Positions 1 through 64,000 of a DNA stretch of 64,000 nucleotides are shown here, piece after piece. The position numbers and the translations under genes are program-made. Source of the stretch: Datisca glomerata (taxonomy: Eukaryota; Streptophyta; Magnoliopsida; Cucurbitales; Datiscaceae). Position 1 is the first letter of the stretch. Every line of letters begins with the position of its first letter. The notes under the pieces are model-generated. The model saw nothing but the letters and a program-made list of their open reading frames with translations, was not told where the DNA came from and did no database searches. The DNA lies in NCBI GenBank assembly GCA_003255025.1, contig QANY01012071.1, positions 434,001-498,000 of the forward strand. The letters run 5' to 3'.

Positions 1-674
1 TGGCCTGCTCGGCTTATTGACTTTACCAACATATAATCCATATTAACCTCCATCATTCATCCTATCTTTTTTTAGAATATACGGTTCACTAATTGTTGAT
101 TGGTTGTCCCAACATTTTTTAGCACAAATGGCATAACCTTGTAGCAGAAAATGCCTTCATCCATATGAAACATGTATTTTCTTAATATGGGTACATTTTT
201 ACTTGGTTTTATCCAGAGAATGCATCCAGGAAGTTGAGGATCTCGGGTCCCGCAGTTGGGTCAATCATCTGGTCAATTGGAGGAATGGATATTCATCCTT
301 GGGGCATGCTTTATTGAGGTTCGTAAAGTCCACCTAGACCCTTCATTTGCCATTTTTCCTTTTTACTAGCACAATATTTGACAGCTAGTCTGGGTATATA
401 ACCTCTCTGATGAAGCCCACTTTTGGTAGTCGGTCAACTTCTTCTTTAATTGTCTTTCTTCTTCAGGCACGAACGTCCGTCTTTTTTACTTCACAGGCTT
501 GGCTTGTGGATCTACATTCAGGCGATGGCATATTAGATCTTTAATGACCCTTGGCATACCCGTGGTTTCCCAAGCAAAAACTTCTTTATTCCTTCTTAGG
601 AAGACGGTTATCTCATGTTTCTCTTCTTCGTGTAGCATGGCACCTATCTTAGTTATTTTTCCACCTTCGTCCAA
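1..674 (-). pseudogene. Ty3/gypsy pol fragment (linker to reverse transcriptase)
   Basis: Read on the minus strand, 674-486 gives the segment that precedes gypsy RT (key pieces EVFAWET, MPRVIKDLICHRLNVDP, KPVK). Below 486 the frame continues, with stops and frame changes, into the RT core: a LDAFSG-like stretch near 210-230 and FCYKVMPFVLKNVGTT at about 110-165, matching the conserved FCYKVMPFGLKNAGATY block of plant gypsy RT. The gene is dead, with several in-frame stops, and it runs off the left edge of the window. It belongs to the same element as the gag and LTR at 1240-3132. The lineage is probably Tat/Athila-like, judged from the linker sequence. Confidence 0.85.
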
Positions 675-1242
675 CTACATTGTTTCCAACTCTTTGGTAG
701 CCTCTTACCATAGGCCTCTTTGTTCAGTCGGGCTAGTGTTCAGCTTTAATTACTATTGATCTCCCCTTAGGGCAGTTTTCAGCTTTTTAGCCTCTTACCA
801 TATGAGAGAGAGTATACTTTCTAGATATGTTACTTCCCTATTAACCCTATTAGATGTTGTCTGGGGTTCTAAAGTTTCATTACATCCACTCCCATTTTAT
901 CTATGTTTGAATGGAATAAGACATTTGGTGCGCTGCCATTATCCACTAGGACTTTCCTTAGTAGATAGTTTACAATCTAAATATAGATCATCAGTGTGCG
1001 TTGTGGCTTGTAATGATTTGCCCATCCTCGCTCTCATCGAATATGATGGGCATGTTGTGGGGATCTAGACCTTTCTCGTTACCGAATATTGTTGGTTTTT
1101 TACAGTACGCATTTCTTTCCTTCCGAGTTGTTGCTTCGAATTCTGTTAGTGCTATTATTGTATCGACTATGTGTAGGGGTTCGACTGCCTTATTCCATTT
1201 TGATGTTTCTTGTCCTTAACTGGTTTCATTCTTGGTGACATA

Positions 1243-2650
1243 TTATTTCAAGTAACCTTTACTGATGAGCTCATTTATATAATCCTTGTGTTGATAGCAG
1301 TCTTTTGTCATGTGCCTGTTACTTTTGTGGAACGAGCAATACTTTTCTTTATCCTTCTCTGTGGGTTCCCTTCTGTTGGGGGGTTGCCTTTTCAACCATG
1401 AATTATCTTTGATGGCCCAGATGAGTTGGTTCACTGGTACCATAAGTGGGGTGTAGGTCTTTTCTCTTCAAACAACACGTTCGAGTCCATGTGACCTCTT
1501 ATCTCGTCCGCTTTCCTCTCGTCCGTCTTTGCCACTTGTCACTTCATCTTTTCTCTTTAGGTTATCGCTTGACGCTGCCGCCAACTACTCGGATAGCCAC
1601 ATCATATTTTTCCGCTCCTCTTCGAGGTTTATGTAGGTTTATGCCCTCAGAAAATTTTTCGTCATACTGAGCGGTTTCTGTTCAGAAATATCCTTGAACA
1701 GTAAAGACTGAAGGTCTAATCCTTTCCTAAATGTTAGTCTCACCACGGGATCATCGCAGTCTCCCAACTTTCCCATTTCTTCCTTGAACTGTTGATTGTA
1801 GTCGTGCAACGACTCGCCTCTATTGATCTAGATTGTCAGGAGATATTCAGAGTCCCCCGTGATGGAATGATATGTTATGTACTATTTTAAAAGGACAAAA
1901 GACGTGATAGAAAAGTTAGTTATAAAACACGAATTGATAGAATGGTATCACTTAAGTGCGTTTTTGTCAAGACTTACTGGGAACATTCTACACATGAGCG
2001 TATATTTATGTTGATACAGAGCCATCACTTATTGAAATCTCCGCAGATGATCAATCGGGTCCGTCGTTCTAGCGTTTGAATTTAGGAGACACAAACTTTT
2101 TTAGGATCATAGCGGACATAATTTCAAAGGTTAAGGATGTTTTAGTTAATGAGTCTAGACTTGATATGGTCTTAGTGCCCAATCTCCTAACTTCACTCAT
2201 TTCCTTTCACCCATTTCACAACAAGACACCCTCTTTCGCTATGTTGATCCATGCGGCACCACCATCCGTATTTTTAGATAGCACGTCACCTTCTTCATTT
2301 AGTTGTGGGTCCTAGTCTGGATTCTAGTCCATGCACTCTTCATTCACATCATCTTGGTTTCTAGCCGCTCGATCCTTCTATTTCTCCTGTGCACCTACAT
2401 CAAAATGTTGACTCATTTTAGTACGACTTTACATTATCTCACGTTGTAACGTGGCTACTTGCTCCTGTAGCGCATGTAAGGTGGTGTGTAGGGTTTCAAC
2501 ATTTCAATTTTCCAGATTCATCATCCTAGCTAATATAGCTTCTAGCACTACATGTACGTTTTGATTTTGTTGCTCATGTTAGATCAAGGATTCGACCCTA
2601 CTCTCAGCATTACATGCAACACTTGATCTTATTCTAGGCATTATCAATGT
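1243..2650 (-). pseudogene. Ty3/gypsy gag remnant with zinc-knuckle region
   Basis: The minus-strand segment 1443-1243 contains the C-x2-H-type signature YCSFHKSNRHMTKDCYQHKD, then INELISKGYLK. This is the usual end of a plant gypsy gag just before protease. Upstream on the minus strand (about 2460-2650) the translation is rich in L/E/Q and looks like the N-terminal coiled coil of gag (TLHALQEQVATLQREIM). The frame between is broken by stops. Apparent plus-strand reading frames here are shadows of this antisense gag. Confidence 0.75.
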
Positions 2651-2699
2651 GTCTTATAGCTCGTTCTTCGCTGAGTATTTCACTCGAAACTCTCAATGA

Positions 2700-3132
2700 A
2701 AAGCTCCAATCTGTAAAGTGATTTTCTCTATACTTAATTCGAAGTTAAAGAATGTTGATATTTTGAGTAAAATACTAATAAGTTTGAGTAGAAAAGTGGA
2801 GATTTTGTATTCATTCCATTTTTTTTATACATGGGGAGGTATTTATAGACTTTTTTCTCCTCGACCGTTTTACATGGATAAATCAAATATTCATTAAAAT
2901 TGAGTTGGTTAGCTAAACTGTGGAGGTTATAATAACTTCTTTGACCTAGTTTGGCTCTGCTTTGACTGCCACGTCGCCTTCGGTTGATTCCATCTCCTCA
3001 GAGTCTTTCCACGTCATCTGCCTTATTGTAACCTTTTAACAACCTGACAATCCCTGACTCCTCTGTCTGATTTATCATGTTCAATAATATGTCGTGTGTT
3101 ATCAGCAATTACTATTTTAACATATTAATCAA
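2700..3132 (-). mobile_element. 5' LTR of the minus-strand gypsy element (approximate ends)
   Basis: This lies just upstream (minus sense) of the gag remnant. It carries a TATA box read on the minus strand (TATAAAT at 2847-2841, in the context GTCTATAAATACC), the usual arrangement of an LTR promoter. The right end is set at 3132 because the plus strand reads ...AATCAACA, so the minus strand begins TGTTGATT, a TG start as expected. The partner LTR lies outside the window, so both borders are estimates. Confidence 0.5.
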
Positions 3133-3860
3133 CATCTTGTGATAAAATATACATCTTGTGGCAAAATATACATCTTATGACTCATTACTCGGTTTGATTT
3201 GATTACAGATTTTTATCTTAAGGAGGGAGATTCTTCATATGTTGTTATAAGATATTCTATTAAAGTTTAGCCATCAGTTACGGGTAATTTTTTGCATGTT
3301 AATACTTATGTTGATAAGAATGATGCTAACTGTAAGGAATTCCCTTTAGTGGAGAAGGGAGATGTTGATGGGCGCTAGTGGAGGTCTGAATTATATCTCT
3401 TCTACTGGACTGGGTTATCCTAATTGATTTTCCAATTCCAATTTCGGTCCAGTCTTAAAAAGTTCAATTAATAGGATTGAACCTAATTCTTTTTCTTTGG
3501 AGGAGGCAAGAGGCACCGAGAGACTGTTGACTCAAAGGGAGGGCAAAGATGAAATCTGTGAACTTCACAGGTGAGCGTCTGCGAGACGGAGAAGGAGGCA
3601 AACGACTGAGAGACGGAAAATGTGAGCAACTGAGAGACGGATAAGGCACCGAGTGACTGAGAAACCCAGAGACGGCGGCCAACGGCTGAGAGAAGGGGCT
3701 CTGAGTTTTTAGACTATGAATTTGGGGGGAGATTTCTTTGAGCGGCGCACTAGAAAATAGAGAAGTCTAGGTTTGAGAAAATGAAGTTTAGGGAAAGTGG
3801 AAATGAAGAGGTACTTTCGTATTGAGGTGGATAAAGGTTAATTAATTAAATACACAGTAT
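3133..3860. other. No recognisable gene; short imperfect repeats
   Basis: There are short direct repeats of ATACATCTTGTG-type sequence at 3140-3180. At about 3600-3680 a GACTGAGAGACGG-type 13-mer recurs three times. I see no domain or credible splice pattern. The minus-strand 72-codon frame at 3464-3682 is low-complexity (Ser/Pro/Arg) and is not supported as a gene. Confidence 0.5.
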
Positions 3861-3884
3861 AAAAATAAGAATTGATATATATAC

Positions 3885-4075
3885 ACGCAGTTCGATTCGA
3901 TGCGATTTCTCTACTAAAACCGCAGACCAAACCTAACCGCATAAATTTTACTATATTACAACCGAACTGAACAGCACAAACTATTTAAGTCAACCGAACA
4001 ACTGAGGTTCGGTTCGGCTCGGTCAGTTTGGGTGGTTTTTTGCGATTTTCCTTACACCCCTACTATAGACCCAAT
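3885..4075. mobile_element. AACCGAAC-rich non-autonomous transposon fragment (hAT-like)
   Basis: The stretch is rich in CCGAAC/GGTTCGG on both strands (AACCGAACTGAAC on one side, GGTTCGGTTCGGCTCGG on the other), giving an inverted-repeat character, and it ends in ACACCCCTA. A similar block occurs at 34175-34465 in an HDA15 intron. Such sequences are typical of plant hAT-type MITEs. I could not define TIRs or a TSD, so the borders are approximate. Confidence 0.4.
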
Positions 4076-4619
4076 CTCTTCTACTTGGGTTCCACTAGAT
4101 GAGAAGATGACCCTGTATTTCTTAACCGAGCTAGTTGTTTAACCTTAGGTTTTTTAATGGATTTATAACACGGTAAAGTGTGGGGACTTCTTTTCATTAA
4201 GAAACTAAGGCTAATCAAGATACGTCGATATGTCACAGTTCTGTTTTGATCTGCTATTAATTATTTTATAGATTATTATAAATAATCAAATATATTAGTC
4301 ATATTTTTTCATCAATTCAATTATCACGGCCTGAAAAGATATATAAACCTCTAGGTGAATAATATGGAACTCGCCGCTTCAAGTGGGTTAAAAGGTGAGG
4401 CACTCACCTCTTGAGGTGAGTTCTTGAATTGTTCGAAAGAGGCGAGTTCTTAAATTGTTCAAGGTCAAAACTGGAATCCTTGGCTTTCACATGGATAAAG
4501 GTGAGAACATACAAATTTGTGAATTTAGGTCTCACTTAGAGGACCTTCCAGGTCATTAGCAATTTAGCGCATCTTTAGGAATTATCTTGTTGTTTAAGAT
4601 ACTTTTAGTGAGGAAATAC

Positions 4620-5340
4620 CCTAGATTTCCTTTTCCTGTTAGAGACTAAGAATAGAGAACGATCGTAGAAATTGAAACTTATGCTCAATGCTTTGAGATG
4701 TTTTGTTGTTAATTTGTGTGGCACACATGCTGGTATTGTGATGTTTTGGTGAGATATTAATATTGTTCAGGTAATGAAGTTTTCCTCCTTTTTGCTTGAA
4801 GCCCGTACTTGAGATGTTAAATGAGTTTTGACTTGGCAGATTTTTGCTATTTATGCTAGCTTTGATGACCAATTAAGAAGCTATTAATTTGATTGTTTAT
4901 CAAAGCGGGTCCTCGTGTGTGCGGAAAATGATTGGTCATTGGTTATTTCAATGACATGGTTTCTTTAAAAAGGGGGTGTTTATAGTGAAGTCCCCCTCCG
5001 ATGATGCTTCTTCCTTCTCTGACACGTGCTGCTAATTTTATGGATCTTGGATTTTCGGTTTGTCCTTGCACTCAGTGTAATAACAGGGAGGGGCAATTTC
5101 TCATTAAATAGAGACTTAATCGTTGTCTTGCTTCTCCTTCTTGACTTTTGAAGTACCAAACTGCTCGGGTATCGCATTTTCCTCTTCCGGGCTCTGACCA
5201 TGTGGCATTATTCTTATGCACGGAGGATTCCAAGTGAAAATTTCAGCATGCGTTTCGATATGATTAGAAGGCGGAAGAATGCTCAGGGTTGTTGTGAAGT
5301 GGTTTATAGTGTCTCGAATTGGAGTATGAATGAGCGCTCA
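4620..5340 (+). pseudogene. LINE (L1-type) endonuclease domain remnant
   Basis: Plus-strand translation, joined over several stops and frame changes, matches the apurinic endonuclease of plant L1 LINEs. ETKNRE lies near 4640. A GTHAGIVMFW / INIVQVMKF segment follows at 4720-4790. MDLGFSVCP and NNREGQFLIK lie at 5038-5110, then RLNRCLASPSWLLKY-like sequence. The closing GSDHVALFL at 5190-5215 contains the SDH catalytic motif of the family. Upstream and downstream LINE parts are absent. Antisense frames at 4639-5201 are shadows. The family match is clear, and the copy is inactive. Confidence 0.7.
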
Positions 5341-5459
5341 GAGATGCTCCAGAGATGCACAATTAATAGTTGCTAGACATGATATTGATATTTATAATAT
5401 TGGAGCATTGAGAGTCAATACCATAAGTAATAAAATAACAATTTGATACTAAAATTTAT

Positions 5460-8400
5460 TCAACATTCCATGATGCCAAGCTCTAATCTAAGTTTGGAAA
5501 ATCTTTCTTCATTAACGATTATGGGAAAATATTCGCAAGTTGATTTTCAGTGTCCACAAACTCTAAAGTTATATCGCCTTTTTGAACATGATCTCGTATA
5601 AAATGGCGTCTAACATCAATGTGCTTGCTCATAAAATGTAAAATATGATTTTTTGAAAAAGGTTTATAGCTCTAGTATTGTCACATTTTATAGGAACATG
5701 ATCAAAACATAGCCCAAAGTCTCTTAAAGTTTGCTTCATCCATATAATTGGTGCACACAACTACTATTAAATATATATTCAGCCTCAGTTGTAGACAATA
5801 CTACAAAAATTTACCTTTTACGAAACCAAGACATTAGGGGTTTACCTAAAGATTGACAAAAATCAACAGAGCTTTTTTGATCTAGCATGATTCCAACATA
5901 ATCCATATCCGAGTAACCAAAGGCCTAAAAAAATGTGTCACTTAAATATTTTATAAAAAAATAACACATTTAAGTGGAATCCCCTAGGGCCTATGGACAA
6001 GATTCTGAACTTCATTTCTTTCAAATTGATCTAATTCTTCTTGCATAGCAAGAATATAATATTTGCCATTCTTAGCTTCTATAAAAATTTTGGGTTCATA
6101 CCACTCAAGTTCTTTTGTTAAAGACATAAAATGCTTTAATAGAGGATGAATAACCAAGAAACATACCAATATCAATTTTGAGTAAACCCAATCTCTATTA
6201 TCCTTGTTCTTTACAATGAAACACTTACATCCAAATACTTTAAAATATCCTATGTTTGAAGTTTTGTTGTTCCATACCTTATAGGGTATTTTATTTAAAA
6301 TATATCTTAGCAAAACTCTATTTAAAATGAAGCAAGATGGGTTTATGGGTTCGGCTAAAAAATAGTTAGGTAAGTCATTTTCACTTAGCATGAATCTTGC
6401 CATTTCTTGTAAGATGTGGTTCTTTCTCTCAACAATCCCATCTTTTGTGGAGTTCGAGGTGCGGAAAATTATGATCAAAATAATTTTCATAACAAAACTT
6501 TTCAAAACTTTCATGTTTAAAGTTACCACCATGATTACTTCGATTTTTTTTAAATAAGAAAACCCTTTTATTTTGAACTTTCATTGCGGATTTTGAAAAT
6601 CTCTTAATTGCTTCATTTTTTTCTTTTAAAACATAACCCATGTAAAACTTGTGTATTCATCATCTACAATGATAAAACTATAGTGCTCTTCGCTCAAGCT
6701 TGCAACCCTAAATGGTCCAACAAATCCATGTGAATCAATTATAGAGGTCTTATGGTGGAAATAAAATATTTTGACTTAAAAGAATTTTTCACTTATTTTC
6801 ACATTTGATAACTTTCACACACTTTTTCTTTTTCAAAAAAAAAAAAGTTTCGGTAATCCTCTAACGAGATCATTTTTTTTAAAGAAGATTCATGCTAGCA
6901 TGGCCAAGTCTCCTATGTCGTAACCAACTATCATCTTATAGAGAAACAAGACAAGTATCATCAGAATTTTGAATTTCATTCAAAACGGGAGTGTATACAT
7001 TTCCGTCCCTTTTCCAATAAATAGAACTTTGCTAGACGATTTGTCCATTTTAAAGCAAGCATCTTAATAAAAATTAACTCTAAGTTTTTTTATCACAGAG
7101 GTGACAATTACTAAGAAGATTATGTTTTAAACCATCAACACAAAAAACATCTTCTATAGTAGGAGAAGTGTTACAAACTTACCAAACCTATACTAATAAT
7201 TTTACCTTTCTTCTTGCGACCAAAAGTAACTAATCCACTATTTTCTTTTAGAGAGGAGAAAAGTTAAGGTTACCGGTCATATGCCTTTAGCATGCACTAT
7301 CAAGGTACCACTTCTCATCCTTAGAGCGATTGATCTACAAAATAAGATTTTTGTGAGGGCTAGTAACCCAACCTGCTTTGTCAAAAAGCACATTTTTGTG
7401 TTTCAATAAGTTTATCTAACTTATCCTTCCAGAAGCGATATTTAAAATAATTTTGTTCAAATCTTTAATCTTTTTTTACTATCATCGAAATCTCTTTTCA
7501 AATCATTCAATGTTGGTTTTAGTTTTAGACTTTCTTATTTGAATTTGTTGTTTTCTTCTTGAAGAGTAACGTTCTTTTTCTTTGATTCTTTGATTCTCTA
7601 TTCTTTCCATTTAATTAATTAAACTCACTATAAAATTATTTAAAAGCATATTCTAAATCATCGTATACTATTTTATCAATAACATCTACTAAGATAGTGC
7701 GTACCTCATCTTCGTGGGTCATGAAGCACAAATTTGTAATTTCTTTGCCTTCTTGCTCTTTTTCGCTATCATTTTCATCTCAAGTTACCTTGAAGTATTT
7801 TTTCTTACAAGTCTATGGAGAACTCTTGGAGGTTGGACAGTCTACTCTTATATGATTGAGCATTTTACACTCAAAGCAAGTAAGGACATCACGATATATT
7901 CTCCCAAATTCCCTTCGAGGAGTGCCCCTTTTTTCTTTGTAGAAATTTTTGAATTTTCTTGCAAGAAGAACTATGTCTTCATCTCAATTTTCTTCTTAAT
8001 CTTCGTATGTGTCATCATATGTGGTTAATTTAGAGCAATATTTATTCTTTTTGGTTCTTCTTCCTCATGGTCCTTTATTCTCATCTCATACGTGAGAAGT
8101 GACCCAATGATTTCATCAAGAAGTAAAGTGTTGAGATCTTTTACTTCTTGTATCGCGGTTAGCTTCGCCTCCCAAGAATTCAATAGACATCTCAAAATTT
8201 TTCTTACAATTTTAACATTGAAATAAGTCCTACCAAGACCTTTCAAGCCATTTATGATGTTAGTAAAATGTGTAAACATTTTTATTATAAAATCCTTACC
8301 ATTCATCTTAGAAAGCTTATAGCTTATTAATGAGCATACTAATTTTAGATTCTCTGACTTGGTTGATACCTTCATGCGTAACCCCAAGCATACGCCATAT

Positions 8401-8717
8401 ATCCTTAGGACTAGCACACATAGAGATTCTATTGAATTCATTCTTATCTAAAGCACAATATAAAGTGTTCATAGCTTTAACATTCAATGAAAGTTCTTTT
8501 TGTCATTTTCATTTCATCTTGGTTTAGGAATATCCATGTCATCAATGATTTCACAAGGAACAAATGAATCATTTACTACAATATCTCGTACTTCATAATC
8601 CAAAGATTGAATGTAGACGATCATTCTAGCCTTCCAATAATTATAATCATTTTTATTAAAGAAGAGAGACCTAGTGATGGATTGTCTTTCAATAAAGCCA
8701 CCATTTAAAGATGCCAT
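5460..8717 (-). pseudogene. Ty1/copia gag-pol remnant, RT deleted
   Basis: On the minus strand, gag starts at 8717 (MASLNGGF...), with the copia gag block FNKNDYNYWKARMIVYIQSL, and continues in pieces to about 8025. Integrase pieces lie at 6641-5984: DGIVERKNHILQEMARFML followed by FGCKCFIVKNKDNRDW. The pol frame ends just after the first residues of RT (EELDQFERNEVQNLV at about 6040-5990). RNase H then follows directly (GYSDMDYVG at about 5915, ALST-like TTEAEYIF, HIDVRRHFIRDHVQKGDI at about 5615-5560, FVDTENQLANIF). Nearly the whole RT is therefore deleted. There are many stops. The downstream LTR is not seen. Confidence 0.85.
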
Positions 8718-8751
8718 ATTAATAAATTCATAAAAAAAATAAAACAACCAT

Positions 8752-8764
8752 ACTCTATACCAAT
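8752..8764 (-). other. Primer-binding site of the copia element
   Basis: The minus strand reads ATTGGTATAGAGT directly inside the LTR end. This resembles the TTGGTATCAGAGC site complementary to initiator tRNA-Met used by plant copia elements, with a small deviation. Confidence 0.65.
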
Positions 8765-9454
8765 TGTAGGATCGTGTAATTACTTAAGAGGGTAAATTGA
8801 GTGTTTGTGTTAACTCTTCGTCAAGCAATTCTATTAAAAAATTATGATAGTGCTTATAAAAAATAAACTAAGAAATGAAAAAAATAAAGAGACAAGGGAA
8901 AGAGACAAATAACACATTAATTTTTATGGGGTTCGATACTCTTTGTCAATGTCCACGCTCCAAGGTACCTCCTTAAAGTTTTCACTAGAATTATGATTCT
9001 CTTCACGGTTGAAGATCAAACCTCATAGACAATTGAATTCCACGACATCAATGAAGCCTAGTTACAACCTCAATAATTCTCAAGAACAAAATCAACAATT
9101 CTATCGGTTAGAGTAGATATACAACTTTACTCACAGAATAAACTACAACTAAAACATTAAGATGAGGAATAATATGGCTCACAGATGGTAAAGTTTTCTC
9201 AGAATTTTCTTTAGAGAATCGTGCTCAATTATTGTGTCTTTAGGCGCCAAGAAGACCTATTTATATGCCTGGAAAATAGAGCCATTGGAGCAATCTGCAA
9301 GGGGCGTTCTCTGCCCACTGACCGGTCCATTCAATCCATCGTTGTATTTTGAGGATTTTATGAAAAATTCCATTTTTAATTCACTTTCTCTTCATGTGTA
9401 GTCTTCAATATGAGTAATACCACATATAAGACGGAAAAACTTTGTCACACAACA
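8765..9454 (-). mobile_element. 5' LTR of the Ty1/copia element (~690 bp)
   Basis: On the plus strand it runs from TGTAGGATCG (8765) to CACACAACA (9454), so in element sense it starts TGTTGTGTG and ends CCTACA. It contains a minus-strand TATA box (CATATAAATAGG around 9259-9270) upstream of the expected transcript start. It abuts the PBS at 8752-8764 and gag at 8717. The partner LTR is missing, so no TSD can be checked. Confidence 0.65.
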
Positions 9455-10109
9455 TTTATACTTAACAATATTTTTTTATCATCAAAATTAGATTATTAAC
9501 TCAAGGAGTCAACATTCTCTGTAGTTTTGTAAAATAGGCCAACTGATCTTAGGTTAATAGGATTAACTAATCATACTGTAACCAAAGAGTTCTTGTCTTC
9601 CTAAGTCACATAGACTGTTTCTCCTTCCTTTAGAGCTTTTATTGTATCTATCAGGTAACGAAGTCTGCCTTTTGCATCGAATCACCAACGCAACTGATTA
9701 AGACCTTCTAGAAAATTATTCCCATTAGGTTTGTGTTAGGTTACTTGAAAGGAAATAATAATTTGAAACAACATCCATGAAGCCAATGGCACCTTTCTAG
9801 ATGATTCAGATGATATCATTGAAAAACCCTATTAGGTTATGTCACGATGAGCACCAGTCATGGTCGTTTCAACCATTAAAAATATAGATAAGCAAACGAT
9901 TGCTTTGATAATGAAAATAGAAGAAAGATTTTCTTTGATATATATTATTGAGTTGTAATCTCAATGCTAGCATTTACTTCTGAGAGTGATTTGTTTAGCA
10001 CTTCATAATCAAATTCAATGAATAGGTTAATACGTTGAAATGTAATGTATTTGCTGGAAGAGTGTTCTTTATATATATACATCTAGATATTTGTATGTCT
10101 GTTTTATGT

Positions 10110-10280
10110 GTACGTGTGTGTAAAGTTGGATATGAATACTTGAAAACACATCAAATGTCAATACCCGACATTTACTCATGTGTGTGTGTATATTCATGTG
10201 TATGTATACACATATGGGATATATGTGTGTGTAAAGTTGGTTATGAATACTTCAAAACGTACCAAATGTCAATACTTGTC
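10110..10280. repeat. Imperfect direct repeat, ~112-bp spacing
   Basis: The block TGTGTGTAAAGTTGG-TATGAATACTT-AAAAC-...CCAAATGTCAATAC occurs at about 10116-10166 and again at about 10226-10277, with TG/TA-rich spacer. A weaker third relative lies at 10395-10440. The function is unknown. Confidence 0.5.
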
Positions 10281-10615
10281 TGAGTGTCATGTCATAATAT
10301 ATTTAATTATTATATTAAAATATTTTAAATAATAATTAAATTACTTAGCTCAAATAATTAAATCATATATAGATCGATTGAGAGAATTGGAGACGCACAC
10401 TTGAAACTACGCCAAATGTCATCCCCAATATTTATTCAAGTGTCGTAACATATCTTACTAAATAATATAATTTGCTATTACATCAAACAATTTAAATGAA
10501 AATTAAATTAATTAGCTAAGCTAATTAAATTTTAAGTTAAGTTTTTTAAATGATTGGTATTACAAAATTAATAAATATTTTAATGAAGCGTGAATCAATC
10601 AAACTTATTGATACA

Positions 10616-10616
<1 letters not shown>

Positions 10617-10647
<31 letters not shown>
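10617..10647. repeat. (TA)n microsatellite
   Basis: An uninterrupted TA dinucleotide run of about 15 units sits in AT-rich intergenic DNA. Confidence 0.9.
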
Positions 10648-10650
<3 letters not shown>

Positions 10651-12200
10651 GCCAAATTTATACCCACTAGTTAACTGAATTCTTAAATTGTACTCATGAT
10701 TACTAAAATTAAGTATTAATATCTTAAATTAATGTCACTTCCTTTCAGTGCTTTTGAATAAATATTATCCATACAACTTTTTAGAATTCCAAAATTAACC
10801 TCAAAATTAACAACTGTGTATCCTAAAACTAATTGTACATTGCTTTGAATAAATATTTAATAACACTTATTATCATTTTTAATTTTATCACTTCCTCTAT
10901 TTTTAATAAAAGTTTTGGACAAAAATGTCTGCATTTACTTCACAACTCATTTAGTTCTCAAATTATCCATTGTATTTAATATTAAAATATTTGGCAGTGA
11001 AAAACACTCTCTTTCTTATATTATGCTTTAAAATACCAGAACAGATGTTAAATTGGTTAAAGATGAGACTCAAATTTACTTTTCATTTATTATTTAGATT
11101 TTCAAAAGCTGAGTTACTGGACCAAGTTGATTATTAATTGAACTTATAAAAACAAGGGAGATAAAATAACTCATTCTCAAGTTCTCTTTAGTTATTTATG
11201 TCATGTACTTCGACCACATTGATTTTCAAGTTATACTAATTATATATTTATATTTTTCTTCTCCAAGCTTTATTCAGTCAACACAGTAAAAGATTTGAGT
11301 CGTAGATGAGAGAAGATTATCTTACACAGTTAGCTTTCTGAAGATCTTATATGAGCAAAAGTTGTGAATAAAAAATCATAGGTCAAGATATGTACACCAT
11401 ACGTGACGCTTAATTAATATATTAAAACTGAAGAGAAGATGAGAATCATATTTAAATAATCTTGCCACATATAATTGATACATTATCCAAAATAATATTC
11501 TACTTTAATTTATTTTTTAACAATCGGTTACTTTTAAAATTACAATCAATTGATCTAAGTAGGCATTATGTTTTTTAAATCCACTTACTATTTAATGAGT
11601 TTTATAAAATAAGTGAATAAAAAAAATCTACTAATTTATTTTAATATAGAGAAAAAGTGAATGCTCTCTATAGGATTTAAATAATGTAATTTAAAATATA
11701 GTTCAATTATAACATGTATTTAGAAACTTTAGTTATGTTATATTTTATTATTAGTATAATTAGTATGCTATATAATATAATTGCACAAAATTTACAAACA
11801 AAAACTTAAATTTGTAATATAAACGAAAAAAAGAAGATGAAGTTTAAAATATAACATAAAATAGAAAATTTAGTTCTAATGATATAATTTTTTTCTTTTC
11901 ATTACTACTAGTTGTAGATCACATACTTCAAATGTGTTAAACTATCCTTAAAATTTACATGGAAATTTATTTTATTAGTAAAGTTAAAATAAATTTTCTA
12001 GATTTAAAAATTGTATTAGATCTAAAGTAAAAATAAAATAATAATGTCTAGAACTTTATTTCTCATATTTACAGTTATCCTGAGGGGTTTGGTGGCGGAT
12101 TTGGTTAATCTCGCACACAAATAGGTTATACGTAATAGTAAATAATGTAAATTACTTAGGTGTATATGGTAATATGAGATACAGATGAATGTGGAAAAAG

Positions 12201-12458
12201 ACTCTTACTAAGAGTAATTAGGTTTTTTTTACAAACTATTGAAACATAGGTAATATGTAAGACATCATTACATTTGATGAAAAAATGAAGATAAAAAATG
12301 ACTAGTAAAGACTAAATTAATATTCATAGACTCTTATTAAGAGTAATTAGGTTTTCTTACAAACTATTGAAACATAGGTAATATGCAAGACATTATTACA
12401 TTTGATGCAAAACTGAAGATAAAAAATGACTAGGAAAGACTAAATTATATTAATTATA
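12201..12458. repeat. Tandem duplication, unit ~129 bp, 2 copies
   Basis: ACTCTTACTAAGAGTAATTAG... at 12201 is repeated as ACTCTTATTAAGAGTAATTAG... at 12330, with over 90% similarity by eye, and it continues to the shared end GACTAAATTA. Each unit begins with a small dyad (ACTCTTACTAAGAGT). It lies just beyond the 3' end of the Helitron coding remnant. Confidence 0.8.
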
Positions 12459-12639
12459 TTTCAACATAAAGATTACTGAAGTGATTAAAGATTAAAGATT
12501 AAAATGTCCATTTTAATTTTTTAGGCTTTATTGTGTTTCATAAAATATGTTATGTGCGAAAGAAGAATTTCATAGTATTAACCAAGTAATTAAATAATAT
12601 ATAGGCAGAATTGTGGTAAGAAAGACACGAAGTATCTAG

Positions 12640-15600
12640 TTAGCACCTCGTTGAAATATTGAATTTTAATTTATATTTTCACTGGAAATAGATATCAATT
12701 TAAACTTATCTAACGTAAATGAGCTTACATTTAATGTTGTGTAAGTATTTCTTTTTATACAATATTTTTTGTGAGTACCACAGCTTCTCTTGTTATGGTT
12801 GTTTGTTTTGACCAAAACTTTTGTTGTTGTCATTGAAGTTCCCCTATGTTGTTGTCCATGAGAGAAAATATGCCGTGATAGATATACTCTAATATAAGAT
12901 ATTGTTTGTCCTTGTACTTTATTTATCGTCATTGCTAAATAAATCGAATAGAAAATTACTTCCTTTTAAATTTAAATGGATACCCTTATTATTTGTCGGA
13001 CTAAAAGAAATTCGTGAAAGAAGAACTTCATCAAAACATGTGAATGTCATTTCTTTTCCAACTCTTATTAATTTTTTGTTGTCATGTTGCTCGTAGCACA
13101 ACAAGAAAAACTTGTCTAAACTTTACCTCTGGATGGTAATTCAGAATTATCTCTTAATGTTCTATCAATTGTCTCAATGGTGTATCGCTTTGCCATTAAA
13201 CTTCATCCCATTAATTTTTCTCTTATAATCAACTCAACCTTACTGTCCATTCTTATATATTACATATTGTTGATGCATTTATTTGTAACGGTATTTATTC
13301 TTGATAGATGGAAGATCACAAAGTCTTCGTTATCTCTTCTTATTAATTGTAAAAAGAAACTTACATCCTTTAATTTATATTACTCACGCAAGTCATTTGA
13401 ACTTTATTGGTCTCTGAAATATTCAGACATCATTTCAAAGAAGATGTCACATAAATTTATAACTTCTGCAAGTTTACTACGGGCCAACAATGTTGCAAAA
13501 AGTCTTCTAAATGAATGCATCATTTGATAAGTTGTCGCTTCAACAAGGCATTCAGTAACACTTTGATCCAATTGGAAGACTCCTTATTTCTATGCTGCTT
13601 CTTTAAATGTGGAATATCAAATGTCATTAATTATTAGAAGATTATCAAAAGAAGTTAGTCCCGTGACATGATTTAATAATAATCTTAAGTAGTATTTTTT
13701 TCCTTCAGCTAGGTTTGCTCCATGTATTTTAGATATCACACATCATTTTTTTCTGGCTTCCATGCCTTTAATTGTTTTTCTCATACATAATATTCTGAAA
13801 ACTCATTGTATAGTAATTTTCTTGCACTTTCATGTATTTTACATATGTCAAAGTACTTTGTAAGCATTGTTCTAGTCACATGATATGAAACTATGATATG
13901 GTTTGACTTTTGATGTTCCCAATATGACACTACTTACTTATTTGGGAGGTGTAATTGTAGATTTATGATAGTCGGAGATATTTCATTCAACCTAAAATCA
14001 TATACTCTCCACAACACTTCTTGTGCAGATACCACACCTTGCATCTTGAAACTATTGTATTTCATTGACAGTTCTATCTTGAGTACCATGTGATATACAA
14101 ATGCCAGCCCTATCATGCATTTTGTAGATGTACTTATATAAATACTTCACAGCCTTACTACTAGAGCAGACTTCCACATAAATGTGACAATTACATCGTG
14201 TAAGAAGGTCTAGACTGTAAGGAGTTACCTATTGTTTATTGAAAATTGAATTTCTCACTTGCACCTACAAATAAAATACGGTAATACAAATTTACTCTTA
14301 GAAATGGCATAAAGCATATTGTTAACTTAATTTCAAAAGGTAATGTACTATGGAATGATAGTATTCCAAGAGCATTTACATGTTTTCCATCATCTTTGAG
14401 TCTATATATTGGATAAACATCTTTCCTTGGATAGTTTTTTAACTGGATGGTCTTGGATAGTGGAATATGTATTCACTATTCAACATGCAAAGATGATTTT
14501 TTCTATTCTCTCCACATGGTGCGTGCAACATATGTCTTACAACAACTTTAGGAATGATCAAATTGTTATCTTTATCTAGAATTTCTGTAAATACATACTT
14601 GTCATATTGACCTTTATTAGTCATCTTGCAATTCGATTTTGAAGTTATCAGCATATGTGCATGTGAAAGAACTCTTATATGAAATTCAATAACATAAACA
14701 TATGCCTCTGACTTTTCCAAATATCTCATTCTTGAAAAGTTATTCTTTAATATCATATAACCAAGCTCGAAAAACTCTAGATGTCAAGTCTGGTTTATCT
14801 TGAGGACTTTGTCCCTCTTTAAGCTCATCTTCAATCTCTTTCCAATATGGATTGCATGTTACAGTTATGAAGGAGTTTACCTTTCTGAATCTCATACCAA
14901 ATCCATTGCATCTAAGTATTGGCGACGCACATCCCTAGGTCATCCCATAAATGAGGCTGGAAGGAAAATTCTTTTTCCACATTTATCTCCATGCATTTCA
15001 CCTACATTTACTGTATCTACTATCCATTGGTACAATTCTTACCTTATATGTGATTGTTCTATAGAAATCAATTCAGGTAGACTCAAGTTTTATATGCATG
15101 TCAACTACAAACTATTGTAATAATCATCCTGCTGAAAGGAGAATTGATTGAGTACATGTTCTAATTTGTAGCTCAAAGTAGTAGTACACTCTACATGATA
15201 CCTTTTCAAAAATATCACATTGAATACCTAAATGAAAAGTGCAGTGAAGATTTGTACAATATTCATATGTTAACATATTAAATGCATATCTAAACGCAAG
15301 AGAAAAAACATTTGTACCTTTTTCACGTTGAATGAATTCTTCTGTAGAGTGGCATAAATGTACATTTGACATGTTATTTGTTGAACCAGGAATAGAAGAT
15401 GTCTTTTTATTATCATTATAGTTTCTTCTCATATCTTAATGCCATCCAACTTCACCTTTTGGAAGTGATAAATGATACAGAAGTGAATCATAACAACTTT
15501 AGTAGTGTTTTATTGAATGACGATTTTCTCACAGTGCATGGACTGTTATATCTTTCACAAAGGGTATATTGTCATTATTTCACTATATCAATATAGCAAC

Positions 15601-16500
15601 AATTTGATCTGATGTTGGCGAATTATATTCTCATTGATCTAACTTTACAGCATCAGCAATATGAGTTTGTAAATCTTCCATTGAGGGGAAATTCGAGAGT
15701 CGATGAAAGAATTGTATATATGGGTTATCATGTCATAGTTCAACAGATCTTTCATGACAACGAAAGATGAAACATAAATCATGGATCAACTAAGCCCTCT
15801 CGGGGACTTACTTAAGAATAAGAAAGAGGAATCTCATATAAATATCATGTAATAAGGTTTGATCCTATTCATGGGGATTCTGTAAATATTCCATTCCAAA
15901 AAGAGAGTGTTCGAAACAATTTACATCCACCATTTTATATTATATAGGGATGAAGATGCTCTTGGCTCGATATCGTTTGTTCTGTTCCATTATTACCCTC
16001 ATTTTTTTAGTGGGAGGGGGGGTTGATGGAACTAGTATATGATGGAGCTCGAGTAGAAAGTATTGATTCAGACACATTGATATTTACATCTTTCAAAATA
16101 CTCAGTCTATTATGAAGTTTATTGATAGTATCACAAAAGTATAGCTAGAAGTATTTCAGACGACTTTCATGTATCAAAGCTGGAAGGTCATTATCCTTGT
16201 ACTCTAAATGGGTAAATACCTTTAGCAGAAGATGCTAGAGTTTTATGTAGACTCACACCAACAGATGTGTATGAGAAAATATTGTTATATGCATGCTATG
16301 ATATTTTTTCAAAAAATGATACTGTCATTTGTGCCTGATATGTACAAATTATATAACTCACTATGAACGCACTCTTGACAAACTTGACCATTATGACAGT
16401 AAAATTTTGGGAGTTTATACTCAAATTTCTTAGATTTGCAGTACCTACAAGGTGCAACAACCTTTAGTTTAGAAGAGACATTGTAGTTGGACCAAGAATC
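12640..16500 (-). pseudogene. Helitron Rep/helicase remnant
   Basis: Minus-strand pieces occur in the correct order for a plant Helitron RepHel protein. Near 16480-16330 is a Cys-rich N-terminal block (APCRYCKSKKFEY... FYCHNGQVCQECVHSE). At 14756-14439 is the rolling-circle Rep domain, with the HUH motif seen as HAH (codons at about 14663-14655) in YVIEFHIRVLSHAHMLI, followed by VVRHMLHAPCGENRKNHLCM. At 14110-13934 is VSAQEVLWRVYDFRLNEISP...LQLHLPN. At 12932-12800 is the PIF1-like helicase end (MTINKVQGQTISYIRVYLSRH, then IFSHGQ). Frames are interrupted throughout, so it cannot be active. I could not fix the 5'-TC or CTRR-3' hairpin ends. Confidence 0.85.
14439..14756 (-). pseudogene. Helitron Rep (HUH endonuclease) open fragment
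   Basis: This is the longest intact piece of the Helitron (105 codons). It contains the HUH motif (H32-A-H34) and the downstream MLHAPCG block (family form MIHGPCG). The catalytic Tyr pair expected further on is not identifiable. The fragment ends at a stop, then drifts out of frame. Confidence 0.8.
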
Positions 16501-16504
16501 AATC

Positions 16505-17158
16505 CCCCGTTACATTGCTATAGCGAAATGTGAGTTTTGTACGAGTTAATATGAATGTACGTGAAAATGAAATTGCAAGCTTTACTTATATTAAAAGAAA
16601 TTAGGAAGAGTATTGATTTAAATTTTTTTATCATTGATGGTCAATATTAATGGCATTTAAATGAAAATTTTAACTATTTTCTCAAAATCTGTACATGCCA
16701 TCCCTAACTGTTTTGTGAGATTATCATAAATGTTTTATTTCTAAATAAATCTCATAGTTGTTGTAAAATATAACTTTATTTAAATTCGTAAGTAAATATG
16801 ATATGTTATTGGCAAAGTTGTAATACAAAAATAATGTATTTCTAAAAGTGCTTAGACTGTATAATTATCAATTCAGTGCTTTCATAAAGCTAATAACATA
16901 AATCTGATATTACCTTTTGGTTTAATAATATTATATTTGTAACCAAACTTTTACGTAAGGACACATTTGTAATAACAATATTTTTATCTGGCCGACATGT
17001 TTTCACTAGGTTTTCTAGTACAATATAATATGAAGCTTTTTTCATCAGGTATTTCTCCCAAAAAGACAAGAAGCAGCCCATTGCATTGAAATATCATGTG
17101 TTATTGATTTAAGATTTCTTTTTTTTTAATTTCCTAATGGATATATATTTGACAATAT
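16505..17158. other. AT-rich spacer between Helitron remnant and gypsy LTR
   Basis: No gene was recognised. It may include the 5' terminal region of the Helitron, but no terminal signature could be fixed. Confidence 0.4.
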
Positions 17159-17396
17159 TGGTTATACCATAATTTCTAAATAAAATAATTTCATGAAGGA
17201 CCCGATCTAAACTCTTGAGGAGACGTCTAAATGTTGAAATCTTAGTGCAAATAAAATGGTTTGAAAGGATACTTACTAAACCAAAATAAAAGTCCCAACA
17301 ACCATGTGCCAAGGTGTTAAGTCCTTAGAGGAGACCTCGGAAGATTTCTGAAGCCCTTGGAGGAGACCTCGACAAATTACCAAGGTCCTCAAAAAA

Positions 17397-17491
17397 GACA
17401 TCGGAATTATGCCGAGGTCCTGAAAGGGAAAAGACCTCGGCGCTATGCCGAGGTCATAAAAATTAAAAGACCTCAGCATTGTGCCGAGGTC
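17397..17491. repeat. Palindromic 23-mer repeat, 36-bp period, 3 copies (5' LTR)
   Basis: Copies lie at 17397-17419, 17433-17455 and 17469-17491. The type is GACCTCGGC followed by ATTAT/GCTAT and GCCGAGGTC, so the outer 9-10 bases are reverse complements. Homologous copies lie in the 3' LTR at 26206-26300. Confidence 0.85.
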
Positions 17492-17647
17492 CCTCCCACC
17501 AAAACAAGATTGGGCATTAGCCCGTGTGTCTGTGATAGGTCCGAGACATGTCACCGACGCCACATAAAGGGAAAAGGTCTCGATGAGGAGTAAGTAAAGC
17601 CCTAATTAGGAGCTAGAATGACTCACTAGCGGAGTTTTATAGTAGAA

Positions 17648-19700
17648 AGTGTTAGGGTTATGCTTTCAAAACATGTGTATTGACATTGTTGATATAAAAT
17701 TTAATGTATGGATTATATTTTTCTTATAACTGTTCTTTTAAATTATTGTTGTATAATTTATATAAATATCTAAAAATTTCATATTATTAATGAGACTACG
17801 ATCTTGTATTAGTACGAGAGAATTAAGATCACAGATAACGAATAAAATTGTCAACAACATATTAAAGTGTGAAATCTTTAATGAATGGTTGCCAGTATGG
17901 TTCACTAAGTATTATGAATGTATGTGATCTAGATCCGGATCATTAATGTGGATAGATATCTTAGTGAAGATACTTTATATAATGAGATTATATATGACTG
18001 AATTGATGTGAATTTATCTTTATCAACTTGTCGTTTATCGTAAAGATTTAATACACATTAATTCGATGATCATATGTAGATCAGTTTGAATCTTGAGTAG
18101 TCATGAACTCCTATGCATGTCTATTAGATCTTTTGATTCACTCGTTAAGGTTTGTTTGAAAAATAAACTAATGACTTTTCTTTTGAAGATCCAGTGACAT
18201 GGATGGCTTGGAACATGATCTTACAAGATTTGGAATCCAAGTTTTTCTAACAGAACGTATATTGGTTCCTCAAGTGTTAATTCTAGAACCGAATGATTAT
18301 TGAGCTCAAATTTATGATAAGATTATAAATTAGTCATTTACTAGTGGATTAATGGTACTTAAGGATCAAGAGGTAATTAGTCATTTACTACCAAGGTGAG
18401 TGAGCTAATCTCGTTTTTAGGGCTCATGAACTATTACCGAAGATTCATGGTAAGTTACTCCTCTATAAAGGCATTCCAGCTTCAAAGGCAGGTGAGCCGG
18501 GTCAGGAAGGAGTTTGACTGCTGGGATGGGATCGGATCCTACTTGAAGCACTCCACCACGAATAAGAGTCTTCGGGTTGGATAGGCAGTAGAGAAAGTGT
18601 GAAATGATTATATCAGTGGACTACATGAGAATACTCTGTAAATATAATATGTAATCTCTAAGAGTGTAATTTCATATTTATACTGAAGTAATAATGAAAT
18701 TATTACATAAGATTATTTGATTAATAATCTGATTTATTGGAGCTTAGGATTACAGGTCCATGGTCCTCAAGTCACATTATACTACGAGTCTAGGGTGTGA
18801 ATATTTTAGGACATGAGAAAATGACTTACTTGCAAAAGAATATTTATTCTAGGGCAAGTATATAATTATGAGATAATTATGTATGATTAATTAATTGAAT
18901 AATTTATATATATATATATATTTTAATTATCGATAAGTGAGATAAAATATATAATTTATGAAATTAGATAATTAAATTATTATCATATAATAATTTGGAT
19001 AAACTAAATCTGTTATTTATGAAATAACAGATAATTTAGTTGATAGTGATAATCAAATATGTTAATTTTGAATTAACTAATATCTAGATATTTAATTTGA
19101 TGAAAATAAATATTTAATATGTAGTAATTGTCACGTGGCACTACAGTAGTGGGTGTGCAACACAGCAGTGCCATGTGGTATTATAGTTGTGCACAATAGC
19201 AATGAGTCCCACTGCTATTGATAATTTTATAATTAAATATTATTTCAATTACCCCAAAAGATCTGATATGTCATTATCAAAAAAAATATACAGATATTAT
19301 TTTGATAACCTAAGATGATGAATCAATCAATTAGTTGAATCATCGAATCAGTTCATAAGTCAAGAGTTGAAAGAAGAACATAATTCTTGAAAAGTGATTT
19401 TTCTAAGATTAAGATTTAATCAAATCTCTAAAAGAATCATCATCACGTTCTTTTAGATAATCATCTCACAAAAGTCATTCTCAGTAAAATCTATAAATCT
19501 CATGTGTTGAGTATATCTAGAGACAGAAAAGTATCTCCGTGATATTCTACGTGCCCACACATGTCCTAGTGCATTGATGATTAATTTGGAAGATCTTGGT
19601 GTAGATCTCGGAGTTTGCTGATTGAAACGATTTCATGGGAACGGAAAATCGATTGGTTTCGCGAGTACGCTTGATTTAAACTACAAGATGTATAACGTAA
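17648..19700. mobile_element. AT-rich sequence replacing part of the 5' LTR, with a gypsy RT scrap
   Basis: This segment is absent from the 3' LTR copy. At 18384-18460 the plus strand encodes VSELISFLGLMNYYRRFMV, the conserved RT/RNase H connection block of gypsy elements, followed by unrelated sequence. The rest (ACTACGATCTTGTATTAG..., about 17800; ATTGGTTTCGCGAGTACG, about 19650) looks like LTR or leader material of another retroelement, but I cannot assign it. Confidence 0.5.
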
Positions 19701-19893
19701 TCTTTAGAGGGGCAGTAAGAGGACCACCCCCATTTACTTGGTCGCCTAGTTGCCTTTCCCTTTTGTAGGTCTTGAAACATAATACCAAAAGACGAAGATT
19801 CCCCCACTTTTTTTCTCAAAAAGGTTTCATTAACTCATTTAACTAGCCTCGTTATCACTTCGTTATCTAATCATCCAAAATCTCTTTAAAACA

Positions 19894-19915
19894 TTTGGCA
19901 CCGTCTATGGGAACG
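19894..19915 (+). other. Primer-binding site of the Tat-like gypsy element
   Basis: TTTGGCACCGTCTATGGGAA directly follows the LTR end. The plant gypsy form is TTTGGCGCCGTCTGTGGGAA. Confidence 0.7.
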
Positions 19916-20179
19916 GCATAGCTTTAAAAATAAAAAATTCCCTTTTATTCTTCACGTCGTTCTCACTTATGAACCTAAGATGAGCTGAAGATCTATCAGG
20001 ATCCAGACCATCGTTTCATGCTTAGTACGAGCGTCTAAAGCACCCAACCCTGAGCTACCTCAACCTCAGTAGAGGCCTGCCAACTGAAGACCAACTATGA
20101 CTCAATGAGATAAAATTGTCATTTTAGAACAACAAGTCTGAATACTTACCAAAGCTTTGAACCACCTGGTCTCAAAGGC

Positions 20180-20960
20180 TCCAGCGGGCAACCAGAGCAT
20201 GTGGAGCTGCCCGAACATCCTGGAAAAACCACTCAAGAAATAAAGGACAAAACAGAGACCGAAGGCATCACATGTAGTAATGATGGGTACGGGATCGAGA
20301 TAGAAAGATTAAGATCTCAAATTGGAAACATTTGTTTCACAATTAAATCCCATTTTCGGATGAGTTTCTCATGGAGTAAGCTGAACCCTCCATTCATAGA
20401 GGAGATGATGAGAACAAAAATGCCACTACGATTCAAAATGCCTATCATTACACCGTATGATGGAAGTAAGGATCTCGCCGAGCACCTAGAAACGTTCAAG
20501 ACATGGATGGAGCTCCAAGGAATGCCAATGACCATCATGTGCAAAGCTTTCCCTATCACCCTCACCTCATCAGCACGAGGTGGTATATATAGTTGAAGAC
20601 GACCTCAATCTCATCCTTTTTTAAATTAACAAATTAATTATACATCAGTTCCTAGGAGGAAGCGGCCAAAGGAAGCCTACAACCCACCTCTCCACCCTTA
20701 GACAAAGAAAAGATGAAAATTTATGAGATTACGTTGTTCGATTCAACACGAAAGCTTTGAAAGTCGATGGATATACCAATGATATCGCCCTGACAACCCT
20801 TCTTTCAGGATTGCGAGATGATAAATTGTTATGGCTAGTAGCCAATAAGCCCCCTACGAACTTTGCAGATTTGCTAAGGAGAGCCTAGAAGTACATGAGT
20901 GCGACCGAGCCTTATCAGCTCATCGCCTCAACTTTAGGATATGATTTGAGTATGATGATT
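20180..20960 (+). pseudogene. gypsy gag remnant
   Basis: The frame at 20201-20596 contains the gag block PFIEEMMRTKMPLRFKMP, then TPYDGSKDLAEHLETFKTWM and LQGMPMTIMCKAFPITL. It is characteristic of Tat-like plant gypsy gag. After a stop it continues in other frames to about 20960 (FLGGSGQRKPTTHL-like, RQRKDENL, VVRFNTKALKVDGYTDDIALTTLLSGLRDDKLLW, LLRRA). No zinc knuckle follows, because the element jumps straight to the RNase H/integrase junction. Confidence 0.85.
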
Positions 20961-22268
20961 CTCGTCAAATATCTCCCCTCACCCAGTTCAAAAATGATAG
21001 AGATCAATTATTTGGAAGCCGCAGAAAAGGAGTGGTTTGACCCGATTGTCAAGTACTTAAAAGAAGGAGAATTGCCAGCAGATGAGAATATAGCCAAATG
21101 AATCAGGTACGCTTCAGCACGGTAGACTATAATGGAGGGAATCTTATACCAAATAGGTTTTTCTCTTTCGTACCTAAGGTGCTTGAGCAAGAAATAAGCT
21201 AGATATGTCATGCAAGAAGTACACGAAGGGGTCTACGGAAACCACCTCAAAGGATAAGCCTTAGCCCACAAATTAATTAGGCGTGGTTATTACTGGCCAA
21301 CACTAAAGGAAGACAGCAGATGATATGTCAAAAAGTGTGACAAATGCCAAAGGTTCACCCTGGTTCCTCGATAGGCTCCAAAAGAGGTGACGCAATAACA
21401 AGTCTATGACCTTTTGCCCAAATGGGGGATAGATCTGATCGGGCCCTTGCCCGTAGGAAAAGGGAAAGTAAATTTTGTCGTTGTAGCAGTCAGTAGACTA
21501 CTTCACCAAATGGGCTCAAGCAAAATTGCTTACGATCATCACAGAGTAAAAGACTACGAACTTCATCTGGAAGAACTTTATTTGTCGATTTGTCATACCC
21601 TATGCGGTGGTAACTAATAACGGAAAGCAGTTTGATAACTCAAAGTTTAGCCATTTCTGTTCAGGCTTTGGAATCAAGCACCTCAAGTCATCCCCAGTGC
21701 ATCTACAAGCAAATGGAAAGGTCGAGGTAATAAACAAGATTATTAAGCACACCCTCAAAGTGAAGTTGGAAGAATCAAAGGGGAGCTGGCTAGAAAAGCT
21801 CCTATGAGTGCTATGATCCTATAGGACCACTTCTACAAACTCCACGGTAGAAACCCCATTCTCAATGGCATTTAGAGTAGAAGCAATGATTCCAATAGAA
21901 ATTAGGCTGCTAACTGACTGCCAAATGATACACTTAGAAGAGGAAAATGAGAAAGCCATGCACATCAGCTTGAACCTGATCGAAGGACGACAAGAAGCGA
22001 CCCGCTTGAAATCTCTGGCCTATCAGCAAAGAATAACAAAGTATTATAATTTGAAGGTTAAGTCTCGGTCCTACAATGTCTGAAACATAGCCTTAAGGAA
22101 GACAAAATTTTAGGGCAACAACAACAAATGATCATTAGGTCCTAATTGGGATGGACCCTACAAAGTCACGAAGATAATAAGACCACGATGTTATGAGCTG
22201 CAGGATGCCGAAGTTAATATCCTCCAACAACCATGGAATGACGAACACTTAAAAATGTATTATCCATG
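20960..22268 (+). pseudogene. gypsy integrase remnant fused after a gag-pol deletion
   Basis: Near 20960 the gag frame gives way to the tail before integrase (INYLEAAEKEWFDPIVKYL, EGELPADENIAK). The N-terminal zinc domain follows (EVHEGVYGNHL, then KKCDKCQRF at about 21210-21350). The core starts at WGIDLIGPLPVGKGKVNFVV (21420). VTNNGKQFDNSKF at 21610 has Asn where the family has catalytic Asp (SDNGKQF). QANGKVEVINKIIK at 21710 keeps the Glu. The C-terminus ends PWNDEHLKMYYP near 22268. Protease, RT and RNase H are gone, and stops interrupt the frame. Confidence 0.88.
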
Positions 22269-22269
22269 A

Positions 22270-23560
22270 TGTATTTGAGCTTTATCGAATAAAATGTTTT
22301 TATCCCAAGAAATGGATGTTTAAATTGGTTCCTATCCAAACCAAATACATAGAGTCCAAACCCCACGAAAGTGCATATTAACTTGTGCTCTTCTAAAAGA
22401 AGCAAATTTACAAGAAGTACAGCTGCCAAATGCATAGAGGCTGAGCCCCACGATAATGCATATTAACTTGTGCTCTTCTGAGAGGAAGCGAACATGATAC
22501 ATATCGCGGCAAAACTAAACTCCACGATAACACATATGAGGCAGAATATAAGCATAAAATGTGTTATGATAAATTACGACTAATATAAAATGATATAAGA
22601 GTCCAATTGTATTAAAGTTGTATATAATGGGAAATAGAAAATATCATATCAAAGAAGTATGGATTTAGCTCATAAGGCTTTACAAAAGAAAATACAAAGT
22701 TAAGTATCACCTATGATAGTAAAACATCTGGAAGGAATCTAATATTCAAGCCTGGGAAATGCTTCAACACCTTCTCAAGAGCGCAAGCCACCCCGGCCCT
22801 GAACTCTTCAAACAAAATTTTGCAAAACTCATTGATGGACCAAAATCTATCCATGACTTGATGAACTTCATTGTCTCATTGACTTATGAGTTCCACCATA
22901 TGCACCTCCACCAAGGATGCTCGCTCTGTCTCACGGATGGCGTCAGCCTCAAATCTAGTGACCGACGCCTTAGTTTGGGAGACCTTGTCTTCTAGCTCTT
23001 GAAGTCTCGCATCCTCCAAGTTGATACGATCTAGGGCGGCCTTAAAATGGTCCTTGGCCTACTCCAACTCTACCAAGTGACTTGCCTCATCGGCCTTAAG
23101 CTATCCCTCTCAGTGAAACACTTGTCCAGCTTGCGACCCAACCGAGCACAAAATTCCTCTTTTTGAGAACGACATATGTCCAATTCCTGTTCTAAGTTAA
23201 TAAGCAAAGAAACTTCCTTTCTCAAGTATCACCAAGCTCATCGTTCTTAGTCTCTAATTCTATATTTCTTAAAACCATCAAAGCTTTCGTATCATCAGCC
23301 CTACAACAAGCAATTCGAGCATGAGTAGCTTCATTCTTCAACATCTCCCCCTTCTGGCTAAGCAAGGAACATGCAATAGAGAGCTAAAACAAAAAATTAA
23401 ATGATTAATATGAAAGTAGAAACATTTACTAATCATATACCTTAGATGACTTCTGAACAACATAATCAGCGACACCCCAATCTCCAAGTTCCATAATTTC
23501 TAAAGCATCATCTAACGAGAGCTCATCCTTGACTTTGTGGAGGAAAGCCTCAACGTCCGC
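22270..23560 (-). pseudogene. Degenerate C-terminal part of an antisense ORF in the gypsy element
   Basis: Minus-strand translation in shifting frames is rich in Glu/Lys/Leu (such as NIELETKNDELGD, CRADDTKALMVLRN and LDICRSQKEEFCARLGRKLDKCF), suggesting a long coiled coil. It lies between integrase and the 3' LTR, antisense to gag-pol. Tat-lineage gypsy elements are known to carry such extra antisense ORFs. It is broken by many stops. A conventional plus-strand frame at 22759-22995 is its shadow. Confidence 0.45.
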
Positions 23561-23624
23561 AACCATCCAAGGAAAATAGATAGGACCACCCTGGCCTCAT
23601 TCATCTGGGCTAATCGGTGGGGTC

Positions 23625-24062
23625 TCAGGGCGAGAACTGCCAACCTGCTGGAGTATAAGTAGATGGATCGTGAGAGCGAATTGTGATAAGCGATGACGAT
23701 AATAGAAGAGACGATGTCCTGAGCTTGGAAACACCTGATGTCAAAATGGCCTCTCTAACAGGAGGAAGGGAGGGGACCTCTGAAGGAACACTGGAAAAAT
23801 TACCCCCAAGATGATACTCACAAAACATCTCATATAGACGCTCTCTCGCACCATCAGAAGCCTGAAATCGCTCATTAGGTTCATTCTCCACTTGAGTAAG
23901 ATCAGCTGAAGAAGGTGAAGCACGAGGACAAGATAACTCATTAGGAGCAGGAGTAGACATTGGAGAAACAATGGAGGGCGGACGAGCACATAAGGTCACA
24001 GACGTCTGGATTGACGATGAAGGACCGACAGAAACACGAATCAAAGATATTACTCCATGCAC
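23625..24062 (-). pseudogene. Antisense ORF fragment, middle part (Tat-like gypsy)
   Basis: An open 145-codon minus-strand frame is rich in Ser/Pro with an acidic region (TPAPNELSCPRASPSSADLT, then ERLYEMFCEYHLGGNF). No domain was recognised. It continues the antisense coding strip seen at 25062-25706 and 22750-23560 and is separated from the former by the hAT-type insert. It could equally be a chance frame, but the overlapping plus-strand frames show no family match. Confidence 0.4.
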
Positions 24063-24399
24063 CTAACACTCAGGATCTCCAACCGAGACTACGGTCATGC
24101 TTTCTCTTTCAATGGTGCTCTATAAAAGTTGAAAGGAAATAGGAGATAATGGATGTTAGCATAAGAAAAATGAGATATATATGTATAAGTGGGTATATGC
24201 GGAGGCCTGGAGGAAGAGAACCTGGAAGGTCTTCAAGAACATGCACGACTCTGAGAGATCTACACGAGGACCAAAAAATTATAATCTAACACATAATACG
24301 GTGGAATCCCTCATTTGTGTTAAAGATTATACTGATGCCACCAAAAGAAGACAACAATGAGTAAACGATATCATTCGCGATTTTTAAGATTTAGATGTT

Positions 24400-25085
24400 A
24401 AGAATTATAGATTAGTTATTAATTATTTAGTATATTTTGAGATAATTTACATGTAATTTTGAGATTTTTGCAAGTGATTGATAATATAGATAGGTACCAA
24501 CCTAGTTGGGATGTGCCTAATTTATAGTGATGCAACTCTCAAATTCAATGAGTAAAATAATAACTTTATGATACTTAGAGAGTTAGGGCCTCCATTATTA
24601 TTATTATTATTATTACTTCTTATAATTATTTTAATTATTGTGACAAGTTTTTATATTGAGGTTGTAAAGTAATAAACAAACTATCTAAGGTTTACAACAT
24701 GACTGCTATTTAGCTTAGTGTTATTCATGTACATTTCATCTCTTCCCACCAAGGTTTAAATCTTCCTATCTATAATTTTTGAAAATTTTAACATTTAATA
24801 AAGCATTGTTCACGGGTTGGTCCAGTTCAAATTAACCAAAACACTCCGTTAGTTAGCCTGGCCCAGACCGTGATTTCACAAGCCGGTTCAACAGTTTAAT
24901 ATGGGCCAACCTATATTTTCTACAGGTCAGCCCAGGACCGGCACATGAACTGGCTTAAAAATCCTAGAGTCGGCCCATGAACCGGCTCAAAAAGACCAGG
25001 CTCGACCCTTGAACCGGTCACATTAAGGTCATCTCGACCCTTGCAAGCTGGCGGGCCAGGCTCAGGCTGGCCTGTTTGCCACGAC
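24400..25085 (+). mobile_element. 5'-truncated hAT-type non-autonomous element
   Basis: This is the same family as 61910-62703. Shared blocks include GAATTATA-ATTAG-TATTAATTATTTA, the TTATTA run, ACAAGTTTTT-TATTGAG-TT-TAAAGTAATAAA, TCATCT-TTCCCAC-AAGGTT and GCCGGTTCA-CAGTTTA. The end is GGCC-rich (CCTGTTTGCCAC, versus CCTGTTGCCACC in the complete copy). The left TIR is missing or eroded. It interrupts the antisense ORF of the gypsy element. Confidence 0.65.
24594..24617. repeat. (TTA)n microsatellite
   Basis: A run of about 7 ATT/TTA triplets lies within the hAT-type fragment. Confidence 0.85.
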
Positions 25086-25706
25086 TACCCTAGCCACATT
25101 AAGGCCATCTCTCCGAAAACTAGCCGTCCCATCGCCAACCTCATTCTCTGACTCTAAAGCCCTTACTTCGGCCTCGAGACGGTTTTCCGTCTGTGAAATC
25201 ACCACCCAGACCGATCTACACCATCTGTGAAACAGTCGCCTAAGCCTCAAGTCGGTCCACCATCGCCTCAACCCTAGGTTGATCCGCCACTTCATCCCCA
25301 GATTGGTTCATCACCTCGACCTCACTAACCCGCAAGTGCACCGCAGCTTGTGGCGAACATCTACCAACTTTTGACGGCCGTGACGAAGTCCTAATTCTTG
25401 AAGACCCATGATGACCTCCGAACGCGATGCGCCCACCATCAGACACATATTCACCACGAGCCAAAGCGAAGAGTCGAGCTAAAGGTCCTGATCTCTGCTC
25501 CTCTTCAGAAACCATGAGAAAGTATCTTCGTCCCTCAGCATCATCCACAAGTACGCCGACCCAGTCTCCCTTATACATGGACGGAATAACGAACCTTTGA
25601 TCTTAGCCATTGTAACAGAGTCCTCGGAAGTATAAGAGGATTCTGAGGTGTGCTGGTCTGACACCTCAGGTGAAAAACCATTTTGAGAGTCAGATGTTGA
25701 AGACAT
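25062..25706 (-). pseudogene. Antisense ORF of the Tat-like gypsy element, N-terminal part
   Basis: Three overlapping minus-strand frames form a broken protein. 25706-25479 starts MSSTSDSQNGFSPEVSD and is Ser/Glu-rich. 25578-25240 carries YKGDWVGVLVDDAEGRRYFL and ARGEYVSDGGRIAFGG. 25295-25062 carries VRALESENEVGDGTA. The start lies about 260 bp inside the 3' LTR border, antisense to the element. This position and layout match the extra antisense ORF known in Tat/Grande-type elements. The molecular role is unknown. The frame shifts mean it is inactive. Confidence 0.5.
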
Positions 25707-25967
25707 CTTAAGCTCTGAATAAAAAATTACGAATGAGAAGGGAAGAGGCGCGAAAAGGAAGAATCCCCCATTTATTTATAAGAGGTCATGCAATCTTTGT
25801 CATCCAAAGAAAGTTTAAATGGGTGGCTCAAATCACCTCGACCTACGTAGTAATTAAAGTTTGTAAGGAAGATTCACTTCACCACATAGCTATACGTGCT
25901 CTTGAAAAAGAAAAAAGTCATAGTCCTATGAACCTAGATACTTGAAACTCACAGGACTAGGGGAAAA

Positions 25968-27151
25968 TGTTATACCATAATTCTTAAGCAAAATAATTTC
26001 ATGAATGACCCGATCCAAACTCTTGAAGAGATGCCTAAGTGTTGGAATCCTTTTACAAATAAAATGAAATAAAAGGATATTTACTAGATCAAAAGAGAAG
26101 TCCCGACAACCATGTGCCAAGGGCGTTAAGTCCTTAGAGGGGACCTCAGAAGATTGCTGAAGCCCTTAGAAGAGACCTCGACAAATTACCAAGGTCCTCA
26201 AAAAAGACCTCGGCATTATGTCGAGGTCCTCAAAGGGATAAGACCTTGGCACTATGCCGAGGTCGTCAAAAGGAAAATACCTCGGCACTATGCTGAGGTC
26301 CCTCTCACCAAAATAAGATTGAGCATTAGCCCGTGTATCTGTGATAGGTCTGAGACATGTCACCGACACAACATAAAGGGAAAAAGACTCGGTGAAGAGT
26401 AAGTAAACCCCTAATCGGGAGCTAGAATGACTCACTAGTGGAGTTTCATAGTAGAAAGGCCTCAGAACAATTGGCGATATGAGACATGTCACTAGTAACA
26501 CCTAAGTCTCAGCGGGAGAGAATGAAACTAAGTTAACCTTCCTATGGCGAATAGAGATTGGCCAAGGCACGAGTATCGCCGATGACACAGTTTGTCCTCA
26601 AGCGCATTAATAGCACCCTAACCAATAAGAAGCCCACACAAATAGCATAATGCCTGAATTCTGGAATCAAGTGCAAATTAGTCTGACCCCCGACAGAATG
26701 TTTAAAGCAAAAGAGCCAAATGGTTAAGCTCCAAGTCACTACACCTTAATATAATGATAGGCTAGACTAACCGATGACGTTAGCCATCATCAGATCGTAC
26801 CCTTCGTGAACCAATGAGCTGAGGTGAGAGACTGGAAGAACTCCAAGGTCGCACCTCATTGGAGGAGCAGAGAGGGAAGAGATGTTATTGGAGGATTAGA
26901 GGTATCGTACAACAATCTCAAAGCCCCAATCAAACAAGCTCACACTATAAATATGTGGGACATTATCATACAACAATCATCCTCCTACTATGCTTCTGAC
27001 TTGATTATTTATGTTCCCTTCTATTCTAACTTAATCTTCGGAGGGGCAGTAATGAGACCCCCCTTTACTTGGTCGCCTAGTTGCCTTCCCCCTTTTGCAG
27101 GTCTTGAATGATGATACCTAAAGATGAAGATTCCCCCTCTTTTTCTCTAAG
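25968..27151 (+). mobile_element. 3' LTR of the Tat-like gypsy element, right end truncated
   Basis: It begins TGTTATACCATAATTC just after a purine-rich stretch (AGGACTAGGGGAAAA) that would serve as the polypurine tract. It matches the 5' LTR over its first ~490 bp and again from TAATCTTCGGAGGGGCAGTAA (27031) to the CTCTTTTTCTCT at 27151. There it stops about 120 bp short of the 5' LTR end and is replaced by a GC-rich repeat. It contains a CACTATAAATATG TATA-like site at 26942-26953, in the sense direction. Confidence 0.75.
26206..26300. repeat. Palindromic 23-mer repeat, 36-bp period, 3 copies (3' LTR)
   Basis: Copies lie at 26206-26228, 26242-26264 and 26278-26300. They correspond one-to-one with the 5' LTR copies at 17397-17491, each having collected one or two independent substitutions. 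Confidence 0.85.
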
Positions 27152-27845
27152 TTGACTGATAATGCTTAGGTGAGTAAGGGGGGGATTACACATGAGCCAA
27201 TCGGGTGACGCCATGTGGGTCTTTGTGTAATTATCATGATCTAGGGAGAACATGCCTAGCCGGTGAGGCGCGACGACAGTGTTCACCCAACGCCTCCTCT
27301 ACAAGGGTTCTCTCAAACAAAACCTCTCCCCAAGGTGGGAGGGTAGCGCACCCTCAATGTCTAGAGTGGTCGTACCGAGGAGGCATGTCCCCCGCCTAGT
27401 ACAACGTAACCTCGCCCCTAATCCTGCCAGCCTATAGCCTCTCGAACGTTCCCAGGCAATCATGCGTCCACTCAAGTATTTGTCACTTGACTTGGCGGTT
27501 TGTGATGTGATGACTCATTTTGATAATGTAGTGGTGCGTCTACGAGTTGCATTACAGAGAGTGATCAATGCACCTCCATGATACACCCATGAGGGTGACA
27601 TCAATGGTGCTACCATAAGGGGGGCGACACCCCATGGTGCTGCCATTGGGACGACCTCCATGGGTACCTTAGTGGCGACACCTCAAGGGGTGCATCTCAA
27701 TGGCGGCACCCCATGGGGTGCACCTCGGCGGTGACACCCCATGGTACGTCCTTGGTGGAAACACTCCCGATACGCTATAAGAGTTGCACTTTACAAGTAG
27801 TCAACGTTGAAATCGTCAACCCTAATATACAATCGTGATCTAGCA
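27152..27845. repeat. GC-rich unassigned repeat with CACCCCATGG palindromes
   Basis: Base composition jumps well above the background. From about 27590 to 27760 a degenerate ~30-bp motif (GGCGACACCCCATGGTGC-like) recurs five or six times. A perfect 16-bp palindrome, GCACCCCATGGGGTGC, lies at 27706-27721. No coding domain was found. It is probably LTR or satellite debris from an element not otherwise present. Confidence 0.55.
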
Positions 27846-28121
27846 GGTGTCATTCTTAACATAAAAATGATAAATAAAGGTGTAGCTGGGGAATTTTGTC
27901 AGACTAAAGTTGAGCGCAAACGCAAAGTAACTTGGTATCTTTATTTGTGGAAACAATAATATTTCGTTAAAAAAACTCGGGTCAGAATTTTTCTTTTCAA
28001 TTGTTGAGGGGCACTTCTAGCACAATTTAATGAGACAGAAGGAAAAACTCATCTAATTGAAGAAAATAATGAAAATACAGGAGAAGTAGAGGGTAGAATT
28101 GCAAAAACACTTGCTTTTACC

Positions 28122-28128
28122 TATATAT
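28122..28128 (+). promoter_or_regulatory. Candidate TATA box of the HDA15-type gene
   Basis: TATATAT lies about 80 bp upstream of the first leader donor site and is the only good TATA-like site in the preceding 250 bp. The transcript start would be near 28155. This is inferred from spacing only. Confidence 0.4.
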
Positions 28129-28154
28129 GAAAGTTCCTAGATCGAAATCATCGT

Positions 28155-28966
28155 CTTCCCGCATTTTGCCTTGATATCGTTTCAAATCCGAAGGAGACAT
28201 ATGAGTTTACTAACCCAACAGGTATTTTTAACCTTCTCTCTCGGCATTATTTGTTTTCTTATTTTGATTTTTCTTTATTTTGTTTTTCCCTTGATGTTTC
28301 TAAGGAATTTATCGTTTTAGCTTCTGTTTTATGTCTGCAACGCTCTCGTCTGTGTCAGTAACTTGGAAGCTAAAGTTATGGTTTCTCATTGCTTCTTTCT
28401 GGGTTTCTCTTTTCTCATTCTCTTTCTTGTTTCTTTTTTTCTCTTTTCTCTTTTCCTTTATTTTCTCTTGCCCGATTACTTTATTTTCTTTTGTTCTGAC
28501 TTGAATGCTGTCATCTGGATTGTTTGATAGTAGTTTCCTCCACGTTTAGTTCTTGCTCTAATTACTCAATACGTAGTTTCTTGCTCTTCCAGAGACGTAC
28601 TGTTTAACCCACTTGCTACTTTTGATGTCTTTTGGGTATTGGGTTAATCGTGCTTTAAGCTCCATTTGTAACTTTCGATGTCTCGTTGTTTAGTGTTCTG
28701 TTATGTATATGTGGTGGAACAGTAAATGAAGAATATGATGACTGATGAGGTATATTTTAATGAAGTTAATAGATGTGATCAATGAAATTTTTTCGTCCTG
28801 TTGATACAATTAGTGCCGTCTTCTTTCATGAGTTTCCCTTTGAGATTCTTTTTTTTTACAATACTTATTAACGCCATTTACTGATAATTGATCCCTTCTG
28901 TCTATTTATAGATAAAGTTGATTTTGCCCGAAATTTTTTAAATGTGATCATCAACCAGAACACAAG
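28155..28966 (+). other. 5' leader of the HDA15-type gene: leader intron plus a 16-codon uORF
   Basis: A leader exon ends at 28221 (CAACAG|GTATTT). A 690-bp intron (28222-28911, T-rich, ending TTTATAG) separates it from the exon with the main ATG at 28967. An upstream ATG at 28201 is spliced in frame across this intron (last 7 codons of exon 1, then 9 codons from 28912) to TAA at 28939-28941. That gives a 16-codon uORF ending 25 nt before the main ATG. Splice sites are read from consensus, not from transcripts. Confidence 0.55.
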
Positions 28967-31900
28967 ATGGGTTCAAAAAAGTTTGGCATGAGACGTTTAT
29001 CAAATGGAGATGCTGAGGAAAATCTTGGCAAACATGGGGACCGAGTGCCATGTCAAGGCGTGAACAGTAGATGTGGAAACTTGGGTTTTGATGGAACCAA
29101 TGCTAGATCTTGCGTTGATAACGATTGTGGAGAAGAAAACATGTTGGGAATATCTAGCAGAGAAGTATCTGACGACCTAATTGTAGCTAGCCCGCCTGAT
29201 GTTGTACGTGTAAGCAGAATATTGTTTCAAAACATCATCTTAAAGATGTAGTTTCTTATTGCTTCAGTGTTTTTTCAGTCTAGACCTTGTAAAGAATGTC
29301 AATGAATCTTTTTTCTTTTTTGCAGAGAAAGTCTAGGCAGCAGAAAGAAGTGAGTTTTCAAGATATGTATAACGACCAAAACATGTTTGATGACGACGAT
29401 GAAGATGATAGTGACTGGGAGCCTTTACAGAAACATGTGGAAATGATGAAGTGGTTTTGCACCAATTGTACAATGCTCAATCTTGATGATGTTGTACATT
29501 GCGATGTATGGTGGTGGCTTTTCTGTTTTTTTTTTTTTTAAGATTTATATGTGTTTTGTTGAGTGTTTTGCTTCTTCACTGTTTTGACATAAGGTTCTTA
29601 ATATTTTTATGCTTATTGGATACAATTATTTTCCATGCAGACATGTGGGGAGCACAAAGAATCTGGAATCTTGAAACATGGTTTTTATGCATCCCCCTTG
29701 TTACATGGTGCAGGCCTTACAGAGGCTGTGTCAGGAATCAAAGAGAGGAACAAAGGTATGTGCATGTTAACAAGTATTTTGAATATTGTTGAAAACCAAA
29801 TGACACGCTCGTATATTTTCTTGATCATATTTTTAAGGATTAATATGGAGAATATATGCCTTAGCTTTTAATTTTAAGCAAGAACTTGTAGGTCGAGTGG
29901 GTGGGTCGATGGTTAAGTACCTACTGACCTTCCTCCATATCATTTCTATTTTGATATAGACAACACTAAAAATAGTAAAAGTTCTAGATTAGTTTTATGC
30001 TTAGAATTTATTACCGATAGTGACTTAAAACCTTAATTAGAAAATTCTATTGATGTATATAATTAGAAAATTCATAGATTTAGAGTTGGTTCATGTTTAT
30101 AATATCTTGCTAGATATTCCTTGATAAGTTGTCAAAATCAAACCCCTTTGAGTCACTTATTGGCTTAGAACATCAGTAATGGGAGGCATTGAATTAAATT
30201 ACCAGAGGTTATACCTCCATTAATGTGTTCCTGGTGCTTGGGTAGAGTGATGCACATACTCTATTGCACATTTGTCACGTGCTCTAAGATGTTGGATGAT
30301 ACTAGAGTATTTTATTATTATTTTTTGAAAAAAGAAACAAGATGAACGTCATAGGGCTTTTTCTTTTGTTTCTCCGCTGAGTTGGATCTAATCAAACTTG
30401 ATTGTTACATCTAAAAAACATTTCATGGAATCTCATATTTGCTGGCTAAAAAATTGATTTCTAAATATCAGCTAATGAATATTTATAGGACATGGTGATT
30501 CCTTGAAGTACTTATATTTCCTATTTTATTTCTCGAATAGTTATCTTGGAGGTTTTACTTGCATTTTTCTTATGCACATGTTTGTTCCGTATTTTGATCT
30601 ATTTTGCTAACGTTGAGTAACTGGTAATTCTGGGTATAATTGGATATGGTGGACATTATCTGCAACAACTTCTTAACTGCATTTACTCTTTGTTTGTTTA
30701 GGCTTGGACTCGCCACTATCAGCCCCTAATAATTTCACGGCAGTAGGTTTTGATGAGAAAATGTTGCTACATTCAGAAGTATGAAGACTTGTTTCGATCT
30801 CCATATTATAGATAGCTTTCTCACAAATAACGTTCACCCACTTTTCTGTGTGTTTGACCTTGTTGCTGCTGTATTTTGTTTTTTCTAACAGATATATGAG
30901 CAGTTGACCCATTATTAATATAAATGATCGTGAATGGGAAAATTTCTTAATTTTTGCTATAGCCATTTATTTATTTAATATTAATTTTGATAAGTTGCGG
31001 GAATAACCTCCTCTTTGAAGAGTGATGTGACTACCAATTGGGCCAGTACCCATCTTACTTTAGGCATTTATTTGCTCAAGGTATTACTTCTAAATGGTAC
31101 TTGTTTTAAAGTCCCGAAAAGAATGATTATGTTTCTTAAAATGAAAATCTGACTCCTATTCTTCTAAACAATCTTGCTTATGGCTGAGTATGGAGACATT
31201 AGTGCATTAGGGGATGAGCTTTCTTGCTCTTGGGATCTAAGGCGCTTTTGCAGTAGAGCATTCCTCGAATGACCATAAGATGTTCTGATGAACTAAATGA
31301 TAAACTGAATACAAACAAACAAAATGGAAGTAAAAGAATTTAGAAAGGTTTAGTGGCCAGGATTCCTGTGATCTGCCCTGCCCAGAACACCTGCCTGCTA
31401 TCTCTCCTTACACTCAACTTTCTTTGTGTTTTTATATTTTGCTAATTCACATGGTAATGAAATTATAACAGTGGCAGTTAATTTGTAAAAGTAACAAAAA
31501 CTCAAACTGTCCTTCAAAACTCAGATACCAGCATTTTGGAATATAGAATGTACGTTGTACCCTGAGTATGAACCTTTCTTACCATGTGCTTCTGATTGTA
31601 CTAGGTGTTTCTGTGAGTGCAAAGTAGTTTGACATTCTTTATTCTTCTGGCTCTGTGCTAGAGTAGGTTGAGATGAAATCACATCCACACCCAGAAAGAC
31701 CAGATCGTCTTAGAGCTATTGCCGCTAGCCTTGCTACAGCCGGTATTTACACCTACACTGAAGTATCTTCTATTACTTTTTTTCCTGAAAATGAGAAAAT
31801 AATTTTATTGGTAAATGTCAAATTATTACACAATGGACTGTTTAGCTAACCATTTAATCATCAGACTGAAAAGCAATAGGCGAATTCTAATGTATGTAGG

Positions 31901-33878
31901 TATCTTTCCCGGACGATGTTCTCCAATTTCTGCTAGAGAAATTACACGCGAAGAACTTCAGATGGTAAGAAGTTGCTACAATTGTTTTTCTTAAGAGGCG
32001 GATGTGGTACAATTTGCATTCCAATTTTACAAGTAGTATAGTGGGGGAATGTGTGTGTAAGGAGATAAGCATGCCGGTGAGTAATTATTTTTGGCCATGA
32101 ATGACAATAGCCTGAGTTGAGCTGGTTAAATGTAGGACATTTTCTCTGCTACCATGATTATTAGGATAGGACGATAAGGATAAGGATAGGACATTTTCTA
32201 TGCTACCATTTCTTGGGTTTTTTTTTTATATACATATCACTTATTGCTAAGGAACAAAATATACGTATCACTTGCAAAAGAAAGGATAGGACTATAAGAA
32301 TCCTCAGTTGGTTTTTGCAGAAAATATATTGTTTTATTAGCATGATTAAACATATCAAATTCTGTCTCATTATTTACTCTATTTAAGTGAAGGTTCATTC
32401 CTTGGAGCACGTTCAAGCTATTGAGCTTACAAGCCATATATTTTGTAGGTAAGCTAGTTGGCTGTCCTCTATTGTGTATGCTTAGTGGTGTGGCTGGCCT
32501 AGTTTTTGTGCATTGTCATGCCACCATTTGTAAATACTGTATGTGCATGTGCTTTTCAACACCCCCCCCCCCCNNNNNCCCCCCCCCCCCCCCGACACGC
32601 GCACACTAAGAAAAAGAGTATGAAGAAAAGAGTTTTGAAGAACTTTGTTTTACATTGGAGGAAACTATTAGGAAGTGGAATGTGTGGCAACAATAGTGAA
32701 AATTTGGATCACCTCTTTATTCATTGTTCTTTTGCGAGGGAGTTTTGGCACCGGTTAATGTTGAAGATGCACATAAGTTGGGTTTTTCATAGACGCATGG
32801 ATGATCTTTTTTGTCAAGTATTTCTTTTGAAATGGCCCATGAAGATCAAAGTTTCGTGGTACATGGGGGTTGTCGCAGTGTTATGGGGGTTATGGTCAGA
32901 ACGGAATAGGAGAATTTTCGAATATAGTTCCATGGATATTGATTCTTTGTGGATAAGATCCATTTTTGGGTTTCTTTGTGGGTGTCCACCTCAGTTTGGG
33001 GACATTCTTTTGTTTTTTATTGATATCGATTGGTTGACTGTTTGTATAGATTAATTTAGGTTTTTGGTGTTCGGCTAGGATGGCTTATCCTCCAAACAGT
33101 CTTTTGTACATCTCTTTTATTAAATATAAGTTTGTGTCCTATAAAAAAACTATTAGAAAGTGGGGAACAAAAGCGAGAAAGTAAATTAAACTATATGTAC
33201 TAATTTTTTGATTTATTTTTATATTTCATACTCAATTAAAGTTGCATAACAAATAAGTCTATAAAGTCCAGAGGAAGAAAACAAAACTTCAAAACTTGAT
33301 GTTTTCCATGTCTCCCCAACAATTATTCAACTATTATGTAACTATTCCCCTCTCCCAAATAAAACGATTTTAAGATATCTACGTGGGGCACCTCAAGCCT
33401 GATTAAGTTGGCTGTTAATTGAATATGGATTACTTTGCCTTTTTTCCTGATTGGCAGTTATTTCACTCCTGACACATATGCCAATGAGCATTCTGCACGG
33501 GCTGCTAGGCTTGCAGCTGGTTTATGTGCTGATCTTGCTGCAGAGATAATTTCTGGACGTGTTAAAAATGGTTTTGCATTGGTATGCTTTCTCAATATCT
33601 AGTTTTAATAGCCTCTGGTTAACTTCTAAGCTTTTAAGTTCTCTATCTCCTCAAAGTTTTTCTTTTTTTTTTTTTCTGAAAAAAATTAATCTCCTGTGAC
33701 TTAGGTTCGTCCTCCTGGACATCATGCTGGTGTAAGACAAGCCATGGGTTTTTGCCTCCACAACAATGCAGCAGTTGCTGCGATGGCAGCTCAAGTTGCA
33801 GGTGCTAAGAAGGTGCTAATTGTTGATTGGGTAAGATCGATACTCCTTTTAATATTGGCCGCCTGCGTGTGACTGTAC

Positions 33879-33925
<47 letters not shown>

Positions 33926-36900
33926 CTCTCTCTCTCTCTCAAGTCGTTTTCCATGATCATTGCAGGACGTTCATCATGGCAATGGCACTCAGGAAATATT
34001 TGAGCAGAATAAATCGGTGAGCTGCATTGTAGTAATAGTACAGATCTCACAAGTGCTTAGTTTTCATATGTTACTATCATTTCTAGTGGAACGATTTGCT
34101 TGAAGGTTGTATGGTGTTGGCTAAGACACTTGTGTCTCCTAATCAGTCGTATGGTTGGACGAAACTTTAGTTTTTCTGTTACGTGTTAATTTTTATTATG
34201 TAATTTCATACCAAACTGAACCGAATGGAACTGAAACTTTAGTTTTTTTTATTGTTTTGGTAATAATTCTTTAAAAAAATGTGTAAAAATTATTTTCTTA
34301 TTACTAAGGCCGAACCGAAGAACCGAACCAAACCGAAACTTTCAGTTCGGTTAGGTTAATTTTTTATAACTGGTTTGGTTCGGTTGGCAATATTGCCACA
34401 CCAAAACTTAGGTTCAGATTGATATAAAAAACATAACCGAACCGAACTGTGAACACACCTAACAAAATCTGTTAAATTTGTAGTCTTACGAACAGTGTTT
34501 GCATGTTTTCCTTATTCAATCTATTTAAAATCTTCCAATGAGTTCCTAATCCATGTGGCATTTCAGTTAGATTAAGTTTTGATCTGCGAATAATGTAAAT
34601 TTGACATTTTTCAATTTCAGTATATATTCACTCATCCAATTTTTTTTTTAAAGATTTTGTATTTAATAATTTTTGAAAGTGAATTAAATTTATGTGACAT
34701 TTCAGTTAGATTAAGTTTTGATCTACGGAAAATGTATTTTATAGCTCAATTTTTGTATTAAATAGCCCAGGATCTTTTTTGTTAATGATATACTTCTTTT
34801 TATCGATAACTTTTTTTTGTGTTAAATAGTTTTTGAAAGAGAGGTATATGTATTTTCTTTAGGTTGATATGATTTAAAGCTACCTGTTTTTGTGTAAGAT
34901 GGGGCTTAATTGCAAAAATTGTAAGCAGGTAATAAATTCGCTAAAAATATTGTGTGAGGGTTGTGATTACAAAGCAGCCGAAGTGCTATTTTTATGTTTA
35001 ACCCTTAGTTATATAAGCTATTACATTTCTGATAACCACTAGATATTTGGATGGTCAACATAAAGTTTCCAGTCATGGATATTTTATGGATGTAATTCTG
35101 CATAGCATCTGTCCTACTTTGAAAAGAGCGTAGCTCGGAGATTTGCATTGAATATTTGAACCAGGGAGTCTTATAATTGTAACATTTATAAATTTGACCT
35201 GTTCCCTGTAGGTCTTGTATGTATCTTTGCATAGACATGAGGGAGGCAAGTTTTATCCTGGTACGGGTGCTGCTGATGAGGTTATAAATTGCTACTTCAT
35301 TTCTTTTTCCTTTCCAGTTTGCCTATGATGAATTAATTGCCTCCCCTAGCCAAGTTAGTGAGGTGGCTCCACACTTGGAGCGGACCTTTTTTATGTAGTT
35401 ATTTTGGTGTAGAAACGATAATGTTGAAAATGTGTAGTTCATATTTATGATATATCCTGCTGTGAAGCCTGGGCCTTTGGATGGCAAACGTTCTCCCTTG
35501 TCATTTTGACAACTCTTCTGAGCAAGTGAGCAGCTCCAAACAATCTGTAGTTGTTTTGTAATTAGTAATGGATTTAAGTTTTAATTTCTAGAGCTCAAGT
35601 TAATCCTTGTTGCATACATATTTTGCAACATTTCACGGCCCTTTTGACACCATCTGTAACTGAGGTTTTATCTGAATTTATCTGACACCATCAGACAATG
35701 TGTTATTGTCTGAATTTATCTGACACCATCAGACAATGTGTTATTATCTGAATTTATCATGAAAGCATGAATCAACTTGCTGGTATCTGGGATTGGCTAT
35801 GGAAACTGTCAATGGTGATTGTGAGGTACGGTACCTACTAAAAATTAAAATTGATGGATTATAACTAAATGCCAGATATCAATTCCTGGCGGTTACGTTT
35901 TTGTCAATTCACATGGACATTGCGGTAAACTATGATATGGATCTATACTAGATGAGCAATTGGATCTATACTAGATGAGCAATAGCATTATCGATGTATT
36001 TTTGTAGTCATTATTTTCCATTTCTTTACAATTCTGGATATACACGGCACAATCTCCTATTTGGATGCTCTAGGAGAAATAATTGAGCCACTCCAGTGGG
36101 TTATTCATCATTGGATCTCTATTCATCATGTTCAAGTTTGCCTATGATGCTATTTATGTTGCATGTATACATTGGCTCAACTCATTAATGCGATATTTTT
36201 ACCTTTTCAGGTTGGAAAAATGGGTGCAGAAGGATATTGTGTGAATATTCCATGGAGTTGTGGAGGAGTTGGAGATAATGATTACATTTTTGCTTTTCAG
36301 CATGTTGTGCTTCCTATAGGTTATTATTGCTCATGCTTTATTTTCATTTCCATCTATTATTTTAAGGAGTTATCTCATGAGGTGGCTGATGTGTGTATAT
36401 AGTTCCTTTGTTTTCAGAATTTAGAGCGGAGTCAACCCCTAAGGAGACTTTCAATTTTGTGGATTTGTTGCTTTTGTGTATGGAAGGTTATTTGGCTATT
36501 TTTGGTGTCCCTTGTATAAAAGTCTTGATACATGTCTAGCAAAACTTACCCTTTTGTAACATCTTTCTTTTTCTACTGATGTGAAAATGCATTTCTGAGA
36601 ATGTCATTGACCATTGTGAGATTCTTTCACACATTGTATGGTGACGAGTTCATATAACCTTGTCAATATTGGATTTTAGACGCACAATTTTTTCTTTTTT
36701 TGTTCTCTTTTTTGGATGCACAAATTATCTGCTTCAAAATTAAAAAAAAAGTTCATATTTTCCGCTTACATGTCAAATGGTTGTGCTGTATTTTTTGGTG
36801 TTTTCTCTTATTGTATGATTGTTAGAAGACCGTCTCGCGAATAATATCTAATCAAAATGTATCTGTGGAGTGTCACTAAGAATATTGCTTCTGGTGGTGC

Positions 36901-38274
36901 TGTGAGGTTTGAGAATGATGGTTTCCCAGTAGTTTGTATTGTGGGCCCAATACAAATTTTTGGAAAAAAAGAGTCTGAAATATAGCAGAGCACAAGATTC
37001 GAATGGAGCTTGTCTACTGAAGAATAAGCTTGGAGAGACCGAATATTATATTATCATGTCAATGTTGTCTCTTTATCCATATATGTACATACTATTACGA
37101 TTATTATTCTTGATCATGCTAGAATTCTGTGCTAAAATTCTCTGCTCTGAGATGTAGATCGCTAGGTGCCTATTCTTATTAGATATTCATGCATTTTTTT
37201 TTTGCATTTGATTATTGGCTAAAGTCATCTGATGGTCGTTTTTGAACTATAATATCATTGCAGTTTCTGAGTTTGCTCCGGATTTCACCATAATATCAGC
37301 TGGATTTGATGCTGCAAGGGGAGATCCCTTGGGGTGCTGTGATGTAAGGATCTTTGTTTCTTTGACCAACTGAATCTCCATCCTTTTACCCTAAATTATT
37401 CTGTCGGATTAGGTTTACTTCCAGAAGTACTCGCTTTGGTATTTCTGGTGTTGTAATGGCTGCTTAACTTTCAGTGCTCCTCCGGTATTTTTTTTTGGAT
37501 CTAGCTCTTTTTTGGCGGATTTATTTTGGCTGAAGTTTAGCGTGTATAAGCACATTATTCCAGTAAATGGTCTTTTTCATTTTAATCCTTTCAGTTTATT
37601 AGCTTCGGAGATCTTTGCTCTCCCCCCCCGCCCCCCCCCCCCTCTCTCGGTGTATCTATATATCTCTTCTTTGGTTTATCGTGCAGGTTACTCCGGTTGG
37701 CTATGCACGGATGACTCACATGTTGAACAATGTCTGTGGAGGAAAGTTGCTGGTTATTCTCGAGGGCGGGTTCGTTCTGTTACGCGCTTCTTAAGCTTTG
37801 TGCTTGGAGTTTTTGACTTTTATTATTTTGCTCAATTCTGAGGGGGTTCATAATATGCAGCTATAATCTTCGTTCCATATCATCTTCAGCTACTGCAGTA
37901 ATTAAGGTGACATAAGATTATGAAATTCATGAGCATTTTATCCACATCTGTAACGACCCAAAGAAAAAGAAAAAGAGTCTATCACTAGCAAAACTGATTT
38001 TTTTTTTAACGTAAATGGTCATAAAAGGGAATGTATAAGTAGAGATTAATTCTGCCTCATTGATGCAACGTATTTAGTTTTGGATTTCCATGATTAGGTA
38101 TTGCTCGGTGAAAGTCCTGAATGTGATTTAGGAAACAGTTCACCTTCCAAAGCTGGGGTGCAGACTGTGCTGGACGTCCTCAAGATTCAGATGAACTTCT
38201 GGCCTAAGTTGGAATCTAGTTTTACAAAATTAGAGTCACAGTGGGCAACATACACTTTACAAAGCAGAAGTGAG

Positions 38275-38316
<42 letters not shown>

Positions 38317-38838
38317 CTCTATATTACACTAACAGCCTACCTAGTTTCATCGTAGTCAATGCATGAGTAAAACCCCATTCGCCCATTTCTTTCTAAAAGA
38401 AATTCATACTGATTGGTAATTATGATTGTTATATCCCCACTTTTATTTTCTTATAGCTTATGACTTGAGGATGTGTCTAAAACAAGTTTTGCTATTTTCT
38501 TTTTGGCTGAAATTGAAAATGGTTGGAGTTAGATCAAGAAATATTGAGATATCAATTGGAGGAAATTTTAGACTTTTCAGATTAAGTAACTAAGGGCGAG
38601 GGAATTGTCTATAATTAATGCAAACTGCAAAGGAGATTGGTATAATCTACTTCTTATTCATCGAAGGGGGTTGGCTACTTTATTTTTTTCAGTCTGACCC
38701 TTTGATACCCAAAACAATGCAGGAAAACAAATGAAAAAGAGGAGGCAAGTTCTGGGGCCAATAATCTGGAAATGGGGAAGGAAAAGCTTGATGTATCATT
38801 TCCTGAGTGGGCATCTTCGACTGAGGTCAAAGGGATGA
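28967..38838 (+). CDS. HDA15: Class II (RPD3/HDA1) histone deacetylase, HDA15 type
   Basis: Zn-dependent lysine deacetylase, nuclear/cytoplasmic. Its Arabidopsis relative represses light and chlorophyll genes with PIF3. Coding exons: 28967-29209, 29326-29505, 29641-29755, 30702-30778, 31667-31742, 31900-31964, 32393-32448, 33458-33581, 33705-33830, 33966-34016, 35212-35280, 36211-36319, 37264-37343, 37687-37769, 37861-37906, 38098-38269, 38723-38838. All introns are GT-AG and phases agree, giving 595 aa (Arabidopsis about 550). A RanBP2-type zinc finger has C126, C129, C140 and C143, after an acidic stretch ([12 protein letters not shown]). The deacetylase domain spans about 205-500. It has PGHHAG (H318/H319), zinc ligands D355 and H357 (DVHHGNGTQ) and D446 ([10 protein letters not shown]), and Tyr486 (EGGYNL). 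The C-terminus is basic (KKRRQVLGP, then [12 protein letters not shown]). The gene looks intact. Several introns carry transposon insertions. Confidence 0.95.
32395..32448 (+). other. Small HDA15 exon 7 preceding the LINE-bearing intron
   Basis: [18 protein letters not shown] ends in a split Ser codon (AG|T) completed by [14 protein letters not shown] across the 1,009-bp intron 32449-33457. The match to the HDAC family on both sides supports splicing across the LINE fragment and the gap. Confidence 0.85.
32561..32593. other. Poly-C tract with assembly gap (5 N)
   Basis: C-runs flank N at 32574-32578, inside an HDA15 intron. The true length is unknown. This is a sequencing or assembly weak point, not a feature of the gene product. 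Confidence 0.95.
32615..33155 (+). mobile_element. LINE 3' end (zf-RVT domain plus 3' UTR) in an HDA15 intron
   Basis: Plus-strand frame 32600-33054 encodes the C-terminal zinc-binding region of plant LINE RTs: [20 protein letters not shown] followed by FWHRLMLKM, with the spaced Cys/His pattern, then [12 protein letters not shown] and a stop at 33054. The following 3' UTR ends near TATAAAAAAACTATTAG (about 33155). It is 5'-truncated, as is normal for LINEs, and inserted in the transcription direction of HDA15. The upstream poly-C/N tract marks the left side. Confidence 0.8.
33882..33940 (+). repeat. (TC)n microsatellite in HDA15 intron
   Basis: About 29 CT units with one CTCG interruption near 33922. 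It lies in the 135-bp intron 33831-33965, close upstream of the acceptor at 33965, so it forms a very long polypyrimidine tract. Confidence 0.9.
34175..34465. mobile_element. CCGAAC-rich hAT-like fragment in HDA15 intron
   Basis: Repeated AACCGAACC/GGTTCGG blocks occur on both strands (CGAACCGAAGAACCGAACC, later TGGTTTGGTTCGGTTGGC and AACCGAACCGAACTG). The stretch ends near GAACACACCTAA. It resembles 3885-4075. No TIR or TSD could be set. Confidence 0.4.
34555..34745. repeat. Imperfect direct repeat (~140-bp spacing) in HDA15 intron
   Basis: CATTTCAGTTAGATTAAG followed by TTTTGATCT and AATGTA occurs at about 34560 and again at about 34698. It looks like an old local duplication. Confidence 0.55.
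35671..35759. repeat. 38-bp tandem repeat, ~2.3 copies, in HDA15 intron
   Basis: The motif TCTGAATTTATCTGACACCA plus TCAGACAATGTGTTAT starts at 35671, 35709 and (partial) 35747. Confidence 0.85.
37621..37642. repeat. Poly-C tract in HDA15 intron
   Basis: A C-run broken by one G, followed by CTCTCTC, lies about 45 bp upstream of the acceptor at 37686. It is likely length-variable. Confidence 0.85.
38276..38320 (+). repeat. (CT)n microsatellite just inside the last HDA15 intron
   Basis: It begins 6 nt after the donor (GTGAGG at 38270) and carries the same CTCGCTCTCT interruption as the tract at 33882-33940. If the intron is retained, the repeat encodes a poly-(Leu/Ser) run before a stop near 38355. 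Confidence 0.9.
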
Positions 38839-40975
38839 TCCTGACTGAGTTTGGATTCACCATTTTCATGGTGATCTATCTATCTGAATTCATCTTGTTA
38901 TATGCATGCTTTTGTTGTCACGTTAACTTGCAGCTAGGGGTATTGCAGCTTTTGATACCATTTTTCTCTGCTTTCCCCACCACTAACTTCTGTGTATCTA
39001 TTTTGTCTCCTTTTGTGTTATGTGCAATATAAGCAAACAGCTTTCACAAGTTTGAATTTTGATCCCTGACCTTTCCCTTTTATGTTCACTTTTGCGTTTG
39101 GTGTGTTTGGGATAAAGAGGAGCTTTCCTATTCTTCGAGAAAAGGAAAGCTGTGCACGACCGTATGAAGAAACTGTACTCTGTCTGTAGTGTCCTCTGTC
39201 CTGAAACATACATCGTGTTATTTACTCAATGTGAAACATGGGTTTTTCTGTCATGTCGTGGTTGGTGCATCAATTATTGTGTAGACACTATCGATGTGTG
39301 TCCGTGAATCATGTTTCTACCTTTTCTTGTAAAAAAGATTTACTGTTTTATAATACATTTGCGTGAACGTTGCAGTAACTGTAAAAAAAGTTTATATATT
39401 ATAAATAATACCCTTGTAGCTTTCCTGTTGCAAGTGAGACACATGTGCGTGGAACGTCAAATTTGGGTTATAAAAGTAACGGAAGGGTGTTATTTGCAAA
39501 ATCTCCGAGTACGAGGAGAAAAAGAAGTGTAGGGGTTTATTTTGTAAATAGTAAAAAACATAGGGGTATATTTATTATTTATAGTTTTGGAAGCCTATTT
39601 TATAAAAGTTCACTTTTTTCTTTAAAAACTTGTTTGGAACTAGTTGAAAAAACTAAAACATAAAACTGCACTTTTTTCCCCTCTTTTTTCTTGCATTTTT
39701 TTTTCTCAGGAACTGTACTAAAATTTTTTCCCCTAAAATTGTACCATTCAAGAAATACGGCTAAAAGATCATTTAAAAACTTGAAACTGTGATTTTTCTC
39801 AACATATTCACTTCTCTCACGTTGATGGTGGAGGGTGGGGAAAAATCAGGAAAAATGGCATCCAAAACTCATGTCAGTTAATTTTGAAAAAATTAGGGAG
39901 GCGTTGTCACCGAACGGAATTTGTCCATACCTAGAGTTCGATTACACGACGAACCGAGGAGCTCGAGGATATGCTGCAGATGGTGACTTCCATGGTCTGC
40001 AGAACTACTTAAATGACTAGTGAAGGATTTCTTCACTGATGGAGGAGCTCTTCACAGGGATGGGTTAAAATCTTACCTGAATGAGGTGAGAGATGAAAAA
40101 AAATGGAAAATGGAAGATAAAGAGGGAGGGGAGGCGTTGTCGCGTTGACGGGTGTTGAAGGGGAGAGAGTGGTGTAAATTAAAACTTGGCAAATTCTGTC
40201 AGTTTTTAATTAAAATTAAAACTTAGCAAATTGGCTTATGTGATGTGTTAATTAAAATTAGGTGAATTTTGGTATGTTTTTTGTTATATGTAAATTATAA
40301 TTGAGTGAATTGGAATAGTTTGTTGTGGAAGGGTTATTTGTAAATAGGTATTCTTTTCATTTTGGTTAAGAATAGTTATACCCATTTATCAAAATCTAGA
40401 ATTTTACACTCCTGGCCCATCACAATCAACATAAAAAAATTCAACTCTCTTTTTCATCATCATTTCTTTTCTTTTTCTCCATGTAAAGATCAAATCAATA
40501 TTCACTCCCTCACTCTTCTTCTTTCCCTCATTGTTTCCTCCATGATTTCTAATTCGTTTCCTTCGTATTTTCCTATTCAGCGAAGCAACGGAGGTTTGTT
40601 TCCTCCATGCTTTCCTGTTCTGCGAAGTTCTTCCTCTCAATCGCACTGTTTTGACTATGACATAGTCGTTTAAGCTTCAATGGTGGTAATGGTCGAATGG
40701 GTACTTAACCAACTCAGATTTATTGGATCCGATCAAAATGACAAAATTGATACTTGATGGCACAAAGTGTCAGTGGCTGAGAAAACTTAAGGCTTGAGAA
40801 ACTTTTTTTTCATTTGGATTTTGTGAATTCTTTTACACTTCTTCGGATTATAAGTTTGTTGATTATATATGTTTGTTGATTGAAATTTAAATAATTATAA
40901 ACCAATAAGGGGTTCAAGATTGATTACTGTGTGGATGGTATCAATTTCTGTATCTAGATTGTTATCTAACATGAG
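38839..40975. other. HDA15 3' UTR and AT-rich intergenic region
   Basis: The 3' UTR probably extends a few hundred bases past the TGA at 38836-38838. No canonical AATAAA was found close by. From 39300 onward the DNA is AT-rich. The only open frames (39311-39663, 39835-40020, 40362-40673) lack family resemblance, so I do not call a gene. Confidence 0.5.
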
Positions 40976-40984
40976 TTAAAAATG

Positions 40985-43318
40985 ATTACTTGAAAGATTC
41001 AAGTAGTGTTTTTGGCTACTTGAAAGGTTCAAGTAGTATTTTTTGCTACTTGAACCTTCAAGTAGTCACATGCTCTCTGTATAAATTATTGCATGAAACA
41101 AAATGACTACTTGAAATGTTCAAGTAATATTTTTTTTACTACTTAAACCCTTCAAATAGTCACATATTCTCCGTACAAATCATTGCATAAAATAAAATGA
41201 CTACTAAAAAGGTTCAATTAGTCATAAAACACTATTTGAACCCTTCAAGTAGTTAAATGCCTATATATAAAATCGATGACAACATATAATTTGACTACTT
41301 GAAGGGTTCAAGTAGTGTTTTTTGACTACTTGAACTATTCAAGTAGTCACACGCGAAAAGCGGAAAAACCATCAAAAAACGACGATTGTTCGTGAAGGTT
41401 TCCACAGAAAGACCCCTTAGTTCTGGCAAACGGATCACAATTACAGGTACCTGGGAGCATACCGATGGAATGAATAGAAAAGGTGGGCTTGGGCACAAGC
41501 TAAACTTCTTCGATTAGGCTACCACCTGGTTTAGCTGAGGATGGGATTTGCTACCTAATTAGGCACCTTTGGTCTAGGCTTTGACCCCAAAGTTGACTTT
41601 GGATTCATAGACTGAACTTGACAGGTTCCACTGCGGAAAACCCCTCGCTACACAAGTCGCCTCACCGCATTTGTTCAGTCGGGTCGCCAAAGCAGCGGTG
41701 ATGAAGGCTGACAAGCACGATTGACCGGAACTGGAGTCTCACGAGGGATTTAGCAGTTCCATGGCGTAGTTGGAAGTAACCAATTAGGTTTACGACGAAA
41801 CCTAGAAATCGATCACTGATCCCATTTGAGTACCTCTACAGGTAGAACGTTGATCAATATTCAGGAAGAGATCGAGGATCACAGCAGGATCCTGATCTTT
41901 GTCAACACAAGACTCGGAGCCCCCTGCTCAAACAAAAAATCCTTCGGAATTATAAATTCCTTTCGGATTTCTTATAGTGGAGGGGAGAAGACTCATTTTT
42001 AATTCTATATGGGGGGAGCTATTGTGAAGCCTAGAGAGGTGGAAGCGGCAAATCGCTTCTACCGAGTTCCCCAACAGCAGCTTAGCTTAGTACCTTAACT
42101 TTTTCTACTGGCGTGACGCTGCTGCTCTGTATAAATCACTACATGAAACAAAATGACTACTTGAAGGGTTCAAGTAATCTTTTTTTACTACTTGTACCCT
42201 TCAAGTAGTCATTTTTTGTCTCCTGTAGTGATTTATCCAGAGAGGATGTGGCTGCTTGAAGTGTTCAAGTAGTAAAAAAATCGCTACTTGAAGGGTTCAA
42301 GTAGTTGTATCTGACTACTTGAACCCTTCAAGTAGTGATTTTGATTCTACAAGTCAAACAAAATTGCTTGAAGGGTTCAAATAGTTGTACCTGACTACTT
42401 GAACCCTTCAAGTAGTGATTTTGATTCTACAAGTCAAACAAAATTACTTGAAGGGTTCAAGTAGTTGTACTTGACTACTTGAACCCTTCAAGTAGTGATT
42501 TTGATTCTGAAAGTAAAAAAAATATTACTTCAAGGGTTCAAGTAGTTGTATCTGACTACTTGAATCCTTCAAGTAATGGTTTTGATTCTGGAAGTTAAAA
42601 AAATATTACCTGAAGGGTTCAAGTAGTTGTATCTGACTATTTAAGCCTTCAAATAATAATTTTGATTCTGAAAGTAAAAAAGATAATTAATTGAAAGGTT
42701 CAAGTAGTTGTATTTTACTACTTAAAACCTTCAAGTAGTGATTTTGATTCTGAAAGTAAAAAAAATATTACTTAAAGGGTTTAAATGGTTGTATCTGGCT
42801 ACTTGGACCCCTCAAGTAGTGATTTTGATTCTGAAAGTAAAAATAAGATATTACTTGAAGGGTTCAAGTAGTTGTATGTGACTACTTGAACCCTTCCAGT
42901 AGTGTTTTTTTATTCTGAAAGTAAAAATAACATTACTTAAAAGGTTCAAATAGTTGTATCTGATTACTTGAACCCTTCAAATAGTCAGAGATGCAATCAC
43001 TTGAACCCTTCAAATAGTTAGATTCAACCACTTGAACCCTTCAAATAGTCATGTGCAACCACTTAACCCTTCAAGTAATAATTTTTTTTAACTTCTAGAA
43101 TCAAAATTACTTCTTGAAGGGTTCAAGTAGTCAGATACAACTACTTAAACCCTTTAAATAATATTTTTTTACTTTCATAATCAAAATCACTTCTTAAAGG
43201 GTTCAAGTAGTCAGATGCAACTACTTGAGCCCTTCAAGTAATATTTTTTTCTACTTCCAGAATTAAAACCAGTACTTGAAGGGTTCAAGTAGTCATAAGA
43301 GGTTACTTAAACGCTTCA
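40985..43318. repeat. Tandem palindromic repeat array (ACTACTTGAA / TTCAAGTAGT)
   Basis: The core is two 10-base arms, ACTACTTGAA and TTCAAGTAGT, that are exact reverse complements and flank a 3-base centre, CCC or GGG. Cores occur singly at 40985-41350. From 42125 they occur in pairs (one GGG, one CCC, about 8 bases apart, such as TTGTATCTG). Paired cores are also reverse complements of each other, so each pair can form one ~20-bp stem. Between 42337 and 42903 the spacer GATTTTGATTCTGAAAGTAA recurs every 80-82 bp (eight times). A 780-bp organelle-like insert (41352-42124) splits the array. Copies have drifted at a few sites each. The right end meets the LTR-like element at 43319. Confidence 0.92.
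41352..42124 (-). pseudogene. mttB: Mitochondrial DNA insertion (NUMT) containing an mttB (tatC) fragment
   Basis: GC content rises sharply relative to flanking repeats. On the minus strand, 41470-41352 encodes a stretch closely resembling plant mitochondrial mttB (membrane-targeting TatC-like protein): SQVPVIVI, RGLSVETF and NRRFLMVFPLFA are recognisable. At 41351 the frame passes straight into the palindromic repeat (TGTGACTACTTG), which marks the junction. On the right, CTCTGTATAAATCACTAC (42125) resumes the repeat exactly as in the neighbouring copy at 41070. The remaining ~650 bp has similar composition, but I cannot assign it to a named mitochondrial gene. Only ~40 of the roughly 260 codons of mttB are present, so it is non-functional. 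Confidence 0.75.
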
Positions 43319-44346
43319 TGTAACGCCTCGATTTTCGAGAGTTGAACATGTTTGTAATTTAACAATTAAAAAATTCACAATTCAAGAAAATCCCCAAATT
43401 GAAAACCTTAATTTTACTCTAATTTTAACTTTAAATAGCGGAAGCATAAAATTATTTTAAGAGAATATTAATTCATAAATTTGAATTAAATGATTCATTA
43501 AGCTGTAATAATGTCGGACACAAAAATCCATAAAACATGAAAATTCATAAAATTCCTGAATTAAACTGAAAAACTGTTTCTAACATCATATAATCATAAA
43601 TTGTGAAAAATCTCATATTTTCGCTATCTATGGTAGTCCCCCACTCTTGCTGCTCGTCATCACCTGTATGAGGGGTGAGTATTAAAAATACTTAGTAAGT
43701 AAACTTACATACTAATAAATTTCACATGGCATAAATGTAAATATATAACTCATGCAAATTTAATTTAACACATTCACTTGATTATTAAATAACATAAAGT
43801 ACTTGTAATTAATCAACATAATTGATTAGTGGTTAACATATAACTAGAACTTGTACTTATTCTTGCTAATACTTGTACTTGATTGATCATAATTCAACTA
43901 GGCATATCCCTCTTTTCACACTTGAACGTGAACTTGTAACGTGGACGTGAACATGACGGATTGGGTGTCCTGAAACTTGATGACACTTTTGGTATGTGGT
44001 GATATGAGGCAATATGCCTGGAAAATGAGGGCAAGTATGAGATTGCTTTGTTTGGTTCAAAATTTTTGGGTGCTTCATTATCCTAGAATGTAAAGATACC
44101 CTCCCTCATTCCAGCTACTCACTCGCTTGCCATTTTCTACAAATTCCCCAATCTACTCCCTCACTCACATACGAATCGAACTTCACTCCTCTCCTTCAGA
44201 CCCATTAAAATGGTAAACTCTTCCTCTGATCTCTCTTTTTGTCTCTCTTTCTCTCAACCACACAAAATGGAGCCCTATGTAGTGTTAGAACCCAAAATAT
44301 TTTGTTTCTGAATTGTGTGGCTTCGATTGTGCGTCTCTCTCTATCA

Positions 44347-44930
44347 GCTTATTTGTTGCATAAATCCACCCGTAATCAAATCACGACGCGAACTAAAGAC
44401 CAAGAACTGTAGCAATTGAATACCTAGAATTAAATGACGGCGATCATCGATGACCAGCGAACTAGCTAATGAAGAGTTCGTACCACGACGATGAACTACT
44501 GAACTAGCGAACCCCGACGAATGAACCATGAGCCACGGCGCGGCCAACGAACGAACTAGTGAGTGGCGAAGAGTTTGAGAAGTCGAGGCTGTGATCCAAG
44601 TTCTCTGAAAGTTACGAAGAAACATTGCTCCTTTTCTTATTTGTTGCATAAATCCACCCATAATCTAACCACGACGCGAACTAAAGACCAAGAACTGTAG
44701 CAATTGAAAACCTAGAATTAAATGACGGCGATCATCGATGACCAGCGAACCAGCTAATGAAGAGTTCGTACCATGACGATGAACTATTGAACTAGCGAAC
44801 CCCGACGAAAGAACCATGAGCCACGGCACGGCCAGCGAGCGAACTAGTGAGTGGCGAAGAGTTTGAGAAGTCGAGGTTGTGCATCCAAGTTCTCTGAAAG
44901 TTACGAAGAAACATTGCTCCTTTTCCTTTG
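44347..44930. repeat. ~290-bp tandem duplication within the LTR-like element
   Basis: CTTATTTGTTGCATAAATCC at 44347 recurs at about 44636. The two copies are nearly identical through GAAGAAACATTGCTCCTTTT (ending at about 44640 and 44930), with only a few substitutions and small indels. The minus-strand 105-codon frame here is a by-product of the duplication. Confidence 0.9.
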
Positions 44931-45601
44931 GTGGGTCTCATTGGCAGTGGTAGGGTTTGAGGAGATGAGGAATGAGGAAATCATGGGTTTGCTGCGTGTG
45001 GATTGAATGATTGAAGGGATTTGAGGTAATGGGTTTTGATTTGTTTCTAAAATCGATTGGATGAATTGCTTTTGGGTCTTCTCAATTTGATTTGTTCTTC
45101 CATTCCTGAAGTTTCTGTATTAACAGACATGCATTTTAAATAAGAAAATAATGCAGAAAGTATTTAAGTTAGTGGTGGGGGAGAAAAGAAAAGATTTATA
45201 GTTTAGTTTATGTGTTAAACTTTAAAGATTAGAATGAAGGAGAAAAGGAGCGTGATTATGGATGGAAAGACTAAAAGGGTTGGTATTTTGTTCTTGTGGG
45301 CTTGTAAGGTGGGGGGATCTTCTTTGTCCTCTTGTTGGGATTGTGGGTCACAGAGCTAGAAAGTCTTACACTCTCTAGAATCTAACTTTATTTGATTTTT
45401 CATCTTTTCTTTTTAAGCTAAACTGATACCTACACGACGTATCATAATATAATGGTTTGATTGAAAAATTATTAAGTATATATGAAAAAAATTTGTTTAA
45501 CCCTAAAAAAATAATCTTAACTTTACAGTCATATACATTCTCACAATCATATTCTAGCAATCTTATTCCGGAAATATTTACTCACAATCTTATACCACGA
45601 T

Positions 45602-46508
45602 GAAGGAAAAAAGAGATTGCAAGTGGTGATGTGAAGTTGATGGAATAGGTGTATAAAATTTTTTATTTTAAAAAAACGGTGTCAAAATCGTTAAGTAAAA
45701 TGAAAAAAATATATTTATTGAAGAAACTCTATAGTAATTTGTAAACAAAAAGGGATAAGATTTGGTGTTAGCATCACCAACCGAGTTCGAGAAAGTTGAA
45801 ATTAGATGTGTATTTGTTTAGATTAAATGATTGATTTGTTTTGGTAAAGTGAATGTGATAAAAAATTTAAAGTCATATTTTGAAGTTAAAATTAAACTTA
45901 TTGATGTGACATCTAAAATAATTATTTTATTTTAAATATCACAAAACAAATTTTTTTAATAATTATTTAAATAAATTTTCTTCAACACGTCTTTTGATAA
46001 AAAAATTTAAAAATTATTTGTAAAAAATTATTTTATAAAAGGACTCGATACAAACATTTTTATTATTATTTTATTCTTAGTTCACTTAATTTAAACTATT
46101 TAATTCTAATCGGATGGTATAGATGACGAGAATCCAAATCCCTGAGCAGATGGTATGTGACTATGTTATCACCCTCTGCAAAGTTAGAAAACCAACTCAC
46201 TAATTTCATTGTGACTCCAGAAAAGTTATGTAACAAAGTTTTAGGGTGTATATATTACTGGATTAGACGTGAGTATTCAAGTCTTGTGTAGATGATGTTC
46301 ATTTAATATGTATACTTTTATTTGAGAAATTTCTTAGATCATTTTTGTCTGATAAAAGGAGCTCTTCAAAATTGGGCCACTTTTCAATGTAGGAGCAATT
46401 TTTGCAACATGATGCCGAGATTTTTGTTGAATCACTTCAATATATTTGTTTAACCCTAAAAAAATTATGTAACTCATAACACATTAGTTTAACCTCTGAA
46501 CACATTTA
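45602..46508. repeat. Left copy of a ~900-bp dispersed duplication
   Basis: ATGAAGG-AAAAAGAGATTGCAAG through CCTCTGAACACATTTA matches 50035-50908 almost throughout, with small indels. Shared blocks include TAGATTAAATGATTGATTTG, GTATGTGACTATGTTATCACC and GGGTGTATATATTACTG. The first ~110 bp also match part of each 615-bp satellite unit. It forms the distal part of the LTR-like element. Confidence 0.85.
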
Positions 46509-46551
46509 TTGACAAATTTACCCCTTATAATCTTTGGGGTATTACACTTCA

Positions 46552-49500
46552 AGTACTTAACGTTCATTTTTTCTTATTATTTTTTACATAGGAAAAAGGT
46601 TAAGTAGTCATAAAAAGCTACTTGAAAGTTTTAAGTATGAATAAAAAACTAATTGACACCTTCAAATAGTACTAATATTTGGGTTGTTAAATGATCAAAC
46701 AAAAAATAACTATTTAAAGGGTTCAAGTAATTATAAACAACTACTTGAACCCTTCAAGTGGTCATCTGGTGTATGGGTAATTGATTGAAAAAAATAACTA
46801 TTTGAAGGATTCAAGTAGTCATAAGCAACTACTTAAACCCTACAAGTAGTTACCTAGTGTATAAATGTTGATTGACAAAAAAAATATTACTTGAAGAGTT
46901 CGAGTAATCATAAAAAATTATTTGAACCCTTCAAGTAGAAGAAAAAAATTCGTTGAAAAATAAAAAATAATAAGAAGAAAAATATATTCTTAAATTGATT
47001 TGACATGTGCATGTGCATTGAGAAATAAAAAGAAATGATGAGGGAAGAAAGAGATTGCAAGTGGTGATATGAAGTTGTTGTAATAGGGGTATAAAATTTC
47101 TTATTTTGAAAGGTATAAGAATCCTTAAGTAAAATGAAAAAAATATACTTCAAGTACTTAACGTTCATTTTTTCTTATTATTTTTTACGTAAAAAAGGTT
47201 CAAGTAATCATAAAAAGCTACATGAAAGGTTTAAGTAGTCATAAAAATTAATTGACACTTTCAAATAGTCACCAGTGTTTGGGTTGTTACCCGATCAAAC
47301 AAAAAATAACTACTTAAAGGGTTCAAGTAGTCATAAACAACTACTTGAACCCTTCAAGTGGTCACCTGTTGTATGAGTAATTGATTGAAAAAAATAATTA
47401 TTTGAAGGGTTCAAGTAGTCATAAATAACTATTTGAAGGGTTCAAGTAGTCACCTGATTATAAATGTTGATTGACAAAAAAAATTATTTGAAGAGTTCAA
47501 GTAGTCATAAAAAACTATTTGAACCCTTCCACTAGAAGAAAAAACTTCGTTGAAAAATAAAGAATAATAATAAGAAGAAAAATATATTATTAAATTGATC
47601 TGACATTTGCAATTGTGCATTGAGAAAAAAAAGAAATGATGAAGGAAAAAAAGATTTTAAGTGATGATGTGAAGTTGGTAGAATAGGGATATCAAATTTA
47701 TTATTTTGAAAAAATGGTATAAAAATCCTTAAGTAAAATGAAAAAAAATATACTTCAATTACACTTCAAGTACTTAACGTTCATTTTTTCGTATTTTTTT
47801 TTACGTAGAAAAAGGTTTAAGTAGTCATAAAAAGTTACTTGAAAAGTTTAAATAGTCATAAAAAATTAATTGACACCTTCAAATAGTCACTAGTGTTTGA
47901 GTTGTTGACTGATCAAAACAAAACTAACTAGTTAAATGGTTCAAGTAGTCATAAACAACTACTTGAACCCTTCAAGTGGTCACCTAGTGTGTGGGTAATT
48001 GAATGAAAAAAATAACTATTTGAAATGTTCAAGTAGTCATAACAACTACTTCAACCCTTCAAGTAGTCACATGGTTATAAATGTTGATTAACAAAAAAAT
48101 TACTTGAATAGCTCAAGTAGTAATAAAAAACTATTTGAACCATTCGAGTTACGAAAAAACTTCGTTGAAAAATAAATAATATTAAGAAGAAGAAAAATAT
48201 ATTATTAAATTGATTTGACATGTGTAATTGTGCATTGAGAAAAAAAAAGAAATGATGAAGAAAAAATAGATTGTAAGTGATGATATGAAGTTGGTGGAAT
48301 AGGGATATAAAATTTATTATTTTTAAAAAATGGTATAAAAATCCTTAAGTAAAATGAAAAAAATATACTTCAATTACACTTCAAGTACTTAACGTTCTAT
48401 TTTTCTTATTATTTTTTACGTAGAAGAATGTTTAAGTAAACATAAAAAGCTGCTTGAATAGTTTAAATAGTCATAAAAAACTAATTGACACCTTCAAAAA
48501 GTCCTAATATTTGAGTGTTGACTGATCAAACAAAAAGCAACTACTTAAAGGGTGCAAGTAGTCATAAATAATTACTTGAACCCTTTAAGTGGTCACTTGA
48601 TGTATGAGTAATTGACTGAAAAAATAACTATTTGAAGGGTTCAAGTAGTCATAAACTACTTGAACCCTTTAAGTAGTCGTAAACAATTACTTGAACCTTT
48701 CAAGTAATCACCTAGTTATAAATGTTGATTGACAAAAAAAATTACTTGAAGAGTTCAAGTAGTCATAAAAAACTATTTGAACCCTTCAATTAGAAGAAAA
48801 AACTTCGTTGAAAAATAAAGAATAATAATAAGAGAAAAATATATTATTAAATTAATTTGACATGTGCAATTGTGCATTGAGAAAGAAAAAGAAATGATGA
48901 TGGGAAAAAAAGATTGTAAGTGATGATGTGAAATTGGTGGAATAGAGATATAAAATTTATTATTTTTAAAAAAGGTATAAAAATCCTTAAGTAAAAGGAA
49001 AAAAATATATTTCAAGTACTTAACGTTCATTTTTTCTTATTATTTTTTACGTAGAAAAAGATTTAAATAGTCATAAAAAGTTACTTGAAAAGTTTATATA
49101 GTCATAAAAAATTTGTTGACACCTTCAAATAGTCACTAATGTTTGAGTTGTTGTCAGATCAAATAAAAAACAACTACGTAAAGGGTTCAAGTAGTCATAA
49201 ACAACTACTTGAACCCTTCAAGTTGTCACCTGGTGTATGGTAATTGACTGAAAGAAATAAATATTTGAAGGGTTCAAGTAGTCATAAACAACTACTTGAA
49301 CCCTTCAAGTAGTCACCTGGTTATAAATGTTGATTGGCAAAAAAAAATTACTTGAAGAGTTCAAGTAGTGATAAAAAACTATTTGAACCCTTCAAGTAGA
49401 AGAAAAAACTTCGTTGAAAAATAAATAATAATAATAATAAGAAAAATATATTATTAATTTGATTTGACATGTGTAATCGTGCATTGAGGAATAAAAGGAA

Positions 49501-50100
49501 ATGATGAGGAAAAAAAGATTGTAAGTGATGATGTGAAGTTGGTGGAATAGAGATATAAAATTTATTATTTTTAAAAAATGGTGTAAGAACCATTAAGTAA
49601 AATGAAAAAAATATACTTCAATTACATTTCAAGTACTTAACGTTTATTTATTTTTATTATTTTTTGCTTAGAAAAAGATTTAAGTAGTCATAAATGCTAC
49701 TTGAATGGTTTAAATAGTCATAAAAAATTAATTGACACCTTCAAATAGTCACTAGTGTTTGAGTTGTTGATTGATCAAACAAAAAATAACTACTTAAAGG
49801 ATTCAAGTAGTCATAAACAACTACTTGAACCCTTCAAGTAGTCACCTGATTATAAATGTTGATTGACAAAAAAAGTTATTTGAAGAATTCAAGTAGTTAT
49901 AAAAAACTATTTGAGTCCTTTGAGTAGAAGAAAAAACTTCGTTGAAAAATAAATAAAAGAATAAGAAAAATATATTATTAAATTGATTTGACATGTGCAA
50001 TTGTGTATTGAGAAATAAAAGAAAATGATGAGGGAAGAAATAGATTGCAAGTGATGATGTGAAGTTGGTGGAATATGGGTATAAAATTTTTTATTTTGAA
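46552..50100. repeat. ~615-bp satellite, six tandem units containing paired palindromic cores
   Basis: Landmark CTTAACGTTCATTTTTTC recurs with CGTT at 46561, 47162, 47778, 48393, 49024 and 49641, giving periods of 601, 616, 615, 631 and 617 bp. Each unit holds three pairs of ACTACTTGAA/TTCAAGTAGT-type cores separated by CATAAACA-like loops. It then has an AT-rich block (TTGATTTGACATGTGCAATT, GATGTGAAGTTGGTGGAATA, CCTTAAGTAAAATGAAAAAA). Units end ACTTCAATTACACTTCAAGT, carrying the LTR-like terminus TTACA plus its CTTCA target. The last unit lacks one core pair. Minus-strand frames at 46908, 48773 and 49348 (MNVKYLKYIFF...) are repeats of one another, not genes. Confidence 0.9.
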
Positions 50101-50908
50101 AAAATGGTATAAAAATCGTTAAGTAAAATGAAAAAAATATATTTATTAAAAAAAACTCTATATGTAATTTGTAAACAAAAGGGATGAATTTAAGTTAGAT
50201 ATTAGATTTGTGTTTGTTTAGATTAAATGAGTGATTTGTTTTGGTAAAGTGATTGTGATAAAAAAAATTAAAGTCATATTTTTAAGTTAAAATTAAACTC
50301 ATTGATGTCTAAAATAATTATTTTATTTTAAAAATCACAAAACAATTTATTTTTAATAATTATTTAAATAAATTTTCTTCAACACGTCTTTTGATAAAAA
50401 AAATTTAAAAATTATTTGTAAAAAATTATTTTATAAAAGGACTCCGAAACATACAAACGTTTTTATTATTTTTTTATTCTTAGTTCACTTAATTTGAGCT
50501 ATTTAATTATAATCTGACGGTATAGATGTCGAGAATCCAAATCCTTAAGCAGATGGTATGTGACTATGTCATCACCCTCTGCAAAGTTAGAAAACCAACT
50601 CACTAATTTCAATGTGACTCCAGAAAAGTTATGTAACAAAGTTTTAGGGTGTATATATTACTGATCAGACATGAGTATTCAAGTCTTGTGTTAATGAGGT
50701 TCATTTAATATGTACATTTTCATCTGAGAAATTTTTTAGATCATTTTTGTCTAATAAAAAGAGTTCTTTAAAATTGTGTCACTCTTCAATGTCGGAGCAC
50801 TTTTTCCGACACGATATTGAGATTTTTGTTGAATCACTTTAATATATTTGATTAACCCTAACAAATTTATGTAACTCATAACACATTAGTTTAACCTCTG
50901 AACACATT
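50035..50908. repeat. Right copy of the ~900-bp duplication
   Basis: It is homologous to 45602-46508. It starts inside the last satellite unit and ends at CACATTTA, 38 bp short of the LTR-like terminus GGGGTATTACA seen on the left. After that, unrelated sequence begins. Confidence 0.85.
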
Positions 50909-51458
50909 TATTTAATTCGTTCAATATATTGTTGAATCCTATGATATAATACCGGAAAAAACAGCCTCCTCATTGAAAATTTTTCTTTCAAAGTATACTT
51001 TGATGAACAAAGCAGAACAAGGCATTTTTTAAATTTTCAGGGTTTGCATTTATAATACATGTACTTCATATTATATGTTATTAAATGAATTTCAGTTGCT
51101 TTATATGTCTGCAATAAGCTGAAGAAGTAATTTCTGACATCCCTAATGTACTGTACTGTGTAGTATTTGGTATGTGACGTGACTGTTTTTAAGATCATAA
51201 CAAAATTGAACCATTAAATCAGTTTTGTAACTATTCAATGACTCTTAAATGTTATAGTACCAGAGTCATAACAGCGTCATAAAATTAGTCATTATTTGAT
51301 ATTAATTGAAAATCTGTCAGTCAACAATTTTACAAAAATCGAAGTCTACATGTTATTGGTTGTTTGTTTATTATCCAAAAGGTTCACTATTTGCTTCTCT
51401 GAATTTCTCATTTAAAAAATAAAAATAAAAAACTGATTAGAGAAAAGAGATGGATTGT
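50909..51458. other. Intergenic, includes MYBS1 3' UTR
   Basis: AT-rich, with no recognised element. The last ~150-250 bp before 51459 should be the 3' UTR of the minus-strand MYB gene. Confidence 0.5.
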
Positions 51459-53244
51459 TTACTGGTGCATTGTAGGAGGAGCCATAGGATAAGCAAGAGG
51501 CATTACATAAGGGGGATGGTGGCCTGGAGGTAGCATAACGGGAGTCCCAACAGCTGATGCCATATGCCCATGAGGAGCAGCAACCGGATGACCCACAGGC
51601 GTCCCGTAAATGCCTAAACCGGCCATATGAGGCTGTGGCCCCGGGCCGAGTTTCCCTGGCGGCCGAATCGTAGGTGGATTTGATGGGCCTGTGGTGGTTT
51701 GAGTTCCGGTAATAGGTGGTTGATAAGAGGAGAGGTCCCCTCCACCATTGTTGTTGACACTGGTAATGTCATGGATACTTGATCTTCTCCTATCTCTGTT
51801 CATTGAGTTTAAACGGATGAAATACTTTTGAGCATGGCTTGCCACTTGTGTTGGTGTTCTTGATACTACAAAGTTCCTTGAGATACTCCTCCAATCTCCC
51901 TTCCCAAACTTGTCTAGACCCAGCAAAAATAGCCTGAAACAATCAAATTATAATTGGTTTCTTCCCTAATTCTTTCTGCAAAGAAATACTTTCTGTTTCG
52001 CTCAAATGCATAAACATCCATGGTAGTTTGTGTATTTATAATAATAATTTTATCTATAAATGAGTCATATAATTTTTTTTTCCACAAATAACCTCACAGC
52101 TTAGCACTTTTTAAAAAACAAAAAGTGATGCTTGTAGGTGGACACTATTATTTGTCACGTTTTCAATTTTATTTACTTCCACACTATAAGTTGTATAAAT
52201 CAATGATTTATTTTCTTATTATAAAAAGTATGCAAATTGGGTATTTTAAGCGAACAATTATATGGATTTAAGTTATTTGTAGAGAAAATGAAGCTAGTGG
52301 TGTCCGTATAAAACTTGAAACTAAATGTGATGTTCATGTAATTAATATAAACAGTGTGTGAGATATACCCTAAATAGCTTTATGAAGTGTATAAAATAAG
52401 TTTTATGGATCTTAGATGTAAAACTACAATGATGACTAACTCATAACAGTGTTGAGTACTAGAGGCCATGTAGCAGATTAGAGAGCAGAGGTGCCGTGAA
52501 ATTTACCCAACTATTACCTTTAATAAAAAAGAAAGAAAAATTATCCAACCATTTATTCATCTTGATTTTTATTGGTTTTGTTTTTGAGTTGGTGACTTTA
52601 ATTTGAAAATATTAAAAAGGTATTTGTTTCATAATTTAATCTGCCAAGAAAATAATGAACCCACTTCCAATTTTAGGATCTAAGTCAATTTTTAGCAAAG
52701 TTTATGAGAATTAAATGACATCGAATTTGTTACTATTTTCTAATTTAAAAATCCATGTGGACTACTTAATTAAAAAGTAAAATATTGTAACCAAGAAGTT
52801 ACTGAAACTACACTCATACCTGTGCTCTTCCTCTGTCCATGGAATCCCTTTTCTCCTCTCTTGTTCAGCTCTAGACCCACCTTTTCCTCCTTGGCCGGCC
52901 GACTCAAGACCCGACCCGGACAAGGACAACCCAGTTCCATATCCACAATTCGATCTCTTATCTGAAGCTGTTGGTCCCTGAGAATTTGAATTACGATGAT
53001 CTTTATTTGAAGACGAAGCTTCCTCTGTAACATAGTTAGGAATTGGTATTTGCCCTGCTTCAATGGCATTCACATCTTCCACTAGACTTTGGTAATGTTC
53101 CTTCAATTCTTCCAATGTTTTGCTTGGAACCATTTCACTGATTTTCTGCCATTGCTCTTCTGATTCATCTTCTACCCAGTGTATGGCTATGGCATTTTCG
53201 AATGCTTTATCTTCTTCTTTGCTCCAAATAGTTTCATTTGACAT
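51459..53244 (-). CDS. MYBS1: MYBS1-type two-repeat MYB transcription factor (SHAQKYF class)
   Basis: Two exons on the minus strand, 53244-52820 and 51933-51459, joined by an 886-bp GT-AG intron (donor GTATGAG, acceptor TTTCAG). An AG|G Arg codon spans the junction. The product is 299 aa. MYB repeat 1 is at about 4-57 ([15 protein letters not shown], then [12 protein letters not shown] and [12 protein letters not shown]). Repeat 2 is at about 133-183 ([32 protein letters not shown]) with SHAQKYF at 174-180 and the following [10 protein letters not shown]. The linker has [12 protein letters not shown]. The C-terminus is Pro/Gly/His-rich ([21 protein letters not shown]) and ends PPTMHQ, which is closer to Arabidopsis MYBS1 (At1g49010) than to SRM1. 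Relatives bind TATCCA elements and act in sugar and ABA responses. The gene looks intact. Confidence 0.93.
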
Positions 53245-55676
53245 TATGATTTTGGTTTCAAAATGGGGTACGGTTTGATTTGATTGTAGAGCATGGAAAT
53301 GGGGGAAATGTTAGTGAATTTGATTTATTTTTCTGGTTCTTTTTTGTTTTTGGTTATGGCCTTATGGGGGTGTTTGGATTGGGAGAAAATAAGAGAGAGA
53401 GGATGCGTAGGATAGGAAGAGGGGACAGGACGGTGGGGGTGTAGGATAAGGAGTGAAGTGGGTGTGTCAAAAAGAAAAAAGAAAAAAGAAAAGAAAAACA
53501 ATCTAATGGAAAATAAGGACCACTTTGGAATTGAAGGGATGGGTTATTTGTCATGTTTCATTCATTTCAATTATTATGCTTATGAAAAATAAAAACTCTC
53601 TTTCTCTTGCTATAAGTATGTGCTTCTATGTTGATTTGAATTTATGGGAGAGGCAAAATCGCAATCATGAGAGTGAAAAATTGGGGAAGAGGAGGCCCAG
53701 AGAATCTTTCAAGAATAACCATTCTCAGTACCAATCTCAAACCTTCCACGCTCTCCCCTACCCACTTTTCACTTGAAATTATCATGACATAGCAGCTTAA
53801 CTGGTAGATGTTAAGTTTGCTTTCCAACCTCGACAGTTTAATCTGCTTTCACTGAAAATTTACTTGATAAAAAAATGTCATTACTTGCAAATGCTAGAAT
53901 TAATTGATTAAAAACTAAACATTTTATTTATTAGATAAAGCTATTTCACGTATTTGCTCATTACGCGCTGTTGAGACGCTCAGATCAGATGCATCAAGAA
54001 TAACAGACTCTCTCTCTCTCAAGACGTGGCTGATTGTTCACTACTAGTTCAGACCCAAGTTGCACCACATTTGTCATTTATATTTTTAGATACTGTATGA
54101 TTCCATTCTACTTAGCCTTTTATACTTTTGAAGAGAGAGAAAATTAGACTTTTGAGGAGAGAGAGAGAGAGAGAGATAGAGAAGTATTCGCCAATGGGGG
54201 CTTTGACTGTCTTGAGCAAAAGTCTTACTATGTGTAACTTTGATGCAACAAGACTATTAACACTATTGCAGGCAAATTGGTTTAACATCATTGTACAATG
54301 CCCGTCTTGATCTAAATTATTCAATTCTGCGCTCTCAGAAGTTTCCCTACACAAATCAAGATAAGTAGCTGATTTAACACTAATTGAACTTAGGACCTAG
54401 AAAGAGAGTAAGTATAAACCTCTAAATCTAAGATCTTCATCCGTTTGATCAACCTCTTGGGCGTAAGTCATTAATGTCTCTTGCCCTCATCTTTTTTGTA
54501 CTATTCTTGTAGGTTGTCATGCATCATAAGCAAGCAAAGATTTTTCCCAGTGTGCTTTATGCGAGAATATGTGAATAGTCAATGAAATAAGCAAGAAATA
54601 CATATGATTGGAGTTTTTCTTTGCGTTCATAACAATCAAGCAGACAAAAAACAATACTTTATGTTTCAACATACAAAGCTAAATGTCAAAAGGTCATGAT
54701 CAAGCAATGACACGAGATCTTCATTGATTTTTTTTTATCGATGAGATTGAGATTGAACAACATCTTGTTCAAGCACAAAGACCGTCGTGTAATTCAGATA
54801 AAAAAGATGACTATGGCAACATTCAAACCGCTCGAAACAATACGAGTACTCATATTTTCGCATAAATACGTCTCGAAAGTCATGTCCTACCTAGAATAGC
54901 AATTATCTTATTCTATAGTAACAAAAGAACCCATTTAAACAAAGTATCATTATCTATCAGTCAAAGGGTCTCTCCATTATGTTGCAATGAGTTGCCAAAG
55001 ACATTTCATAGGAAGAGGCCCCATAACTCTAGATATCCTAAGATTTAACACTAATTCTTTCCAAAATATTAAATAAATAAAGTTCCATCACCTTCAATTG
55101 TCAATTCCAGCATACAAATTTGGCGTTTAATAAATCTTAGGATAAGATTACTTTCTCTGGCTTAATTTACAAGTTGAGCTTCCCTTTCACTTTCATAAGG
55201 AATTGGACCTTGATAATTTTTTTGAACACATAGAATCTACAAACAAACATAAAGAGATTCTAACTTTCTGGTTTAAAACCAGAACACAGATAGATTACAA
55301 TCTCTGGACAGGAAAATAGAGATGCTTATGGTTCATCTGATTCAATAACGTGTTTCTAGAAAAAAATAAGTTCATGACAAAAACAAAAGTAAAAACAAAG
55401 GACACAAAATTGTTTTTAAAAAAAAAATCAATATCCACAAGCGCGTTTTGCCAGTAGTAAATTTAAGAAGCGTTTCACTATATATTTTTTGAAAAGCTTA
55501 ATTAAAAAAAATCAGTTAGTATTAAACTATATATTTACTTAAATTGTTTTTGGGTAATTATTTATTTGAAAAAAAAAACTAAATCCAACCCACAAACAGG
55601 ACACTAAAGACTAAATCTCAAGGTCTACTAATATCAGCCCAAATCTGGAAATAAATTCAGCAAATGCCTTTTGCAA
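53245..55676. other. MYBS1 upstream region and intergenic DNA
   Basis: 53245-53500 holds the MYBS1 leader/promoter (minus sense), rich in CT on the coding strand, with a GGTGGGGGTGTAGG segment. A (GA)n run lies at 54154-54176. The rest shows no coding domain or recognisable element. Confidence 0.5.
54154..54176. repeat. (GA)n microsatellite
   Basis: A short GA dinucleotide run of about 10 units, in noncoding DNA. Confidence 0.85.
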
Positions 55677-55685
55677 TTGCACTCA

Positions 55686-55911
55686 TTTTTTAGGGTTAGC
55701 ACCGGGTCTACGGAGCGTAGTTCTCCGACTAATCCCGGGGTGCACATGCCCTCGGCAAAGAGTTTCCCGCAAGTGCACCACGGTTAATTCAGAAGATAAA
55801 TCCCTACTCCGATGGCCACGAAATTGCAGCGCCTCAGTTCGAACACTCAACCTGGGGGGAGGGAGAAAAACCCTAAGCCCACGGTGACCAGTTGCGCTAC
55901 ACCCTCGTGGT
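55686..55911 (-). mobile_element. tRNA-derived SINE with 9-bp TSD
   Basis: Read on the minus strand it starts ACCACGAGGGTGTAGCGCAA. A Pol III box A-like site (TGTAGCGCAACTGG) and, about 45 bp on, a box B (GTTCGAACTGAG) resemble a tRNA head. A ~125-bp unrelated body follows, ending CCCGGTGCTAACCC and an A-rich tail (CTAAAAAA). Flanking TTGCACTCA occurs at 55677-55685 and 55912-55920, a clean 9-bp target duplication. The insert is 226 bp. It lies between MYBS1 and the 3' end of the DENN gene. I cannot name the family. Confidence 0.85.
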
Positions 55912-55920
55912 TTGCACTCA

Positions 55921-56611
55921 CTTAAAAGGAAGGTAATTGCATAAATAGCAATAAACTGTGGGAAAAAATTAATGAAGAACTGAAACTAGCAAATATCATG
56001 TCTCTCAGTGTATAGCACTCTAGCTTACTCACTGTTTTTTATGAACGATTCTCCATTTCATGGAAAATACATAAATGATACACCTAATAACCAACACTCA
56101 ACAGTATCAGAATACATAAAACTAAATTATGAGAGCTCTGCCTCCATTCAAACAATACTACAATAAAAGGTCCCTTTAGAATAAAAACATCCAAAAATTC
56201 CAAGTTTCAGTAATATAAGTACCTGCTTGGACGAACTTTGAGTGGTCAAATTTTCATGCATTTTGCAGCAAGTTAACCCAAGTGAGAGATGAGTTTCATT
56301 CCGGAAAAGTATTTGTGATTCCAGCAGATCTATCATTTGTAGCAAGACAAGGTCATAAGAGAAAAAAAGATAATTATCAATTACACGACTTTACAAGGAT
56401 AGAAATGAAGATTCATTAGGCAAATACCTACAATCAAGCTCACTCGTGCAATTCTCCCGATCCATTTAAGAGTATAAAAGGCAAGAAACAATCATGAATG
56501 CTTCAATCCAGTAGCAGAAGAGAACATTCTGCACAAGAGGCTACCTCATGTACATTCTACATCGTCGGGTTGGAATGGAAGATACATTTCCATCTTGCTC
56601 AAAACGGGTTT
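55921..56611. other. Intergenic plus 3' UTR of the DENN gene
   Basis: No coding features. The minus-strand 65-codon frame at 56148-56345 has no family match. The last few hundred bases likely form the 3' UTR of the DENN gene. Confidence 0.5.
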
Positions 56612-59600
56612 TCAGGGAAGGTTCGTTAGTTCATGACTCCCTTGAAGAAGGGCTGCCCTTTGTGGGTTGAGAAGGAGAAGCTGCTGCATATCCTTGGGAA
56701 GTACACTAAAAACAGATAATAGATCACCCTTCAGTTTTTGATAAGCTGTCACAGAGTCTGCATTGCCCTTTCCAGATTGCTGAAGCTGAAAATTGCATCT
56801 AAATCATAAATATTTTTCAACTATTTCCTATACTAGAAAATGATAAAATAGTCGTAGCATAGATGCATCAAATAATTAGTTATGGAAATGTGTTCGTGTT
56901 CAAGTGATAATTACAAAATAAAGCATCAATAAATTATGTAGAGTATGCAAATTTAGGAAGGTTATGGCTACCACAAGCATTATCTTCTCTAGGAGAAGGG
57001 AGGTTTGGGTAGTTCATCGGCCGGTTGGAATGAACTTTATCTTATTAATATCATATCATAACCTAATAGGTTTCATGTATAGAACCTAATAATAAAAATA
57101 ATCATAGTAATTGAAGTGTTTTAAGGCATGCTGAAATTTGTGAGTGGTTCAAAATCTAAAACCCTCCCAGTTCATAGAATGTGCTTCCTTTCATATTTAT
57201 GCAGTCTCACCTACACACTTCCAAACTATACAATGACCTCCATGGAGCAAACAAGTGCGCATTGAAAGTCACCTGACACGCTGGCGTGGTGATATATGAG
57301 TTTAACATGATAAGGACCTTTGACACTGATTTTCATAAATGAAGATGAGAAGAATTGTAAATTTGTAAATTCCACTCAATCTTGAGCATGAGAGACATGG
57401 GGAAATTTACACACTTCCCAGATCACAAAAATAATCAACTCATTATTAATAACTGTAAAATTTATGCTCAATGCTAAAATTCAGATTTTTGAAACTCAAA
57501 CTAATTAATTTATCTAAATATCGATACTTTATAGCCAAATTTTTTTAAGCATTTGAGGTACCTCATTGTTCAACACGCACGTTTGAAATACCTACATTAC
57601 CATACCGACTCGGTACCGCAAAATTTCCCATAGTTAATATAGCTGATCTGTTTTATGTTTAGTTAACCGCTCTTGCTGAGACGTCATTTAGTTGTCTCAT
57701 GTGTTCGCTGATTGTATTTAAAGAACAGATTGCTCTCTTTGAGTGTTAATGAGAAATCATTCTTCATTCAATTCTTGTCTCAGAACTTTCTCTTTCACTG
57801 TTTTCTTTACAAGATCTGAAAGTTATCAGCATCATCAATCATTGGGTACTTCCGTACAATTACTTCCTAATCATTTTATAGCGATCACTTCTATCATAAG
57901 AAAATATCACTACTAATCGCAATCACCTTTATGATCATTGTCATTATCTTCAGAATCACATCAAAGCAATGTCATTTTTTCTCTCAGAAAAATTTCAGCA
58001 AATGTCATACATGTTATTTTCTTTTAACGTGATATAATAAATCGTTTCAAATTTCAATTTGACATTTGTGGATAAAACAAGATTTATTTGGAAACGAACA
58101 GGAATGAGGGGAGAAATTAAACGAGCGGGAATGATAGCTTCAAAAAGTTACCTGTATTTCACCAAGAAGATGTCTTTCAATACCATTGAAGGAATCAACA
58201 GTTTCCAGTTCAGACATTTTAGATATGAACTGTTTTATGTCAGTATTAATTCTTGCCTGCCTCCAGAGTCTATGTTGTTCTTGTTCAGCAACGGCCCGTC
58301 TTCTCTGGAACCATGGCACAAAGTTGGGTCCATTAAGAAACCGCCTGAAAAGTAAAGTAAAACTTCTTGATTCTTGATCTGAACACTACCATAAGTAGAG
58401 AACAACTTCACAGCATGTAATCAAAAAAGAAAAATGTAAAAGGCACTACATAAAAGTGGAACTGCTAATTACCTATAAAGATCCAGCCAATTAGATCTCA
58501 TCCGTTTTGATAAAAACTTCCCTGGGCCTCTGGCTGATAAATTTGCTAGAAATTCATCAGCAACAAATGGAGGGAGAGGAGGAGGATCATCATATGGAGA
58601 AGATCCTTCCGAAGGTATCGTAGTCCTAAAATATGGGCCAAAGGGGGCAAGGAAATTAGTCGTGAGTTCCAAGAAATGTCTACGCAATATTTCATTGTTA
58701 ACAACTGACATTGACTCCTCAACCCTTGGTAACATTCCTGCATCAATAAGCCTATTCAAGATAGACGTGTCTGGCTTGGTTGTTGCAGCATAAGTGCTCC
58801 AAATGGCTTCTTTATGTTCTGTCATGAGGCAAAGAGGACCATCTCTCCTCAACTTCACAGCATTTAACAAATTTGTAGGAGAGAACTTTTTCAAAGTGAG
58901 CTGTTGAAGACCGAATCCTTCTGGTCTACCAAAAGTTCTTCCTGTAGAAGACCTCGAATTGTTGGCAGATCGATTGGAATTGGCAGCAGGGATTCCAACA
59001 GAAACAATGTGGGGGATATTACGAAGAGCTTTTAGGAAGAAGAGGTTTGTTACACCCAAAACCATTGGAGGAAAATCGTCTCCTTCTTGAAGGGTATTCA
59101 ACCGAGCAAACTCTGGGTCATGGATAGTGAAATAAGGCCTGAAATCAACACTACAAAGTAGTGGTGCAACCAAACTTACAAGACCAGCAACAGCCTCACT
59201 ACACTGAGGAGGTGTAGGAGCAATAATGAGAATAGGCTCACCGATTAGTAACAACTCCCACAACACCCAAAGCTGCAGTACTAGACCCCTGAATGTACCA
59301 AAAAGATCTGCATCATGGAAAAGACCCTGAGGTATTGATTGATTAGTGGGAAGTAAAGGAGCCATAGCAGATGCAGACTCTTCAATTGCACTTTCCACGG
59401 GTAAGCTACAAGGAGGTGGTAAATTCACTTCAAGTGAAGCATTCCCAATAGGAAGCTCCATTGGCTTACCGGGTATAGGGGCAGGCCACATTGAAACATA
59501 AGTAGCAATGTGCTCCAAAGCTTTCTTTCCAATATCAAAATACAAAGGACCCATTATTTGTAGTAAAGGTCTAAATACACTGGAGTAAGGACCGTGGGAC

Positions 59601-60079
59601 AAAATTACCACAGACTTCTGCTCTCCACCTCTCCTGAGTCTCTCGTCATGTCTCTGTCGATTAAACACATAACCATATAGGAACTTGGAAACATTATATT
59701 TCTCACTACTTTTTGATCCGTTTAAAACTTTTGAGCCGATGGGCTTTGGAGTAAACTCCTCATCCTCTTTAATATTCTCAACAGAAAACACATTGCCTGG
59801 TTGAGAATTTTCCGGTCTCCGAATACGAAAAAAGAAGATGCAGTCGTGGATGCTAGAGCGGTTCTGATGCTGAGAAACAGAATCAGGGAATGAACTAAAT
59901 GCAATTTCAAGTTCCTCATCATGGGTAAGGCAGTCCGGGGGAAAACACTCTTCAATTACCTGACCCTGTTCTAGATCAAACCTAATAATACAAAAGGCCA
60001 CAACCCATTTCCCCAGAGATTCAGGAACGAGCTTGGGACTAAGTTCCGACTTCAATGAAAACGAAGGTGACCTACTCAT
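56612..60079 (-). CDS. DENN domain protein, DENND6/AVL9-like
   Basis: Three exons on the minus strand: 60079-58473, 58344-58152 and 56785-56612. Introns are 128 and 1,366 bp, both GT-AG, with consistent phases (AG|G across the first). The product is 657 aa. The N-terminal longin/uDENN start is at about 24-46 (KWVVAFCIIRFDLEQG), with AFSSFPDS and CIFFFRIR after it. A core DENN region lies at about 155-360 (VVILSHGPYSSVFRPLL, LWELLLIGEPILIIAPTPPQ, VDFRPYFTIHDPEF, LGVTNLFFLKAL). The tail is helical (WFQRRRAVAEQEQHRLWRQA) and ends in a Leu/Gln-rich segment. DENND6 proteins in animals are exchange factors for Rab GTPases such as Rab14. A Rab-GEF role in membrane traffic here is inferred from the family. 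The start codon is the first in a duplicated 5' segment. Confidence 0.92.
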
Positions 60080-60990
60080 TTTCGGAAACTTCCAAACAGA
60101 ATTTCACCCATACAAATGCCAGACCCCGTAATTTTCAGCCCCTATTTCCACATCCATTATAACATTACTAAAAATTTCATTGGCACACCATGCAGATGTT
60201 GTCTTAGCTGATTACCGTTTTCCGGGGTTCCACCATCAACATTTCAGAAAGACGAAATCACCCCTAACAATCTAAACCAGAAACAAGAAGTGATTGCTGA
60301 TAAACGCCACCCAGATAAGGAAATGATCTTCGGCCTTACAACATTGCTCCTTTTTGGAAACTAAAAATGCTGAAATAGAAGTAGGAAAAAGAAACAAATT
60401 AAATCTCGGTTTCTTAGATATCTAAGACCTCACTGAGTTGACTGATACACAACCCTGCTCATCTAATAGAGGCAAGACCCTGTTCTAGATCAAACCTAAT
60501 AATACAAAAGGCCACAACCCATTTCCCCAGAGATTCAGGAACGAGATTGGGACTAAGTTCCGACTTCACTGAAAACGAAGGTGACCTACTCATTTTCGGA
60601 AACTTCCAAACTGAATTTCACCCATACAAAGGCCAGACCCCGTAATTTCCATCCCCCATTTCCACATCCATTATAACATTACTAAAAATTTCATTCGCAC
60701 ACAATGCAGATGTTGTCTTGGCTAATTACCGTTTTCCGGGGTTCCACCATCAACATTTCAGAAAGACGAAATGACGCCTAACAATCTAAACCAGAAACAA
60801 GAAGTGATCGCTGATAAACACCACCCAGATAAGGAAATGATCTTCGGCCTTACAATATTGCTCCTTTTTGGAAACTAAAAATGCTGAAACAGAAGTAGGT
60901 AAAAGAAACAAATTAAATCTCGGTTTCTTAGATACCTAAAATCTCCCTGAGTTGAGACTGATACATATCCCTGCTCCTCTCATAGAGGCA
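59962..60990 (-). repeat. 514-bp tandem duplication covering the DENN gene start
   Basis: Copy 1 is 59962-60475 and copy 2 is 60476 to about 60990. Both begin GACCCTGTTCTAGATCAAAC and end ...AGAGGCAAG, head to tail without spacer. Differences are scattered substitutions and tiny indels (about 5%). The segment includes the first 39 codons and the upstream leader. The start codons sit at 60079-60077 and 60593-60591, exactly 514 apart. Confidence 0.95.
60459..60593 (-). pseudogene. Truncated duplicate of the DENN gene start (44-codon upstream frame)
   Basis: The duplicated ATG at 60593 opens 39 codons nearly identical to the DENN N-terminus (Leu9 to Val and Lys16 to Asn). It then crosses the duplication junction and ends after LASIR with TGA at 60461-60459. 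In a transcript starting above 60593 and not spliced across this interval, it would be an upstream ORF ending 379 nt before the real ATG. Alternatively, a leader intron may remove it: a good donor (TTCAG|GTAAAA, minus sense) lies near 61095-61107. Confidence 0.8.
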
Positions 60991-61800
60991 AGAAATTATC
61001 TCAACATCAGAAATCAGGAAAAAAATTCCATTTTCTCAACAGTCAGCAAAGTACAATTTTTTTAATATAATGTTTTATCCTTATAGAAATAGCTCGCTAT
61101 TTTACCTGAAATGAAGAACCCAAAATCACTCCAGCCTGAACCAATCTGGATCGGCAACGGAAGAGTACCCAGTTACTATAATACAAATGGCTCTCTGCGG
61201 AAAACCAAAGAAATAAAGAGAAGAATTAAGACACAGGCTTCAAGCGCTTAGGATCCTGCAGCAATTGCATGAACCGGAAACTCTGAACTTGGATGAAGGG
61301 GATAACAAAAATTAAAAAAGGAAAAAGTAGATATAATGTATTGAATTGGATTTGATTGCGTCAATTATAGGAGAAAATGTTGCTCATAATCTCAATTGTC
61401 TATTTCATATGTTTTTCTAAATTACACCCATAAACTAATCATTTTATAAAAATCAATCTTTACATTAATTTTTATTTACCTAACACTCAAAATATATTTG
61501 TTAAGTTATATGTTTATCCTTTATTTTCTTCTTTTTTTTTCTTTTTGAAACATGTATAAGCTTGGTTTTCTTCTTAATTTTAGAAAATCTTAAATTTTCA
61601 TAGGTTTTTTCTGTTCATGAAGTTTATTTATTTTCTTAAAATATTTTTTTTTCTGAAACGTTGTTTGAAGTTCATTTATTTATTTTTTCTGGAAAGCTTT
61701 AATTTTGGACAAAGAAGAAGAAGAAATTGATGGGTCTTTGCCTAGATTTGAGAGAGAGAAACTCGTAGAGAAAATATGTATTTTGTTAATTTTGTACTAC
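60991..61800. other. DENN gene upstream/leader region and AT-rich spacer
   Basis: The region around 61100-61260 (minus sense) is moderately GC-rich and ends in a plausible leader donor GTAAAATAGC. It probably holds the transcript start. Beyond 61320 it is AT-rich without features. Confidence 0.45.
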
Positions 61801-63190
61801 ACGATGAGGTACACCAACGCCGTGTAGCCCTTGTGTAGACTACATGATGTCAGTGTACCCTCATCGTGTAGACTATACGACGACTACACAACGCCAATAT
61901 ACTTATCGTTAGAGGTGGCAATCGGGCCGATTCGGCCCTCGAAACCAGTTGAACCGGCCCGCCACAATCCGGCCCAGCCCGCGAGGCCCAACAGGCCTGA
62001 ACCGGCCCAAGCCGTGAATCCACTTTTGTGTCTAAAAATTGAATAATTATGTTTGTGGTGAAGTTTGAACCCTTAACCTCTAACTTATAAATCACACTCT
62101 TTACCAATAAACAAAAATAACTTTTGTTAAAGTAATTGTTTAAAATATATTTTTATTATCTTTTAACACATTTTATCGAAACTTCAAATAATATACTTTT
62201 GAGATAAACATATTTAATTAAATAAAAAATAATATTTTTTATTTAAATGAATATTTTATTCAATGAAAAATTGGATTCATAAAAATTTTAAAAAATATTG
62301 GTTTAATATTCCTAATAATTTTTGTTGTGTTAATGAACATGAATTATAAATTAGCTATTAATTATTTATTATATTTTTAATTTTTACGTGAATAAGAATA
62401 TCACTAGTTTATGAATTTAATAAATAATTATTTTACTTATTATTACAAGTTTTTTATTGAGATTTTAAAGTAATAAAATAAAATAATTATAAAAAATAAC
62501 ATAACTTTCATAGAGCTTAGTGGTGATCCCTAACTTCATCTATTCCCCACTAAGGTTCAACTCTCTCCATTTACATTTTTGAGAATTAAATCACATTAAA
62601 TGGGGGAATGGGCCGGTTCAGCAGTTTATACCCGGCCCGGAACCGCCTAGAAAGGCTCGACCTGCCTCATGAATTGGTCAAACCGACCCTGTTGCCACCC
62701 TTACCTATCGTGTAGACTACACGATGGGTACACAAGCATCTTCTGTCAATAATACTTTTAAAATTGAAGAATAAAATATAGTCTCAAGAGTTTGAAAAAA
62801 TCATTAAATTTTTTTAATGTTTCCGGTCCGATAAATTTCCGGATGACATAACTTTTGACTTGGGTTGAACCACATGGCCCGTAAGATATCAAATCGAAAC
62901 TTATTTAAAGATCTACAGGTTTTACAGGATTTACCCATCGCAGCCCAGTTTCAGGCCCAAAAACACTATTTTAAGCATTTTTGGAGGCTTGAAATTTATT
63001 TTGATCGTAAATTTGGGTGCACAGGCTACGTGATGCCAGTGTGCTCATAGTGTAGTCTACACGATGACCACACGATGTCAATGTACACATCTTGTAGTCT
63101 CTACGATACCAGTATATCCATGGTGTAGACTACACGGTGCCGGTGTACCCATCGTGTAGTTTACATGATGACTACGCGATGTCAGCATCC
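61800..63190. repeat. Second palindromic repeat family (CATCGTGTAG / CTACACGATG), interrupted
   Basis: The arms CATCGTGTAG and CTACACGATG are exact reverse complements around one central base. They recur within a ~31-bp unit of the form GATGCCAGTGTACCC followed by ATCGTGTAGACTACAC. Blocks lie at 61798-61909, 62704-62735 and 63018-63190 (at least four successive units in the last). The 61910-62703 gap is a hAT-type insertion. 62740-63015 is AT-rich sequence without the motif. Confidence 0.85.
61910..62703. mobile_element. hAT-type non-autonomous element, 794 bp, 8-bp TSD
   Basis: The ends are TAGAGGTGGCAA and TTGCCACCCTTA (inverted, 10 of 12 matching), flanked by CTTATCGT (61902-61909) and CCTATCGT (62704-62711). 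An 8-bp TSD with such TIRs is the hAT signature. Subterminal regions are GGCC/CCGG-rich (GGGCCGATTCGGCCC; CCGGCCCGGAACC). The interior is AT-rich and non-coding. It interrupts a copy of the palindromic repeat, which continues directly after the right TSD. Confidence 0.9.
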
Positions 63191-64000
63191 AGTTACCTCT
63201 CAGCACTACTGAAAAATTTGAAGAAAAATTTAAAGTAAATTATACATAAATTGAAACAATTTCCCCCTAACCTTAGGCTTGAAACTACTAACTTTTTTCT
63301 GTCATAAAATTGCATGTTAAGAATATGAGAAATTATCGATAAAAAAAGAAAACCAAGTGAATGAAACTCGAAAAATGAGCGAGAAAATGTTCAAAAAAGT
63401 GAAACATTGAAGAAGAGTGAATATTTTCCAAAAATGGTCAAAACCCCATTTTAGATCTGTAAAAATAGGCAAAAACTCATTTCAAATATGTTTTGTGGCT
63501 AGATTTGATTCAGATCTGTAAAAATAGGTAAAAACTCATTTTTAGATCTGAGTCAAATCTGGTTTGTCTTCTTTGGTTGCAGGGATTCGATCATTTTCTT
63601 CGTCTTTTTTAGCAAGAACGCAAATGACGTCTTCTTCAGTTCATGCATGTCATTTTCGGGCAAAAACTCATTTTACAGAGCGAGCTTGAGCAGTGAGTAG
63701 ATTTGAAAACAAATGTGGGAAAAATGAAAAATGAAGAAGGAAAAATTAGACGAAGGGTAAAACATATAACTTTACAAATATATTTTGAATAGAATGTGTG
63801 TCAGAGATCAGGGTAAACAAAAATTAGTGTAAGCCTTGATTTTTATAATATGATTAATCTAGAAGTCTAGTTCCATTTCATATACTGAGACTTGCTCATT
63901 TGGGAAAGCAGAAATGATCGAGGGTTCTATATCTGGTAAATAATTTATACTGTTAAATCATAATATAAGTTTTAATCTTACATGTATAAAATTTATCTCA
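63191..64000. other. Uncharacterised right edge
   Basis: No gene was recognised. A 59-bp-spaced direct repeat (AGATCTGTAAAAATAGG plus AAAAACTCATTT) occurs at 63453 and 63512. The remainder is AT-rich. Confidence 0.5.
63453..63545. repeat. Direct repeat, 59-bp spacing
   Basis: AGATCTGTAAAAATAGG-AAAAACTCATTT appears twice in tandem, with a further TTTTAGATCTG-type match after the second copy. Confidence 0.75.

Follow-up and report, generated by a model that had tools for sequence, protein, structure and literature searches.

Mutator-like DNA transposons (MULEs), to which the VANDAL elements belong, are defined by long terminal inverted repeats (TIRs) together with target duplications of 8-11 bp, and a MULE is of the foldback type when repeated modules able to fold back lie within or next to its TIRs. 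Muta1, an active MULE of Aedes aegypti that was classed as a type 2 foldback element, has target duplications of 8-9 bp, long TIRs, tandem subterminal repeats and many non-autonomous derivatives with varied insides, and in these respects it resembles the family from Datisca glomerata described here (PMC5225508). The repeats of Muta1 are 12 bp long, with nine copies in a TIR of 145 bp and one imperfect 10-bp palindrome at the end (PMC5225508), whereas the Datisca family is built of self-complementary, mostly alternating 23-bp cores, whose arrays make up 35-86% of the length of six copies measured, and has no linked transposase. Likewise, MuTAnT of Medicago and FARE of Arabidopsis, the latter as cited in the report on the former, are plant MULEs with modular foldback ends and 9-bp duplications, and the GGGG/CCCC termini of MuTAnT recall the ends found here (PMC4486113). 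However, no nested array of 23-bp palindromes is described for either family in the parts of that report used here, and MuTAnT differs further in having TA microsatellites as targets (PMC4486113).

Other systems resemble the Datisca arrays in their rows of repeated motifs. VANDAL elements, whose Mutator-like affiliation is implied in PMC10398659, carry a short, densely packed motif that tandem repeats have spread through their non-coding parts (PMC5735166, PMC10398659), and the anti-silencing protein VANC binds these repeated motifs (PMC5735166). VANDAL motifs are 8-9 bp long, those of VANC21 have one orientation, and the TIRs are degenerate (PMC5735166, PMC10398659), whereas the Datisca motifs are palindromic and alternating and the TIRs are long. 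Tgmt*, a soybean CACTA element, has 24 subterminal repeats that make 12 stem-loops in 732 bp, rows of a repeated motif thought to be bound by a protein like TNPA, the accessory protein that, as told in the same report, binds repeated sites in the ends of Spm (PMC2613891). It differs in its CACTA ends, its 3-bp duplication and a motif that, as described there, is not self-complementary (PMC2613891). Repeats in the long foldback-like TIRs of Galileo carry DNA-binding sites of the transposase (THAP sites), as shown by gel shift, but this is an element of the Drosophila P superfamily with three sites in the end studied (PMC3688188). SIRC cassettes of Arabidopsis also keep short repeats while the intervening sequence differs, and are linked to mobile elements; each cassette contains 2-8 direct repeats that are 10-29 bp long, about 57% lack palindromes, and no order rule is described in the sections of that report on which we draw (PMC10342631).

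The window analyzed here is a stretch of 64,000 nucleotides, in which a preliminary description had presented positions 40985-43318 as one tandem array of self-complementary cores with alternating GGG and CCC centres. The 23-bp core, ACTACTTGAA-NNN-TTCAAGTAGT, has self-complementary arms and was matched 68 times (at most 3 mismatches) in the whole window, compared with 0 matches in 100 shuffles; these matches span 40985-43293 and 46648-49897. At a threshold of at least 15/20 arm bases, for which 40900-50000 was the sole stretch scanned, 82 cores were found, while a laxer scan of the whole window (14/20 arm bases, variable centre) gave 114 places, with just scattered weak cores outside both arrays. 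Close neighbours within 40900-50000, 28-33 bp apart, ran from a G-centre to a C-centre in 36 of 42 pairs, with a start-to-start distance of exactly 31 bp in 35 of these 42, and wider neighbours, 34-70 bp apart, ran from C to G in 28 of 29. Thus, both the self-complementarity and the alternation of the cores were confirmed. The basic unit is a strand-symmetric pair of 54 bp, consisting of a GGG-centred core, 8 bp and a CCC-centred core.

Adjacent cores had also been proposed to pair into a longer hairpin, and folding agreed with this: in each of five stretches of 54-81 nt the neighbouring cores formed one predicted hairpin of -30 to -39 kcal/mol, with z scores of -8 to -11. The predicted fold of 42271-43323 has an energy of -514 kcal/mol, a value without a shuffle comparison, and 730 nt of this stretch gave a folding z score of -22.7 against 20 shuffles. 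The third level of dyad symmetry, assigned in the preliminary description to the ~80-bp tandem unit, did not hold in the one unit folded, where the 27-nt spacer was left unpaired, but symmetry of another kind is present inside array 1, where 42275-42446 and 43079-43250 are inverted and 85% complementary. Scans of the window with Rfam (gathering threshold) and ARAGORN gave no match, nor did exact-match scans for the core in viral contigs and prokaryote genomes or a protein search using the unit tails.

The preliminary description had suggested, as one possibility, the subterminal array of a foldback element, and bounded copies elsewhere in the genome bear this out. We fetched 13 regions, each 9.5 kb in length, that surround the cores listed first, on contigs C1, C4, C7 and C8. 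When the core arrays were masked, the flanks of many of these regions matched each other and the window flanks, and pairs of TIRs were found in six of the 13 (L016, L017, L019, L021, L022 and L028). L025 and L027 had one TIR-like end each, and no TIR pair was recognised in L018, L020, L023, L024 or L026. Later sampling provided a seventh two-ended copy, L049, of about 3.9 kb with 45 cores. The seven copies measure 1.6-3.9 kb (1.6-3.3 kb for the first six) and have long TIRs with 14-56 cores inside, the same range as in the first six at the 14/20 threshold. Local TIR alignments in six copies covered 147-335 columns at 67-85% identity, with, for example, 84% identity between 3631-3886 and 6595-6342 of L016. 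The first six copies have 12 ends, of which 7 read GGGTTATTTG exactly and the others are variants. L022 has one end like window positions 40331-40984 and the other like 49929-50154.

Exact flanking direct repeats of 9-11 bp were found in three of the seven two-ended copies (L021, L022 and L028). The duplication of L016 is 9 bp long and that of L017 8 bp long, each with 1 mismatch. No target duplication was found within 8 bp of the aligned ends of L049, or within 2 bp for L019, where a 9-mer with 1 mismatch lay 8 bp off. Among 4,000 random boundary pairs from the same loci, exact 9-mers turned up 4 times and 9-mers with one mismatch or none 27 times; because the ends of L021, L022 and L028 were moved by 4-7 bp to the duplication, after a wider search and before the count, the chance of such duplications lies above this null. 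However, GGGTTATTTG gives an independent position for the right end of L022, for the left end of L028 and for the two L016 ends.

Furthermore, the left end in the window is itself repeated across the genome. Scoring the best 40 of 705 candidates from a genome search with 40300-40560 returned 41 rows, one of them the window itself and one a short match. Of the other 39, 35 begin at query positions 29-34, i.e., window positions 40328-40333. We examined 20 of these loci, the window copy included, with 1.5 kb on each side. Cores lie inward of the terminus in 18 of the 19 other loci, the first of them 218-775 bp in, and L031 showed none in the 1.5 kb examined; stray cores (1-3) lie outward in five of the 20, and the 12 bases outside the terminus vary from locus to locus. 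A shared terminus with cores inward and differing outer flanks bears the marks of a mobile element end. The genome-wide core search that the preliminary description had recommended matched the exact core 8,034 times in the genome (678 Mb in 1,358 contigs), compared with no match for a reversed-pattern control.

Altogether, we conclude, with a probability of about 0.93, that the array forms the inner part of foldback-type Mutator-like DNA transposons, a non-autonomous family present in high copy number. The TIR alignments of six copies exceed the ~100 bp usual for such ends, the exact duplications of 9-11 bp in three of seven two-ended copies are within the Mutator-like range, and the modules repeated in or beside the long TIRs are able to fold back. 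The longest stop-to-stop frame per copy, in the six measured, is 61-117 aa, and no transposase or other protein was linked to the family among these six copies and the one MULE-domain match near a TIR that was examined. MULE domains are many in the genome (best 150 of 3264 candidates scored), with none shown to share these TIRs; the one examined, on contig C561, proved to be a FAR1-type gene outside the element. The long TIRs do not agree with membership of VANDAL, as non-TIR MULEs with degenerate or no TIRs. Helitrons have no TIR, make no duplication and carry TC...CTRR ends, and the TIRs and duplications found here set the family apart from them. The terminus is therefore of a known kind, Mutator-like, an outcome that the preliminary description had counted against its own reading, but the family itself was not found in the literature searched. 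Four 17-base motif strings had no match in that literature, with subscription papers outside it, and among 20 listed of the 129 papers that contain the 10-base arm, no title has a plant repeat as its subject. The identification as a foldback-type Mutator-like family, unusual in its nested palindrome interior, is well supported, and the family may be described elsewhere or in a repeat database.

Two other classifications were considered. A CACTA element whose subterminal repeats would make up the array, as in the soybean Tgm elements, was considered on account of CACTACATGAAAC and CACTACAGGAGAC beside a core pair and of the soybean precedent, in which the 24 subterminal repeats of Tgmt* form stem-loops (PMC2613891). 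CACTAC-like words do occur at 42137 and 42230; however, such words recur in the tandem units in drifting form. Neither a CACTA/CACTG start of the TIRs nor a 3-bp duplication was found, and because the bounded copies show GGG-type ends and, where clear, duplications of 9-11 bp, this reading was dropped; it is refuted for the two-ended copies examined and extremely improbable overall. Scarcely more probable is an independent satellite or foldback satellite unconnected to a transposon, for which the long tandem organisation of array 2 and the loci with stray cores outside the terminus might speak. Against it, the cores occur as dispersed short arrays in TIR-bounded stretches whose flanks differ at each locus, and at 18 of 19 other TIR loci the array lies inward of a transposon end, unlike long arrays that have no such ends. 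For the two-ended copies examined, the satellite reading is refuted as well.

Exact half-cores in the order GGG-8 bp-CCC were found at 1,131 places in the genome, compared with 42 for CCC-8 bp-GGG. Inexact cores at the 13 loci ran G-then-C in 98 of 123 close pairs and C-then-G in 81 of 106 wider pairs, and at 20 further loci (397 cores) the corresponding counts were 140 of 176 and 142 of 170, so that the rule is looser with inexact cores than with exact half-cores. At these 20 loci 133 of the 176 close pairs were spaced by 31 bp, and the distances from one core pair to the next peak at 60-63 bp. The modal 31-bp pitch was seen in 76% of cases, compared with 74% expected from indels on an 8-bp spacer, and since this exactness is what the spacer length predicts, helical phasing is not supported and we do not claim it. 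Both orders of the cores pair equally well as hairpins, and pairing alone therefore does not explain the bias, which could stem from an ordered founder by descent or from the preference of a protein.

We also compared the divergence of arms and spacers, because the preliminary description had held that the arms are best conserved while the spacers drift. Inside either array this was not supported. The mean pairwise difference in array 2 was 0.090 for arms, 0.114 for spacers and 0.094 outside (p 0.15 and 0.29), and in array 1 it was 0.131 for arms and 0.160 for spacers (p 0.23). The claim does stand between subarrays for the long spacers: the arms in the majority strings of the window subarrays differ by 3-15% (17-25% for the degenerate first pair of array 2), and no clear relationship is apparent between the long spacers of array 1b and the ones in 1a and 2. 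It also stands between genomic copies, provided that the partner core is recognised. Every exact GGGTTCAAGTAGT was used as an anchor for this comparison (33 loci, 208 anchors in 31 of them), and a partner was counted as recognised at 12/20 arm bases and a distance of 8 bp, as in 134 of 208. Among these 134, the arms differ by 13.7% and the 8-bp spacers by 59.9%; without the threshold the values are 48% and 63%. Between-locus conservation of the arms thus depends on the recognition threshold. Equal divergence of arms and spacers, the observation that had been named as adverse to the preliminary description, was made within the window arrays and not between copies. That description had also offered a replication mechanism that regenerates palindromes. 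Compensatory arm changes numbered 4 in the window, against a shuffled mean of 8.9, and 16 among 273 cores of 13 other loci, against a shuffled mean of 15.2, which is no excess in either case. This, with the similar decay of arms and spacers, indicates that the palindromes are not being regenerated at this locus, and the mechanism is not supported.

What the array does can be proposed more tentatively. The best functional reading of the cores, at roughly even odds in our analysis, follows the protein-binding array that the preliminary description had listed among its possible roles, namely that they are dimeric candidate binding sites for a protein encoded by an element. Each core would present a dimeric protein with a target of matching two-fold symmetry, the GGG-then-CCC pair with its 8-bp gap would form a 54-bp strand-symmetric unit, and rows of such pairs would place many weak sites in little space. 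A protein from an autonomous relative, perhaps a transposase, an accessory DNA-binding protein or an anti-silencing factor, would find and load onto the element, and during the mobility of copies the arms would be kept and the spacers left free to vary. The explanation as a whole, a foldback-type Mutator-like interior with docking sites for a dimeric protein, is in our judgement slightly favoured over its negation. We consider it possible but doubtful that much of the element body serves as a multivalent docking platform of ordered symmetric pairs, whose bound factor would recruit transposase or strip silencing marks; such a platform, if real, might tentatively be seen as a palindromic, TIR-bearing counterpart of the VANC-VANDAL system. 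Motif arrays in transposons are a meeting place of element proteins and host silencing, and with thousands of perfect palindromic sites in a preferred order, one 23-bp probe could fish out the binding protein. With conserved arms beside free spacers, selection on non-coding transposon DNA can be tested directly in this family.

The strongest argument against docking sites is twofold: no protein has been linked to the family, and tandem growth may have produced the array passively. A core pair near one end would then have been amplified by slippage and unequal exchange and spread with the element, and the arms would appear conserved through few recent sources. The similar decay of arms and spacers in the window arrays, the evident tandem duplication of 610-bp and 80-bp units, the TIR locus without cores in the 1.5 kb examined (L031) and the small advantage of the arms when no recognition threshold is applied are all consistent with such an array, which we nevertheless regard as a minority possibility, since passive decay should lose arms and spacers alike and recognised partners show near-random spacers beside conserved arms. 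The core consensus is, moreover, nearly common to subarrays with unrelated long spacers. A role in RNA, by which hairpin transcripts with 23-bp stems would be cut to small RNAs of 21-24 nt that silence the family or nearby genes, appears unlikely. The stability of the predicted folds speaks for it, as does the share of C-to-T and G-to-A changes, 95 of 169 arm changes in the window, as would come from methylated cytosines, although in the 13 other loci they make up just 193 of 446. However, both orders pair equally and one is 27 times commoner, palindromy of the arms within a core is unneeded for a hairpin of the pair, and there is no surplus of compensatory changes. Hairpin small RNA, another role proposed in the preliminary description, may arise as a by-product or side effect of the array, and docking sites for a dimeric protein remain our preferred reading.

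The window locus itself carries both types of end. The type A TIR at 40331-40562 (plus strand) begins GGGTTATTTG and is 79-80% identical to both inverted ends of L016 and 85% to the right end of L022. The subterminal stretch from the TIR to the first core, 40563-40984 (plus strand), has matches in four copies: 40778-40984 in L021 and L022 (81-82%), 40805-40974 in L016 (85%) and 40841-40981 in L018 (87%). Array 1a, with pairs spaced by about 94 bp, occupies 40985-41347 and continues at 42156-42273; it is followed by array 1b (42283-42985), consisting of core pairs in units of 80-83 bp, and array 1c (42996-43324), whose units are inverted relative to 1b, the long spacers of 1b and inverted 1c agreeing at 26 of 28 positions. 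Array 2 (46541-50144, plus strand) is built from six tandem units about 610 bp long; every unit contains several core pairs together with a copy of end type B. The last of these copies, at 49929-50158 (minus strand), has a degenerate terminus and matches the ends of L017 and L022 with scores of 222 and 214. The left end and the right-hand unit tails of the window match each other with a score of 70 (maximum 37 in 300 shuffles and 35 in 399 real windows). Thus, the stretch is not one array, as the preliminary description had it: the second array was overlooked, and 41348-42122 is a foreign insert.

This insert, a GC-rich compound of 775 bp, divides array 1a. Its first piece, ~41349-41474 on the minus strand, is part of the mitochondrial coding sequence mttB/TatC; a 72-aa frame at 41298-41513 (minus strand) has 42 residues at 90% identity to the plant TatC protein P0123, and by this sequence match the piece is of mitochondrial origin. 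The further pieces, 41475-41765 and 41843-42122, are probably mitochondrial as well. Among the best 40 of 148 genome candidates, none apart from the window itself matched the full 775 bp, and insert positions 8-127, 128-418 and 496-775 had identities of up to 100, 98 and 98%, respectively, to different places; these lie on different contigs, and the break points are shared. Ligation of several fragments at a break gives such a pattern. A further CACTATAAGAAA match, at 41979, lies inside the insert and is taken as chance.

No target duplication was found at the TIR-like ends of the window copy: the nine bases left of 40331, scanned to 63990, recurred just once, at 56879, as a 9-mer carrying a mismatch, and the exact 9-mer seen sits inside the TIR sequence itself. 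A single element of 9.8 kb is therefore not proven, and the sequence of the window most plausibly represents either one copy that was damaged and enlarged or two partial ones. The locus shows element growth, breakage and uptake of mitochondrial DNA in place; after insertion it would have undergone neutral decay, growth by tandem duplication, breakage and patching with partly mitochondrial DNA. For 43325-45598 the fetched copies offered no counterpart, apart from 94 bp near the right end of this stretch that are matched in L044. Next to it, a truncated type B end (45599-45718) and a unique stretch make up 45599-46510 (plus strand), a direct repeat of 50027-50912 (88% over 923 columns). We rejected LTRs as an explanation of these repeats because the repeat starts inside a tandem unit and therefore looks like a segmental duplication, which probably took in one element end and its flank. 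The neighbouring DENND6 gene has its top named protein matches in eudicots, the first in Liquidambar at 82% identity.

The first array of palindromic cores is split by a compound insert (window 41348-42122) that consists of at least three pieces with common break points, one of these pieces being mitochondrial mttB sequence. This insert looks like a DNA break that was patched by ligation of mitochondrial fragments. A 288-bp tandem duplication (44348-44925; 95% identity), which is GC-richer, sits in the mostly unmatched interior that separates both core arrays. Furthermore, a direct repeat of ~900 bp, found at 45599-46510 and 50027-50912 with 88% identity, includes one end of the element along with its flank, and indicates a segmental duplication.

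Elsewhere in the genome, a FAR1-type gene containing FAR1, MULE and SWIM domains (positions 3-1844 of locus L049) was found closely adjoining the two-ended, core-bearing copy of the element at that locus. Another locus, L031, carries the type A terminus of the element, but 0 cores were observed within 1.5 kb inward of this terminus. L031 could represent either a core-less copy or a longer, even autonomous, copy.

Within the window, the element is adjoined by two Myb DNA-binding domain frames and a DENND6-type gene on the minus strand (51459-53310 and 58469-60103). A degenerate palindromic array of the CATCGTGTAG.CTACACGATG type, with a 31-bp period, is located 5' of DENND6 (63022-63190). Palindromic mini-arrays of the form GACCTCGGCA...TGCCGAGGTC, which have a 36-bp period and are unrelated to the core arrays, were found as two direct-repeat copies at 17393-17492 and 26202-26301, spaced 8.8 kb apart; these copies are possibly the LTRs of a retrotransposon. 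A palindromic repeat of the CACCCCATGGGGTG type, with a 28-bp period, occupies 27620-27745. Finally, a frame near 32503-33054, which contains a short stretch of unknown residues, gave a zf-RVT match slightly below the curated cut-off.
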